This document shows, piece by piece, positions 1 to 64,000 of a stretch of DNA of 64,000 nucleotides (its first letter is position 1; the number at the start of each line of letters is the position of its first letter). The notes below the pieces were generated by a model. It ran no database searches. It was not told where the DNA came from and worked only from the letters and a program-made list of their open reading frames with translations. Source of the stretch: Dactylorhiza incarnata (Eukaryota; Streptophyta; Magnoliopsida; Asparagales; Orchidaceae); contig JAWHQI010000306.1 in the NCBI GenBank assembly GCA_033032865.1, forward strand, positions 2,418,001 through 2,482,000, written 5' to 3'. A program made the translations under genes and the position numbers.

Positions 1-222
1 GAAAGCTCGATAGCTTGAAGTGTCCACCCAACGGAGTAGCTACCACCGTAGCCTTCTCCATCATGAACCTCTTCAGCACCTTCTCCACATACTCACCAAG
101 AGAAAGTCATAACAGACCCGCACTCCTATCCCCGGTGATCTTCATCCCTAGGATCTTCTTTGCTGGTCCCAAGTCCTTCATCTCAAAGGACTCACCGAGT
201 TCTTTCTTCTGCTCAACAATGT
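1..222 (-). pseudogene. Ty1/copia reverse transcriptase, C-terminal part (left arm of split element)
   Basis: The reverse complement reads as the part of copia reverse transcriptase after the catalytic loop, including SFEMKDLGPAKKILGMKI and, near the window edge, KATVVATPLGGHFKLSS. One in-frame stop follows DRSAGLL. It continues the RT that ends at 26309, so the two pieces are one minus-strand copia element split by the Tat insertion. The RNase H part and the 3' LTR would lie left of the window. Confidence 0.85.
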
Positions 223-1025
223 TGTGTACAACCTAGTGTTCACCGACTCACGGGGAAATCAACTATAGGCGATTCAGAGAGCGCTCGCAGATTCGCGAGG
301 AGTATCCTTCCAGGGCACTCGCTGATTCGCGGCGAGCATCCTGCCAGGGCAAGGCGAGGCGGACCAGGGATCTCACTTGCGAGTAGCTAGCAGTGACAGC
401 GCAACATGTATTAAGAACCGTTCTGGGGTGCATTTAGCCAGAGCGAGTCGGGGGGAGGTCTCGCAGTTCCAGACTGGCGAGACAAGTGGGAGCTCGCCTC
501 CACGCGCAAGAAGAGATCTCAAGGGCCCATCTCGCGGAGAGGCTGGCGAGTGGCGCCCTCACGGGCCACTCGCCCAGCAAGGGTCCACAGTGAATTTACC
601 CTGATACCCTTGGTGGGCAGCCAATAGCCCTCCAGAACAACGGAGTTTGGCTGTTAGCAGACCAATTTTGGGTGCGTATAGCAAAACCAAAAGGTGGAAT
701 CCCGCTATTAGTAGACTAGTACAGAAAAAGGCTATAAATAGACCATGAGGGGCACATTTGGAGAGCATTCTAGATCGTTGCTTCTCCTTAGGACGCCTTT
801 GGTTAGCTCCTTCAGCTCTCCAAGGTGCCCGACTTCAGTCTTGGCTTGGGAGGGGAAGCACTCAAAAGATCTTTCGGGTGTGTGGTGGGGCCTCCACACT
901 GTTGCCAAGGGTCGTTTCTTTCATTCTAAGTCCTTGGTTAGGTTCCTCCGTGGGATCAGTAAGCGCTAGCTTCCCCCCTTTACAGGGGTCCGAACTCCTC
1001 GTTGGGCCAAATACTTGTTCCAACA
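223..1025 (+). repeat. 5' LTR of Tat element
   Basis: It starts TGTGTACAACC and ends TTCCAACA, and matches 25496-26308 along its length by eye. It is about 803 bp and rich in CTCGC/GCGAG words. A TATA box lies at 732-741. I could not match the sequence just after the LTR (1026-1046) to a tRNA primer site with confidence. Confidence 0.85.
732..741 (+). promoter_or_regulatory. TATA box of Tat 5' LTR
   Basis: CTATAAATAG lies in the LTR and is repeated at the equivalent place in the 3' LTR (26005-26014). Its form and position suit the RNA polymerase II core promoter of the element. Confidence 0.7.
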
Positions 1026-1082
1026 TTTTTGGTGCGGTGAGCGTGGAGTGCAGTTGGTGCAAGAAATTCCCTAGGAGGTAAC

Positions 1083-2643
1083 ATGGTCGGAGAGGGTGAA
1101 CGAGAGGGAGATTTCAGCGGTTTGCCACCACCTGGTTCGCCAGAGACAGCAGAGATGCTGGCAGATCTCCGCAGGGAGGTGCTCGAGACTATCAACCTCG
1201 CCCTCTCCGCGGCGCGAAGCGAGTTCGTGACTCCAACACCTCAGGTCGTCCAACCGTTGAGGGCAAGAGCTGTTTTCGAGCCCGACGAGGGCAAGTCCGG
1301 CGAGCATTGCTCTGGCGAGCACTGCTCTGGCAAGCGCTGTTCCGTCGAACACTGTTCTGGCGAGTGCAGGTCCAATCAGGGAGGTCGTGGGGCGAGTCGA
1401 GAAGGCAAGAGCGGCGAGCGGAGGAAGCCCATTCTGCGAGTTGGTTCTCTCGGCACCAACTCCCGGATGGGTTCAGGGAGCCGGACATGATGTATTACAC
1501 CGACAAGGATGATCCCGACCCGCACCTGCAGTGGTTCGAGGATATGGTCTCCCTCAGGCCCCTGTCAGACGCCTTCAATTGCCGACTCTTTGCAGCCACC
1601 TTGAAGGAAAATGCGAGGTACTGGTTTCACCAGCTCCCGAAAGGATCGATCTATGCTTTTGAAGATCTGCGCCGCGGCTTTTTGCTTCGCTTTTTGACCT
1701 CAAAGAAGAGGAAGAAGGACGCCGAGGCGCTCTTCAAGATCAGGCAGGGGCCAGGGGAGTCGTTGGCCCATTATGTGGACCGTTTCCAGGAGGAGTTCCT
1801 CCTCATCCAAGAGGTGCTAGGGTTCACCCTCCAGCTTGCCTTCACGGTGGGGCTGCGAGAGGGATTCTTCAAAATGAGTCTGAAGCGGAAGGCCCCCTTG
1901 TCCTTTGAGGAGTTGATGGAAAGGGCAGCGGAGAAGATTGAGAGCGAGGCAGCCAACTCGGAGTTCACGAAAAGGCTAGCAAAGCTAAGTGAGCCGAAGG
2001 TCAAGCAACAGGAGGTTCGGAGAAGGGAAGAGTCAAGGGCCCCGGAGTTGGGGTGGAGGCAGCAGGGAGGTGAGAACTTCCATGGGGGGCAAGGAAGACC
2101 TCATCATCTCAGATGGAGGCAGGTTCTGAGGCCATTGACTCCCCCTCCTCAGCAAGCTATGGCAATCAGACGTGGAAGAGGGTGAGGAAAAGGAGCATGA
2201 GTAGGAGCGGGAGTGAGGAGAAGGAATAGGGTCACAGAGGTTGAGATAAGGGGGTGGCGTTACCCTACTGTTACTTCCACCAGGAGGAAGGACACACGAC
2301 GGCCACCTGCCCGGAATTTCTGGAGATGAGAGAGGCCAGAGTGCCGGCACAACAACAGCAGCGGCCGGTGAGGATCGAGGAGGTTCTACCCGGAGAGGAG
2401 GAGGAAGAAAGGTGCGAGGACCAGGTCGATGTGGGGACCCGAGGGGGGATCATAGTGATCCATGAGGGTGTGGGGATCGAGGCAACTCGAAAGGCGAGCC
2501 TCCTTGTCATGTACCGTCGGAGTGTAGCTTCGACATCTCAAGCCCCACGCCCAGCGGTAAAGATCACCTTCTCTCAGAAGGATATGTCGGGTCATGAGGA
2601 CCCATTCTGTGATGCACTGGTTATCCAGACAACCATTAAGAAC
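1083..2643 (+). pseudogene. Tat gag (capsid and zinc knuckle), frameshifted
   Basis: The ATG at 1083 opens a frame of about 135 codons. The reading then shifts to the frame carrying the retrotransposon gag domain (about 1480-1980, with YWFHQLPKGSIYAFEDL and ESLAHYVDRFQEEF). A further shift leads to a zinc-knuckle-like YCYFHQEEGHTTATC near 2270. The last part, up to TIKN, is the pol lead-in, and it resumes as FTVCQILVD after E1. At least two frameshifts are needed. A run of short GEHCSGEHCSG-like repeats lies at residues 76-98 of the first frame. The domain is structural, forming virus-like particles. Confidence 0.8.
2639..2643 (+). repeat. TSD of E1, left copy
   Basis: AGAAC directly precedes E1 and is repeated at 11456-11460 after it. 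Removing E1 and one TSD restores the codons for TIKN-FTV. Confidence 0.93.
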
Positions 2644-3958
2644 TGTTGGACATGTGTGTCACATCCCTTTATTTGAGAATAACAAATCCCAAATTGTATT
2701 TGATCTTACTTGTCGTGTGTTTATAGTGTGCAGGAACTATAGGTGCAATACTCCACAGGAAGAAAGCAGCTTGGAACCAACAAACTGAACTGAAGCACCA
2801 CCGCCAACGTTAGGGGTTAACGCAGGTGCTAACGCTACCGCCTGGCGCTATCACGAGTTCGTGCACAGCGCCACGCAGCCGACGGTTTCGCAACCGCTCC
2901 ACAAGAACGCTACCGCCAGCGCTAGCGCTACCGCCTGGCGCTATCTCAAGTTCGTGCACAGCACCACGCAGCCGACGGTTTCGCAACCGCTCCACACGAA
3001 CGCTACCACAGGTGCTAGGAGCTACCGCAGGCGCTAGCGAGAAGTTCTATAAATTGGAGCTTTTCTTCTCGTTTTGGATATCCATCCTAGAGAGATTGCT
3101 TGTGCCAAATTTCTAGAGTTGTTATGCTGCCGAAGATGGATCTCCCACAAAAAGCTTAAGGAGAATTCTGGAGGAGGACTATGTCACGCTACATCTGAAG
3201 GACGATCGCTTCGACCTCGCTCATACTACATCGATCCTTCATCTCCGACTTCAGAAGATCTCATATAGGGAGTTTTTATAATTGTTACATTATTTTCATT
3301 CCATACTTTTTGTAACCGTTTAGAGAATTCGCCTTGTGTTGGCGACTAGGTCTGGGTAGGACTTAAGGAGGCATTCGCCTTGTGTTGGCGACTAGGTCTG
3401 GGTAGGACTTAGGGAGTAATTCGCCTTGTGTTGGCGACTAGTTCTAGGTGATTAGATCTAGGGGGTGCTCGAGGCCATATCCAGTGAAGGATTGGCTAGA
3501 GCGGCTTGAGGCCTTATCCGGGGAAAGATAGGCTAAAGCCAACCGGTTTGTGGGGATACAAGTCAGTATAGAAAAGGAAAAGATATTTACTTTTGTACGC
3601 CTCCGATTTCAAGCGATATTGAAATCAAATTTATGTAAACACTTTTTCATATAATACAATCATGTCTCTATTTGTGTTTACTTGATTTCTCTCCATTGGC
3701 GTTATCTCTACTATATTGGTTACAAAGTTTTCAATTCATATCACTTTATCTAAATTATTTATTTCAATCTCTTTCATCATAAAACAATTTAGCACTTGTT
3801 TCTAAATCTTAAATTGCAAATTACAATATTCTCTTTCTTTAACTAAATTGTTATTTTGCCTTCTCCTATTATAAAACAATTTAGTAATTTTCATAAAAAT
3901 ATAAAAAGAATTTTTATTCCCTTATTCACCCCCTCTAAGGGCGCCTATCGATCCAACA
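2644..3958 (+). repeat. 5' LTR of E1
   Basis: It begins TGTTGGACATGTG and ends CGATCCAACA. Contents in order are a GC-rich block of degenerate GCTACCGC and GCGCTAGC words (about 2795-3040), a TATA box (3047-3055), three copies of a roughly 57-bp unit containing CCTTGTGTTGGCGACTAG (about 3327-3450), then an AT-rich tail. Confidence 0.93.
3047..3055 (+). promoter_or_regulatory. TATA box of E1 5' LTR
   Basis: CTATAAATT lies just after the GC-rich repeat block and is conserved in the 3' LTR at 10529-10537. This places the U3/R boundary about 30 bp downstream. Confidence 0.65.
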
Positions 3959-3960
3959 AG

Positions 3961-3973
3961 TGGTATCAGAGAT
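3961..3973 (+). other. Primer-binding site of E1 (initiator Met tRNA)
   Basis: TGGTATCAGAGAT lies two bases after the 5' LTR. It is nearly identical to TGGTATCAGAGC, the complement of the 3' end of plant initiator methionine tRNA used by most Ty1/copia elements. Confidence 0.88.
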
Positions 3974-4007
3974 AGGTTATTCCAAATCGGCTTAAAAATC
4001 GGGAATA

Positions 4008-5684
4008 ATGGCGTCTCATAATCTCGCTTCTACTAATGGGAAAAACTTTTATACAAATTAAAAATCTTTGGCACCACCTTTATTTGAAGGCAAAAATTAT
4101 AATGGGTGGAAATTTCTTATGGAAAAATTTCTTAAATTTTTGGATATTGAAGTATGGAATATTACAATTAAAATGCCCTCAAGTATTCTTAATAAAAATG
4201 AAATGTTTTTAAATGTTAAATCAATGAATAGTCTATATTGTGCATTAGATCAAAATATTTTCAAACTTATTTATACATTTCCTACTGCTTATGAAGTTTG
4301 GAAATTTCTTGAGAATACTTATAGTCTTCCTTCCACATATGATGAACAAGAGGAATTCCTTATGGATCCAAGAGAAGAAATCGACAAGGACTCATTCTTG
4401 GAGGAAGATAAATTTAAGAGAGAAATCGACGAGGAATTCCTTATGGATCCAAGAGAAGAAATCGATGAGGGCTTATGCTTGGAGGAAGAAGAATACAACG
4501 TCACAATATTGGACTCATTTGTTGGCAACACATCAAGCAAAAGAGAAGACGAAAATTCAACTATGGAAGAGGAATGCGAAGAAGATGTCAAAGGAACCCT
4601 TGGTTCAAATCTTGCCTCATCCCATATCAATGTAAGAAAATTAAAAACTTCTCTTTTTGTAACAAATTCTATTTCTACATCTCGTATGCTTAAAATTGTT
4701 AAACGTAAAATTTTAAAGTTAAAAATTGCTAATTCCAAACTACGTTTAGAAAATAAATCTTTAAAAGCAAACGAAAACATAGAATCAAATATTGATGTGT
4801 TAAATTCTCTTTCATGCTCTTTAGTTAAAATTCCTACTCCTTGTTTAGATTGCAATCTATTAAAAGAAAAATTCAAGGATATTGAAAAAGAGCTCTTAGT
4901 TTCTAAAAAATATAATGAAAAATTGATAATTGAAAATGATGCTTTAACTTGTAAGTTAAGACAATTAAAATCTTTTGTTGAAAAAGTTTTAATTTCTAGT
5001 AATGACTTTCATCATAAGATTTTGAATAACAAAGATAAATTAACTTACAAAATCATTTCTAAAAAGGACCATTTTCATACATCAACTCAAAAGGAGTTTA
5101 GTTTCAAAGAGAATTATGACCCTCACAAAATTCTTAAGAGTCCCTATTATAAGTCTCAATATATTTTCAATCATGACTCAAAGTTAAGAACTCCCTTTCA
5201 TGAAAATCAAACTACAAAATATTATCCTTCATATTATAAGAGTATGTCTATAAGAAAGAGGGGAAATAAAAATCATCAAAATAAGAATCAATCTTTTAAA
5301 ACATATTGTAACCCACTATTTCAACAATCACTTCTAAAGAAAGACAATCACTTTTATAAACTTTCAAAGAATCCATATAATAAAATTCATTATGATTATC
5401 AACATCAATCTATTTTGAAAAAAAAATCGAATAAACATAAATCACAAATGAATTATTTTTCAAACAAATATAATCATATAAAGATGTCACATAATCATAA
5501 TATGAATTTAAAAGATAAACAACCAAGGTATGAATGGAGACCCTTAAAGAAAAATGACACATCAACTTTAATTGATAGGGCCCATTTATCCTTGTCTCCT
5601 AAAAAATCATCATGTCATATTTGGGTACCCAAAGGAACCATTACACATGGTCAACTTTGGATACCTAAATCTCTTATTCATTAA
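4008..5684 (+). pseudogene. E1 gag-like protein, early stop
   Basis: The ATG at 4008 opens a frame whose 18th codon (4059-4061) is TAA. The same frame then stays open for about 540 codons to 5684. The N-terminal part (LFEGKNYNGWKFLMEKFLK) resembles the UBN2/DUF4219 gag domain of plant copia elements. A duplicated acidic segment (EEFLMDPREEID, twice), a lysine-rich coiled-coil-like middle and a very basic Asn/His/Tyr/Lys-rich tail follow. The end has IWVPKGT, a motif met at copia gag-pol junctions. No zinc knuckle is seen. The stop may be readthrough, recent damage, or bypassed by a later start. Confidence 0.7.
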
Positions 5685-8600
5685 TATCCATTCATTTTGC
5701 ATGAAGTAGAAACAATTAAAAATGAAATATCAATACTCTACTTCATGATGTGCTTTATTTCTTTTTCTTTTGTTTGTTTTGTATTTTTTTTAATCCAAAA
5801 TGTTTATGGTCACTTTATATTCCATAATATATGACTTACTCATCTTAAGCCTAATGATTATCAATTCAACTGAATTAAACTTGAACATAAAGTCATATGA
5901 TTTTAAAAATGACTTACCTCTCATTTTTAAAAAAAAATTTGTTTTTATATATCCTTTTAAATCCATTGCCTATAAATGTCTTATATTATCATTATAAATT
6001 GATTGCTAAATTTGCTAAATGATATTATTAAGACTAATGAAATTACATTCAAAATTGGATTTAAATGGATTTTTAGGGGTCTTATGCTAAAAATATTAAA
6101 TGCACAACTTATTGTATATTTATCTAATTTCTTTGTTGCATATGATAACCCCTATATTGAATAATCATAATCATGAAATATCGGAATCAAATGATATAAA
6201 AGAAACCATGTGTTTTTAAATCAAAAATTGTAACTCAAAATTATAAATAAAAAACCATGAGTTGCTAACGCCAGACGTTATCACTAACGTCGGCAGTAGC
6301 TTATTTTCAAAAAAAATTTCTGATTTCTCTAATTATTATTTTCTGAAAAATAATGTCAAGTATCGGTATCTTCTACTTTCAAATACTTTGTATTAAAATA
6401 AAAAAGAAAATTTACAAAATAATTCAAAATAACCAAAACATTTTTTGTCCTTTATATAAATGTAGTATAATATTCACTTTACAAGCAGTCACTACATATT
6501 AAAAAGGATGAATATGAACTATATAATCACCACCATGATCTATTAATATCATATGCTAAAATTCACTATAATCATATATCATAATTCATGATCTAACAAG
6601 AATTATCTTAAATCAACTAATACTATCAACATTAGGAATTATGAAATATGTGATGGCTATTGATATTATAGTTTCATATTTTATTTTGTGTGTGATATGT
6701 ATCTCTAGTGTTTGCATGTATCTCATTATATTTAGATCTAAGAATTAACTTGATATCATGAAGATGAAATCAAATAGAATAATCATTTCATTCTAGATCT
6801 AAATAAAATTAATTTGGAATCTTCTCATATTACATGCAACATTATCTCCATTAAATCATATATAATAACATTGCACTCAAACTCATCATTCTAGCATCAC
6901 TTCTTAGTTTATGCTTAAATTTATATGCTAGGTATAACATTTACAATGTTATTAAAATATCATGATAACTATGTGATTTGAAATTATATAAAATACTAAA
7001 ATTCCAACAAACACATAGTTTATGGATTAATCATTAGAATATTTATGAATATTGTTTCATGAATCATATGTTATCATGCAAAACCAAAGATCAATGAATA
7101 CAATTATTGAATGCAATTTTATTTCAAAATTATATATTTGTGATCTTTGTCTTTGATATGATAGCATGATCATCATTTTCTAGACTTACAATTCAAACAT
7201 GCTCATTCAAAAGAATATCACCAACATATTGCCATAAGTCTAGAAGGAATAGAATTCACATATATCATGATGATCTAACATATATTCTATGCAAAATTCT
7301 CTATAATCATAAATCATAATTCATGTTCCATCAAGAAATATCTCAAATCAATAATAGGATTTATGAATTTTATGATAAAAATTATGAATAATGTTTTCCT
7401 TACATTATTGGATGTATGAATATGCTTTGCTAGTGATTGCATGTATCTCACATATATGTAGACTCTAGAATCAACTTTGTAATAATAAAAATAAATCAAA
7501 CTAAATCATCACTTTATTCTAGATCTATAATTTGAAACTCTATTTTGGAATACATGCAATATTAATGTTAATTTTATGATGTGACATTAAACCCAAAACT
7601 CATCATACTAGCATTATCACTTATTGAACATTAGTAATTGTGTTAGTTATCTCATATCGTCATCTCATAAAAATAAAGAAACTATGCGACTATGTATTGT
7701 TCTTCACTTTAAACAAAAATCATAGTTTATAAATCAACCCATAGTTTAAAAGCATAGGTTGTCCAAAGATTATTCACCTATGACTTCATATCTCACAATA
7801 GCGGGGGCGTAGGGTTGTATGCATTAGAGACCTAACCTCTAAGTCATGTCTTGTCCTTAACCGGGGAGGGTTCCAGTGGGTCCTTGCGAGACACTGGGGG
7901 GAAAGAGTGCTAGGTTGAGCGTTCTCTAGTGTGTGCATATGAGACTAACACCCCAACCTACGGCATGTGTGCAGCTCCTCATGCCCATCGGTCACTTAGT
8001 ACGGGGCTAGGGTGTAGACATTTAGTCCGGGTAGTTTATAATCTTAGGACATACTTATATTACTCTTTGCATGATCATTTTATTTACTTATCACTTAAAT
8101 CATGCATATTTTGGGTTGTTTAATAAAAAAAGGTCCTCTTGTGTTTGCATAATTTATATTTTTGAGCTTAAATGTTTTTGTAAAACACATGTATTTGAAA
8201 AAGCTAAAGTTTTATGCAAATTTGAGCAATCAAGACATCTCCAAAAATTACAAAATTTTTGCATAAGACTACTTTAAGGACACTTAAAAAATATCAAAAA
8301 TCAGATTTTTAAAATTCCCAAAAAATCAAGTACTGTTTGCCGCGCTAGCACTAGCGTCGGCGCTAGCGTGGGTGTCTGATTTTTCTGTGTTTTAAAATTT
8401 CTAAAAACTATAACAATATGTTAGTTCATATGTACTACTTATTTGTTGTGTTTCTGACTTTTGTTATTTTTGTTTTATTTATATTATGAAAAAATAACCA
8501 CAAAAGTTCAAAATTCAAAAAATCTTTAAAAATATGTTACTTTATATGTACTACTTAGTTTTTGTGTTTCAGACCTTTGTTATTTTTGTTTTTATCCATA

Positions 8601-10100
8601 TTATGAAAAATCAACTACAAAACTTCAAAATTCAAAAATACAAAAATATGTTTTTGTGGTTCTCTGTTTTTTCTTTCATTAAAACTTTTCAAAAAAAAAC
8701 TGTATGATCTTTATTGCTAATATCAAGCATAAATGAATTCTGTTATTTAGAATTATTTGCAATGTTACTATGAACATTGTTTTGTTTATCAAGCTTTGAT
8801 ATATCTATTTAAAGTGCATCAATTGTATTGAAAAATATGTGTAGAACCATGCTTAGCATGCCTCTAAGTATGAGTAAATGTATTATGATTGATAATGATA
8901 TCTTTCACTCACTTATTTTGGTAATCAACATGTGTGTATAAATCTAAAAATGTTTGCTTGTGTATTGTATTTGTACAATAAATTAAAACTTGCATAAGTT
9001 TATTGCCTACACTTCATTTGAATTGCACTTATGGAATTTAGAAAAGTGGTTAAGTTAAAAAAATTTTGGGTTTGCAAAACAAGTGTATTCGGAGAATGTT
9101 GTCTCACAAATGTGAACAAAAAAATTATATATGTAGACAAATATAACTCCACCAAACACTACTTGAACCTCCTGATAAGTCTTCATAAGCATTGTGAGGT
9201 TGAGCGCCTTAGAAAGAATAGTAAAGTGTCTTGTGCAACCCTTGATTAATACACCACTTTTTATAAAATAGTGTGCATTAAACTGTGTGGAAATTAATTT
9301 ACTTGTGTTTTATTGTGCAATTTACTTTACATATATCTTGTATTTTGTGATCTAAATCAATTGTTAACATTGCCCAAAATACACTTATATGCACATCATT
9401 ATCTTTCATAACACTTCTTCTCATGAGTATTAGATTCTAATGATTTATCTATACTACTCTTTATATAAGAAATGCACTAGATAACCTAGCATGATCTCTA
9501 CAATGTTTTGGTATTTCTTCAACTTAAAATTAAGTAACATTATAGTATAATCTCTCTTTGATATGTTCATTTCATGCTTGGTATCTTTATGAAAAACTTT
9601 GAGAATTCAAAAAGGTTAAAACATCTTTCAATTTTGAACTAAAACTCATATTTTTACTTATGCTTTTCATGCTTACAAAAAAATGTTTCTTATAATCTTC
9701 CGCTTGCTTACAACTATTATCTTTTTATTAGAAATCTCTTATATACTATGCTTAAAATCTTTATCATTATCTATATTACAAAAGCTCGATCATGCTTTAT
9801 CATTTATAAGAAATGCCTCCTTACTACCCTCACCCTACCTTCTTTTGATAATACCAAAAGGGGGAGAATAATTGAAGAAATCTATATAGGAGAAGTATAG
9901 AAGAATAAGGGGAGACTAATTCATGTAATCTATCATTTAGGGGGAGTAAAACATAAATTGCATTTATGTAGGGGGGCATTAAGATAGGGGGGTATGCACA
10001 TTTCTCATGCTTATCAAATACTATAGTTGCACAATCATCTTGCTTATCATCTCCTATAAACATTATTGTTGATTTCTTGCTAAGAGGATTTGTTATTATC
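5685..10100 (+). other. E1 internal non-coding region
   Basis: This is AT-rich and has no coding region I can support. It holds a diverged tandem pair of about 0.7 kb (about 6500-7260 and 7260-7760), a pair of about 128 bp (8397-8525 and 8526-8640), a GC-rich island (7797-8040), and two short GC-rich patches (6263-6299 and 8338-8370) like the LTR GC block. Confidence 0.75.
7797..8040 (+). other. GC-rich island inside E1
   Basis: About 240 bp of balanced-composition sequence with G-runs (AGCGGGGGCGTAGGG, ACTGGGGGGAAAGAG) stands out in an AT-rich region. There is no protein match. It may be a structured RNA segment or a captured fragment. Confidence 0.5.
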
Positions 10101-10113
10101 AAAAGGGGGAGAT
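10101..10113 (+). other. Polypurine tract of E1
   Basis: AAAAGGGGGAGAT lies directly before the 3' LTR, the normal plus-strand priming site. Confidence 0.88.
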
Positions 10114-11455
10114 TGTTGGACATGTGTGTCACATCCCTTTGTTTGAGAATAACAAATCCCAAATTGTATTTGATCTTGCTTGTCGTGTGTTTATAGTGTG
10201 CAGGAACTATATGTGCAATACTCCACAGGAAGAAAGCAGCTTGGAACCAACAAACTGAACTGAAGCGCTACCGCCAGCGTTAGGGGTTAACGTAGGCTCT
10301 AACGCTACCGCCAGCGCTAGCGCTACCGCATGGCGCTATCTCGAGTTCGTGCACAGCGCCACGCAGCCGACGGTTTCGCAACCGCTCCACACGAACGCTA
10401 CCGCCAGCGCTATCGCCTAACGCTATCTCAAGTTCGTGCATAGCACCACGCAGCCGACGGTTTCGCAACCGCTCTACACGAACGCTACCGCAGGCGCTAG
10501 GAGCTACCGCAGGCGCTAGCGAGAAGTTCTATAAATTGGAGCGTTGCTTTCGTTTTGGCTATCCATCCCAGAGAGATTGCTTGTGCCAAATTTCCAGAGC
10601 TGTTATGCTGCCGAAGATGGATCTCCCACAAAAAGCTTAAGGAGAATTCTGGAGGAGGACTACGTCACGCTACATCTGATGGATGATCGCTTTGACCTCG
10701 CTCATACTACATCGATCCTTCATCTCCGACTTCAGAAGATCTCATATAGGGAGTTTTTATAATTGTTATCATTATTTTCATTCCATACTTTTTGTAGCCG
10801 TTTAGAGAATTCGTCTTGTGTTGGCGACTAGGTCTGGGTAGGACTTAGGGAGGAATTCGTCTTGTGTTGGCGACTAGGTCTGGGTAGGACTTAGGGAGTA
10901 ATTCGTCTTGTGTTGGCGACTAGTTCTAGGTGATTAGATCTAGGGGTGCTCGAGGCCATATCCGGGGAAGGATTGGCTAGAGCGGCTTGAGGCCTTATCC
11001 GGGGAAGGATAGACTAAAGCCAACCAGTTTGTGGGGATACAAGTCGGTATAGAAAAGGAAAAAATATTTACTTTTGTACGCCTCCGATTTCAAGCGATAT
11101 TGAAATCAAATTTATGTAAACACTTTTTCATATAATACAATCATGTCTCTATTTGTGTTTACTTGATTTCTCTCCATTGGCGTTATCTCTACTATATTGG
11201 TTACAAAGTTTTCAATTCGTATCACTTTATCTAAATTGTTTATTTCAATCTCTTTCATCATAAAACAATTTAGCACTTGTTTCTAAATCTTAAATTGCAA
11301 ATTACAATATTCTCTTTCTTGAACTAAATTGTTATTTTGCCTTCTCCTATTATAAAACAATTTAGTAATTTTCAAAAAAATATAATGAGAATTTTTATTC
11401 CCTTATTCACCCCCCCCCCCCCCCCCCCCCTCTAAGGGCGCCTATCGATCCAACA
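10114..11455 (+). repeat. 3' LTR of E1
   Basis: It matches 2644-3958. It differs mainly by rearrangement in the GC-rich block and by a C21 tract (11410-11430) where the 5' LTR has about six C residues. It is followed by the TSD agaac at 11456-11460. Its TATA box is at 10529-10537. Confidence 0.93.
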
Positions 11456-11460
11456 AGAAC

Positions 11461-11791
11461 TTCACCGTCTGCCAGATCCTCGTGGACAATGGGAGATCGG
11501 TCAATGTCATCTTTAAGAAGGCATTTGACGAGGTGAAGGTGGAGGCGAGGAGAGTGCTGGCCTCAGATGGACTTTTGTTCGGATTCTCGGGGGAGAGAAA
11601 GGAAGTGGAAGGAGGAGTGGGGCTCCACGTCGTCCTTGGGGGGGGGGGGGGGGGGGCAGTCCCGTAACTATCAGTTCATCATCGTGGATGCTCCAAGCAG
11701 TTACAACGCCATATTCGGACGACCCCTCATCAGCGCGTTCTGATGAGTCCGCTCCACTTTCCACCGGTGCCTCAAGCTCAATGTAGGAGGA
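11461..11791 (+). pseudogene. Tat protease segment
   Basis: This continues the Tat frame after E1: FTVCQILVDNGRSVNVIF, then LLFGFSGE, a G19 tract (11638-11656) and YQFIIVDAPSSYNAIFGRP. This matches the gypsy aspartic protease, where VDGGSS is usual; here the catalytic triplet reads DNG. The frame is broken by the G tract and by tandem stops after LISAF. It is interrupted by E2 after LKLNVGG and resumes at 16450 as VQVRVRGDPKVARQCYVTT. Confidence 0.75.
11787..11791 (+). repeat. TSD of E2, left copy
   Basis: GAGGA is repeated at 16445-16449 on the other side of E2. Confidence 0.92.
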
Positions 11792-13379
11792 TGAAAGGAG
11801 AGTTTTAGTTCTTATTCTTATTATTAAAACTCTTGTTTAACTTTTTTTTAAATAAATGAATATATATATAAATATATAAGTGTGTTTGCTGATTGAGTAA
11901 TAAACACAAACAGTAAAAGTGCAAAGTAATAAACATCACAAATAAAATAATAAAACAAAGCACACATCCAGACGACACAGAGAAATATAGTAGTTCCCTA
12001 AAACTCGGGTACATCTACTCTTCTACCCACTGGTAGGAATCCACTAGGAGAGTTGATCAGGTGCCCTCACACCAAGGTGTTTTTGATCAGGTGTCCACAC
12101 ACCAATGGAGGTTTGATCAGGTGCCCAATTCACCTATAAGCTTTTGACCAGGTGCTTATAAACCAACTAGATTTTTTGTTCAGGTGTCTTGCCACCAACA
12201 GGTAAACTTTTGAAGGGAGTTTTAACCCTGTACAAGATGGGGAAGGAGAAAGGAAAAGATTTATTGTTCTTCTCTTATTGCTGAGAAGACTCTTGATGAA
12301 GATCCTGATTGGTAGTTGTGTTTGGATCTTGATGATGATGTTGAAGAGCTCCCCCCGTCTGATATAATTGTTGACAGTTTGTGGAGGCCTCTTCTCTTGA
12401 TTGTACAAACTCCTTTCTTCTTTATGCAGTAATGATCCTGAGCAATTGATTGTGATTGGTGTCTCAGGATGAATGTGATCTGCAAGAAGGAGTTAGCAAA
12501 AAGAAGATAAATAATAGAAGTTCTGCTTCTTCTTTTTGCTCCTCTGTATTTCTCTTCCTGTTCTTTTCCTCTTCTTCTTGTTCTCTAATTCCTGTACAGC
12601 AGTTGTAATATATATTCTGTTCTGTGTTCTGTATATTCTGTCGAGAGATAACAACTATATATATTCTGATATATATTCTGCTGTAATATATTCTGCTTAA
12701 ATCCTTGTCGACCAAAAAGGAATATAATAAATATATCTTTCATTTCTCAGATCCTTGAGCAGATAACTTGCCGTGTTTGACTTGCTACAACGGCTCTATT
12801 AATTAATGCTTTTGCCAAACGGCTATATTAATTAATGCTGCAACGGCTGGATTGTTAAATCAATATATATAGCAATATATAAAATAGAATAAATAAATAT
12901 TGCTTTAACTAAATCTGACAGCAAATATATATTTTAGTCAAGCTAAATGATATAAAATATTCCTGTCAGAAATTCGTCGACCGGAGCTCTACGTTCGTCG
13001 AGCTCATCATTTCATTCGTCGACCAGATCATTAAATTTACTGTTTCTGAACATCTGTTGGAATTCGTCGACCGCTGTTCGTCATTCGTCGACCGCTATTC
13101 CACGTTCGTCGAGCGCAGCTTCCTTGCTGTAAATCTGTCGAGCGCTGCTGTCTGTTCGTCGATCGCCATCCGACGAATGCCGAGCGTCGTTCGACGTTCG
13201 TCGAACGCCAGTGAACTATATGTAATTTTATTTCTTTTCTTATTTCCTGCCTTATAAAATATATGTATATTTTAGCTTTCTTTCTTAATGATATTTAATC
13301 TAAGTTATATGATATATTATGATATAAACTTAGATACTAAAGGTGGATCCTAACTCAAATCAAAACTAAGGTTCCAACA
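11792..13379 (-). repeat. 3' LTR of E2
   Basis: On the plus strand it starts TGAAAGGAGAG and ends GTTCCAACA. It holds five degenerate repeats of about 30 bp with TTGATCAGGTG (about 12053-12200), poly-TA stretches, and a cluster of TTCGTCGACC/CGTCGAGC words (about 12975-13215). Confidence 0.92.
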
Positions 13380-13395
13380 ATCTCCCCCTATTTGA
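13380..13395 (-). other. Polypurine tract of E2
   Basis: ATCTCCCCCTATTTGA on the plus strand is a purine tract on the element's strand, directly against the 3' LTR. The LTR-end plus tract motif recurs about 48 bp away (13411-13440). Confidence 0.85.
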
Positions 13396-13813
13396 GTTGG
13401 GATCCTAATCCAAATAAACTAGGTTCTAACAATCTCCCCCTATTTGGTTTAGGATACCTAAGCATAAAAAGTCTTTAAAGCTTAAGGGTTAGAGATTATT
13501 TAATTTTTCTTTTATAACTAAGCAATTGTGATTTCCTAGATTTGATTTTAAATAGGAATTTTAATAAGATGAATTGCTAGCTGTTAACAGATTCTAAGAA
13601 TTTTAAAATCAAAAATACAAAGTCTGATAGCTTCTTTCTATAGAATCCCCTTAATCAGAAGAGACTCACACTCAGAGCTCTGATCATTTCTGATCTATGC
13701 TACTACAGTAGAATGCTCAACATGATTTTAGGATAAAAAAAAATCTGTAAGAAAGTGAAGTCTATCTGACTTGTTTTTAAAATCGAAAATTCAAAAAATC
13801 TTAAAACTGCTGT
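13396..13813 (-). other. E2 3' non-coding region
   Basis: About 420 bp of AT-rich sequence between the gag-like stop and the polypurine tract. It includes the second copy of the LTR-end/tract motif. No gene is seen. Confidence 0.7.
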
Positions 13814-14692
13814 TTAATTTAATTTAAGTAAAAATATTAAAAGTTTAAAAATTTGCCTTATAGATAAATATTTTGGCCTTTTTATTTCATTAAAGTATAA
13901 CTTTGTAAACTTATTTTTATTTTGCTGATCATGAGAAATTTCTTTTTCTTTAAAAGTTTGCTTAAACTTATCAGCTTTAATAATTTTATTTTTTAAACAG
14001 ATAGTTTGTTCTACAGAAATTTTGAAAGGAGTTAAATTAATTATTTTTGTTAACTCTTCTCTAATGTTATTTTCAGAATTGTAATATCCAGGTGTTATTA
14101 AATCTGTACATAATGAACTAAAAACAAATTTAAAATCAGATTTTATTAAATCTGGGCATGATGAAGTGAAAACAGATTTATCATCAGAGGTAGAAATAAA
14201 ATGTGAAGATACCTCTACTACCTTTCCTTCATCAAATTCTGCATCAGATTCAGATTCTGATATGTAATCTGAACCATATATTGTCAACATACAAAAAGCT
14301 TTGGCTTTTTGTTCTTCCTTGTTTTCTTCTTCAGTTAGAGTAACTGATGGTTCTGCATCAAAAATAATGTTAGTGGAAGAAGTAGGAATGGATTCATTTA
14401 CCATCCTAGAGAGGGAGTTCCAGATGGCCTTTGCTGAAGTGCAATCAGCCACTTTAAGAAGAATGTCATCAAACATTGATTTAGCCAATATCTCCATGGT
14501 TATGCCATCAGCACTTTTCAACTTTTCTTGATCATCTGTTGAAGAAGAGGAAGATGAAGTTCCTGTCAAAACAGATTTATATATATCTTCATCCATGACA
14601 TTCATAAATAATTTAATTCTAATTTGCCATAAATCAAAACTATCCAAATTACATAAAGGTGGATCTGAAATTAAAAAATCTGCTAGTGTCAT
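13814..14692 (-). CDS. E2 gag-like protein, 292 residues
   Basis: It begins MTLADFLISDPPLC, followed by a UBN2-like stretch (LDSFDLWQIRIKLFMNVM, then SAKAIWNSLSRM) typical of copia capsid proteins. The middle is acidic and Ser/Thr-rich. The tail is Lys-rich and shows no zinc knuckle. The frame is open from a start 150 bp inside the primer site to 13814, so it may still be expressed. The absence of protease, integrase and RT shows dependence on another element. Confidence 0.65.
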   Translation of the reverse strand: MTLADFLISDPPLCNLDSFDLWQIRIKLFMNVMDEDIYKSVLTGTSSSSSSTDDQEKLKSADGITMEILAKSMFDDILLKVADCTSAKAIWNSLSRMVNESIPTSSTNIIFDAEPSVTLTEEENKEEQKAKAFCMLTIYGSDYISESESDAEFDEGKVVEVSSHFISTSDDKSVFTSSCPDLIKSDFKFVFSSLCTDLITPGYYNSENNIREELTKIINLTPFKISVEQTICLKNKIIKADKFKQTFKEKEISHDQQNKNKFTKLYFNEIKRPKYLSIRQIFKLLIFLLKLN

Positions 14693-14844
14693 TTGGAAAA
14701 GTCTTTTTAAAAATAAAATAAGAACTAAGTGATCTTTGTGATTTCAAGTGTTAGCCTGTGTGAAAAATAAAATCAGCCTCCTCTGATACCAATTGAAAGG
14801 GACAATTGATATCCTCTGATGAGGGTGATTGATAAAATCAACCT
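14693..14844 (-). other. E2 leader with duplicated primer-site motif
   Basis: This lies between the gag-like start and the primer site. At 14776-14799 it holds an extra copy of the CTGATACCAATTGAAAGG junction, the primer site plus the LTR start, separated from the real one by about 60 bp. Confidence 0.65.
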
Positions 14845-14856
14845 GCTTTGATACCA
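14845..14856 (-). other. Primer-binding site of E2 (initiator Met tRNA)
   Basis: On the minus strand it reads TGGTATCAAAGC, one mismatch from TGGTATCAGAGC. It lies two bases from the 5' LTR. Confidence 0.85.
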
Positions 14857-14858
14857 AT

Positions 14859-16444
14859 TGAAAGGAGAGTTTTAGTTCTTATTCTTATTATGAAAACTCT
14901 TGTTTAACTTTTTTTAAAATAAATGATATATATAAATATATAAGTGTGTTTGATGATTGAGTAATAAACACAAACAGTGAAAGTGCAAAGTAATAAATAG
15001 CACAAATAAAACAATAAAACAAAGCACACATCCAGACGACACAGAGAAATATAATAGTTCCCCAAAACCCGGGTACATCTACTCTTCTACCCACTGGTAG
15101 GAATCCACTAGGAGAGTTGATCAGGTGCCCTCACACCAAGGTGTTTTTGATCAGGTGTCCACACACCAATGGAGGTTTGATCAGGTGCCCAATTCACCTA
15201 TACGCTTTTGACTAGGTGCTTATAAACCAACTAGATTTTTTGTTCAGGTGTCTTGCCACCAACAGGTAAACTTTTGAAGGGAGTTTTAACCCTGTACAAG
15301 ATGGGGAAGGAGAAAGGGAAAGATTTATTGTTCTTCTCTTATTTCTGAGAAGACTCTTGATGAAGATCCTGATTGGTAGTTGTGTTTGGATCTTGATGAT
15401 GATGTTGAAGAGCTCCCCCTGTCTGATATAATTGTTGACAGTTTGTGGAGGCCTCTTCTCTTGATTGTACAAACTTCTTTTTTCTTTATGCAGTAATGAT
15501 CCTGAGCAATTGATTGTGATTGGTGTCTCAGGATGAATGTGATCTGCAAGAAGGAGTTAGCAAAAAGAAGATAAATAATAGAAGTTCTGCTTCTTCTTTT
15601 TGCTCCTTTGTATTTCTCTTCCTGTTCTTTTCTTCTTCTTCTTGTTCTCTAATTCCTGTACAGTAGTTGTAATATATATTCTGTTCTGTGTTCTGTATAT
15701 TCTGTCGAGAGATAACAGCTATATATATTCTGATATATATTCTGCTGTAATATATTCTGCTTAAATCCTTGTCGACCAAAGAGGAATATAATAAATATAT
15801 CTTTCATTTCCCAGATCCTTGAGCAGATAACTTGCCATGTTTGACTTGCTGCAACGGCTCTATTAATTAATGCTTTTGCCAAACGGCTATATTAATTAAT
15901 GCTGCAATGGCTGGATTGTTAAATCAATATATATAGCAATATATAAAATAGAATAAATAAATATTGCTTTAAATAAATCTGACAGCAAATATATATTTTA
16001 GTCAAGCTAAATGATATAAAATATTCCTGTCAGAAATTCGTCGACCGGAGCTCTACGTTCGTCGAGCTCATCATTTCATTCGTCGACCAGATCATTAAAT
16101 TTACTGTTTCTGAACATCTGTTCGTCATTCGTCGACCGCTGTTCGTCATTCGTCGACCGCTGTTCCACGTTCGTCGAGCGCAGCTTCCTTGCTGTAAATC
16201 TGTCGAGCGCTGTTGTCTGTTCGTCGATCGCCGTCCGACGAATGCCGAGCGCCGTTCGACGTTCGTCGAACGCCAGTGAACTATATGTAATTTTATTTCT
16301 TTTCTTATTTCCTGCCTTATAAAATATATGTATATTTAAGCTTTATTTCTTAATGATATTTAATCTAAGTGATAGGATATATTATGATATAAACTTAGAT
16401 ACTAAATGTGGATCCTAACTCAAATCAAAACTAAGATTCCAACA
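14859..16444 (-). repeat. 5' LTR of E2
   Basis: It is near-identical to 11792-13379, including the GATCAGGTG repeats and the CGTCGACC cluster. It is followed by the TSD gagga (16445-16449). Confidence 0.92.
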
Positions 16445-16449
16445 GAGGA

Positions 16450-18110
16450 GTCCAGGTCCGGGTAAGGGGTGACCCGAAGGTAGCGAGGCAGTGTTACGTC
16501 ACCACGGTCAACACCACCTGACAAGCTGAGGCGGAGGGGATGGACCGCGAGATGGAGAGGCAAGAGGAAGCGAAAAGGGTCGTTGGAGGACCTGGAGCGG
16601 AGGAGACGGAGGAGACAGGTGAGAGAAGGGGAGAAGAAGGGGAAGCCCAGGCAGGAGTGGCGGAGGAGTTGCTAGAAGTTCAGGAGGGGAGGATGGAGGA
16701 AGGAGGGCCAAAGCGCTTGCTTGCGGAGAAAGGTGGGAGAGCGACTGGGGGGAGCAGTCCAGGTTGGAGGTCGTGGATGAGGGCGTAGAGCTGTAGGTCA
16801 CCTCCCGGGTGGGAGTAATAGAAAAGGTGAAGATCAGCGGGGAGCTTGGCCCCGAGGAACAAATGAAGATCCTGGCCTGAGTCCAGGAAAATGTGGACGT
16901 CTTCGCCTAGAGTGCGACAGAGATGACCGGGATCGATGCAGATGTGGCCTGTCATCACCTCAACCTTGACCCTGGCACTCGCCCCATCCGTCAGAAGAAG
17001 AGGTCCATCGCAGACAAGCTGGAGGGACCCATCCGGGAGGAGGTGAACAAGCTCCTCAAGGTAGGTTTTGTATCGGCTATCTAGTACCCAGGATGGGTCT
17101 CCAATGTGGTAATGATAAAGAAAGGGGATGGCAGGTGGATGATGTATGTAGATTTCTCTTTGCTCAATAAATCATGCCCTAAGGATTGTTACCCCCTGCC
17201 TCGAATCGACGTGCTGGTTGACTCGACCGTCGGTTTTTTCCTAATGAGTTTCTTAGATGCTTTTCAGGCTACCACCAGATCCGCATGCCCCCCCCCCCCA
17301 GGACGTCTCCTTCATCACTGGGGATGAGTGTTATTGCTACAAGATGATGCCCTTAGGGCTGAAAAATGTAGGGGCAACATACTAGCGGATGATTGATAGG
17401 GTCTTTAGAGAGCAGAAGGGAAGGAACCTTGAAGTATACGTGGATGATCTCATGGTAAGAAGCCAGGACCTCGAGTGCCACCTCCGTGACCTCGGAGAAA
17501 CTTTTGATACCTTGCGGACATTTAAGATGAAGCTCAACCCCCAGAAGTGTGTCTTCGGGGCATGCCGGGGGAAATTCTTAGGCCACTTGCTCACCCCACC
17601 CGGGGTGGAGCCTAACCCTAACAAAGTGAAGGCGATCTTGGAGTTAGGAGCGCCAAGGAACGCGAAGGAGGTCCAACACCTCACTGGGAAGTTGGCCAGG
17701 CTAAGTAGGTTTCTTTCCAGGGTGGGTGAGAAGTGCGCGTCCTTCTTCAAGGTGCTACGGGGGAACCAAAAGTTTGAGTGGACCGCAGAGTGTGAGGAGG
17801 CTTTTCAAGCGTTGAAAAAGCAACTAACTCAGACTCCGTTGCTCCAGGGGACAAGGCAAGGAGAGGATCTATCCATGTATCTGGGGGTAGGATCCGAGGC
17901 GGTAAGCTCTGTGCTGGTCTGGGAGGAAGGGAAAAGGCAGCTCCCGATCTATTATGTTAGTCGAGTACTGAGGAAGGCGGAGCTCAGGTACCCCATCCTA
18001 GAGAAGTTGGCCTTCGCCCTATTGGTGTCAGCCCGGAAGCTCCGACCTTACTTTCAAGCGCATTCTATCAAGGTGGTGACCGACTACCCCCTTCACAACA
18101 TCATGTAGGG
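16450..18110 (+). pseudogene. Tat reverse transcriptase and RNase H
   Basis: After a linker rich in Glu and Gly, RT begins near 16960 (LDPGTRPIRQKKRSIADKLE) and continues through VVMIKKGDGRWMMYVDFSLL. A C12 tract (17288-17299) breaks the frame at the GYHQIRM motif. The catalytic loop VYVDDLMV is intact at about 17437. The RNase H part (LPIYYVSRVLRKAELRYP, then VVTDYPLHNIM) ends in a stop at 18106. At least three stops and one frameshift are visible. The family enzyme copies element RNA into DNA in cytoplasmic particles; this copy cannot. Confidence 0.88.
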
Positions 18111-18700
18111 GTGGAGCACTCCGGAAGGCTAGCAAAATGGTCCGTGGAGCTGAGCGAGTTTTACATCTCGTTTGTGCCTAGGCTATCAATAAAGGCGCAA
18201 GCAGTGACAGACTTCTTGGCGGACTATGTAACCGAGGTTGAGGAGCCTGAACCACCCCATTTGACGGCGTGGAAGATGTTAGTTGACGGAGCGTCAGGGA
18301 AGCACTCCTTTGGAGGAGGAGTAATCCTGGTGAGCCCCCAGTGAACGAGGATCGAGAAAGCAATTAGTATACATTTCCCACTCACCAACAACCAGGTCGA
18401 GTATGAGGAGGTAATAGCAGGACTGCAGCTGGCCCGAGAGTTGGGGGTTCAATATGTGGAGGTCTCGACGGACTCCATGGTGGTAGCTTGCCAGGTCAAG
18501 GGGGAATTTGAGGTAAAATAACCAACTCTCCAGCGGTATCTGGAGAAGGTCAAGGGACTGATCGGGCAGTTCCGCACCTTTTCTATCCAACATGTGTCGA
18601 GGGAGGAGAGCATCCCGACAGACCTCCTGGCTAAGTTCGGTCCCAGGATAGGAGGGACGGTGTCGGAGCTCTTCTGACCATCTATCGAGGAAGGGGAATC
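18111..18700 (+). pseudogene. Tat second (archaeal-type) RNase H domain
   Basis: WKMLVDGASGKHSFGGGVILVSP starts this domain at about 18268. TNNQVEYEEVIAGLQLARELG and YVEVSTDSMVVACQVKGEFE follow, with stops between. A second RNase H after the first is a mark of Tat elements. The conserved acidic residues of the fold (D in LVDGAS, E in EYEEV, D in STDSM) are still visible. Confidence 0.8.
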
Positions 18701-18701
18701 G

Positions 18702-19970
18702 ATGGAGATAGATCAGCGGGCATCATGGATGGACACCTTCATAACCTTTCTGACCTCGGTGGAGTTCCCAAAAGGGGATGCGGACAAGCGGCGACTCAGG
18801 TATAAGTCGACATACTACTCCTTACATGCAGGTGGACTGTACCGGAAGACCCTCTCAAGGATCCTAGCCCGTTGCGTGTCGGAGGAGGAGGCCTCAAGGG
18901 TCCTGGAAGAGATCCACTCCGGAGAGTGTGGTAGTCACTCGGGGAGCTAGACCCTGGAAGGAAGGGGCAAGGCTACTTCTGGCATACCCTTGGCAAGGAT
19001 GCTGTAGAGTTTGCGAAGAAGTGTTCCAAGTGTCAGCTATATGATGCCCTCCAACTGCTTCCGGCCCAGAGGCTTCAGACCATCACATATGTGGCCATTC
19101 ACAATATGGGGATTGGACTTGGTAGGACCATTTCCTCGGGCCAATGGTTAGAGGAAGTTCCTGCTAGTTATGATCGACTATTTCTCCAAGTGGCTGGAGG
19201 TGAAGGCGTTGGCTAAGTTGACCTCCCAGGTGATAAGGAATTTCATATGGGGGGAGATAATTTGTCGACAAGGGCTCCCGCTAGCCATCGTCACGGACAA
19301 CGGGCCGCAGTTTGCCAGTGATGAAATTGTGAGTTTCTGCACCCAGCTGGGTATCGACCTTCTTTTTGCGTCGGTCCATCACCCAAGGAGCAACGGGCAG
19401 GTGGAAGCCGCGAACAAAGTGATCGTGAACTTACTAAAAAAGAAGGTCGAGAACCTGACGGGTAGCTGGGTAGAACAGCTGCCCTCGGTCCTATGGGCCA
19501 TGAGAACTACACCAAACACGACCACTAGGGAGACCCCGTTCAAGCTCTCCCATGGGTCTGAGGCCGTTCTTCCCATAGAGTTCGAGGTCAAGCCATCCAT
19601 GGTGGTGATGGCAGGGGAAGGAGATGAAGAATGACGAATGGAGAACGAGGGAGAACAGAGTCTATCATTGGATTTGGTAGAAGAGCTCCGGGACTTGGCT
19701 ACCATCCGAGATGAGGAGGTCAAGCGACGAATGGCCCGGTACTTTGACAAGCATATCCGGGCCAAACAGTTCGAGAAAGGGGACTTGGTCCTGAAGAAGG
19801 TTGATGCGGGCGGAAGGGGAGCCGTGGTGGGGAAGCTCAATCCCAACTGGGAAGATCCATATGTTGTAAAAGAAGCACTCAAGTCAGGGGGGTATCACCT
19901 CCAGGATGTGGACGGGGTACCCCTTGGCCGAACTTGGAGCGGGGATGATTTGAAGCTCTTATACCCCTGA
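18702..19970 (+). pseudogene. Tat integrase, broken
   Basis: The N-terminal zinc region is damaged by stops (18950-19100). The catalytic core is clear in one frame (19170-19634): the first Asp in MIDYFSKWLEVKAL, the second in IVTDNGPQFAS, and Glu in SNGQVEAANKVI. A stop and a phase change at 19634 lead to the C-terminal part (19638-19970), with FEKGDLVLKKVDAGGRG and NWEDPYVVKE. No chromodomain is seen, as expected for Tat. Pol ends at 19970. Confidence 0.88.
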
Positions 19971-20024
19971 GCTTACATGATTTTTTTGTTAAGTTGAAAA
20001 TCATAGTCTTTCTTAATGTTTGAC

Positions 20025-20890
20025 CCGAGCAAGATTTCTTGATGGTGCTAAAGTGCCCCAGATCGATTCCGCTGCCGGGCTCTCATTAGCCGGTGGGGTC
20101 AGGTTGATCTCCGGAGAGGCTGGCAAGGTAACATCATGGTGCTGGAGTGCCCCGGATCGATTCCGCTACCATGCTCTCATTAGCCGATGGGGACAGGTTG
20201 ATCTACGGAGCGGCTGACAAGGTAACAATATGGTGCTGGAGTGCCCCAGATCGATTCCACTGCCGGGCTCTCATTAACCGGTGGGGTCAGGTTGATCTCC
20301 GGAGAGGCTGGCAAGGTAACAACATAGTGCTGGAGTGCCCTGGATCGATTCCGCTGTCGGGCTCTCATTAGCCAGTGTGGTCAGGTTGATCTCCGGAGAG
20401 GCTGACATGGTAACAAGTTGGTGCTGGAGTGCCCCGGAGATATTCCACTGTCGGGCTCTCATTAGCCGGTGGGGTCAGGTTGATCTCCGGAGAGGCTGAC
20501 AAGGTAACAACATGGTGCTGGAGTGCCCCAGATTGATTCCGTTGTTGGGCTCTCATTAGTCGGTGGGGTCAGGTTGATCTCCAGAGAGGCTGGCAAGGTA
20601 ACAACATGGTGCTGGAGTGCCCCAGATCGATTCCGCTGCCGGGCTATCATTAGCCGGTGGGGTCAGGTTGATCTCCGGAGAGGCTGGCAAGGTAACAACA
20701 TGGTGCTGGAGTGCCCGGGATCGATTCCGCTACTAGGCTCTCATTAGTTGGTGGGTTCAGGTTGATCTCCGGAGAGGCTGGCAAGGTAACAACATGGTGC
20801 TGGAGTGCCCCGGATCGATTCCGCTGCCGGGCTCTCATTAGTCGGTGGGGTCAGGTGGATCTCCATAGAGGCTGACAAGGTTTCTGGAAG
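20025..20890 (+). repeat. 94-bp tandem array, about nine copies, in Tat 3' region
   Basis: GGTGCTGGAGTGCC recurs at 20138, 20232, 20326, 20420, 20514, 20608, 20702 and 20796, with a diverged first copy at 20044, giving a strict 94-bp period. Each unit holds CTCTCATTAGCCGGTGGGG and GATCTCCGGAGAGG. Tandem arrays in this position are known for Tat elements. Short frames recurring on the minus strand are a by-product of the period. Confidence 0.95.
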
Positions 20891-21721
20891 CACTCAGCTT
20901 CCCCAGGTCAATTTCGTTGTCAGGCTCTCACTAGCGGATGGGTCGGGTTGAGTCCTGGATGGGGGAGGCAAGTGAAAGTGGATGAGTTGGATCATCTCAA
21001 ACGGGTCCACCGACCAGGCTCTCACTAGCTGCTAGGGTTGTTAGCTATCTCGTGGGCAAGAATGGAAATCCAAGAAGAGGATCCAGCGGCCAGGATTTGC
21101 GAGTGGGCCAACCAAAGTGGACACTCGCTTGGCGAGAACTCATCAGAAAGGAGGCAGAAAAATCATGCCAAGGCTCTTGGTCAGTATATGCGAATAAGCC
21201 AGCCAGAATGGGCATCCGCTCGGCGAGATTACCCAGGTGAGGACCTATCGGAAGGAATTCAAAGGGAAAATTCGGGCAAGTCCCACGAACGAGGTCTGCG
21301 AGTAGCGTGGAAAGGCTTTGACCATCACCCGGGACAACACCAAGGCTACGCGCCCTGAGAGCCGCGAGTACGCGAATGCTCGAGCAAAGCGTAGATGCGC
21401 GTGGGAGGCATGTCAGTGCGCGAGTGCTCGAGCAAAGCGTAGATGCACATATGGTGCATGCCAGTACGCGAGTGCGCAAGTGTGCGAGTAAGCGTGCGCG
21501 CAAGTCAACGAGCGTCTGAGCAAAGCATGGGTGCGCGCATGATGTGTGTCGTCGGGGCGCGAGCACGTAAGCAAGTGGCAATAAGAAAAACAAAAGAAGA
21601 AAATAAAAGGAGCATAGACAGGAAAAATATCTCATTTCATTCCCAAAAAATGGTTTACACAAATGGGATGGCGATTCTCGCCTTACAAAAAGAAAATTCG
21701 AACTAGAAAAATTTAAATTAT
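20891..21721 (+). other. Tat 3' spacer
   Basis: It holds a decayed end of the array (to about 21040), GCGAG-rich sequence, and at 21360-21540 two to three loose repeats of about 60 bp with GCGAGTGCTCGAGCAAAGC. No coding region is supported. Confidence 0.6.
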
Positions 21722-23572
21722 TCAAGATTCATCAACTGACTTCTCGCCCTCGCTATCTTCGCTGGGTGGAATCGGCTCGAACAACTCCGGGACGACCTCC
21801 TCGACCGTGAGCTCCTCCGCTTAGGTAGAAAGTGGCCCAACTCCCTTTAGGGTACTGAAAATGTGCCTCGCCGCCAAGATTGCGTTGTCCCGCAGCGACT
21901 CCTCCTTCGGATGCTTCAGGTTTCTCAAGATTCTGGGGCTGCGAGGATCAGGAGGAAGGGCGGCCCGAACAAGCTCCTAGTTCTGAGCCTTCAGCACGTC
22001 GACCTTCGTCTCTAGCTCCGTCTTGCGGGCGAGAAGATTTCTTGCAGTCTCAGGGTCCTGCAAAAGGAGAGCGGGTTAAGAAAGAGTGTTGTGAAAGGTA
22101 GTAAGCGAGTTCTCGACAAACTTACCTTCCCATCCTTGAGACTCTCGAGGAGGCCCTCGTAGACCACGTGCTTTTCCTTCAGGTTGGCGAGCTCTTCGAT
22201 CGCCTCCTTCAGTTCGCGCTTCTGCTCCCCGCAATTCTTCTCCTCCTGGAGGCAGCGGCGGACATGTGAGCGCCCGGGAGGTGAGGACGTCAAAGTCCAC
22301 AGCGTCCTCCTGACCATAAAGACAAAAGGAGGGGAGAAGGGTGGAGACTGAGACCCTGTTGGACTCCAAGTCCCAATCCAACAGGGGCTCGCCGGCCTCA
22401 TCTCGGTGTCTGTTGCCGAGACAGAAATTTTGGTGGCTCGTCGGTGCGGGTGCGATCGGCACCTCGACGACCACTTCGATGACCTCCCCGACTCCCTTGT
22501 CAGTGGGAGGGTCCACTGGGGGTTCAGCCCCGTTCAGGCTTTCGACGGGTCCTTTCCCCTTGGCGAGGGTCGAGGGCCGTTTCTTCTTTGGCGGCGGAGG
22601 CAGAAGGGATGACCCGCGGCTCACTGGTGCGGGACATTTCTTGGAAGCGGCGGAGGTGTTGGGTTCTCGCGACAGGCATCAGCAGCGGCCGAAGCGAGCT
22701 GAAGGCCAGAGGAGATTGTTGCGGCCTTCGCATGAGGTGGTGGAGCGGAAGATATCGCTCCCCTGTGAAAGAGCGATCAAAGTAAGAAAAAGAAAGGGCG
22801 GGATAAGTTAGGAAGAAAAAACGAGCCGAACCTGCCCCGGGCGGCATGGGGAGTAGCGAGTCCACATTTCTTCGGAGGTAGGCAGCCTCGAAGTGGGTTG
22901 ACATGTACTTGAAGAGCTCGGCCTCGTGGCCACCGAGCGAGGGGGGACGCTAGGTGGGCTCATCCCGCTGGACGGGCGAGAAAGGTACATTGCCAAAGGG
23001 CCCCTTCACGAACATGAACTTCAGTGTCTAGTAGTGGCTTTTATTGACTGTCTCAGAGACCTTGGCGTGCTGGCTCGCGAAGAAGGAAGTTCCATCCTTG
23101 TTCGTCCGGAAAGATAATAGCTTGCGGAAGACCGACAAGCTGAACTCGATTTGTTCTTCTCGCACGTAGCACGCGAACTCCACCATGACCGCGATTGAGT
23201 TAGGGGTCATCTGGACCGGGATCATGCCGTAATATTTCAACTGCTAGAGGATTCGCGGAAAGAAATCAGAAAGAAATCCTAGGCGAATGCGAGAAAGGAA
23301 AAAGGGGAGCGAGCGAGTACCTGGCTGATCTCCGGCCAGAGAGGAAGCCGCAGGCCCACATCGAAGTAGGCCACAGAGATGGCGACCTCATCAGTGTGGA
23401 GGTCATTGATGGCCTCAGTCTTCGTCGGACGGCAAGCAGAGAACGCCGACGAGACATAATTCGCCACAACAGAATGATACTCGCTCTCTGTAAGCGAGCA
23501 GGTGAAGAACGAGTGGTTGCAAAACGTGAATGCGCATTTGGCCCGGCCTTCCACATCACCATCACCACCCAT
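21722..23572 (-). pseudogene. Spliced antisense gene of the Tat element, PF04195-like
   Basis: The ATG at 23572 starts an exon to 23321 (84 codons, ending LPLWPEISQ), with donor GTACTC. Exon 2 (23240-22832) starts LKYYGMIPVQMTPNSIAVMV and has two in-frame stops. Exon 3 (22762-22126) carries PPPPKKKRPSTLAKGKG and a coiled-coil-like stretch (KRELKEAIEELANLKEKH), with donor GTAAGT. Exon 4 (22057-21722) ends EGEKSVDES and has two stops. The first two exons look like Pfam PF04195 (putative gypsy-type transposon). Phases do not add up across exon 3, so there is also a frameshift. The function of this family is unknown. Confidence 0.65.
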
Positions 23573-24039
23573 AACTGCTAAGAAGGAAGCGAGTGCGAGA
23601 ACTAGGAAGCGCGAGCTCAAGAGAACAAATATGGAAAAGGTCGAGAGAGTTAAATGTGGTGGTTGGCTTTGGTGGCGAGGCCTACTTGAAACTAAAGGCC
23701 TTGTGGGGGGGGGGGGAATCGAGGCGTCAGGGGTGCATATAGCCGAATCTCGGTGCGATACACCTCGGAATTTGAACCCATCCACTCCCAGAGAACTCAC
23801 AGCGATGCAGCAAGGACGGACCGCTGTCAGGAGAAGTGAGTCGCATGCAATCCGCGAGATAAGGGCGTTGAATGAAAGGATTAGCGAATGCAATACATAC
23901 AACAATGGCGTAGAGCAAGCAATAAAGAGAAAAATCTGGCGATTATTCGAGAGGCATCAAATTAATTAACGGCATAGTTCGCAGATTGTCAAAAAGGAAA
24001 TAATAAAAATAATAAACAAGACATTATTTTCCTAGTTCG
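23573..24039 (-). other. Spacer between two antisense coding blocks
   Basis: About 470 bp with a G12 tract at 23705-23716. It could be the promoter or leader of the antisense gene at 21722-23572. No gene is seen. Confidence 0.45.
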
Positions 24040-25363
24040 CCAGGCGAGTGCGGGAAGGATTAATATTGGATCCACCTCCATCGGCCTCGTCCTCGCACCC
24101 CTGAGCTCGGCGGTATGTGCAAATAGTGATACGCGCGGACCGTGTGGAGCTCGTGTTGTAGCAGGCGGACTTGGCCCTCCGCCCGCGAGAGGTGCACCCC
24201 GAGAGAGGTGACCTCGTGGCGGGCGACAGTCTGCAGCTCGGCAAGAACTCTTGCTAACTCATAGTCGATCGCGACAAACCGCTCCTCGGAAGCCGCTCTG
24301 TCTTCTCTCGCCTGGTTGTACAGGTCTCGCAGCATGTACCCATACTTCTGGAGCACCTCGGTGACTCGCCGCTTCATCATTTTGGGGTCCTGGGGATCGT
24401 CGAGGAAGTCAGCGATCTTGTCCGGCGAAGGCACTGGCGACATCTCCTCCTCTCCAAGCTCCAGCTCGGCGGAAGACTCTTGGACACCTACGAGAAGAAA
24501 GTTAGCGAAGAAGGCAAGAAGTAATCTATTGATTGTAACTGACCCACCTGACGGGGCCGCGACCCCTTTACCAGGATGCTGGAGGGAGGAACCCGATTGC
24601 CCCTGGAAGGCCTCGGTGTAGGTCAGCGTGACAGACTTCCCCAGGCCCGGGGAGCGGAGAGCGTCGCTATCAACCCGGACGTCGGTGGGAAGCGAGCTGT
24701 CGGGGCTTTGATGGCCGAAAAGGTCAAATCCCGGGATGGAGATGTGCGAACCCGGTGGAGGTTGCAAGCCTGGTGGGGGTAGCGAATCCAGAGGGGCCGG
24801 CAAACCCGGGGGAGTGGTGCACCTCCCGGGCGTCGCAAGGAGTCTCTCTGCAAGGAGCATGGAAAATTCAGGTAAGGATTTCACGAAAAGGGTAATGCCA
24901 GAATCTTACTATGCCGCGCCGAGGGACACAGGTAGATGACGTCCATGTTGGAGGCCGCCTAATTGTTCCCCTCGGGAGAGGGAAGGCGAGTACCGTCCAG
25001 GGTCTCACTCGCAAGGGCCCCTGCCATAGACACGCTCTGAAGAGAAATATGTTAGCACAAGAACAAAAGGGAATGAAATACTGGTTCCAGGTACCTGTCC
25101 AGCGAGTGCGGGATCATGTAGCATGTCCCTGAGGGGGGACCCTCCCGTCCTGAGGTGCCGCCTCACCGCCTTCGCCCTCTTCACTTTGGGGAGGCGCGGA
25201 GGGGTCCGCCGGGAGGCCCAGGGGGCGAGCCGAGTCGTGACTGCGTGTTCCCTCGTGTGGGACGCCGCCAGGCGGGCTTGAGCTTCTTCCAAGAGAGGCA
25301 TCTTTAGCAAATGTGATAGCGAGTAGCGAAGGAAAGTAAGGAAAGAAAGGGTCCCCCATCACC
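24040..25363 (-). pseudogene. Second antisense coding block of the Tat element
   Basis: An ATG at about 25363 follows a minus-strand TATA box (25375-25383). The reading continues through Pro/Arg-rich segments separated by probable introns: donor GTACCT near 25094, acceptor near 25037, and acceptor CTTGCAG near 24852. The block ends in a coiled-coil-like region (RVTEVLQKYGYMLRDLYNQA and onward) near 24060. I recognise no domain. It may be the 5' part of a larger antisense gene or a separate one. Confidence 0.45.
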
Positions 25364-25374
25364 CAGAGATGTTG

Positions 25375-25383
25375 GTATTTATA
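25375..25383 (-). promoter_or_regulatory. Antisense TATA box inside the 3' LTR border
   Basis: On the minus strand it reads GCTATAAATACC. It lies about 110 bp inside the 3' LTR border and just upstream of the minus-strand ATG at about 25363. It has the same core as the LTR's own sense TATA (GCTATAAATAG). It would drive the antisense genes. Confidence 0.5.
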
Positions 25384-25495
25384 GCGTTGGGGATGGAGCG
25401 CACCAAAGATTCGTGCCAGCTCATCCTCGTCCGACGAACACGGGGGATTGGATGTTTCTTCATGAGTTTAGTATAACCTCGCGAAGAGCGGGGAT

Positions 25496-26308
25496 TGTGT
25501 ACAACCCAGTGTTCGCCGACTCACAGGGAAGTCAACTACAGGCGATTCAGAGAGCACTCGCCGATTTGCGATGAGTATCCTGCTAGGGCACTCACTGATT
25601 CGCGACGAGCATCCAGCCAGGGCAAGGCGAGGCAGACCAGGGATCTCACTCGCGAGTAGTGAGCGGTGACGGCGTAGCATGTATTAAGAACCATTTTGGG
25701 GTGCATTTAGCCAGAGCGAGTTGGGGGAGGTCTCGCAGTTCCAAACTGGCGAGACAAGTGGGAGCTCGCCTCCACTCGCAAGAAGAGATCTCGCGGCCCC
25801 AGCTTGCGGAGAGGCTGGCGAGTGGCGCCGTCACGGGTCACTCGCACAGCAAGGGTCCACACGTGAATTTACCCTGATACCCTTAGTGGGATGCCAATAG
25901 CCCTCCAGAACATCGGAGTTTGGCTGTTAGCAGACTAATTTAGGGTGCGTATAGCAAAACCAAAAAGGCGGAATCCCGTTATTATCAGACTAGTACAGAA
26001 AAGGCTATAAATAGACCATGAGGGGCACCTTTGGAGAGCATTCAAGATCTTTGCTTCTCCTCAGGATGCCTTTGGTTAGGTTCTTCAGCTCTCCAAGGTG
26101 CTCAGCTTCAGTCTTGGCTTGGGAGGGGAAGCACTCAAAAGATCTTTCGGGTGTGTGATGGGACCTCCACGCTATTGTCAAGGGTCGTTTCTTTCATTTT
26201 AAGTCCTCGGTCAGGTTCCTCCGTGGGATCAGTATGCGCTAGCTGCCCCCCCCCCCCCCCCCCTATAGGGGTCCAACCTCCTCGTTGGGCCAATTACTGG
26301 TTCCAACA
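25496..26308 (+). repeat. 3' LTR of Tat element
   Basis: It matches 223-1025. It starts TGTGTACAACCC after a purine-rich AGAGCGGGGA (25485-25494) and ends TTCCAACA. It carries a C18 tract (26246-26263) where the 5' LTR has a much shorter run. Its sense TATA box is at 26005-26014. Confidence 0.87.
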
Positions 26309-27326
26309 TGCTGGTCTTGTCATCACCGACAATCAACATGGCATCCACATACAGCAGCGGAACTTTAAAAGTCCATTCAGTCCTCTTCACATAAACACGA
26401 TGATCATCCCTGGTCCTTTGGAACTTGCTCTTCAGCATGAAGGAGTCAAACTTTTTGTATCACTGTCTGGGTGCCTGCTTCAATTCATAAAGACTCTTCT
26501 TGAGCGGACAGACCAAATGCTCCTTGCCCTTGGCCTTAAAACCTTTGGGCTGCTCCATGTACAACTCCTCCTCCAAATCTCCATGCAGAAATGTTGTTTC
26601 GACATCTATCTGCTCAACTTAGAGATTCATGGAGGCAGCCAGCCCCAATACCAGTCTAATAGAAGACATTTTCACCACTGGTAAAAATGTCTCATCAAAG
26701 TCTACACCATGCCTTTGACCGAACCCTTTGACTACCAACATTGCCTTGTACCTGGGCCGAGAGAGATTTTCATCAGTCTTCAGCTTGAAGACCCATTTGT
26801 TCTTCAAGGCTTTCCTCCCCTTTGGTAGTCTAACCAAGTCATAGGTCTCATTCTTTTGGAGCGAGTCCAACTCCTTTGTCATTGCTGCTGCCCAAGACTC
26901 GTTGTCTTCAGATCTCTGAGCCTCCTCAAAATACTCAGGCTCACCACTGTCAGTAAGCAAGATGTAATCTTGCGGTGGATACCTGGTGCTATGTCTCCAT
27001 GCACTGTCAGATCTCCTGAGGGGCACCTCCACCATCGGTGGAATATCAATAGACAACGCTCCCCCTCCATCCAGAATCTCATCCTGATCTAGAATCTGCA
27101 CAACTTCTTCTTCAGCACACCCTTTATCAGCACCAATATTCTCTGACTCAAGATCAACATTAGAACTTTCCACAACTTGTGGATCCTGTGGCTCAGCAAC
27201 ACTTTGCTCACCAACAACCTGGTCTTCCATGAAGACCACATCCCTGCTTCTGATGAGCTTCTTCTTCACTGGATCCCAGAGTCTATAGCCAAACTCTTCA
27301 TTTGGGAATCCCAACAAGATGCACTC
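26309..27326 (-). pseudogene. Copia reverse transcriptase, N-terminal part
   Basis: It begins with the copia integrase-RT linker ([19 protein letters not shown]). The RT follows: [32 protein letters not shown], and [20 protein letters not shown]. Stops follow ASMNL and QAPRQ. The catalytic loop near 26360 reads YVDAML, where YVDDML is usual, so the second catalytic Asp is lost. The frame is cut at 26309 by the Tat LTR. Confidence 0.88.
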
Positions 27327-28826
27327 TCAGGAGTTCTCATCAAACTTCGACCTCTCATCCTTGAGGACATGAACATGTTCCCTGCAACCGAACACCCGCA
27401 CGTGTCCATATAACACCTCCTTTTCGCACCAAACATGCTCTGAGATATATACATCCAAAGGTGCAGAGGGGGACAAATTGATCAAATGCACTGCAATCTG
27501 TATGGCCTTTGCCCAGAACTGCTTGCCAATATCTGCTTTAGAGATCATGCACCTGATCTTCTCAACAATTGTCATGTTCATCCTCTCCGCCAACCCATTC
27601 TGTTGCGGTGTCCTCGAGATTGTTTTTTCATGCACGACGTCATGCTCTCTGCAATAGGCATCAAAAGCACCAATGTATTCACCCCAATTATCAGATCTTA
27701 CACGCTTGATCTGCTTCCCAGTCATCTTCTCTACATTCGCCCTAAACTCCCTGAACTTTGCCAAGACATCACTCTTATGATTCAAGACATAAGTCCATAC
27801 CTTCCTCGAGTGATCATCTATAAACGTGACAAAGTAAGCTGCTCCGCCCACTGACTTGGGCTCAATAGGACCATACACATCAGTGTGTATCAGGTTTAGC
27901 AGCTCTGCCTTCCTCTTTGGTTCAGTTTGTGCAAAGGATACTCGTCTCTGCTTGTCGGCCAAGCAATGACTACAAGTGTCAGGAAGCTCACCTGACAACT
28001 CTGGAAGAACCTTGTTCTTCATCAAGATCTTTAGGTTCTTTTCACTGATATGGCCAAGTCTGTGATGCCACAACTCCATCGAGTTATCTTCAGTTGCATT
28101 CACACTCGGACTCCAAATCTTGGCCTTTGCTTGGTACAAACCGCAACACTTCTTTCCCCTTGCAACCACCAAAGAGCCCTTCACCAGCCTCCAGGCACCT
28201 CCGCCTTCAATGCTGGTAAAGCCTCCATCATCTAGCCTTCCAACAGATATGAGGTTCATCCTCAAGTCAAGAATATGCCTGACATCCTTGAGGATAACCC
28301 TCCCAAGATCAGTCTCCAGGTGGACGTCTCCACTGCCAACGATCTTCGACACACCGACATTCGCCATCTGAATAGTGCCAAGATCTCCTGCAGCGTACAA
28401 GTAAAAGAAATCCCTGTGAGGAGTGCAGTGGTAGGATGCACCACCATCTAGTACCCAGTCAGTGTCAACACACTCCTGACATGCTGACCCATTGCAATGT
28501 AAGCACATCGACTCAACTTCAACAATCGAGGCCGCACCACCACCCTCACTAGATTCTCCTGACTCCTTTGCCTTTCCCTTCTGATCTCTCTGCATTTTAA
28601 AACAGTCTTTTATGTAATGGCTTTTGTTCTTGCAGTAGAAGCACTCCACCTCCTTCTTGGACTTACTCCTGGACTTGCTCCTGGAGTTTCCTCTTTGCAT
28701 CCCCTCTTTCTTCATCGGCCTGCCCCTTCCCTCCATGAGATAGACATCTGATGTAGAGGTTCCAGAGTCCTTTCTTCTCAGCTCTTCGTTCAACAGACAA
28801 CTCGTCACCATCTCCATTGACACCAT
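27327..28826 (-). pseudogene. Copia zinc knuckle, protease and integrase
   Basis: A 499-codon open frame holds a CCHC knuckle (CFYCKNKSHYIKDC), a protease motif WVLDGGASYHC (the family has DSGAS), and the GAG-pre-integrase domain (ELWHHRLGHISEKNLKIL with the Cys pair CSHC). The integrase core follows: Asp in LIHTDVYGPIE, Asp in RSDNWGEY, Glu in TPQQNGLAERMN. A stop or frame change separates it from RT and from gag. This is copia domain order (INT before RT). Confidence 0.88.
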
Positions 28827-28835
28827 AAGAGTCTC

Positions 28836-29321
28836 TCAACTCTCTGGTAAGGAACTAAGGATCATCAAAGCTTGCAGCTCGTCCTCCAAGATGATCTTCA
28901 TTGCCTCCAACTGATAGATGATGCTCTGGGCAGTGTTCAGATGCTCTGTCATTTGAGAAACCTCCTTATACTTCAAATTTACAAGCTTTCTGATCAAGAA
29001 AGCTTTGTTACCTGATGTCTTCCTCTCGTATAGCGCTTCAAGCTTTCTCCACAAAGCCTGAGCCGATGACTCAGTAGATACATGGTGGAGGACAAAATCA
29101 TCTAGCCACTGCCGGATGAATTTCACTGCCTTCTGGTCCGTCTTCTTCCACTCATCATCATCTAACATGGTAGCCGGTCTCCCTGACAACGGAGCATGGA
29201 GATCCTTGCAATACAATAGATCCTCCATCTGAGGCTTCCATATTGTCCAATTCTTATCGTTCATGCTTACCATTCTGTTGTTCTGCTCCATCTTCTGCAA
29301 TAGCTCGAAGATCTGAGACAA
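28836..29321 (-). pseudogene. Copia gag N-terminal (capsid) region
   Basis: It contains WTIWKPQMEDLLYCKDLHAP, KKTDQKAVKFIRQWLDDF and ALYERKTSGNKAFLIRKLV, ending ILSSLPES. This is the UBN2-type gag of plant copia elements. A break before 28826 separates it from the knuckle region. Confidence 0.85.
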
Positions 29322-29427
29322 AACCTTGATCAGATTTAGGAAGATAGGGAGCGGACCAATGTCTTCACCTACCGTTGACCCAAATATAAATCAGAATGTT
29401 CAGTCGGACCGATAGAAATTGAACCAA

Positions 29428-29442
29428 CTCCCTATGATACCA
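29428..29442 (-). other. Primer-binding site of copia element
   Basis: On the minus strand it reads TGGTATCATAGGGAG. The first eight bases match the initiator Met tRNA primer site. It lies two bases from the 5' LTR. Confidence 0.75.
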
Positions 29443-29444
29443 TT

Positions 29445-30432
29445 TGTAGGGATATAACCCACTTGCAAAATCTGGGCATACTAAAAGATAAAATTAAACG
29501 CAGCAATACGCATCAAAATAAGACAACCAGAGGACAATGAAATTTACGTGGAAAACTCTCTCTAAAGTAATGAGGGAAAAATCACGGGGCAGGACACAAG
29601 AACAATCCACTATAATAACAATAACGGATTACAAAAATAATCTAGTTTGCCCAACCTAGATCCCACTTTGGTTTCACAAATTGAATCTCTCTTCCCACCT
29701 CGGTAGAAAACAACTTCTCTCCAAACAAAGAGCAAGAACTCAGATCTCTCTCCAAGCACCAAAGCAAACGAAGACGAGACTGAGCAAAAACACTCTTACA
29801 GCGAAGACGAAGTCACCGATCTGAGAAATATGTTCTTCCTCCTTGAAGAATTCCTCCAGCAACAATGGCAGCAAGCAAAGAAAACCCTTTTCGTTTTTCT
29901 CTCTTGACGGCTCTAAAATAAACGATTATCTTTCTGCCAAAGTTTCTCTGCCTATTTAGGGTAAGGAGACGAAGAGATCTTGGCCATTCAAGACTCTTCC
30001 AACCCAATCAGACGGCTCCCGATCGCTACTTAACGAAACAGGTCTCGCGCGCTACCGCCGATGGTAGGACATACCACGAGCGGCAGCCACACAATGAAGA
30101 CGACTCAGAGCCTCAACGATTCGACGACACAGGTGTTCATCTCGACGATAAAATCTACCACCTGCGGTAGCAGCTACCGCGGGCGGTTGACACAACACCC
30201 AGCTGTCTCGACGACACATCTCACCTTCTCGTCGACACAGGTGTTCTTCTCGACGATACAACGATAGACATCTCGACGGTGCGTCGAACCGCTAGCGCCG
30301 ACAGAAGCGCTACCGCCCCGCGCTAGCAAACAGTACTCTAAAAAATGTTGCTCCCAGCATTCTTCAATACCTGCAGCAGCACAGCTCCATCATTGATCTG
30401 TATTATCCACTCTTTAGGGGTTGTACCCAACA
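29445..30432 (-). repeat. 5' LTR of copia element
   Basis: On the plus strand it runs from TGTAGGGATATAACCC to GGTTGTACCCAACA (988 bp). The part at 30045-30330 is GC-rich with GCTACCGC, CGCTAGCG and TCGACGA words, like the E1 LTR block and the E2 LTR cluster. Confidence 0.85.
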
Positions 30433-30902
30433 TTTATGACCGGCCGCCACCTCCGTGGCAAACGAACCCTTAACTATCGATTTGGAGAGACAACGACTTG
30501 GTATCTATGTCTATAAAGAGCGAAATAATTATCTTTTAAAAATTTCTCATAGATTACACGAATATTCAATGTAATAGTGTTTTTCTCTCTCCTAAATATA
30601 CATGTTTTTTGATATAATCAATCACATATTATGATATATATGATGAATAAAATGGGCAGAGAGAATTTTTTATAAGAAAAGGAAAAAATTTGAGCCTCCT
30701 ATGTTGGGGAAGTTATAAGTTCGGAAAAGGAGAGAGAATATTCGGAATCACTCTTATCAATCCACGTGATCAGCCCGAATCGCGGCGTAAAAATGCATTT
30801 CACTTTCTCCGAATCTGAGGGCTCCTATTAAAACCCGGACTTAGATTTCGAAACGGAGCCCGAAACCAAAAAAACGCCTCCCCATATTGCATGCATCAAC
30901 TA
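30433..30902 (-). other. 3' flank of neprosin-family gene
   Basis: About 470 bp between the copia LTR and the gene's stop codon. It should hold the 3' untranslated region. I could not place a polyadenylation site with confidence. Confidence 0.5.
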
Positions 30903-32067
30903 TTAAGGACACCTCGCATTTCTTCCGGGTCCACCATAATAAAAATAATTTCCCCAGAAACGATTTCCACCACCTCTAATATCGTAACAAGTCGGGTGAT
31001 CTGCTAAGACACGAAGACCCGATAAGGGAAGCAGACTGTTGCCCCAATCAACAACCTGCAAATTCCTGAAATACGCCGCCCGGCGAAATCCTTCGCCGGA
31101 AAAATGACCGCTTCCCATTTGAGTCAACGTGTGGGGCCCGGTGGCTCGCGCGTTGACTATTTCGCCGCCGAACTGGACCATGCTCGCGCGCAGAGCTAAG
31201 TGGCTGAACAGGTTCGAAGGCCAATAGCCTACCAAAATGCCCGGCCCAAACTCTAGCCACCAATGCCCATGCTTTGGGTCCTGAAAAAATTTATATGAAA
31301 GTATATTATATATTAGTATCAAATGACGGATGCATATTTTTTTTCTACGTGGGCGGAGTAAAAACAAATTTGAAATCTTATATTAATATTTTTATATTAA
31401 TGTAACATTTTTTTTATATTATATTCCTATTTTAATGAATTTTTTTACAATATATTTTAATATTATAAAATGTTTATATTTTTAATAATTTTTTTGTACA
31501 ATATGACTAAATATATATATATAAAAAGTCAACATTTATAATGAATTTTTATGTACAATGACTAAACATAGAAAAAATAATTACATTTTTAATGATTTTA
31601 TAAAAATGTAATTTTACGAATAAATGTAGAAAAAAATATATCTATTTTCAATGTGGATGGCCACTCACATTGGGCCCTATGTGGGTCAGCCCTGCCATCA
31701 TCAAATGCACCATACCAAGCTAATATCATAATTGTAATAAAAAAGTATTATGACCTATGATTGTCATATGATAATTTTCTTATAATATAATTGTATAAAG
31801 TACATGAAATTTGTTGACACAATGGTTTCCTTTTGTATGATCATTGATTATTTTTTATTATTTTATTAACTCTATATATTTGGTTTTTTACCGCGACTTT
31901 TCCTCGAAGTTTGAGTAATTACAACTTGCACCCCTCTAACTTTCGAAATTACAATCAGCATCCTTCAATGTTTGCATTTCATAACATTCATGCACAAAAA
32001 GACCCTCCTGAAGATTTACTCAAATGGGATACTTTTGCGCCTGGAAGTTGTGAAATGTAAACATTGA

Positions 32068-32103
<36 letters not shown>

Positions 32104-35100
32104 TTCCCATTTAAAAAAAAAAGACATTATAACTTCTCTAAAATATATTTAGAATTTTTTAGGTACACCAATGATACTCCTAGAACCATTATATAAGCAC
32201 TCCATATATTAGTTATAAGAGCTATAAACTATCCACACCCTTCAAAATGTTCTATACCTCTCCAAAGGCCCTCCCTTTATCCAAACCCTAGAAGACTCCC
32301 CATCCTTCTACATTTGATTTGATTTGGCACTCAATTTTTTATCCTAATGTAACTAAATAAATTTAGCATGAAATATGTATTAATAAAGTATGTATATAGC
32401 CTTGACAAAATTATCATGTAAAGTTGATGGAATGCACTACACAATATGAGATACATGCATGTATAATATATAAGATGGTGAATATTTTGATTTGAAATAT
32501 ATTACCTTCCATACTAACAAAGTGATGTCGAATTGCCCCCTATTATAACTTGAGATGGGTGAGATGGCGGCACCAATTGCAATCTTATTTGTTGTTTGAA
32601 CAAAACCCGAGCAGAGGAGATTGTAGCATCCAGTCTCTTGATATGAATCTGTCTGCATTTTTTTATATTCAACAAATACATGTTAATATTTTTATCATAG
32701 GCTTCCTACTAAAATGCCATAATAATATTTTAGCTATGTTAGATTATTGGTATATATATAGGGTTATTTATTGGAACTCCCCTTGGAGTTCCTCGGTTTC
32801 GTTAAAAATACGGATGAAAAATGATAAAATCAACAAAATTATTGTACGATATGTTATAATTATTCTATATTAATTACAAAGGGTAAAAGATAACGCATCA
32901 TTTTCAATGTAGAGTTATTACAAAGGGTAAAAATGGAATATCATGAAATAATTTGGCATATTTTATCACTTTCTATATATGCCATATGAATCCTAAAATA
33001 ATTTTATCAAATTATTGTATGATATATATTCTAATAAAGGGTTTGCGAACAATAAATGAGTCGTTATTCACAAATCGTGTGGGGTGCGCCCGGAGGCGGG
33101 CTAAGCCCGTCTGGCGGAGGGGAGCAAAACCCTCCCTGTGGCGAGGGGCGTACTGTCGCGCGGAGAACGGGGGGCCCCGTGCACTGTCACTCGTATGTAC
33201 ATACATACATACACACACACATGTAAGAAGTGATTAATAAGGTGAATTGAAAGAACATTGAGGTTTAAGAAATATAACACTTACTGTCCAATACGTGAAG
33301 AATCTGGGATAACTGTCGCCATAGAGCTGTGGGCTGACCTGAGATGAAAATAGTGGCACTCAGAACTCAACCATAGTTAGAATTCATGGAAACTAAGGCT
33401 CCGCTTGGCACGGCGGTGGCGGTCGTGAACGAGGCATGGTTATGAACAGTCGTTTGTGAACGTCAGACCTCACCTAAGGAACTTCATCTATTTTATGTTC
33501 AAAACTAGTTTTCTTTTCTTGGCGGCGGTCATAGTTAACCATTGTATTGCCAAACATGTATTATACGACGGTGTCGTTTTTTTTCGAAACTCACCGGAGC
33601 AAAAACGTCACACCAAACGGAGCCTAAATGTTAAAATTAACTTTGCCGGCCAGCCTCTAATGTAATTTGAGTTGAGTCGAAATTGTCACCTGAAGTGAAT
33701 AATACACATATAAAACTTATTTTATGTACATATAAACTAGCACTGTCGGCACGACTGCTCTTGGTTGCGAACAAGCTCCCGTGCGACTAATTTGAAAAGA
33801 AAGGAAAAGCACTTTATAACATTTCTTTGGATAAAAAATGAAAAAAAAAACGAAAATATGAAACACCATCTCTCACTTGGCCCCACTTCTCTGATCACCT
33901 AGACCCTAGCCATTTGAGTCGATTTACACTATCATGTAAGATCGAACGATCAATATGCTTTTGATGGTCTTATACGAAGACAATGAGTTGTTTTCCCTAG
34001 ACTTTCTTTAATGTAATCTAAACTATATTAAATGAAGTTTTTTTAAAAGGAGTTCATGGTCATGTTATAAGACCATCAAAAGCATTCGAGCCGCCCGACC
34101 TTTACATGAGAGAGACGGCAAGTGAGGGAGGATGAAAGAAGAAAAGTTTTTCTTAGGCCTCTTAAACCTAAGTTTTTTTATTTATTTTCGGTTAGTCGTC
34201 CGATCGACTGATCGAACGGCTCAGATCTTACCTGTACTGATCAAATATACGCTCAGCCTACCTAAAAATAAATCACTCAAACAGCTAGGGCCCAGGGGAG
34301 AGAAGGGGCCCTAGTGAGAAAGTGTGTTTTTTGTTCTTTATTTTCTATCTCTAAAATAATGTTGCAAAGTGTTTATTTATTTATTTTCAAATTAGTCATA
34401 CGGAGGAAGCCCGGTAGCTCGCATGGGAGAAACTCGTGGGCGTAGACAGCGTGGGGCGAAGACGATATTATCACTTGACTCGATATCCTAACTGCATATA
34501 TAGTGTTTGACAGTAGTAATACTATCACTCGCATTGCCTATAGGGAACACAATCAAGGATACTGTCGTGCCTGTAAGATGGTCCGTGCACTGCCACTCGT
34601 AGTTATATTAATTTATCACGTATTTTTTCATAAAAATTATTTAGTTTAGTTGGTAAAAGAATAGTAGTGAAAAACTCTTAAAAGGTTGAAAGCTCCACTT
34701 TTGTTGCATGACTTTGTTAATGTAACATCCCCAAAACAACCAGACCCCTGAGTTGCATTTTGTCATGACAAGGTCAAGACATTGCTCTAAGAGGCCAAGA
34801 TGGCCTTAAAAACTAAGGTGAATAGGTAAAAATCACCTTGGTGTGCATTTAGCAAGTTTTGATGTCCTAGCTTAGAGGTGACCAAAAGACTCCAACAAAT
34901 CAACATAAACTCATCATGACCCTATGACCATCCAAAGAGGTGAGTAGACCACTAGGGACCCTTGGGGGTCAACCAATTTGGTCAAATTTGACAAAAAGTC
35001 AACCTTGAGCTATCATAGGTCAAATCCTCCCCCAATAAGTTCAATTGACCACCAAATCATGAAATTGACCCCACCCCTAGCATTAGGGCATCAATAAGGA

Positions 35101-38100
35101 CCTATTAGACCCAAAAGCCCCACCATGGAGTGGTCAATTTGACCAAATTGACCAAAGTCAACTTTCCCCCAATTTTGGTCAAAATCACACTTATTGGCTA
35201 AATTGGCCCAATGAGGGAATCACCATGACCTAACCCACATTGGGTGGTGTCACTAGGTTCAAACCAACACATTGGACCAAGCCACCCCTCAGTTGACTAA
35301 GTCAAACCCCCAAGTCAACCATAGTCAACATAGGTCAAAAATGGCCTAAAACATGAAAATCAAGTGGGCTAACTCAATAAACTTGAGTCAAGACCCAAGC
35401 CCAGCCCATCCAGCAGCCCACATGCACAAAGACCTCCCATGCCCTCTGATTTTGAATGGTGGAGACATGCATGGGGGTAGGAGGGTAAAATCCCCAATTT
35501 TTAGGAGAGAGAAAGTGAGGAAAAGAGGGAATGCAAGCCAAGTGGCTCTTCTCCTCTCTTCCCAAGCTTCCAACTGATCTCCCCAGAACTTTAGCAGCTG
35601 AATTACTGGGATGGGGGACACATGGAGCCAAGGAGGAGCTTCCAATGTTGGAGGCCGAAATCCCCCCTATGATAACTCCTCATACAGCCCTCCTCACCCA
35701 TTTTACTCATTTTCATTAGCTTCAGAAGCTTGAAGAGAGCTTAAATCGACTGTTAGATCATTACATTTGGTGGAGAAATGAGATCGGGAGCAAGCTCGCC
35801 GGAGGAGATCACCGCCATGGCCGCCCGCCGCAATTGCCGCCGCCAACCTCCATTAAGGTCCGGTTTCTCCTTCTCTCCCCCTGTGCTAGCTTCCTAGATC
35901 CTTAGGAGATGAAAACCAAGTTTAATTCAAGCTCTATATACGGACAATAATGGAGATTTAGGTAAGAAATGCCCATGCTAGAACTTCTCGTCTAGGGCAT
36001 TATTTGCCATGAAATAGATCTCAATCAACTCTTCTCTTTAAAACGAAGCTATAGGAACTTATTTCGTGCAAAATGATGGACTATGGAGGGAGTATTGGCC
36101 AAAATAGGTTAGAGATCATCATTCCCGTCGGCTGGAGGAAGAAGACGAGCAGGAGCCGTCCGATTTTGCGCCAAGATCTGTGCAAGATTTTAATATTTCA
36201 TTTTAATAATTATTCAAATCTGTCACAAACCGGGCAGCACTTTCAATCTAATTTTTGAACCCCTTAGAGTCCAAAAATAGAAAAATGTCCAGAGATAACA
36301 TTTGTAGCCCTATGGGTCTACTTTCTGTAGGATTTGAGATCAAGTGATTTGGAGCTCTACAGCTCCTTGTAGAGCCATTCTACTAAGACTGCTCATTATG
36401 TCTATTAGCAAACCATAATATTTCTGCCTAGGATTTTAATGTACTTTGCATGCTATTTTTGAAGGCCTTAGAGGCCATATCATGAAAAGTTGGCAGAGAC
36501 AACATTTGTAGCCCTATGGGTCTACTTTCTGTAGGATTTGAGATCAAGTGATTTGGAGCTCTACATCTCCTTGTAGAGCCATTCTACTAAGACTGCTCAT
36601 TATGTCTATTAGCAAACCATAATATTTCTGCCTAGGATTTTAATGTACTTTGCATGCTATTTTTGAAGGCCTTAGAAGCCATATCATGAAAAGTTGGAAG
36701 AGACAACATTTGTAGCCCTATGGGTATACTTTCTGTAGGATTTGAGATCAAGTGATTTGGAGCTCTACAGCTCCTTGTAGAGCCATTCTACTAAGACTGC
36801 TCATTATGTCTATTAGCAAACCATAATATTTCTGCCTAGGATTTTAATGTACTTTGCATGCTATTTTTGAAGGCCTTAGAGGCCATATCATGAAAAGTTG
36901 GCAGAGACAATATTTGTAGCCCTATGGGTCTACTTTCTGTAGGATTTGAGATCAAGTGATTTGGAGCTCTACAGCGCCTTGTAGAGCCATTCTACTAAGA
37001 TTGCTCATTATGTCTATTAGCAAACCATAATATTTCTGCCTAGGATTTTAATGTACTTTGCATGCTATTTTTGAAGGCCTTAGAGGCCATATCATGAAAA
37101 GTTGGCAGATACAACATTTGTAGCCCTATGGGTCTACTTTCTGTAGGATTTGAGATCAAGTGATTTGGAGCTCTACAGCTCCTTGTAGAGCCATTTTTCT
37201 AGGACTACTCTTTATGTCTATTAGCAAATTTGGGTGGAGTGAGCCCTATGCCTTGGGGTTGACCCAATGGCTTGAAATGCTGGACATGGATCCTTGGCAG
37301 CAATATGCCTTCCCAAAGGTTGTTTGGGATTTTTGGGTACAAAATCCCAAGATATGGAATTTACTAAATTACCCCTAATTTAGGTTATAAAATAAAAAGG
37401 CGGTCATATGAACTTGGAATAATATGAGACTTAGGATCGGGTGCTTTTAGAATAATATGGTGCTATAATAGTTTTCCCGGAATTTATTGAAGTCTTAACA
37501 TAGCACTTGTAGTGTAAACCCTTATACGCACACCAAATGTATTAAATGATAATTAAGGGTAAATATTACTTGGAATAATATGAGACTCAGGTTTTGGTGT
37601 TTTTAGACCAGCGTTATGTCATGGTAATTTTCCCTGAGATCACTGAGATCATAATCAAATACTTGACGTGTAAATCTCTATTTGCACACCTCCTATCTTT
37701 AATAGGAACTATGACTTAGGATTCCCTAGAGAATTTATGAAATTAGGATTTGAGATTGTTAGATCACTACTCATTGCGAACCTATGGTGATAATTGGAAC
37801 TCGTTTGGATATGATGTGATCAAGATCGCACCATAGGAGTCTAATCTAGATCAACCTTGTTTCGGTCTGCGAATAGTGAAACTGATTTACATGAATTAGA
37901 CCACCACTGACCTTCACACGTAGAACTGTTAACTCTTAGTAATTATGAAGGCTCAGGTCACTTGGAAGAGCATCTCTAAGGGCATCCTGGGAAATAAGGA
38001 TTGGGGCGCGTTTAGCAAAGCAATAGGAGTGTGGGTCCAAGTAAGGTTGAGAATGTTATTTGAATGTGAGCAGTTCCTCGGTGAAGAAAGGGGACTCGAG

Positions 38101-41100
38101 TTTAAAATGTGACGAAGGGAGAGTCAGCACCCGGTCACAGCTGGAGGTGTTGGAGTTCAAGGAACTCCCCCACTCCTAATTGCCAAGTTTAACTCATCTT
38201 AGAGATGTAATGTAATTGGAGAGGAAAATGGGGGTCAAGTAAAAAGGGGTAGACACCAACAAGATTAAGTACCTTGGGAATAGGAAGTTCGGGGTGTCAG
38301 CCTGCCACACTTCCTAGTACCGCTGCGTGCCCCTCACAGGGTAACCCTCCGGATGTCCAAGGTTAACCATAAAGCTTCTAAGTTCAACTAAATCATAGAC
38401 AAGACTAGTTAAGTAGGAGAACTCGGCAAGTTAACTTCCATCCCGAACCGTGACGTTATTTATAAGAATGGACTGGGATAGTCTAGCGAGCGGTAAGCTC
38501 GTAGTTTATATATAAGACTAGTGTAGTCTAGCGAGCGGTAAGCTCATAGTTTATATATAAGACAAGTGTAGTCTAGAGAGCGGTAAGCTCGTAGTTTATA
38601 TATAAGACTAGTGTAGTCTAGCGAGCGGTAAGCTCATAGTTTATATATAAGACAAGTGTAGTCTAGAGAGCGGTAAGCTCGTAGTTTATATATAAGACTA
38701 GTGTAGTCTAGCGAGCGGTAAGCTCGTAGTTTATATATAAGACTAATGTAGTCTAGCGAGCGGTAAGCTCGTAGTTTATATAAGACTAGTGTAGTCTGGC
38801 GGGCGGTAAGCTCGTAGTTGGTATATAGACTAGTGAAGTCTAGCGAGTTCTAGGCTCTAATTTATAAATGCTGATGTAGATGTGCGAGCTGGAGGCTCGG
38901 TTGTAAAAGGCTAACTTATGTTGCTTGTGAATGAGATGTGGTGGGTCTCCGAATCTGTCTTAGTCGTCACACCGACAGCAGTTCGTTGACTCGGCAGTGC
39001 TAGAGGTTTATTAGGGCCAGGTTGTTTTACTGCGCGTCCGATGGGACGAATTCCCTAAACCCTGCCTGGCCATTTCAGTTTAGTACGCAGGAGCTCGTGA
39101 GTACCGGGTACCGGTATCACAGCGTACGTTTGGGCCTAGGTCTGGTAGTGTGACTTACCCACCTAGGTGAGGAGACGCCCGCTCCTCTGCCACCGTTTGA
39201 CCACGACGGGAGGTGCCCGAGAGGTTAGCTACCTCCGAAAAGTGGGAACTAAAGGTCTGTACGTACAGAGTCGTGTGTGTGAGTTGCATGTGTATGAAAT
39301 AATAATACAAACATTGCATCATTGCATTGCACTTCATAGCATAGCATTTCTGCACCAACTGAGACCTCATCGTATAAATTAGTGTGGGCTCTTTTATACG
39401 ATGAGTTTACTTCTTGCCAGATCTCTTAGCTTATGTGCTATTGTGTGTGCATATAAGTTAAGGTTACTTTCGTAGCTACTCCTTAATTATACCGCTCTTT
39501 TACTTATACTGCTCTTTTACTTATACTGCTCTTTTACTTATACTGCTCTGTTACTTATACTGCTTCTTACTTTCGCTTATATACATACTCCTGCTTGGGT
39601 AGATATGCTTTCATTACTTGTTTAGTACCTTTATACTTGCTAGTCTCGCCATTGCCACCTGCTTTTGATTTACCCCTTGATGTCCTCCGCTTCCTCCTTC
39701 CACACGGTGCCTAGGAGTCGCGGGGGGAGGCGGGGACAAAATCGGCTTAGTCTTTATGACTAACGGTCGGTTGTGACCGTAGGTACACGAGGTGATGGAA
39801 CCCCAGAGAAGAGGAGACAGGACACAAGGAACTTATGCCGCGCGTTACTTCTACTACAATACAGGTGTTCGAGAGTTGAGAACTGATTAGCTTCCGCATA
39901 GATGTAGAGTGAGAAAGTTTATATACTTTGCTTGGATATGTACTGGGCTTAAGCCCTTTCTCTCTTTTAGTCTTTTCTCATCAAGGACATTGTAAGCATG
40001 TACTTCTGTATTTAATGTGATTTGTGGGCTTGTTGCTTCTATTTGCTTCTATTACTCTGAATTGTGGTTGGCCTAGATGATGTTGATTAGCCGGCAGGAT
40101 CGGCGTATTGTGGCGGGGACCATTGGGTGTAATGGTCTCGCCGCAAGACGGCGATTCTGGGCGGTAAGACCCGATTTAAAAGCAAAAAAAAAAAGGAGGG
40201 TCTTACAGTTAAAATATATTTTTGTATTTTTGCTAAACATTGTTTGTATAAATAATTTAGTTTATTTTTTAAATATTAGATCTGTAAATAAATTGTGATT
40301 AATTTGATGGTAAAATGATAAACTAGAGCATTATTATAAAGAAAAAAAATACATTTAGGCTCAGTTTGGCGCGACGTTTTTGCTTCAGTGAGTTTGAACA
40401 AAAATGTCATCATCATAGAATATATGTTTGGCATGACAACGGTTATGACCACGACCCAGAAAAGAAAACTAGTTTTGATCGCATTAAAATGGATGAAATT
40501 CCTTAAGTGAGGTTGAGCATTCACGGATGACGGTTCATAACCACCGCACTCACGAATGTCACCACCGTGCCTGAAACGGCTTATTTGCTCCGGTCAGTTT
40601 GGACAAAAATGTCACCATGGTAAAATGTATGTTCGGCAAGACACTGGTTATGACCGCCACCAAGAAAAGAAAACTATTAAAGTAACTTAGATGAGGTCGG
40701 GCGTTCACACGAACGATGAGTCATAATTATTGTGCTCACGACCGCAACCGCCGCGCCAAACAAAGCATTAGTGTCATAATTATGGGTTTTTTATTTCTCT
40801 TTTCCGGTCTCAACTAATTTCATTAAATTTTTAATTGTTAATAGAATTGGAGAAAAATAGGAAAAAATAATAAAAATAAAAAAAATATTTTGCTTATCTG
40901 ACCTGCCATCCAGCTTCAATGGTGTTCAAATCAACCCCGAACGAGCCCGATATGACCCAAATTTGTGACAGGCTGAACTCAGCCCGAGTCGCAACATGTG
41001 GGGCCCACACGCTCAAGCTAGCCTTTGCCCCGTAGTACTCCCCGTTTGAATATCCGACGGCATGCTGCCAAATATTTCACAATTAAAATCAATTATTATA

Positions 41101-43809
41101 TATATATAATTATTATTTATTTGATCATAAAAAAATCGAATTAATGAACAAAATTAAACAGTTTGATTCATTAATATGTTTAATAGAATATAACAGGAAT
41201 AAAGATTGCATACACCTATAATATTTCAAGTCGTATAAATACGAGTCTTTTAAGATATTCTCAGATTTTTTTGGCTATTTGCAGCCCCTCACTATTTGCA
41301 GAACCCAAAGTTATAATTGTGTTGCTGATTTGCGATGGGGCGACTGGAGCGTGACGGTAGACGGCGAGGAAGACTTCTCTTTTTTGAGCGGCTTCCCCCG
41401 GCTTCGATTCCAGCATATTGGCTGTGAGGCCAACATAGTTGCTGATTTATGTGCTCGTTTTGCCCTACGAGAAAACTTTGTATGGCTAGATGTTGATAGC
41501 ACCCAGACTGAATTTGTCGAGCTTGTTCGTGCAAACTTGGATGACATGCTATAGTTATATTTTCCTTTTTTATTTTTAATTTCATGCTATATGCACTTTT
41601 CAAAAAAAAAAAAATTTAATTGTACCAAGAGATGCTATTCGCATACCAAATATTTAAATTTCTATAAAAGTATATAATGATCGAGCTCCTAATTCTCTCA
41701 TCTTTAAATCAGGAAAATATCTTAATTGCAACTTTCAAATACAAACCCATATGATTCCATTTGAAAGCATCGTTTGTTTCCACGTTTTTTCTCCAATGGC
41801 GGTGGGCGGAAAACATCAACACTGAAAAAATATATTTGGTAAAACTCCTTTCTCCATCCCTCCATTCCCAACGCTCTCGTTCCCAACGCTCCAAAATGCC
41901 ATCGTCGAAACAAACAGAGCCTAAAACTTTGTTTGTTTTTTTTTTAATTTGAAACTAAGGCTCCGTTTGGGGAGACTTATTTTCACCGGTCAAGCGGTTA
42001 CGACCGCATGAATCGGACCTTAATTTAAGATCCGGTTCATGCGGTCGTAACCGCTAGACCGGTGAAAATAAGTCACCCCCAAACGGAGGCTAAATTGATA
42101 TAGCCGAGGTAAAGCTCCATCAAACAATTTGCTCATTTGGAATTCGGGTAATAGACTCGTATAATCATGATATTCTCATAAATTAACGATGATCCATTAA
42201 CAAATACAAAGATGAAATTTGTATTAAACAATCAATCCTAAGAACACAGATGAAGCCCTCGCGTGCGAACACAACAATAAGGTATACCTAGGCTCCGTTT
42301 GACGCGGCGTTTTTTCTCCGGTGAGTTTGGACAAAAAAAAACATCATCGTCATAAAATGTGTGTTTGGCATGACAACTGTTATGACCGCCGTCAAGAAAA
42401 GAAACTAGTTTTGAACATAAAAGTAGATGAAATTCCTTAGGTGAGGTCGGGCATTCAAAGGTTCATAAACACCGCGTTCACGACCGCCACAGCCAAATGG
42501 CGACCTAGTTTTGGTTTAGGCTTATGATGAAAATTGATTATGTGGATGGTGGAATAGAGCAATTAAATGGAAAAGAACTCTCGGAGAACATAAGAAGCAT
42601 AGACAGGAGATCGATCATCAACCTCTCGATTACTCTAACAGCGAAGTGGCGCCGGCGTCCTGCCCATCTAAAGTCGGGGATGAAAGCTGAAGTAACCTCG
42701 ACGAAGATAAAGCGGAATAATGGAGAAAACATAGGTTTAGGAGATAAATTGGCTCAGTTTGTTTTGGCGTTTTTTCTTCATTGATGGTGGGAGAAAACGC
42801 CGGCTGAAAAAACGGTTTGGTAAAACTCCTTTCTCCATATCCAGTGTTCCAAAATGTTATTTTTGACCTTCAACGTCAAAGTTGCCTCCTGCCTTCATTC
42901 CCAACCCTACAGCCGAAACAAACGGAGCCAAAAAGATGGAAGAAATGGTAGAGAAGGACTCACCTATGGCCACCACCGGAGAGATGAGCGCAAGCACGAG
43001 GAGAGCAGCTGCTCGCCGCCTGGAATCTTAAGCATGGCGGTCGGCAAGGAGCACGGCGGGGTTTTGGTTTTGGGTCTTGGGCGTGGGATTTAGGGTGGGG
43101 TGCGTTTAGGTGTTTTGGGGGTGTTGAATAGCCAAAAATATATGGTCTGCGAATATCAACTTAAGAGAGAGAGAGAAAGAGAGAGAGAGAGTTGTAGTTG
43201 ACAAGTCACTCGATTGTGAACTGTGGAGACGTGAGAATGCAAAAGAATGGTTTTAAATGAAACACCAAATTCTTTATAGTTGTAATCAAAACGGAATATT
43301 TTGTTTTCATTGGATTGCTTTTAAAAAAATAATAATAATTCTTCCCTCAGATTAAACGACTAACCTCATGTCCGCCGCCGCCGCCGGCGGCGGAATCTTG
43401 CCAGGCTCTACCAGCGGGCTTTCTTCCAAACCTCCCAACCGCTCTCGCTCTCAACACATCTTTGTAAGTGGTTCTTCTAACAGCGACTGTTCCATCCGGG
43501 CACTCCTCGCCGGCGCTTCTCCACGTCTGCATTTCTTCCGCCACCTCGCCGGCGATCTCATTTCCTTTCGGCCTCTCCGGCGGTTCCTGCAACCAAAGCC
43601 GCAATCTTTCTTCAATCGGCTCCTCCGCGTGAACCCAAAATCTGAAAATCCAGTGGTTCGTACCATTAATGGCTTCTGCCCTCTTAGTTTTAGATGATCA
43701 AACGCCGGCTGGAGATGAGTTGGAATGCAATCTATGACATCGCCGTCAGAACTCTGTAAAAAACAAATCTTTTTCCAGACTCTCGCATTGCTTCAAAAAA
43801 CAGGGACAT

Positions 43810-43846
<37 letters not shown>

Positions 43847-44054
43847 GAGAAGAAGAAGAAGAAGAAGAAAGTGCCTGAATTGTCTTGTTCGCAGGCTTGT
43901 TAAGTCTTTGAAGCTGAGCTCTTATCATCTTGCGAAGAACTTTCCGGGAAAACACAGAGTCGTTCTTCGCCGGCGAACCGGCGGCAGAGTAAACGAGGAG
44001 TACGACAAGAAAGAATGCAATGATTACTGGAGACTTAGGCCAGCAAGACGCCAT
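30903..44054 (-). CDS. Neprosin-family (DUF239) secreted peptidase, 7 exons, 410 aa
   Basis: Exons: 44054-43875, 43753-43664, 43586-43365, 41064-40903, 33338-33285, 32652-32506, 31280-30903 (stop TAA). They sum to 1233 bp, all junctions are phase 0 and no stop interrupts. Introns 2-6 are GT-AG; intron 1 is GC-AG. Residues 1-26 are a signal peptide (PVIIAFFLVVLLVYSAAG). The activation-peptide domain follows (SSDGDVIDCIPTHLQPAFDH, then PPERPKGN and RRTTYKDVLRA). The neprosin domain spans 165-410: EYYGAKASLSVWAP, NTIEAGWQVSPQLYGD, GCYNLLCSGFVQ, WWLEFGPGILVGYWP, MVQFGGEIVN, YFYYGGPGRNARCP. Glu214 (NTIEAGW) and Glu325 (FGGE) are candidate catalytic residues; their spacing (111) is close to that of the glutamate pair reported for Nepenthes neprosin. 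The length is normal for the family. A secreted prolyl-endopeptidase-like role is inferred. Confidence 0.9.
31281..32505 (-). other. Intron 6 of neprosin-family gene
   Basis: AT-rich, 1225 bp, with a (TA)n microsatellite at about 32067-32101. No other gene is seen. The 3' splice site is TTTTTCAG. Confidence 0.8.
33041..33220 (+). repeat. GC-rich dispersed repeat in intron 5
   Basis: It starts GGGTTTGCGAAC and contains hairpin-prone GGCGGGCTAAGCCCGTC and GGGGGGCCCCGTGCACTG. Related sequence occurs at about 53841-53980 and in part at about 34565-34600. It is probably a dispersed repeat of unknown class. Confidence 0.5.
33397..33624. mobile_element. Tourist-like MITE in intron 4
   Basis: It starts GGCTCCGCTTGGCACGG, ends CACCAAACGGAGCC and is flanked by TAA on both sides. 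The 3-bp TAA TSD and GGCTCCGTTTGG termini fit PIF/Harbinger-derived MITEs. It belongs to the same family as 40358-40767, 42291-42504 and the 52.4-53.1 kb cluster. Confidence 0.8.
33871..34319. mobile_element. Foldback MITE candidate in intron 4
   Basis: Its ends, TCTCACTTGGCCCCACTTCTC-like and GAGAAGGGGCCCTAGTGAGA, are inverted. An inner inverted pair, GCTTTTGATGGTCTTATA and its complement, lies at about 33957 and 34065. The TSD is not clear. Confidence 0.55.
36290..37230 (+). repeat. 204-bp tandem array, about 4.6 copies
   Basis: TTTGTAGCCCTATGGGT recurs at about 36301, 36505, 36709, 36913 and 37117, exactly 204 bp apart, with only scattered substitutions. It lies in the middle of the giant LTR. 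The inverted copy near 58-64 kb has a different array at the same relative place. Confidence 0.95.
38470..38845 (+). repeat. 45-bp tandem array, about eight copies
   Basis: GCGAGCGGTAAGCTC recurs at 38486, 38531, 38576 (as GAGAG), 38621 and so on, with a 45-bp period. Units alternate between two variants, which suggests a 90-bp higher-order unit in part. A homologous array is at 59525-60065 in the other copy. Confidence 0.93.
40358..40767. mobile_element. Tandem dimer of Tourist-like MITE in intron 4
   Basis: Two head-to-tail monomers (40358-40575 and 40576-40767, approximately) share one outer TSD, TTA at 40355-40357 and 40768-40770. The first starts GGCTCAGTTTGGCGCG and the second ends CGCCAAACAAAGC. 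Confidence 0.75.
41279..41614 (+). pseudogene. LINE 3' fragment with RNase H-like tail
   Basis: A 91-codon frame (41279-41554) ends a plant LINE-type RNase H domain: HIGCEANIVADLCARFAL matches the usual H-x-x-R/C-x-AN-x-x-AD-x-LA pattern. A13 follows at 41602-41614, as expected of a reverse-transcribed 3' end. It is 5'-truncated and lies in intron 3 opposite to the gene. Confidence 0.65.
41766..41921. mobile_element. MITE, second family, in intron 3
   Basis: It runs from GCATCGTTTGTTTCC to CGAAACAAACAGAGCC and shares CTCCTTTCTCCAT and the CAAACGGAGCC end with 42751-42929. It is close to the Tourist-like termini but has a different interior. Confidence 0.55.
41959..42090. mobile_element. Near-perfect palindromic MITE, 132 bp
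   Basis: Arms of about 64 bp starting GGCTCCGTTTGGGG are almost fully complementary around an AATT centre (GGACCTTAATTTAAGATCC). It is flanked by TAA on both sides (41956-41958, 42091-42093). It would form a long hairpin. Confidence 0.88.
42291..42504. mobile_element. Tourist-like MITE in intron 3
   Basis: It starts GGCTCCGTTTGACGCGG, has the family interior (GAAACTAGTTTTGAACATAA, GTGAGGTCGGGC) and a decayed right end near GCCAAATGGCGAC. CTA lies on both sides. Confidence 0.7.
42751..42929. mobile_element. MITE, second family, in intron 3
   Basis: It starts GGCTCAGTTTGTTTTGGCG and ends GAAACAAACGGAGCC. It is related to 41766-41921. The flanks do not show a clear 3-bp duplication. Confidence 0.6.
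43754..43874 (-). other. Intron 1 with GC-AG splice sites
   Basis: The exon 1 end reads ATTCAG followed by GCACTTTC, and no GT lies near. The acceptor is TTTTTTACAG before AGTTCTGAC. The intron holds a (GA)n/(GAA)n microsatellite (43815-43869). Joining here gives TIQ-SSDGD, as the family expects. Confidence 0.75.
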
Positions 44055-44610
44055 TTGAGGGGATTATTTTTACAACAACTGTCTTTATCTGTGTACATGG
44101 GATCGGTTGTCCTCTTCTTCTTCTTCCTCTTCCAGCGCCAGATATTCTGGAACTTAGCTACAGTGAACAGAGAATGAGGAAAAACAGACAAAACATCTTA
44201 TCTTCCCTGAATTTTGTCCCTCCAAGCCAGATTTGAGAAGAAGAAGAAGAAGAAGAAGAATGGCTCATCTTCCAAGCAGCTTTCAGAATTTCCATCGACT
44301 CGTTTCAACGCGATGATGACTAGAGTAATGAGATGGTGTCCCTGTTTTAAAGCAGCCCATCTGTTTTTCTTAAAAGAGAGATTTTTATTTATTTTTCTTG
44401 GTTTTATTGGTAGGTGGAAAGATGAACTGAAGCTCGGGACCATATTTTAATGGTATATATATACATTATATTTATATTTATGATGAGAATTATAGTGGTA
44501 CGAATACGATATAAAATTATTAATTTAGTTGGTTGCAGTTAACGCAATAAATAAAATATTTTGTAGTGGTCAGATATGAAAGGGAAATATTAAATGAGTA
44601 TTTGTACAAT
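44055..44610 (-). other. Upstream region of neprosin-family gene
   Basis: No coding region is supported. It has a (GAA)n run at about 44237-44260 and a TATATATATA stretch at about 44454-44464, some 400 bp from the start codon. That could be the TATA box, but an intron in the leader cannot be excluded. Confidence 0.4.
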
Positions 44611-45011
44611 AATTGTTATAAGCATATCAGTTTTGACTATTCGCACATCAATTTCTATGAATTCTTACACGCCTTTTGAAAATACGTCCTGTACATGCAT
44701 TTTTAGGAAAAGTGTTGACGAGATCTATAATTTTTGTGTTGAACACTTTTCCTAAAAATGCATGTACAAGGCGTATTTTCAAAAATTCGCTAAAAATTCA
44801 TTATAGTTACGATCAGGGCGACAATACGCCTCGTACGTGCATTTTTAGGAAAAGTGTTCAACGCGAAAGTTGTAGATCTCGACGAGATCTACAATTTTCG
44901 TGTTGAACACTTTTCTTAAAAATGCATGTACAAGACGTATTTTCAAAAGGCGCGTAATAACTCATAGAAATTGGTGTGCGAAAAGTCAAAACTGGCGTGC
45001 TTATAACAATT
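44611..45011. repeat. 401-bp palindrome with two inner hairpins
   Basis: The outer arms start AATTGTTATAAGCA and end TGCTTATAACAATT. Inside lie two separate hairpins (about 44675-44784 and 44822-44944), each with GCATTTTTAGGAAAAGTGTT arms. It is a foldback element or MITE of a type I cannot name. Confidence 0.85.
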
Positions 45012-46189
45012 GCCTTTATTTTAAAATTTATCATTGAAATTAATTATTTAGTAAAGCATATGTTAATATACTCTATAATTATGCAATTATAAAAAGAATA
45101 ATTTTATTGTGCCCTCCTTTCCACATATTACTCAATAAAATATGGAATAACTTTTGGTGTTGGCATTTGGGAATAAATTTTCTTATTTCTACATATTACT
45201 TTGAGACATGAGGGGAAAATGGACTCTTGGGACCCAATTGAGTGGGGTCTTCAATTTGCATTTTAGGTACCCTAATATGAGGTGCACTCCACTAAATTGG
45301 GTGGCAGACCCAAATTGTGTGAGACGTAATTGGGCACACCTCAATTAGGGTATGGTTCAAGCAATTGGGCTTATGTATGACTAGTACTCTATTTGTGGTA
45401 TAGAGTACCCACTAGGGTCAGAAAGGCTTTATGCTCACATGTTTGCATTTGGGTCAAGTTGACCAATTTGGATAACCTTGATCTAGGTGGAACCATCCGA
45501 GGGTGCCCACCTCACCAATTTAGTGTTAGGATTAGGATCCATGCCACATATTGACATGTTGATTCAAGTGAATTAGCATGATTAAGTCTTAGAGCTTAAT
45601 TATGTCTTATGGATCAAATTAGTGGGTCCAGCTCCAAGTGGGGGTTGGCCAAATTGTATTGGACCCTTTGGTACCCCAAATGAGGGTGCATCACACTCAT
45701 AGGAATAGTCCCAATGCGAGTGTACCAAATTGGGTACACCTCAAATTGGGCATTGTATGAGTCGATTGTGCTCGGGTATGGTCTTGCCCCATTGTTAAAA
45801 CATGATATATATTCTTCATCTCTCTCTCTCTCTTATCTTCTAACACATCATTTTCAACTTCATGAATGAGCTAAGTACTAGTCTTATGTTGTGGCGATTC
45901 TCCAAAATTTCTTCCTAATTAACACCCTCATTCTTAATTGGCAATACCACTATTGGAAGACACATTGATACTAAAAAATGAGAAATATATTGTTATTTAT
46001 TACAATGGTTCTTATGACATAACAATATAAGTAGCTATACAAAAATACTAGGGCATAACTATGTAAGTCAGTAGAATATCTACAATAAGAATGGACTACA
46101 AGAAAACCAACTTTTACTGGTGGAATTAGAAGTTGATCAATTTTCTAGTGACATAAAATTTTATACATCAAATTATAAATAAATGGGAT
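45012..46189. other. Intergenic sequence, no gene seen
   Basis: It contains loose repeats of AATTGGG and GGGTGC-type words (about 45230-45780) and a (TC)n run at about 45820. No open frame has family signals. Confidence 0.5.
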
Positions 46190-47399
46190 TAGGGATTAAG
46201 TAATTTACTCATGAAAGTGCACATTGTGCCTCTGAGAATCCTCTAGAGGGGGGGGGGGTGAATAGAGACTTAAAATATTTCTATCTTAACTGTGTAAACA
46301 ATAAAATAAACTAAGGAATTATGCTCAATAAAATTACAGGCAGAATAATATTAGTGCAAGAAATAAATTGTTGAATAAAAGGAATTGAGACATCACAGAA
46401 AATAAGCAACCAGAAGACACAAAGATTTTATAGAGGTTCCCCAAAATGTGGGTAGTCCTCTTGTAACGCCCCTGATTTTCGTTAATTATTTTACGTGTCC
46501 GCTGTGACGTAATTTTGGCATAAGGGCGTTACGTCAGCTCGTCTAGTAGTGTGTTGAGCCTTAGCTTAGTTAAAGTATGTCTTGTAGATCGAGCGTGCGA
46601 GATTTCGCGTCGTTTCGAGTTAAAGTAAAGATTTTGGGTGGATATCAAGATTTTAGCTTCGGGAGGCTTTAGCCCGAGTTTGGCCCGTCGGAATTGAATT
46701 CTGACTTCGCCGTTGGATTCGTAGCGCCGTGTTTCAGTTAAGGTGCGAATTTCGTAGAAAGCTGAGGTGATCTAGTTTCCCTCGCGGTTTTAAGTGAATG
46801 GGGGAATTAATTAATTAATAAATTAATAAATTAATAAATTAGGTTTTTATATAAAGCCTAAAAATCTTCTTCCCCTATTCATCTTCTTCCTCCCTCGATC
46901 AAATCAGCCGCCGAGCGAAAGGGCGAGTGCGGAGCTTCGAGGAGCGTTCGATCGGCGATTTCTAGGGCTGTAGTAGTCGGAATCGCGTTTGGAGAGTAGA
47001 TTTAGAAAGCTCTCGGCGAGATCTTCGTTCTAGCGGTAAGCTTTTCCCGTTTTATGGAATTTTTGGAGTTAGGGTAGTGACCTAACCCCTTCTTTCGACC
47101 CGAAAACTTCTTTCGACCCGAAAAGTTTCAGGAATCTGTGCTCGTGTGTTTCCCTAGCCGATCCATAGCTTTCGGAGCGGAGATCTTCGAGTTTGCAAGG
47201 TTTAAGGCAAGTGGCTTCCTCCTCCTCTTTGTTTGGTTAAGTCGTGGTTTTTCTTTCTCCTGATAGCTGCTTAGTGAACTGTGGGCTCGTGTTTCGAGCG
47301 TCTTGTTTGATAGATAGAAAACCCTAATCTTCCCCCATCCGTAGTGTCAGAAATTTCCTCCCGGAAGGCACCACCGTTCCCTAATTTTATCCGTTGATT

Positions 47400-47605
47400 G
47401 TCCTTCTCGAGAAGTCCTGGTAGTTTTCGAGAAGTTGTTTTAGCCAAGTTTTTTAGAAGACCCCTTGATTTCTCGAGAACTTTTCCCCGCTGGAACCTCT
47501 ATACTTCTCGAGAAATCCCTGCCTTCCTCTCGAGAAATCAAATTCCATCTCTCGAGAAATCCTTTTTTCTCTCGAGAAGTTCCTTGTAGTTTTCGAGAAG
47601 TCCTA
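47400..47605 (+). repeat. TCTCGAGAA-rich stretch
   Basis: About ten copies of the palindromic word TTCTCGAGAA or one-base variants at irregular 15-35 bp spacing, inside the solo LTR leader region. Confidence 0.8.
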
Positions 47606-47654
47606 AATTTTGATGTGATTTTGTGTGGTTTCTGTTGGTGGGATTTCAAAATTT

Positions 47655-47805
47655 TGGACGGGGCTCTGCCCCGCACCCCGCAAGGGCTCTGCCCCTTGAC
47701 CCCGCTCGCAACCACTGTCAGGGGCGCTGCCCCTTGGACCCCGTTAGGGGCTCTGCCCCTAAGACCCCGCCAGGGGCGCGGCCCCTTGGAACCCCGCCCG
47801 GAACG
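47655..47805 (+). repeat. GGGGCTCTGCCCC repeats
   Basis: Inverted-repeat words GGGGCTCTGCCCC, GGGGCGCTGCCCC and GGGGCGCGGCCCC recur with ACCCCG spacers. They are strong hairpin formers. Confidence 0.85.
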
Positions 47806-50617
47806 CATGTGTTTTCGTTGATTTTTTGTGTTTGAAGCTCGTGTCCCCTCGGGTGTACTTGGATGATTGTCAGTGACCCTTCGGTGCTCCTGATCTCGAA
47901 TCCCTCTCGTTTGAACCTCTTTTTACTCGTTGTTGTCTGTTAACATTTGAGTTACTCTTATGATTCATATTGATCGATGTGTACTTCGTCTTGACCCTAT
48001 TTCTTAGGGCCTTCCAGTGATTATCCTTTCGGGCAGCGTCCCGTGTTTAATTAAAATTTAAGTAATAAGAACTACTGTCTTTAGCCTTACACAGTAGTTG
48101 TGTTTGGGGGACAGTGGGGGGGAAAATGTTATAGCCTTGCACGGTAGTCGTGTTTGGGTAGTTGGGTCTAGTGGTACCCCCACCTGGTTTTGGGTTTTGG
48201 GTAGCGGAGGTAGTTAACCGCTCCCGTATAATTTGAGCTGATCAGTCTCTTTAATTGATGAAACTAAATAAATGAACGTGTTGTTCCTCTTTTGGTATTT
48301 AGTGCACTTGATGCTTGTTGACTCTTTGTTTAGAGCTCTCTTTCGGTAAATTTGGCTTGGGTTGGTACCCTTTATGTCTTGCTTGTTTTTCTTCTAGTTT
48401 TCTGCCACTTGTAATTCCTTGCTGAGGCGTTCTTTGTTGTATTGAATGCCTCAGGTTCAGAGCCGTAGCGGCTAGTGGTGTAGCCTGAAGTTCAGAGTTT
48501 TAGTAGTTGTTCACCCCGCTGCTGCGAGGTAGTTGTTTTTAGTTACTTCTTGTGCTCAGACATACTAGTTGGTGCCAATGGGTTAGTGTCATGTTGTTGA
48601 CGCCCATTGTGCCCATTTTTATACTTTATAGTTTATTTGCCAGATTATGCCACTATCTTTAGATCTTGTGTATCTTACCCTCTGGGAATGATTTATGTTA
48701 GGTGCACTATAGTTATAAAATGGTTTTTCTTCATCCTCATTCCATTCTTTCTAACTGAAACCCTTAACTTTAAAGTCGCCTAAAAGTATTTTCTACTCTT
48801 ACAGTACGCCTAGTTATGTGCATATCATTTACTTCATGCTCCGTCGTTTGCATACATGTAGGACTTTAAGTAAACTAAATCAAGTACTTTCCGCTGCAAT
48901 TATATATACTTTCTCGGTGGACTAGTTGATCCACGAACTGAGAGACACAGTTCTTATCTCAAAACCCCTAATAAATGATTTCAAATGATGACTTATCATA
49001 TAATCATGTTTGTTTAGTTAAGTAATAGGTTCCCGCCTGAGCGTCTACAATTGTCTCCTGTATGACGTGGCATCATGACGTGTATTTTCTCTTACTCTGA
49101 TATTCTTAAATTCGGAGAAAATGCGGGTTGTGACACCTCTCTTCTACCACCTGGTAGGATTGCACCACCTGTGTCTGAGTCTTTTGACAAGGAGACTCTC
49201 AGAACCACTGATTTTTGATAAGGAGATCATGAACCAACCAGATCTTTTGATAAGGAGATCTTGAACCAACCAGATCTTTTGATAAAGAGATCTTGAACCA
49301 CTGAATCCTTTGGAAGAGCGATTCTTAAAACTCTTTTACATGAGATAATGAGAAGGAGAAAGAGGAAGGGGAGAAAGGGAAGAATTCTGTACTCAGAATT
49401 CTTATGAAGCTTGTATGAAGAGCAGCTTCTTGATTCTTTCACTAGATCTGCTTATGATTAACTCCAGCTTATGATAGTGATGTATTGCAAGAGCTATGGA
49501 TGTCAGATCATTTCTCTTTTCACTGATTGAGATCTGGCTGCTATATGATTGTGATGAAGAGCAGCCTTCAGATCTCCTGTTCTATAAGATGGAGAGCAGC
49601 TGTTTTTTCTTCTCTGCATATTCTCTATTAGGGTTCTGGAGGAGGAAGAAGAAGAAAGAGCCCCTAAAAGAAAACTGTCAACCGATTGTGTTGAATACAC
49701 TATTTTTCTCTTTCTTTTCATCCCTTTTATTGCCCCTGTTCAATTTGAATTTGTTTCCTTTACTGGTAAGTCCTGAAAAAGTATATTTGTATGAACAATT
49801 ACTCTTTTCCTTCTTTAATTCCCGACCCGTCCACCAACAATAAGCTTATTTCCAAGAAAGCTTTTGTGTCCTGTCTTAATTTTTCTTTCCATTTGAGGCA
49901 ATTAATGAGTCATTGGGGGAACGGTCTTGAGTATTGTGGGTCATGAGAGAGGGTCCAAAATGACAGCTGAAAATGTTTCCTTTTCAGACTGCATTCGACA
50001 TAGCATCGAGTTCTCTTTCTCTCTTATCGACGCACCTTCGAGTTCTTGTAAGAGCAGCTTTGAATTCATCCTTCCTCTGATTGAACTCTGCTAGTCGACG
50101 TTGCGTCGATATCTTATCGACGTAACCGTCGAGTTGAGGGCATGACTCTGAACTTCATTATCAGCGTCGAGATGAAGTCGACGTTGTGTCGACTTTAGAT
50201 GGCTTCGACAGATATTTCCTTCTGCGTTGAGTTGAAGTAGAAGTCGCGTCGACTTCTTAAGGTACTTCAATAGGTCCATGGCCACTACGTCGATATATAT
50301 TCGACGTAACGTCGACTTGAATTACTTCGACAGAAGGGTTAGACCACTTGGACTTCTAGTCAGAGTAGCGTCGACATTAACTCGATGTTGCGACGATTTC
50401 TATTCGACCCAAATGTTAACTTTGCCCAAGTTTTGCTTCTCTTGATCAGGTCTTGACACCCTAAGTCGAGTGTGACATCCTAAGACATCTAATGACCAGA
50501 TTACCCTCACTATACAATGGGTAATTCAACCTAAGGAATAAAATCACTTTTAGATAATTTGTTGAGTTAAATCAAAGGGGTTTTCCGCATAATCAAATGT
50601 TTACACTAGAGTTTTTA

Positions 50618-51648
50618 ACCTACGCGCGAGTTTTTCGCCCGAGCGTGCGTTTTCCTGCAGGGTGTTTTTCGTCCGGGCGCGTTTATTTCACCCGGGCGCA
50701 TATTTTCGCCCGGGCGTGATTTTTGGCCCAAGCGCAATTTTGTCGCCCGGGCGCGTTTATTTCGGCCTGACGCGATATTTTCGCCCGGGCGCGATTTTTT
50801 CGCCTTGGGCGCGATTTTTTCGCCCGGGCGCGATTTTTTCGTCCGGCGCGATTTTTTCGCCCGTACGTGATTTTTTCGTCCGGGCGCGTTTGTTTATTTT
50901 CGCCCGGGCGCGATTTTTTTCGCCCGGTAGCTTTTATTTCCCCGGGCGCGTTTTATTTCTCCCGGGCGGGATTTTTTTGCCCAGGCGCGATTTTTTCGCC
51001 CGGGCGAGATATTTTCGCCCGGGCGCAATTTTTTCGCGCGAGCGCGATTTTTTCGCCCGGGCTCGATTTTTCGCCCGGGCGCAATTTTTTCGCCCGGGCG
51101 CAATTTTTTGCCCAGGCGCGATTTTTTCGCCAGGGCGCGATTTTTTTCGACCGGGCGCGCTTTTTTCGCACGGACGCGATTTTTTCGCCCGGGGGCGATT
51201 TTTTCGCCCGGGCGCGATTTTTTCGCCCGGGGCGCGATTTTTTCGCCCGGGCGCGATTTTTTTCGCTCGATCGCGTTTATTTCGCCCGGACACATAATTT
51301 CGCCCGGGCGCGATTTTTTGCCCAGGCGCGATTTTTTCGCCCGAGCGCATTTATTTCTCCCGGGCGCGTTTTATTTCTCCCGGGCGCGATTTTTTCGCCC
51401 GGGCGCGATTTTTTCGCCCGGGCGCGTTTATTTCGCCCGGGTGCGATTTTTTCGCCCGGGCGTTATTTTTTCGCCCGGGCGCGATTTTTTCTCCCGGGCG
51501 CGCTTTTTTCGCCCGGGCGTGATTTTTTCCCCCGACCGCGATTTTTTCGCCGGACGCGATTTCGCGATATTTTAGCCCGGGGGCGCGTTTTTTGACCGGT
51601 CGCACGTTTTTCGCCCGGGCGCGCACTTTTCGCCCGGGCACGCGCTTT
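50618..51648. repeat. CpG-dense 19-bp satellite with CCCGGG core, about 50 copies
   Basis: The consensus by eye is CGCCCGGGCGCGATTTTTT. Each unit has a 10-bp palindrome CGCCCGGGCG, several CpG sites and a T-tract. Some units carry GTTTATTTC in place of GATTTTTTC. Because 19 is not a multiple of 3, translation gives a 19-residue repeat in any open frame, and several long frames exist on both strands; they are by-products. The flanks are AT-rich. Confidence 0.95.
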
Positions 51649-51850
51649 TAAAAATTTTAATTCTAGAAAGCCAATTCCATCGTGCAGCCGAACAACTTAC
51701 AGATTTCAATTCCAATTCTGTTCACTGAATCCATCCTGCAACCGAACAACAGAATTGGTTTTATGCACAAAATCAATTCCTGCAGATATTGGTTTTCTGG
51801 CCAAAGCTAATTCCAGAAAGTCATTACCTGCGCGCCAAACGGACTCTTAT
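51649..51850. mobile_element. Probable MITE end beside the array
   Basis: It holds repeated TGCAGCCGAACAAC and GCAACCGAACAAC words, AATTCC motifs and an end GCGCCAAACGGACTC, as in common plant MITE termini. The partner end was not found on the left of the array. Confidence 0.4.
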
Positions 51851-52254
51851 TGTTACTGAATCAACCTCCTATGAAGAAGCAACCACCCAATCAATTTGGC
51901 ATCACATATATTCAATGATATTACAAAATTACCCTTGTAACAAATATATATAAAAGAAGTATCCACTACAATTGACTCTTCCTTAATATTTCTCTATTCT
52001 ACTTAATTTCTCCAAGCATAAATAATAAAACAATTCCAAATTGATATCAAAATTTGTAACAATAATATATTAATTAATATCGTCGTTTAGTATACGTCAT
52101 ATATATACAAAGCTAATATTCTTTGCTTCAGGTTAATTGGCTGATGCCTCCATGGGACCCAAAGCTTGCTTCTGATCATGGCTGCCACCAGCCAGCAATG
52201 ATGCTTGCCACTACAACAACACTCTCATATTATTCCTGTTTTCCATCATTCTTT
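51851..52254. other. Unassigned sequence, no gene seen
   Basis: AT-rich. A short stretch at 52123-52200 reads QVNWLMPPWDPKLASDHGC on the plus strand after a CTTCAG acceptor-like site. It might be an isolated exon remnant, but I recognise no family. Confidence 0.3.
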
Positions 52255-52257
52255 CAT

Positions 52258-52261
<4 letters not shown>

Positions 52262-52321
<60 letters not shown>

Positions 52322-52352
52322 TTCCCTTCTCTCTCTCCTCATCTCTCTCTCT
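52262..52352. repeat. (CT)n microsatellite
   Basis: A long run of CT dinucleotides with short interruptions. Similar but shorter runs lie at 52560-52620 and 53090-53240. Confidence 0.95.
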
Positions 52353-52353
52353 T

Positions 52354-53072
52354 TCGTAGAATATATGTTTGGCATGAGGGTGATTATGACCGCGGCCAAG
52401 AAAAGAAAACTAGTTTTGAACGTAAAATTAAGTGGAAGAAGTTCCTTAAGTGAGGTCGGGCGTTCAAGAATGAAAGTTCGTAACCACGTACAGCGTTCAT
52501 GACGGCCATCACGTGCCGAATGGAGACTCAATTCCCTGGCCTTCTCTCTCATCTTATCTCTCCTCCTCTTCTCTCTCTCTCTCTATTCCCCTTCTCTCTC
52601 TCCCTCCTCATATCTCTTGTCCCCTTCTGTTGGCATGGTTTTTTTTTTGCTCTGATATGTTTGGGCGAAAACGCCGCCATCATAGAATGTATGTTTGGCG
52701 TGACCGTGGTTATGACCGCCACCGAGAAAAGAAAACTAGGGTTTCTTTTGGCGCGGTTTATGTGCTCCCGTGAGTTTGGTCAAAAACACCGTTACCATAG
52801 AATGTATGTTTGGCAAGACAAAGGTTATGACCGCTATATAGAAAATAAACTAGTTCTGAGCATAAAATGCATGGATTTTTCTAGGTGAGGTCCGGCGTTC
52901 ACAAATGACGGTTCAAGACCACGGCGTTCACGACTGCCACCACAGCGCCCAACGAAGCCTAGTTTTGAACATTAAAATGGATGAAGTTCCTTAAGTGAGG
53001 TCGTTCGTTCGTTCACGAACGATTGTTCATAACCACAGCGTTCACGGCCGCCGGTCACCGCGTCAAACGGAG
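52354..53072. mobile_element. Cluster of Tourist-like MITE copies
   Basis: At least four partial or complete monomers of the 33397-33624 family follow head to tail. TATGTTTGGC(A/G)TGA, GAAAAGAAAACTAG and GTGAGGTC recur at about 52370, 52690, 52805 and 52965. The last ends GCGTCAAACGGAGCC. Confidence 0.7.
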
Positions 53073-54020
53073 CCTCTATTCTGTGGCCTTCTTCTCTCTC
53101 ATCTTATCTCTCCTCTTCTCTTCTCTGTAGCTCTTCTCTCTCATCTTATCTCCTCCTCTTCTCTTCTCTCTCTCCCCCCTCTCCCTAAACAGTGCAAAAG
53201 TCTGATCAACAACTATTCTCTCTATCTCTCTCTCATCTCACATTCCATTAGCACACACCAGAAACAGTAGGGTATCTCTCTCTTAGACAAAAAAAAGATC
53301 ATATGAAATGGAGCTGGAAGGTCCACCAAAAAAAGGCTGCTCAATCAAGTGGTCAAGAATCATGAATTTAATCGCCTCTCACCTAAAGCAATGGTTCAGT
53401 GGGGTATCAGATTCTAACCCATGCTTCCAAGAAGTAAATAATAGAATAGTTGCCAGCTCTTTATACATACCTAAATAAATACTCTTATTTTTTTTTGGAT
53501 GTGTTCTCTTTCTCTCTCTTCTTTGCAGGGTTAAAACAATAAATTGTAAAAAGTGAAGCCTAGATATTATAAATTATTAAAGAAGAATCTTCCAAATTCA
53601 TTATATATTATATTAAAAAGGAAAAAAACACCATTTGGTTAAGCATTCACGTTCCGATTTTACCCATCTTTAATAAAGAAAATTTAGTTTTTAAAAATTG
53701 TGTGTTTTTTCTTTTGTTTTAAAAATGTGCTCTCTTGTAAACAAAGTCATCTACGTACAGTAGAAAATGTGTTCTCCCCGCCGCTCGCAAATCCCTGTGC
53801 ACACCGCAAAAATGAGTGACGGGCGGAGTATAACACTCAAGGGTTTGCGAACGGTAGGAGAGCCGTCATGACGGGATAATGTCGTGGTCAGGATAATGTC
53901 GCGCGGGGCACGGGGGCCCCCCGTGCACTATAACAGTTGATGTACTGCCACGGTTGGTTGTAGGGGTGGAGCCCCGTGCCTCTCACTTGTGTGTGCCTCT
54001 CACTCGTGTGCCTATAATTT
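53073..54020. other. Unassigned sequence with a GC-rich dispersed repeat
   Basis: CT-rich at first, then AT-rich. The part 53841-53980 (GGGTTTGCGAACGG to CCCCCGTGCACT) is related to 33041-33220. No gene is seen. Confidence 0.45.
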
Positions 54021-54034
54021 TACTTGAAAGTATT

Positions 54035-54110
54035 CATGGCCTAATGGATACGGGCGTGACTGTAAAGGTGGTGGTCCGGGTCGAGTCTAATCTGACGCGT
54101 AAATTTGAGT
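54035..54110 (+). other. Possible tRNA-derived SINE head
   Basis: TGGCCTAATGGATACGGG resembles the A box of arginine-type tRNAs, and GGTCCGGGTCGAGTCT resembles a B box (GGTTCGANTCC) about 30 bp on. It is not a tRNA gene, since the stem partners are missing. Confidence 0.35.
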
Positions 54111-54621
54111 TTTTATTTTAATTTATTAAAATTTTGCTCAAATTTAATCCCAAATCGTGGGATTAAGTTATCTATTCTGGTATAAATAAAAAAAAACGGA
54201 ATTAAATATTTGAAAAATTACGTATTTCGGGCGGACTTCACAGCTTGCGAGGCTTCATCGGATGGGCAATATGCTAACTCCGCGTCGTGTATTGTAGGGG
54301 TACAAGATTCAAGTTCTAATATTTTAACATAGTTTTAGGTCGCCCCCTAGTAGGTTTATGAGACCTACGAAAAAGTGGAGAGAGCGGTTTGATCCGACGG
54401 CTGATGAAATATCATGCCAGATTCGACGGCCGTAATCATTTCAATGAGTTTAAAATTCATGAATATAATTTAATATATCTTTACATATGATATATATATA
54501 TTATGAATCTGTTTTGGGCGTCTGATGCTGATGAGAAAGCTGCTGTGAGAATATGGCTGTCAGAAAAAGCTTCAATGAGAAAGTGTAGACTGTTCAGATG
54601 CAGCTGTAGAGCGCACCTAGC

Positions 54622-54731
54622 GAAAATGTGTGCTCGGGAAAAAATGCGTGCCCAGCCAAAAAACACACACTCAACCAAAAACGCGTGACCCACAAAAACG
54701 CGCGACCAGAAGATAACGTGTGACTCACGAA
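54622..54731. repeat. Decayed 18-bp tandem repeat, six units
   Basis: Units read GAAAATGTGTGCTCGG, AAAAATGCGTGCCCAGCC, AAAAAACACACACTCAACC, AAAAACGCGTGACCCAC, AAAAACGCGCGACCAG and ATAACGTGTGACTCACG. Pattern and length match the reverse complement of the 50.6-51.6 kb array unit (AAAAAATCGCGCCCGGGCG), with CG changed often to TG or CA. Confidence 0.65.
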
Positions 54732-54790
54732 TAGAGCTTGGATGCGGGTGAAGCCCGCTCGAAAGCATCGAGCACGGGCGAAGATGCTCG

Positions 54791-54803
54791 TGTCTATATA
54801 TAA
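54791..54803 (+). promoter_or_regulatory. TATA-box candidate
   Basis: TCTATATATAAGTAGG lies about 60 bp after the decayed 18-bp repeat and a GCGAAGATGCTCG segment. It could be the core promoter of an LTR or gene. No coding region can be supported downstream. Confidence 0.45.
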
Positions 54804-55318
54804 GTAGGTGGATGAACGGTGGAGTCCACGATTCATCTGTCGAAGTTATAAATTTTTTTTGCGACAACTCTGGTGGATGAAAAAGCTACATTCCAACCGC
54901 CAGAGCTATCTTTTAACTGTTTAGGACAGCTATGTATGCCCAGCTTCTCGAAAACATGTTTGATAGAGCGGCGTTTTGGGTCTATTTGAGAAGTTGTAAG
55001 GGGTCTACTTCCGCGGTTCATAAATCACACATTTTTTTTTCTGCCGCCCTCGGCCCCGATAGGCGAGAGTTCTTCTTCGATCCAGGTCAAGTTCCATTCG
55101 ATCGACAATCACACTGGTTCCGCAAGAAATTTCTCCTCAAATTGTTGCTCTCAGGTTGGCCGGCGGGGTCGATTTCGAGAGAGGCAAGTAACATCTCTAC
55201 CATTCTCGATCTCCCCTTCGCATTTCGCAGTGGCTCATCTTCATCCTTTCGCAACGGACTCCCATTTATTTCTTGCCACTGATATCTCGTCTCCTTGACA
55301 CCTACTAGGTGTTAGCAT
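54804..55318 (+). other. Leader-like sequence, no gene supported
   Basis: Balanced composition, CG-containing, with no long open frame of known family. The stretch 55125-55195 resembles 56085-56160 on the other side of the solo LTR. Confidence 0.35.
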
Positions 55319-56052
55319 TGTTGGGTTTTAATATGAGGGTTTTCCTAGTTACTTTAAATCCTTATCAAGATCTATTCCTATGCAAGAAATTAAACTTAAT
55401 GCGCTGCGGAACTTACTTTCCATCTCCATATGTTGTCAATCAAAGAGCTTCCAAGGTTCTGGGTTGATACGCTCCTGGTCTTGACTTGTGTTGTTGGCTC
55501 TCGAGTCCTTCCAAGAACTTGCAATCCTTTTCTCTGGCTATCCTGATTATTATGACAGAGTATCTTGTCTTCAATGGAGCAGACAGATTTCTTTTTGGGT
55601 GATCGCAAGCCTTGGAGACTCAGCCCTTATATAGCAGTGCAAAAGCCCAATCCTAGGGCAATCAAAAAATTGGCTAATACTTGGAAAACCAGTTTTTTTT
55701 TGGAAAGAAATCCAAAATTTTGGATTTCAAGGATCTGAAATCATGAACTTTCCATAACAAAATAAATCAGAATAAATTATGATGTCCTTATTTAGCCTAT
55801 ATTTATTACTGCTACTATTTTAATCAACTATAATCGGTCCATTAACAATTATAATTGATTACCATTATTCTATATGTATTCATATCCAAATCCTTATTTA
55901 AATACGTATCATGCCATGACTTAATTAATCACATTGTTTGGCATATTTTAATAATTACATAAACGTAATCTTGTGACAGTATTTGATATCATAATCATAA
56001 TGCACGTATGTCCAACTTAATTATTATAATTTAGACGTCTCTAAATCCAACA
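55319..56052 (-). mobile_element. Solo LTR, 734 bp
   Basis: TGTTGGGTTTTAATATG to AAATCCAACA, with AGCAT duplicated at 55314-55318 and 56053-56057. A minus-strand TATATAAGG (about 55627-55634) suggests it points left. No internal region is present. Confidence 0.87.
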
Positions 56053-57081
56053 AGCATATCGCTCCTTGCTCCGACGTCATGTGCCGGTGGTGCCGAAGAT
56101 ATTTCTCCTCGGCAAGTGCTCTCATCTGGGCTTCCTCCAATCGGTTTCAAGAGAAGGTAATAAGGTTATATCAGTGAAATATTTTCCAATGGAACTTGCA
56201 TTTTCTTGAGCCTTCCTTTGTTCCTTTTCCATATCTACATTATTACTTTTTTATTTTTCTGGATATTTTTTAAGCATTAGGATTGTTATACAACATTAGG
56301 GTAGGAAGGATGCACATGAACCAAGCATTAGACTTCCTTTGATTGTTTCAGAATTGTTTTGATTGCTTTTCCAAGATTGTTTTGATTGCACTAGGATAGG
56401 AAGGATTGTTTTGATTGCAAATTATAAATGCTCTTGAATAATCTCCTAGTGTAAATATGATGAGAAAATTCATGGTAACTATATTTGGGCTTCATCTGGA
56501 TGGAAATCTTTTTTGTTTTTGTTTAATAGTCCTTTTTTATAGTTTAATGGGAAAATAAAAGGAGGGAGGAATTTTAGCGAGTTGGGATTCAAATGAAGTC
56601 CTGATCTTCTGTGACCTTTTCATTAAAGAGCTAGATCGGGTTTGGGAATCAACCTATACCACACTCTTCAGCAAAGATGATTGAAAAAACTTGATCGTGT
56701 CTTTTAAACAACGCACCGAAAAAAGTTACGATCAAATGCAAATGAATAATAAATGAGATTATCTCAAGAAAGACCGAAAGTTGTGGAATTGAAAGAACTA
56801 AAACATGTAGAGACGGTTTTGGGATGAGACCAGAAAAAGAGAACCATTGCTGCATCTGATGAGTAGTGGGAGGAAAAACTGAAGGTCATTTCAAGATCAA
56901 TGGTTTTAAACAATGTTCTATATTTTTTGAATATCTTTTCATATTATTATAATTATTGTGTATAAGTTGTTCCTGCTGCCAAAAAACTTTGATATGTTGG
57001 TATTGCGCCTGAGTTAAAAGAAAAATTGAATATTATGTTCAATTAAGTTGTAACAGCAATTGAAGATTCAAGGGCACCATC
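56053..57081. other. Unassigned sequence
   Basis: It starts with the continuation of the sequence split by the solo LTR, then AT-rich DNA with short repeats (GATTGTTTTGATTGC, about 56340-56420). No gene is supported. Confidence 0.4.
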
Positions 57082-58220
57082 CACTACAACAAAATAGATC
57101 TATTGCGGAGTTGTTTTATTTGTGGTGCTTTTTAAAACGTTGTTGTAGGTTTTTTGCATTTCACGGCGATTGTTGTTAGAAAACGTCGTTAATCTTCAAT
57201 AATTATATTAGCGGCGTTTTAGTTGCCGAACGCCGCCAAAAAGACTTGATTTGGCGACGCTTTTAACTTAAATCGGCGCTAAAAATAAGACAGTAATTAA
57301 GCCTCGTGAAAATTAGGAGGCCAAATCTCATTTCTCCCACGCCTCATTTCTTCCTGATCTAGGTTTTCCTCAGCTGGTACTGTTGTTCTCCTCTCCGTCG
57401 CCAAATCTCTTCCTCCGCTCGTACTGCTGTTCTCCTTGCCGTCGGCGCCAAATCTCTTTCTCTGCCTGCCTCCATCGCCTCTCGGACTGCTCGCCATCGC
57501 CATCGAAGCATTCCCCCATCACAACTCCTCCCCGGCTCCGACCCACTCAGGTAAATCACTCCTCGCATCCTCCTCCTCCACTAACCTCGCCAACACCACG
57601 CCAACTGCCGACTGTAGTACCCGGACATCCATCGACAAAAACTCTATTAGTGTAGTCCCTGGACTGTCTGCCTCCTTTCTCACCTTCGTTATAGTTAATT
57701 GAATGTTAGGTAAGATTATAAGAATATTAATTTTAATTTTATTATAAAATTGAATCTCCAATATCATAGTTGTCGGCATCCTAATTAAGAACAAGAGGAG
57801 CTCAAGAATTGGAACTCGGACGCCGTCAAGGTCGACCAGGTCACACTATTCGACCTCATCCTGGTCTGTTTCCGTACTTATCAACTCTTTAATATAATTG
57901 TTTTGGTTAGCTGAAGTTGTTTCTTGTTATTTCTTATGTATCTTCCTATGGATGTTAATAGGTAACAATTTCTAGAAGAGAAGTGGCTTGACAGGGTGCG
58001 GAAAGAGCTCTAAATTATCGTGTTCAGGTTCTTAACTTCTCAAAAATATCTGTGAGTCATCTTTCTTATAGTCAATTTGTGTATATGTGACAACAAATAA
58101 AATGGTAAGAAATTGCCCTGAAAGAATCAAGATAAGAGATAACAAAACATGTTGCTATAGTTTGATTTTTTTGCAAATTTTCTGCGTTTTCTATGAGCAT
58201 ACCTACTGTGTGTTGTATTA
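57082..58220 (+). mobile_element. CACTA (En/Spm) transposon terminus
   Basis: CACTACAACAAAATAGA is the typical terminal inverted repeat of plant CACTA elements. Subterminal GGCGTTTT/GGCGACGCTTTTAA words in both directions follow up to about 57290. The rest reads like a 5' leader (CTCC/TCGCC-rich). The other terminus is not seen. The right limit is given only as the next known border. Confidence 0.6.
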
Positions 58221-59524
58221 TGTAAGATCTCTCTCCCGCACCTGGAGAGCTTCCGGATCTTATGCCCAGAACCGCCGCCTTATGGTGACACTAACACCCG
58301 GATTAGCTGCCTCCGTAAGACGCCGATCCTGCCGGCAGAACGATCAACAGGCCAACAAGAGCTAAGAAGGAAAATAAACAAAACCAAGTCCACAATCACA
58401 CATTTATACAACAAAATATAAAAAGTCTATCAATGAGTATAACAAGTAAAGGAGAGAAAGGGCTTAAGCCCGGTACATATCCAAGCTAAGTATAAAAGAA
58501 AATAAACTCTCTCACTCTACATCTATGCGGAAGCTAAACACTCTCAACTCTCGAACACCTGTCTTGTAATAGAAGTAAAGCGCGACATAAGCTCCTCAGG
58601 TCCTGTCTCCTCTTCTAGCCGGGGCTCCACCTCGGGTACCTACGGTCACAACCGACCGTTAGTCATAAAGACTAAGCCGATTTTGTCCCCGCCTCCCCCC
58701 GCGACTCCTAGGCACCGAGCGGGAGGACGAAGCGGAGGAAAAACAAGGGGTAATAGAACAAGGCAGGTGACAAATGTCTAGACTAGCAGTGTATATAAAT
58801 ACTAAGCAAGTAAAGGTAACAATTATGTACTAACCGGAGTAAATATGACAGCAAATAGTAAAAGACAATGCAATATAAGAAGCAGGTACAAGAAATAAGG
58901 ACAGATTAAGAGCAACTACGAAAGTAACCTTAACTTATATGCACACACAACGACACATAAGCTAAGGGATCTGGCAAGCAATAAACTCATCGTATAAAAG
59001 AGCTCATACTGATTTATACGATGAGGTCTCTGTTTATGCAGAAATGCAATGCTATGATATGCAATGCAATGATGCTATGTTTGTATTATCATATCATACA
59101 CATGCAACTCACCCACACGACTCTGTACGTACAGACCTTTAGTTCCCACTTTTCGGAGGTAGCTAACCTCTCGGGCACCTCCCGTCGTGGTCAAACGGTG
59201 GCAGAGGAGCGGGCGTCTCCTCACCTAGGTGGGTAAGTCACACTACCAGACCTAGGCCCAAACGTACGCTGTGATACCAGTACCCGATACTCACGAGCTC
59301 CTGCGTACTGAACTGAATTGGCCAGGCAGGGTTTAGGGAATCCGTCCCGTCGGACGCGCAGTAAGACAATCTGGCCCCTATAAAACCACTAGCACTGCCG
59401 AGTCAACGAACTGCTGTCGGTGTGACGACTAAGGCAGAACCGAAGACCCACCACATCTTATACACAAGCAATAAGCATTAGCCATTTACCACCGAGCCTC
59501 CAGCTCGCAAATTAACAATTAAGA

Positions 59525-60065
59525 AGTAGAGCCTACCGCTCGCTAGACTGTATTAGTCTTATATTCTAAACTACGAGCCTACCGCTCGCTAGACTATACC
59601 AGTCTTATATTTAAACTACGAGCATACCGCTCGCTAGACTACACTAGTCTTATATTTAAACAACGAGCCTACCGCTCGCTAGACTACACTAGTCTTATAT
59701 TCAAACTACGAGCATACCGCTCGCTAGACTACACTAGTCTTATATTTAAACTACGAGCATACCGCTCGCTAGACTATACTAGTCTTATATTTAAACTACG
59801 AGCCTACCGCTCACTAGACTACACTAGTCTTATACTCAAACTACGAGCATACCGCTCGCTAGACTACACTAGTCTTATATTCTAAACTACGAGCTTACCG
59901 CTCGCAGGACTATCCCAGTCCTTCCTTATAACCCGAGCCTACCGCTCGCAGGACTATCCCAGTCCTTCCTTATAACCCGAGCCTAATGCTCGCAGGACTA
60001 TCCCAGTCCTTCCTTATAACCCGAGCCTAATGCTCGCAGGACTATCCCAGTCCTTCCTTATAATC
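59525..60065 (-). repeat. 45-bp tandem array, about twelve copies
   Basis: TACCGCTCGCTAGACTA recurs about every 45 bp. It is homologous to 38470-38845 read in reverse. The last four units are a GGACTATCCCAGTCCTTCC variant that is not repeated in the other copy. Confidence 0.92.
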
Positions 60066-61019
60066 CGTCTGGTTGGGATGAAGGTTAACTTATCCAGTTC
60101 TCCTACTTAGCTAGTCTTGTCTATAATTTAGTGGATCTTAAAAGCTTGGGGTGAATCCTGGACTTCCCGCGGGTTACCCGGTGAAGGGCTCGCAACGGTA
60201 CTAGGGAATATGCTGGTGACTAAAGCCCAAATTCCCCTTTCCACGATGTTTATTTCATTTTGTTACTACCCGTTCTTGTATGCCCGTTTGCTCTCTAGTT
60301 GCTCTAAAATCCTATGGTGGATTACTTTTTCGACTCGGGCAGATATGTGTCGGTGATCTACTGAACACCGAACCATGTCATTCCTAGTGTCCGACTATTC
60401 CTTGATTTACCTCTCAACCACCATTTTCACTTCTGGGTAAGTCATCACTAGCGGTGGTGATCATAAGGTAGGGGGTCCGAATCTATGTTTCAGTTTCTAC
60501 TGTCTGCAGACCGAGGTGAGACTGAACTAAGTTGACTTTCAAGGCGTTATCTTAACCCTACCATGTCTAAGTGGGTTCCAAGTCTTGTCCTAAGTTCTCA
60601 ATGGGCAATGAACCAGAACCCCAAGTCTTGGTCTTCCTAGTTTTCTAGGGGGTGTTGTACGTTGAGTATCAGTTAGGGGTCTCTTTAAGTTCTACATCTG
60701 AGCCTCAACGAATCCTGGGATATTTACTACAGTCCCATGTTGGTCTAAGCTCCAGATCCTAAGTTTTGTATTAACCATGGAGTAATATCCTTAAATTACT
60801 ATTTATTATATCTGCTAGACGTTCCCAGATTTTCCTACATCCTTATGTCCAAATCACTAAACCCACCAGATGCACTTTTATACACGTCTCACTAGATGTG
60901 ACCTAAAAGAGGCTACCCCTAACCAAGGTCATGAAATCAGTAGAATTGTGAAGGTGACATAAAGGGCTACTCTATACATGTTGATTATTCTCGAGGTATG
61001 AATTTAACCTAGGTGAATC

Positions 61020-61740
61020 CATCTTACAAGTACAGCACAAGACATCTAACATACAATTACAAATTGTATATGTCACACTAAAAAGATGTAGATAGAGTTG
61101 TACTTATCAAAATGACCTAAGGTCAGTGGCATATGAAAGGTAACTTCAAACTCCACATTACTCATATTGATTACAATTTCCAGAAATGTATTTATCCTCG
61201 GTGAAATTACATATAAGTACAGCACAAGACATTTAATCATAAAATTACAGATTGTATATGTCTCACTAAAAATGTTGTAGAAAGAGTTGTACTTATCCAA
61301 ATGACCTAAGGTCAGTGGAATATGAAAGGTAACTTCAAACTCCACATTACTCATTTTGATTACAATTTCCAGAAATGTATTTATCCTAGGTGAAATTACA
61401 TATAAGTACAGCACAAGACATTTAATCATAAAATTACAGACTGTCTATGTCTCACTAAAAATGTTGTAGAAAGAGTTGTACTTATCCAAATGACCCAAGG
61501 TCAGTGGCATATGAAAGGTAACTTCAACCTCTACATTACTCATATTGATTACAATTTCCAGAAATGTATTTATCCTAGGTAAAATTACATATAAGTACAA
61601 CACAAGACATTTAATCATAAATTACAGATTGTATATGTCTCACTAAAAATGTTGTAGAAAGAGTTGTACTTATCCAAATGACCTAAAGTCAATGACATAT
61701 GAAAGGTAACCTAAAGGGCTACAATGTTTATGTTGATTGC
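61020..61740 (-). repeat. 188-bp tandem array, about four copies
   Basis: AAGTACAGCACAAGACAT (with small changes) recurs at about 61028, 61215, 61404 and 61593, spaced 187-189 bp. It sits where the other giant LTR carries its unrelated 204-bp array. Confidence 0.93.
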
Positions 61741-64000
61741 TTCCTCCATAAATGGTCCTAGCCAAAATAAAATCAACATGCAAGGAGATGCTCAATAATT
61801 ACTTACAAGGTACCTTTATGCATGTAACAAAGTGTGACCCCAAGTGGGATTATTTAAACAACTAAATACTATAACCCACCATTTCCAATAAACTAAAGGT
61901 GATGCATTCATTCACATCACATGCATGGGTAAATCTCTTGGCAAGGTTGAAGCCATTGAGAGAGAATCTTCACACTCAAGTTTTTGCTAAATGCACACCT
62001 ATTCATATACACTACTTTGCATGCATGTGAAAAACCCCAAAACTCAAGGGGCCATGGTGTTGAGTCTCCTAGCATCCATGGGAATAAAATCAGTGACATG
62101 CAAGGTGATTTGCACCTTTACTTTCACTAAAGCCCTAAGAGCTAAAATTGCTAATTGCACCCCATTAACCCCATTGAGCTCTAAACTTAAAATTGAGTCC
62201 CATGAAGATCTACTCATGCAAATGGGATGAAACTTAAACCAGAGGCTATGCATGCCCTAAAGGGGCCATCACCAAAATTAGTGATCATTAGGAGTTATAT
62301 AACTCCAAAAATCCCATTTATTTACTTTTCTAGGTTTTGAACAAAACTATAGAAAAAGTATCTCCTAAAAATCTGATATTCAAACCTAGGCTAGGTATAG
62401 GGTACTTGCATGTATAGCCAAAATATCAACTTCATCAGATTTGCCATTTAAGAGTTATACTACTATAAAGATCTAGTTTGAGTTTTGACCATCCTCACTA
62501 GAATGAGTGATGTGGGCCCCATACTTAACCAAATGCCCTGATTTCACTTCCATTGGAAAGTAGACATCAAGGGATATAAATGTTATCTCTGGCCATTTTT
62601 CGATTTTTGGAATCTAAGGGGTTCGAAAATTAGAATGAAAGTGCTGCCCGGTTTGTGACAGATTTGAATAATTATTAAAATGAAATATTAAAATCTTGCA
62701 CAGATCTTGGCGCAAAATCGGACGGCTCCTGCTCGTCTTCTTCCTCCAGCCGACGGGAATGATGATCTCTAACCTATTTTGGCCAATACTCCCTCCATAG
62801 TCCATCATTTTGCACGAAATAAGTTCCTATAGCTTCGTTTTAAAGAGAAGAGTTGATTGAGATCTATTTCATGGCAAATAATGCCCTAGACGAGAAGTTC
62901 TAGCATGGGCATTTCTTACCTAAATCTCCATTATTGTCCGTATATAGAGCTTGAATTAAACTTGGTTTTCATCTCCTAAGGATCTAGGAAGCTAGCACAG
63001 GGGGAGAGGAGGAGAAATCGGACCTTAATGGAGGTTGGCGGCGGCAATTGCGGCGGGCGGCCATGGCGGTGATCTCCTCCGGCGAGCTTGCTCCCGATCT
63101 CATTTCTCCACCAAATGTAATGATCTAACAGTCGATTTAAGCTCTCTTCAAGCTTCTGAAGCTAATGAAAATGAGTAAAATGGGTGAGGAGGGCTGTATG
63201 AGGAGTTATCATAGGGGGGATTTCGGCCTCCAACATTGGAAGCTCCTCCTTGGCTCCATGTGTCCCCCATCCCAGTAATTCAGCTGCTAAAGTTCTGGGG
63301 AGATCAGTTGGAAGCTTGGGAAGAGAGGAGAAGAGCCACTTGGCTTGCATTCCCTCTTTTCCTCACTTTCTCTCTCCTAAAAATTGGGGATTTTACCCTC
63401 CTACCCCCATGCATGTCTCCACCATTCAAAATCAGAGGGCATGGGAGGTCTTTGTGCATGTGGGCTGCTGGATGGGCTGGGCTTGGGTCTTGACTCAAGT
63501 TTATTGAGTTAGCCCACTTGATTTTCATGTTTTAGGCCATTTTTGACCTATGTTGACTATGGTTGACTTGGGGGTTTGACTTAGTCAACTGAGGGGTGGC
63601 TTGGTCCAATGTGTTGGTTTGAACCTAGTGACACCACCCAATGTGGGTTAGGTCATGGTGATTCCCTCATTGGGCCAATTTAGCCAATAAGTGTGATTTT
63701 GACCAAAATTGAGGAAAAGTTGACTTTGGTCAATTTGGTCAAATTGACGACTCCATGGTGGGGCTTTTGGGTCCATAGCATTCCTTGGAGTGTTTATCGT
63801 CTATTGGTGGAATCAATTTGTAGATGTGAGTTCATGTTGAGCTAGTTTGACTTAGGTTGATTTGAGTCCTATAGGAGATCACATGTGAGTTCACCTAACC
63901 CTATGTGTTCTAAGGTTGCAACCTAGCACAAACTCACAACACTCACCACTTGTCTCATCCTAGTTGAGGTTAAGGGGTCTAGAAGTTCTGAGGATGTTAC

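What the first reader, a model, noticed from the sequence alone, without database searches (positions are those of the whole stretch)
50618..51648. CpG-dense 19-bp satellite of palindromic CCCGGG units
About 50 units of CGCCCGGGCGCGATTTTTT form a 1-kb block far richer in CpG than anything near it. Each unit joins a 10-bp palindrome to a T-tract, so the array is a regular run of CCCGGG sites and bendable A/T tracts about two helical turns apart. Plant repeats usually lose CpG by methylation and deamination, so retention suggests youth, lack of methylation or selection. I know of no named family with this unit.
Basis: partly seen in the sequence, partly recalled or inferred. Interest (0 to 1): 0.75.

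Follow-up and report, generated by a model that had tools for sequence, protein, structure and literature searches.

The report
CpG-dense 19-bp plant minisatellite with partner
A one-kilobase run of about 53 copies of a 19-base, CpG-packed DNA word sits among old transposable elements in a plant genome, with a small decayed mirror-image partner three kilobases away, so it looks like a minisatellite grown from transposon DNA rather than a chromosome-scale satellite.

Summary
The array is real: about 53 head-to-tail units of CGCCCGGGCGCGATTTTTT at 50608-51650, 88.8% identical to consensus; 37 matches with up to 3 mismatches against none in 100 shuffles. It is the most CpG-dense stretch per 500 bp, but three shorter TCGA/GTCGAC blocks in or beside copia LTRs, one next door, have CpG enrichment of 1.67-2.11 against its 2.03. 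I add a degenerate array of the same motif and near-19-bp spacing, in opposite orientation, at 54611-54789: score 52, next best in the window 24, and 0 of 2000 local simulations reach it under each of four nulls. Most likely this is a minisatellite expanded by slippage or unequal exchange from a cluster of CpG palindromes in transposon DNA. T-tracts are not helically phased; 11% divergence argues against youth; the lack of CpG-specific decay is no evidence of lost methylation, because several control repeats also lack it. Assembly artefact is unlikely: longest exact internal repeat 37 bp. Host element, copy number and methylation are unresolved; the whole-genome search did not complete in 25 tries.

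The parts
50608..51650 (+). Main minisatellite: about 53 units of CGCCCGGGCGCGATTTTTT; more homogeneous core, degenerate edges
   Evidence: outer limits by eye
54611..54789 (-). Degenerate partner array in opposite orientation; A tracts at 54623, 54639, 54658, 54677, 54694 (spacings 16, 19, 19, 17); 17 CpG, o/e 1.32
   Evidence: wrap-around score 52 vs next best 24 in the window; maxima of 40 simulated strands: mean 26.1, sd 3.7, largest 42; 0 of 2000 local simulations reach it in each of four nulls, largest 44; CpG count
49990..50405 (.). Neighbouring CpG-dense block of TCGA/GTCGAC motifs (19 TCGA, 6 GTCGAC; o/e 1.67), on the U3 side of an old copia LTR as I place it
   Evidence: LTR assignment of 46270-49790 by alignment, of 49990-50588 by position and by eye
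46212..50588 (-). Old Ty1-copia-type LTR, interrupted by a solo LTR at 46462-49135; ends about 20 bp before the array; no convincing target duplication
   Evidence: local alignment with the copia LTR 11792-13379 scores 179 vs a maximum of 43 in 20 shuffles, covering about 46270-49790; ends and strand judged by eye; nested LTR with TSD CCTCT
54795..54804 (+). TATA-like TATATATAAG, 5 bp beyond the outer end of the partner array (by eye)
   Evidence: sequence

Best explanation
A local, transposon-derived minisatellite. A short cluster of CpG-centred palindromic motifs separated by T tracts lay in the non-coding regulatory or terminal part of a transposable element, with a counterpart cluster in inverted orientation 3 kb away. 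One cluster expanded by replication slippage and unequal exchange to about 53 units, which homogenised its middle and left the edges degenerate; the other stayed short and decayed. Original role, inferred: the palindromes were binding sites for a dimeric factor (transposase-type or transcriptional). Present function: probably none beyond being an expandable, CpG-dense tract. Shown: tandem structure, edge decay, inverted partner, TE-rich setting, other CpG-palindrome blocks in LTRs of the window. Inferred: membership of one element, factor binding, mode of expansion.
For: The first three complete units on the left carry 5, 8 and 3 mismatches and the last four on the right 4, 6, 3 and 4; of the 46 between, 38 carry 0-2 and 8 carry 3-5: the pattern expected of unequal exchange. 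The inverted partner has the same motif and near-same spacing and exceeds chance. CpG-palindrome blocks recur in the copia LTRs. The left flank is a copia-type LTR, and retrotransposon domains were found in 6 of 10 ORFs scanned. Minisatellites inside plant retrotransposons are a known kind (PMC3305785 abstract).
Against: No terminal inverted repeat plus target-site duplication encloses the two arrays, so one element is not proved. No open frame of 150 aa or more lies between the arrays, shorter ones were not scanned, and no transposase was seen. No second copy of the element is known, and the genome could not be searched. The array lies outside, not inside, the copia LTR as I place its end. 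In the first single-unit profile scan the partner's best hit (15.0) only just passed the best null score (14.6). Right-array units resemble edge stretches (48, 48) little more than core stretches (46, 46, 40) of the left array, so direction of descent is open.
Confidence: 0.5

Rival explanations
1. A stray block of a larger dispersed or chromosomal satellite family, seeded here by transposition or reinsertion of a circle.
For: Regular head-to-tail structure and homogeneous core; a related block occurs 3 kb away.
Against: Only 1 kb; 11% divergence from consensus; the partner is very degenerate and inverted, and edge units grade into non-repeat as in local growth. Genome copy number not testable here.
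Confidence: 0.2
2. Subterminal repeats of one non-autonomous DNA transposon (CACTA-, hAT- or foldback-like): the two inverted arrays are its ends and bind its transposase.
For: Inverted orientation of two arrays with the same motif; a CACTA start lies at 50604 and a like sequence on the other strand at 54864 (10 of 13 matches).
Against: That terminal match is weak: 18 sites in the window, this one included, match 10 or 11 of 13, and it has no 3-bp duplication (by eye). No convincing TIR with 8-10 bp duplication was found and no direct repeat of 6 bp or more between 50540-50640 and 54770-54900.
Confidence: 0.2
3. A functional anti-silencing or regulatory platform: the motif array is bound by a protein that keeps it unmethylated, as VANC proteins do at VANDAL elements.
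For: VANC targets are dense, same-orientation, tandemly multiplied short motifs in non-coding TE DNA (PMC5735166, passages). No excess of CpG transitions (22/416 vs 15/212).
Against: No VANC-type gene or MULE identified here (not searched specifically); several local control repeats also lack CpG decay; the motif differs from the published YAGTATTAY.
Confidence: 0.07
4. Assembly artefact.
For: None found; no reads were available to test it directly.
Against: Units are individually distinguishable; longest exact repeat 37 bp, shorter than ordinary sequencing reads.
Confidence: 0.03

Closest known systems
Retrotransposon-associated minisatellites of soybean Gmr9/GmOgre (PMC3305785, abstract seen)
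   Same: Short tandem units in non-coding TE-associated DNA of a plant, many units per locus
   Different: There five interleaved families lie between coding region and LTR of an element with more than 3,200 intact copies; here one unit, one locus seen, host element unproved, strongly CpG-rich
VANC-target tandem motif arrays of VANDAL elements of Arabidopsis (PMC5735166, passages seen; PMC10398659, abstract seen)
   Same: Short motif repeated in one orientation at high density in non-coding sequence, growing by tandem repeat formation
   Different: Motif YAGTATTAY, not a CpG palindrome; protein partner and loss of methylation shown there, nothing of the kind shown here
Foldback transposon Tetris of Drosophila virilis (PMC4079207, search listing only)
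   Same: A transposon that supplied building blocks of an emerging satellite; inverted ends with tandem repeats (recalled)
   Different: No TIR or duplication found here; partner array short and degenerate; no evidence of a genome-wide satellite
CpG-rich TCGA/GTCGAC blocks of the copia LTRs in this window (unnamed)
   Same: CpG-centred palindromes, o/e 1.67-2.11, in TE control DNA
   Different: Different hexamer, irregular spacing, 239-416 bp

Membership tests
Minisatellite (tandem units of roughly 10-60 bp, kilobase scale; definition recalled) | Head-to-tail units of that size over about 0.5-20 kb | tested here: met
   19-bp period, about 1.04 kb
Satellite DNA (large, high-copy arrays) | Long arrays at many or large loci | not tested
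   The genome search unanswered in 25 tries (first, last); only 1 kb seen
TE-associated minisatellite | Array lies inside a defined element shared by several copies | tested here: inconclusive
   Adjoins a copia-type LTR and has an inverted partner; no element ends found
CACTA / hAT / foldback element | Terminal inverted repeats with target-site duplication enclosing both arrays | tested here: not met
   No convincing TIR with 8-10 bp or 3 bp duplication around the arrays; decayed or displaced ends would be missed
VANC-target array | Binding by a VANC protein with local loss of methylation | not testable with these tools
   No methylation or binding data; motif differs from the published one
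VANC-target array | Dense same-orientation short motif in non-coding TE DNA | tested here: inconclusive
   Density and orientation met; TE residence unproved
Phased A-tract curved DNA | A/T tracts in phase with the helical repeat | tested here: not met
   Resultant 0.07 at 10.5 bp and 0.05 at 21 bp

The most novel reading that the evidence does not exclude
CpG-centred palindrome arrays (CCCGGG here, GTCGAC in the copia LTRs) are a recurrent feature of TE control regions in this plant: an arms-race device in which TE-encoded or host dimeric proteins bind multiplied CpG palindromes and keep them unmethylated, analogous to VANC but in other element classes and at methylation-sensitive sites.
Probability: 0.06. 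Interest if true: 0.65.

Novelty: new member of a known kind. Interest (0 to 1): 0.3.

Why it matters
If the inverted pair proves to be one element, it gives a case of a minisatellite caught at birth: a seed cluster and its expanded twin in one locus. Its 175 CpG in 1 kb also make a simple test of whether dense CpG palindromes in plant TE control regions escape methylation.

Tried and rejected
Array inside a copia LTR: the LTR end, compared by eye with the LTR at 11792-13379, lies at about 50588, 20 bp short of the array, and I see no polypurine tract between; not excluded if that end is wrong. Target duplication for the older copia LTR: two 5-bp pairs that look accidental. TIR/TSD scans around both arrays: nothing convincing in a long list of mostly low-complexity hits. 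Shared motif ATTACTTCGACAGA/ATAACTTCGACAGA outside both arrays: suggestive, but single and found after the fact. Rfam: 0 matches at gathering score in the window. DNA folding of about five units (97 nt): z -1.23 on + and -2.44 on -, a modest excess only. Viral contig scan for a 17-mer of the unit: 6 stretches with one match each, about what chance gives by my estimate. Protein search with the Neprosin ORF: 118 hits; those that bear names are flowering plants, species of the window not resolved. Helical phasing, youth and CpG-decay arguments: see the observation check and full report.

Full report
Check. The array is as described. Units read CGCCCGGGCGCGATTTTTT; a wrap-around alignment of 50629-51648 gives 53-54 units with 88.8% identity, 9 of them without mismatch, 3 of those with one inserted base. 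Tandem Repeats Finder reports period 19. With up to 3 mismatches the unit is found 37 times in the window, all in the array and on +, against a mean of 0.00 in 100 shuffles. CCCGGG occurs 30 times where 0.13 are expected. CpG observed/expected is 2.02 and GC 58%, against 42% for the window.

How special is the CpG richness? By 500-bp windows the array leads with 88 and 61 CpG, the next highest being 45. By enrichment it is not alone: TCGA/GTCGAC blocks in the copia LTR pair (12972-13210 and 16036-16276) reach 2.11, and the block beside the array (49990-50405) 1.67. CpG-centred palindromes in retrotransposon control DNA therefore recur in this window. The first two blocks are copies of one LTR, so they are not independent cases.

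Age and decay. Units differ from the consensus by 11%, so the array is not very young. At consensus CpG positions transitions make 22 of 416 cells, at the other C/G positions 15 of 212 (Fisher p 0.37, summed by hand from the table). The same comparison by pairs of 36 units gives a CpG/non-CpG transition ratio of 0.63. Eleven control comparisons in the window gave 2.27, 1.40, 1.03, 0.55 and 1.00 for five repeat pairs and 2.27, 0, 0.96, 0.19, 0 and 2.24 for six tandem arrays. Both zeros rest on 4 and 6 CpG cells, the 1.00 on one CpG transition and the 2.24 on four; two of the arrays overlap and some lie within one of the pairs. So there is no CpG-specific decay in the 19-bp array, but its absence does not single the array out. 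Unit-pair counts are not independent.

Helical phase. T tracts have a resultant of 0.61 at 19 bp but 0.07 at 10.5 and 0.05 at 21. The array is not classical phased A-tract DNA.

Assembly. The longest exact repeat inside the array is 37 bp, so the units can be told apart by ordinary reads; no read data were available.

Partner array. A single-unit profile first showed hits on the minus strand at 54762 (15.0), 54694 (9.1) and 54640 (5.6); the best null score in 20 simulations was 14.6, so this alone was marginal. A wrap-around local alignment of the consensus against the window without the array gives 52 at 54611-54789 on minus; the next best on either strand is 24. Forty simulated strands had a mean maximum of 26.1, sd 3.7, and a largest of 42. 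Of 2000 simulations of the local sequence under each of four nulls (two regions, Markov order 1 and 2), none reached 52; the largest was 44. Its A tracts are spaced 16, 19, 19 and 17 bp. This is a degenerate relative in opposite orientation, 3 kb away. It stands 5 bp before a TATA-like TATATATAAG on + at 54795-54804 (read by eye).

Setting. Left of the array is an old copia-type LTR, about 46212-50588: its stretch 46270-49790, read without the nested LTR, aligns with the LTR at 11792-13379 at score 179 against a maximum of 43 in 20 shuffles; its ends are judged by eye. It is interrupted by a solo LTR at 46462-49135 with TSD CCTCT. A second solo LTR lies at 55319-56052 with TSD AGCAT. Pfam on 10 of 25 long ORFs gives gag, integrase, reverse transcriptase or RNase H-like domains in six (one of them below its curated cut-off) and a Neprosin domain in one; three had no match at E 0.001. 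The Neprosin ORF has 118 hits at 44-82% identity, the 82% over 58% of the query; the named ones are flowering plants.

Mechanism. I favour growth of a minisatellite from a motif cluster in transposon control or terminal DNA. The first three complete units carry 5, 8 and 3 mismatches and the last four 4, 6, 3 and 4; 38 of the 46 between carry 0-2, as unequal exchange predicts. Element ends could not be found, so residence in one element is inference. Binding by a dimeric factor is inferred from the palindrome alone.

Known kinds. Minisatellites within plant retrotransposons are published (PMC3305785, abstract). VANC proteins bind dense tandem motifs in VANDAL transposons and induce loss of methylation (PMC5735166, passages; PMC10398659, abstract). 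Nothing here shows such a protein. Searches for this unit in print: the 10-mer core is in 23 papers, of which 15 were listed; no title concerns a repeat family, and one abstract mentions a 120-bp VNTR of a human promoter. Word searches showed no such family in the titles and abstract beginnings listed (48 listed 12 of 34 papers, 62 listed 10 of 18). These searches cover open-access papers only.

Limits. The genome search was unanswered in all 25 tries, so copy number, other loci and species are open; I had no other plant DNA collection to search.

Noticed in passing
38313-40173 and 58254-60205: Inverted pair at 81-83% identity with 45-bp tandem repeats inside; TCTTACA at 40201 and TGTAAGA at 58221 suggest two LTRs of oppositely oriented gypsy-type elements (type from recall) rather than one transposon.
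   Followed up: partly
35108-36352 and 62529-63773: Inverted pair at 97.9% identity outside the LTRs above, perhaps internal parts of the two elements.
   Followed up: no
12972-13210, 16036-16276, 49990-50405: CpG-dense TCGA/GTCGAC palindrome blocks in or beside copia LTRs, o/e 2.11, 2.11 and 1.67.
   Followed up: partly
46462-49135: 2.67-kb solo LTR (TG..CA) with 5-bp duplication CCTCT nested in the older copia-type LTR.
   Followed up: yes
55319-56052: 734-bp solo LTR TGTTGGG..CCAACA with duplication AGCAT.
   Followed up: yes
44611-45011: About 400-bp stretch that is 75% self-complementary over its whole length (inner arms 83-88%), MITE-like.
   Followed up: no
41958-42091: 134-bp palindrome, 90% self-complementary, with GGCTCCGTTTGG-type ends.
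   Followed up: no
20042-20881: 94-bp tandem repeat, 8.9 copies, in GC-rich DNA; here CpG sites do show excess transitions, ratio 2.27 over 8 units.
   Followed up: partly
30903-31382: 159-aa open frame with a Neprosin domain; 118 related proteins, 44-82% identity, named ones from flowering plants.
   Followed up: partly
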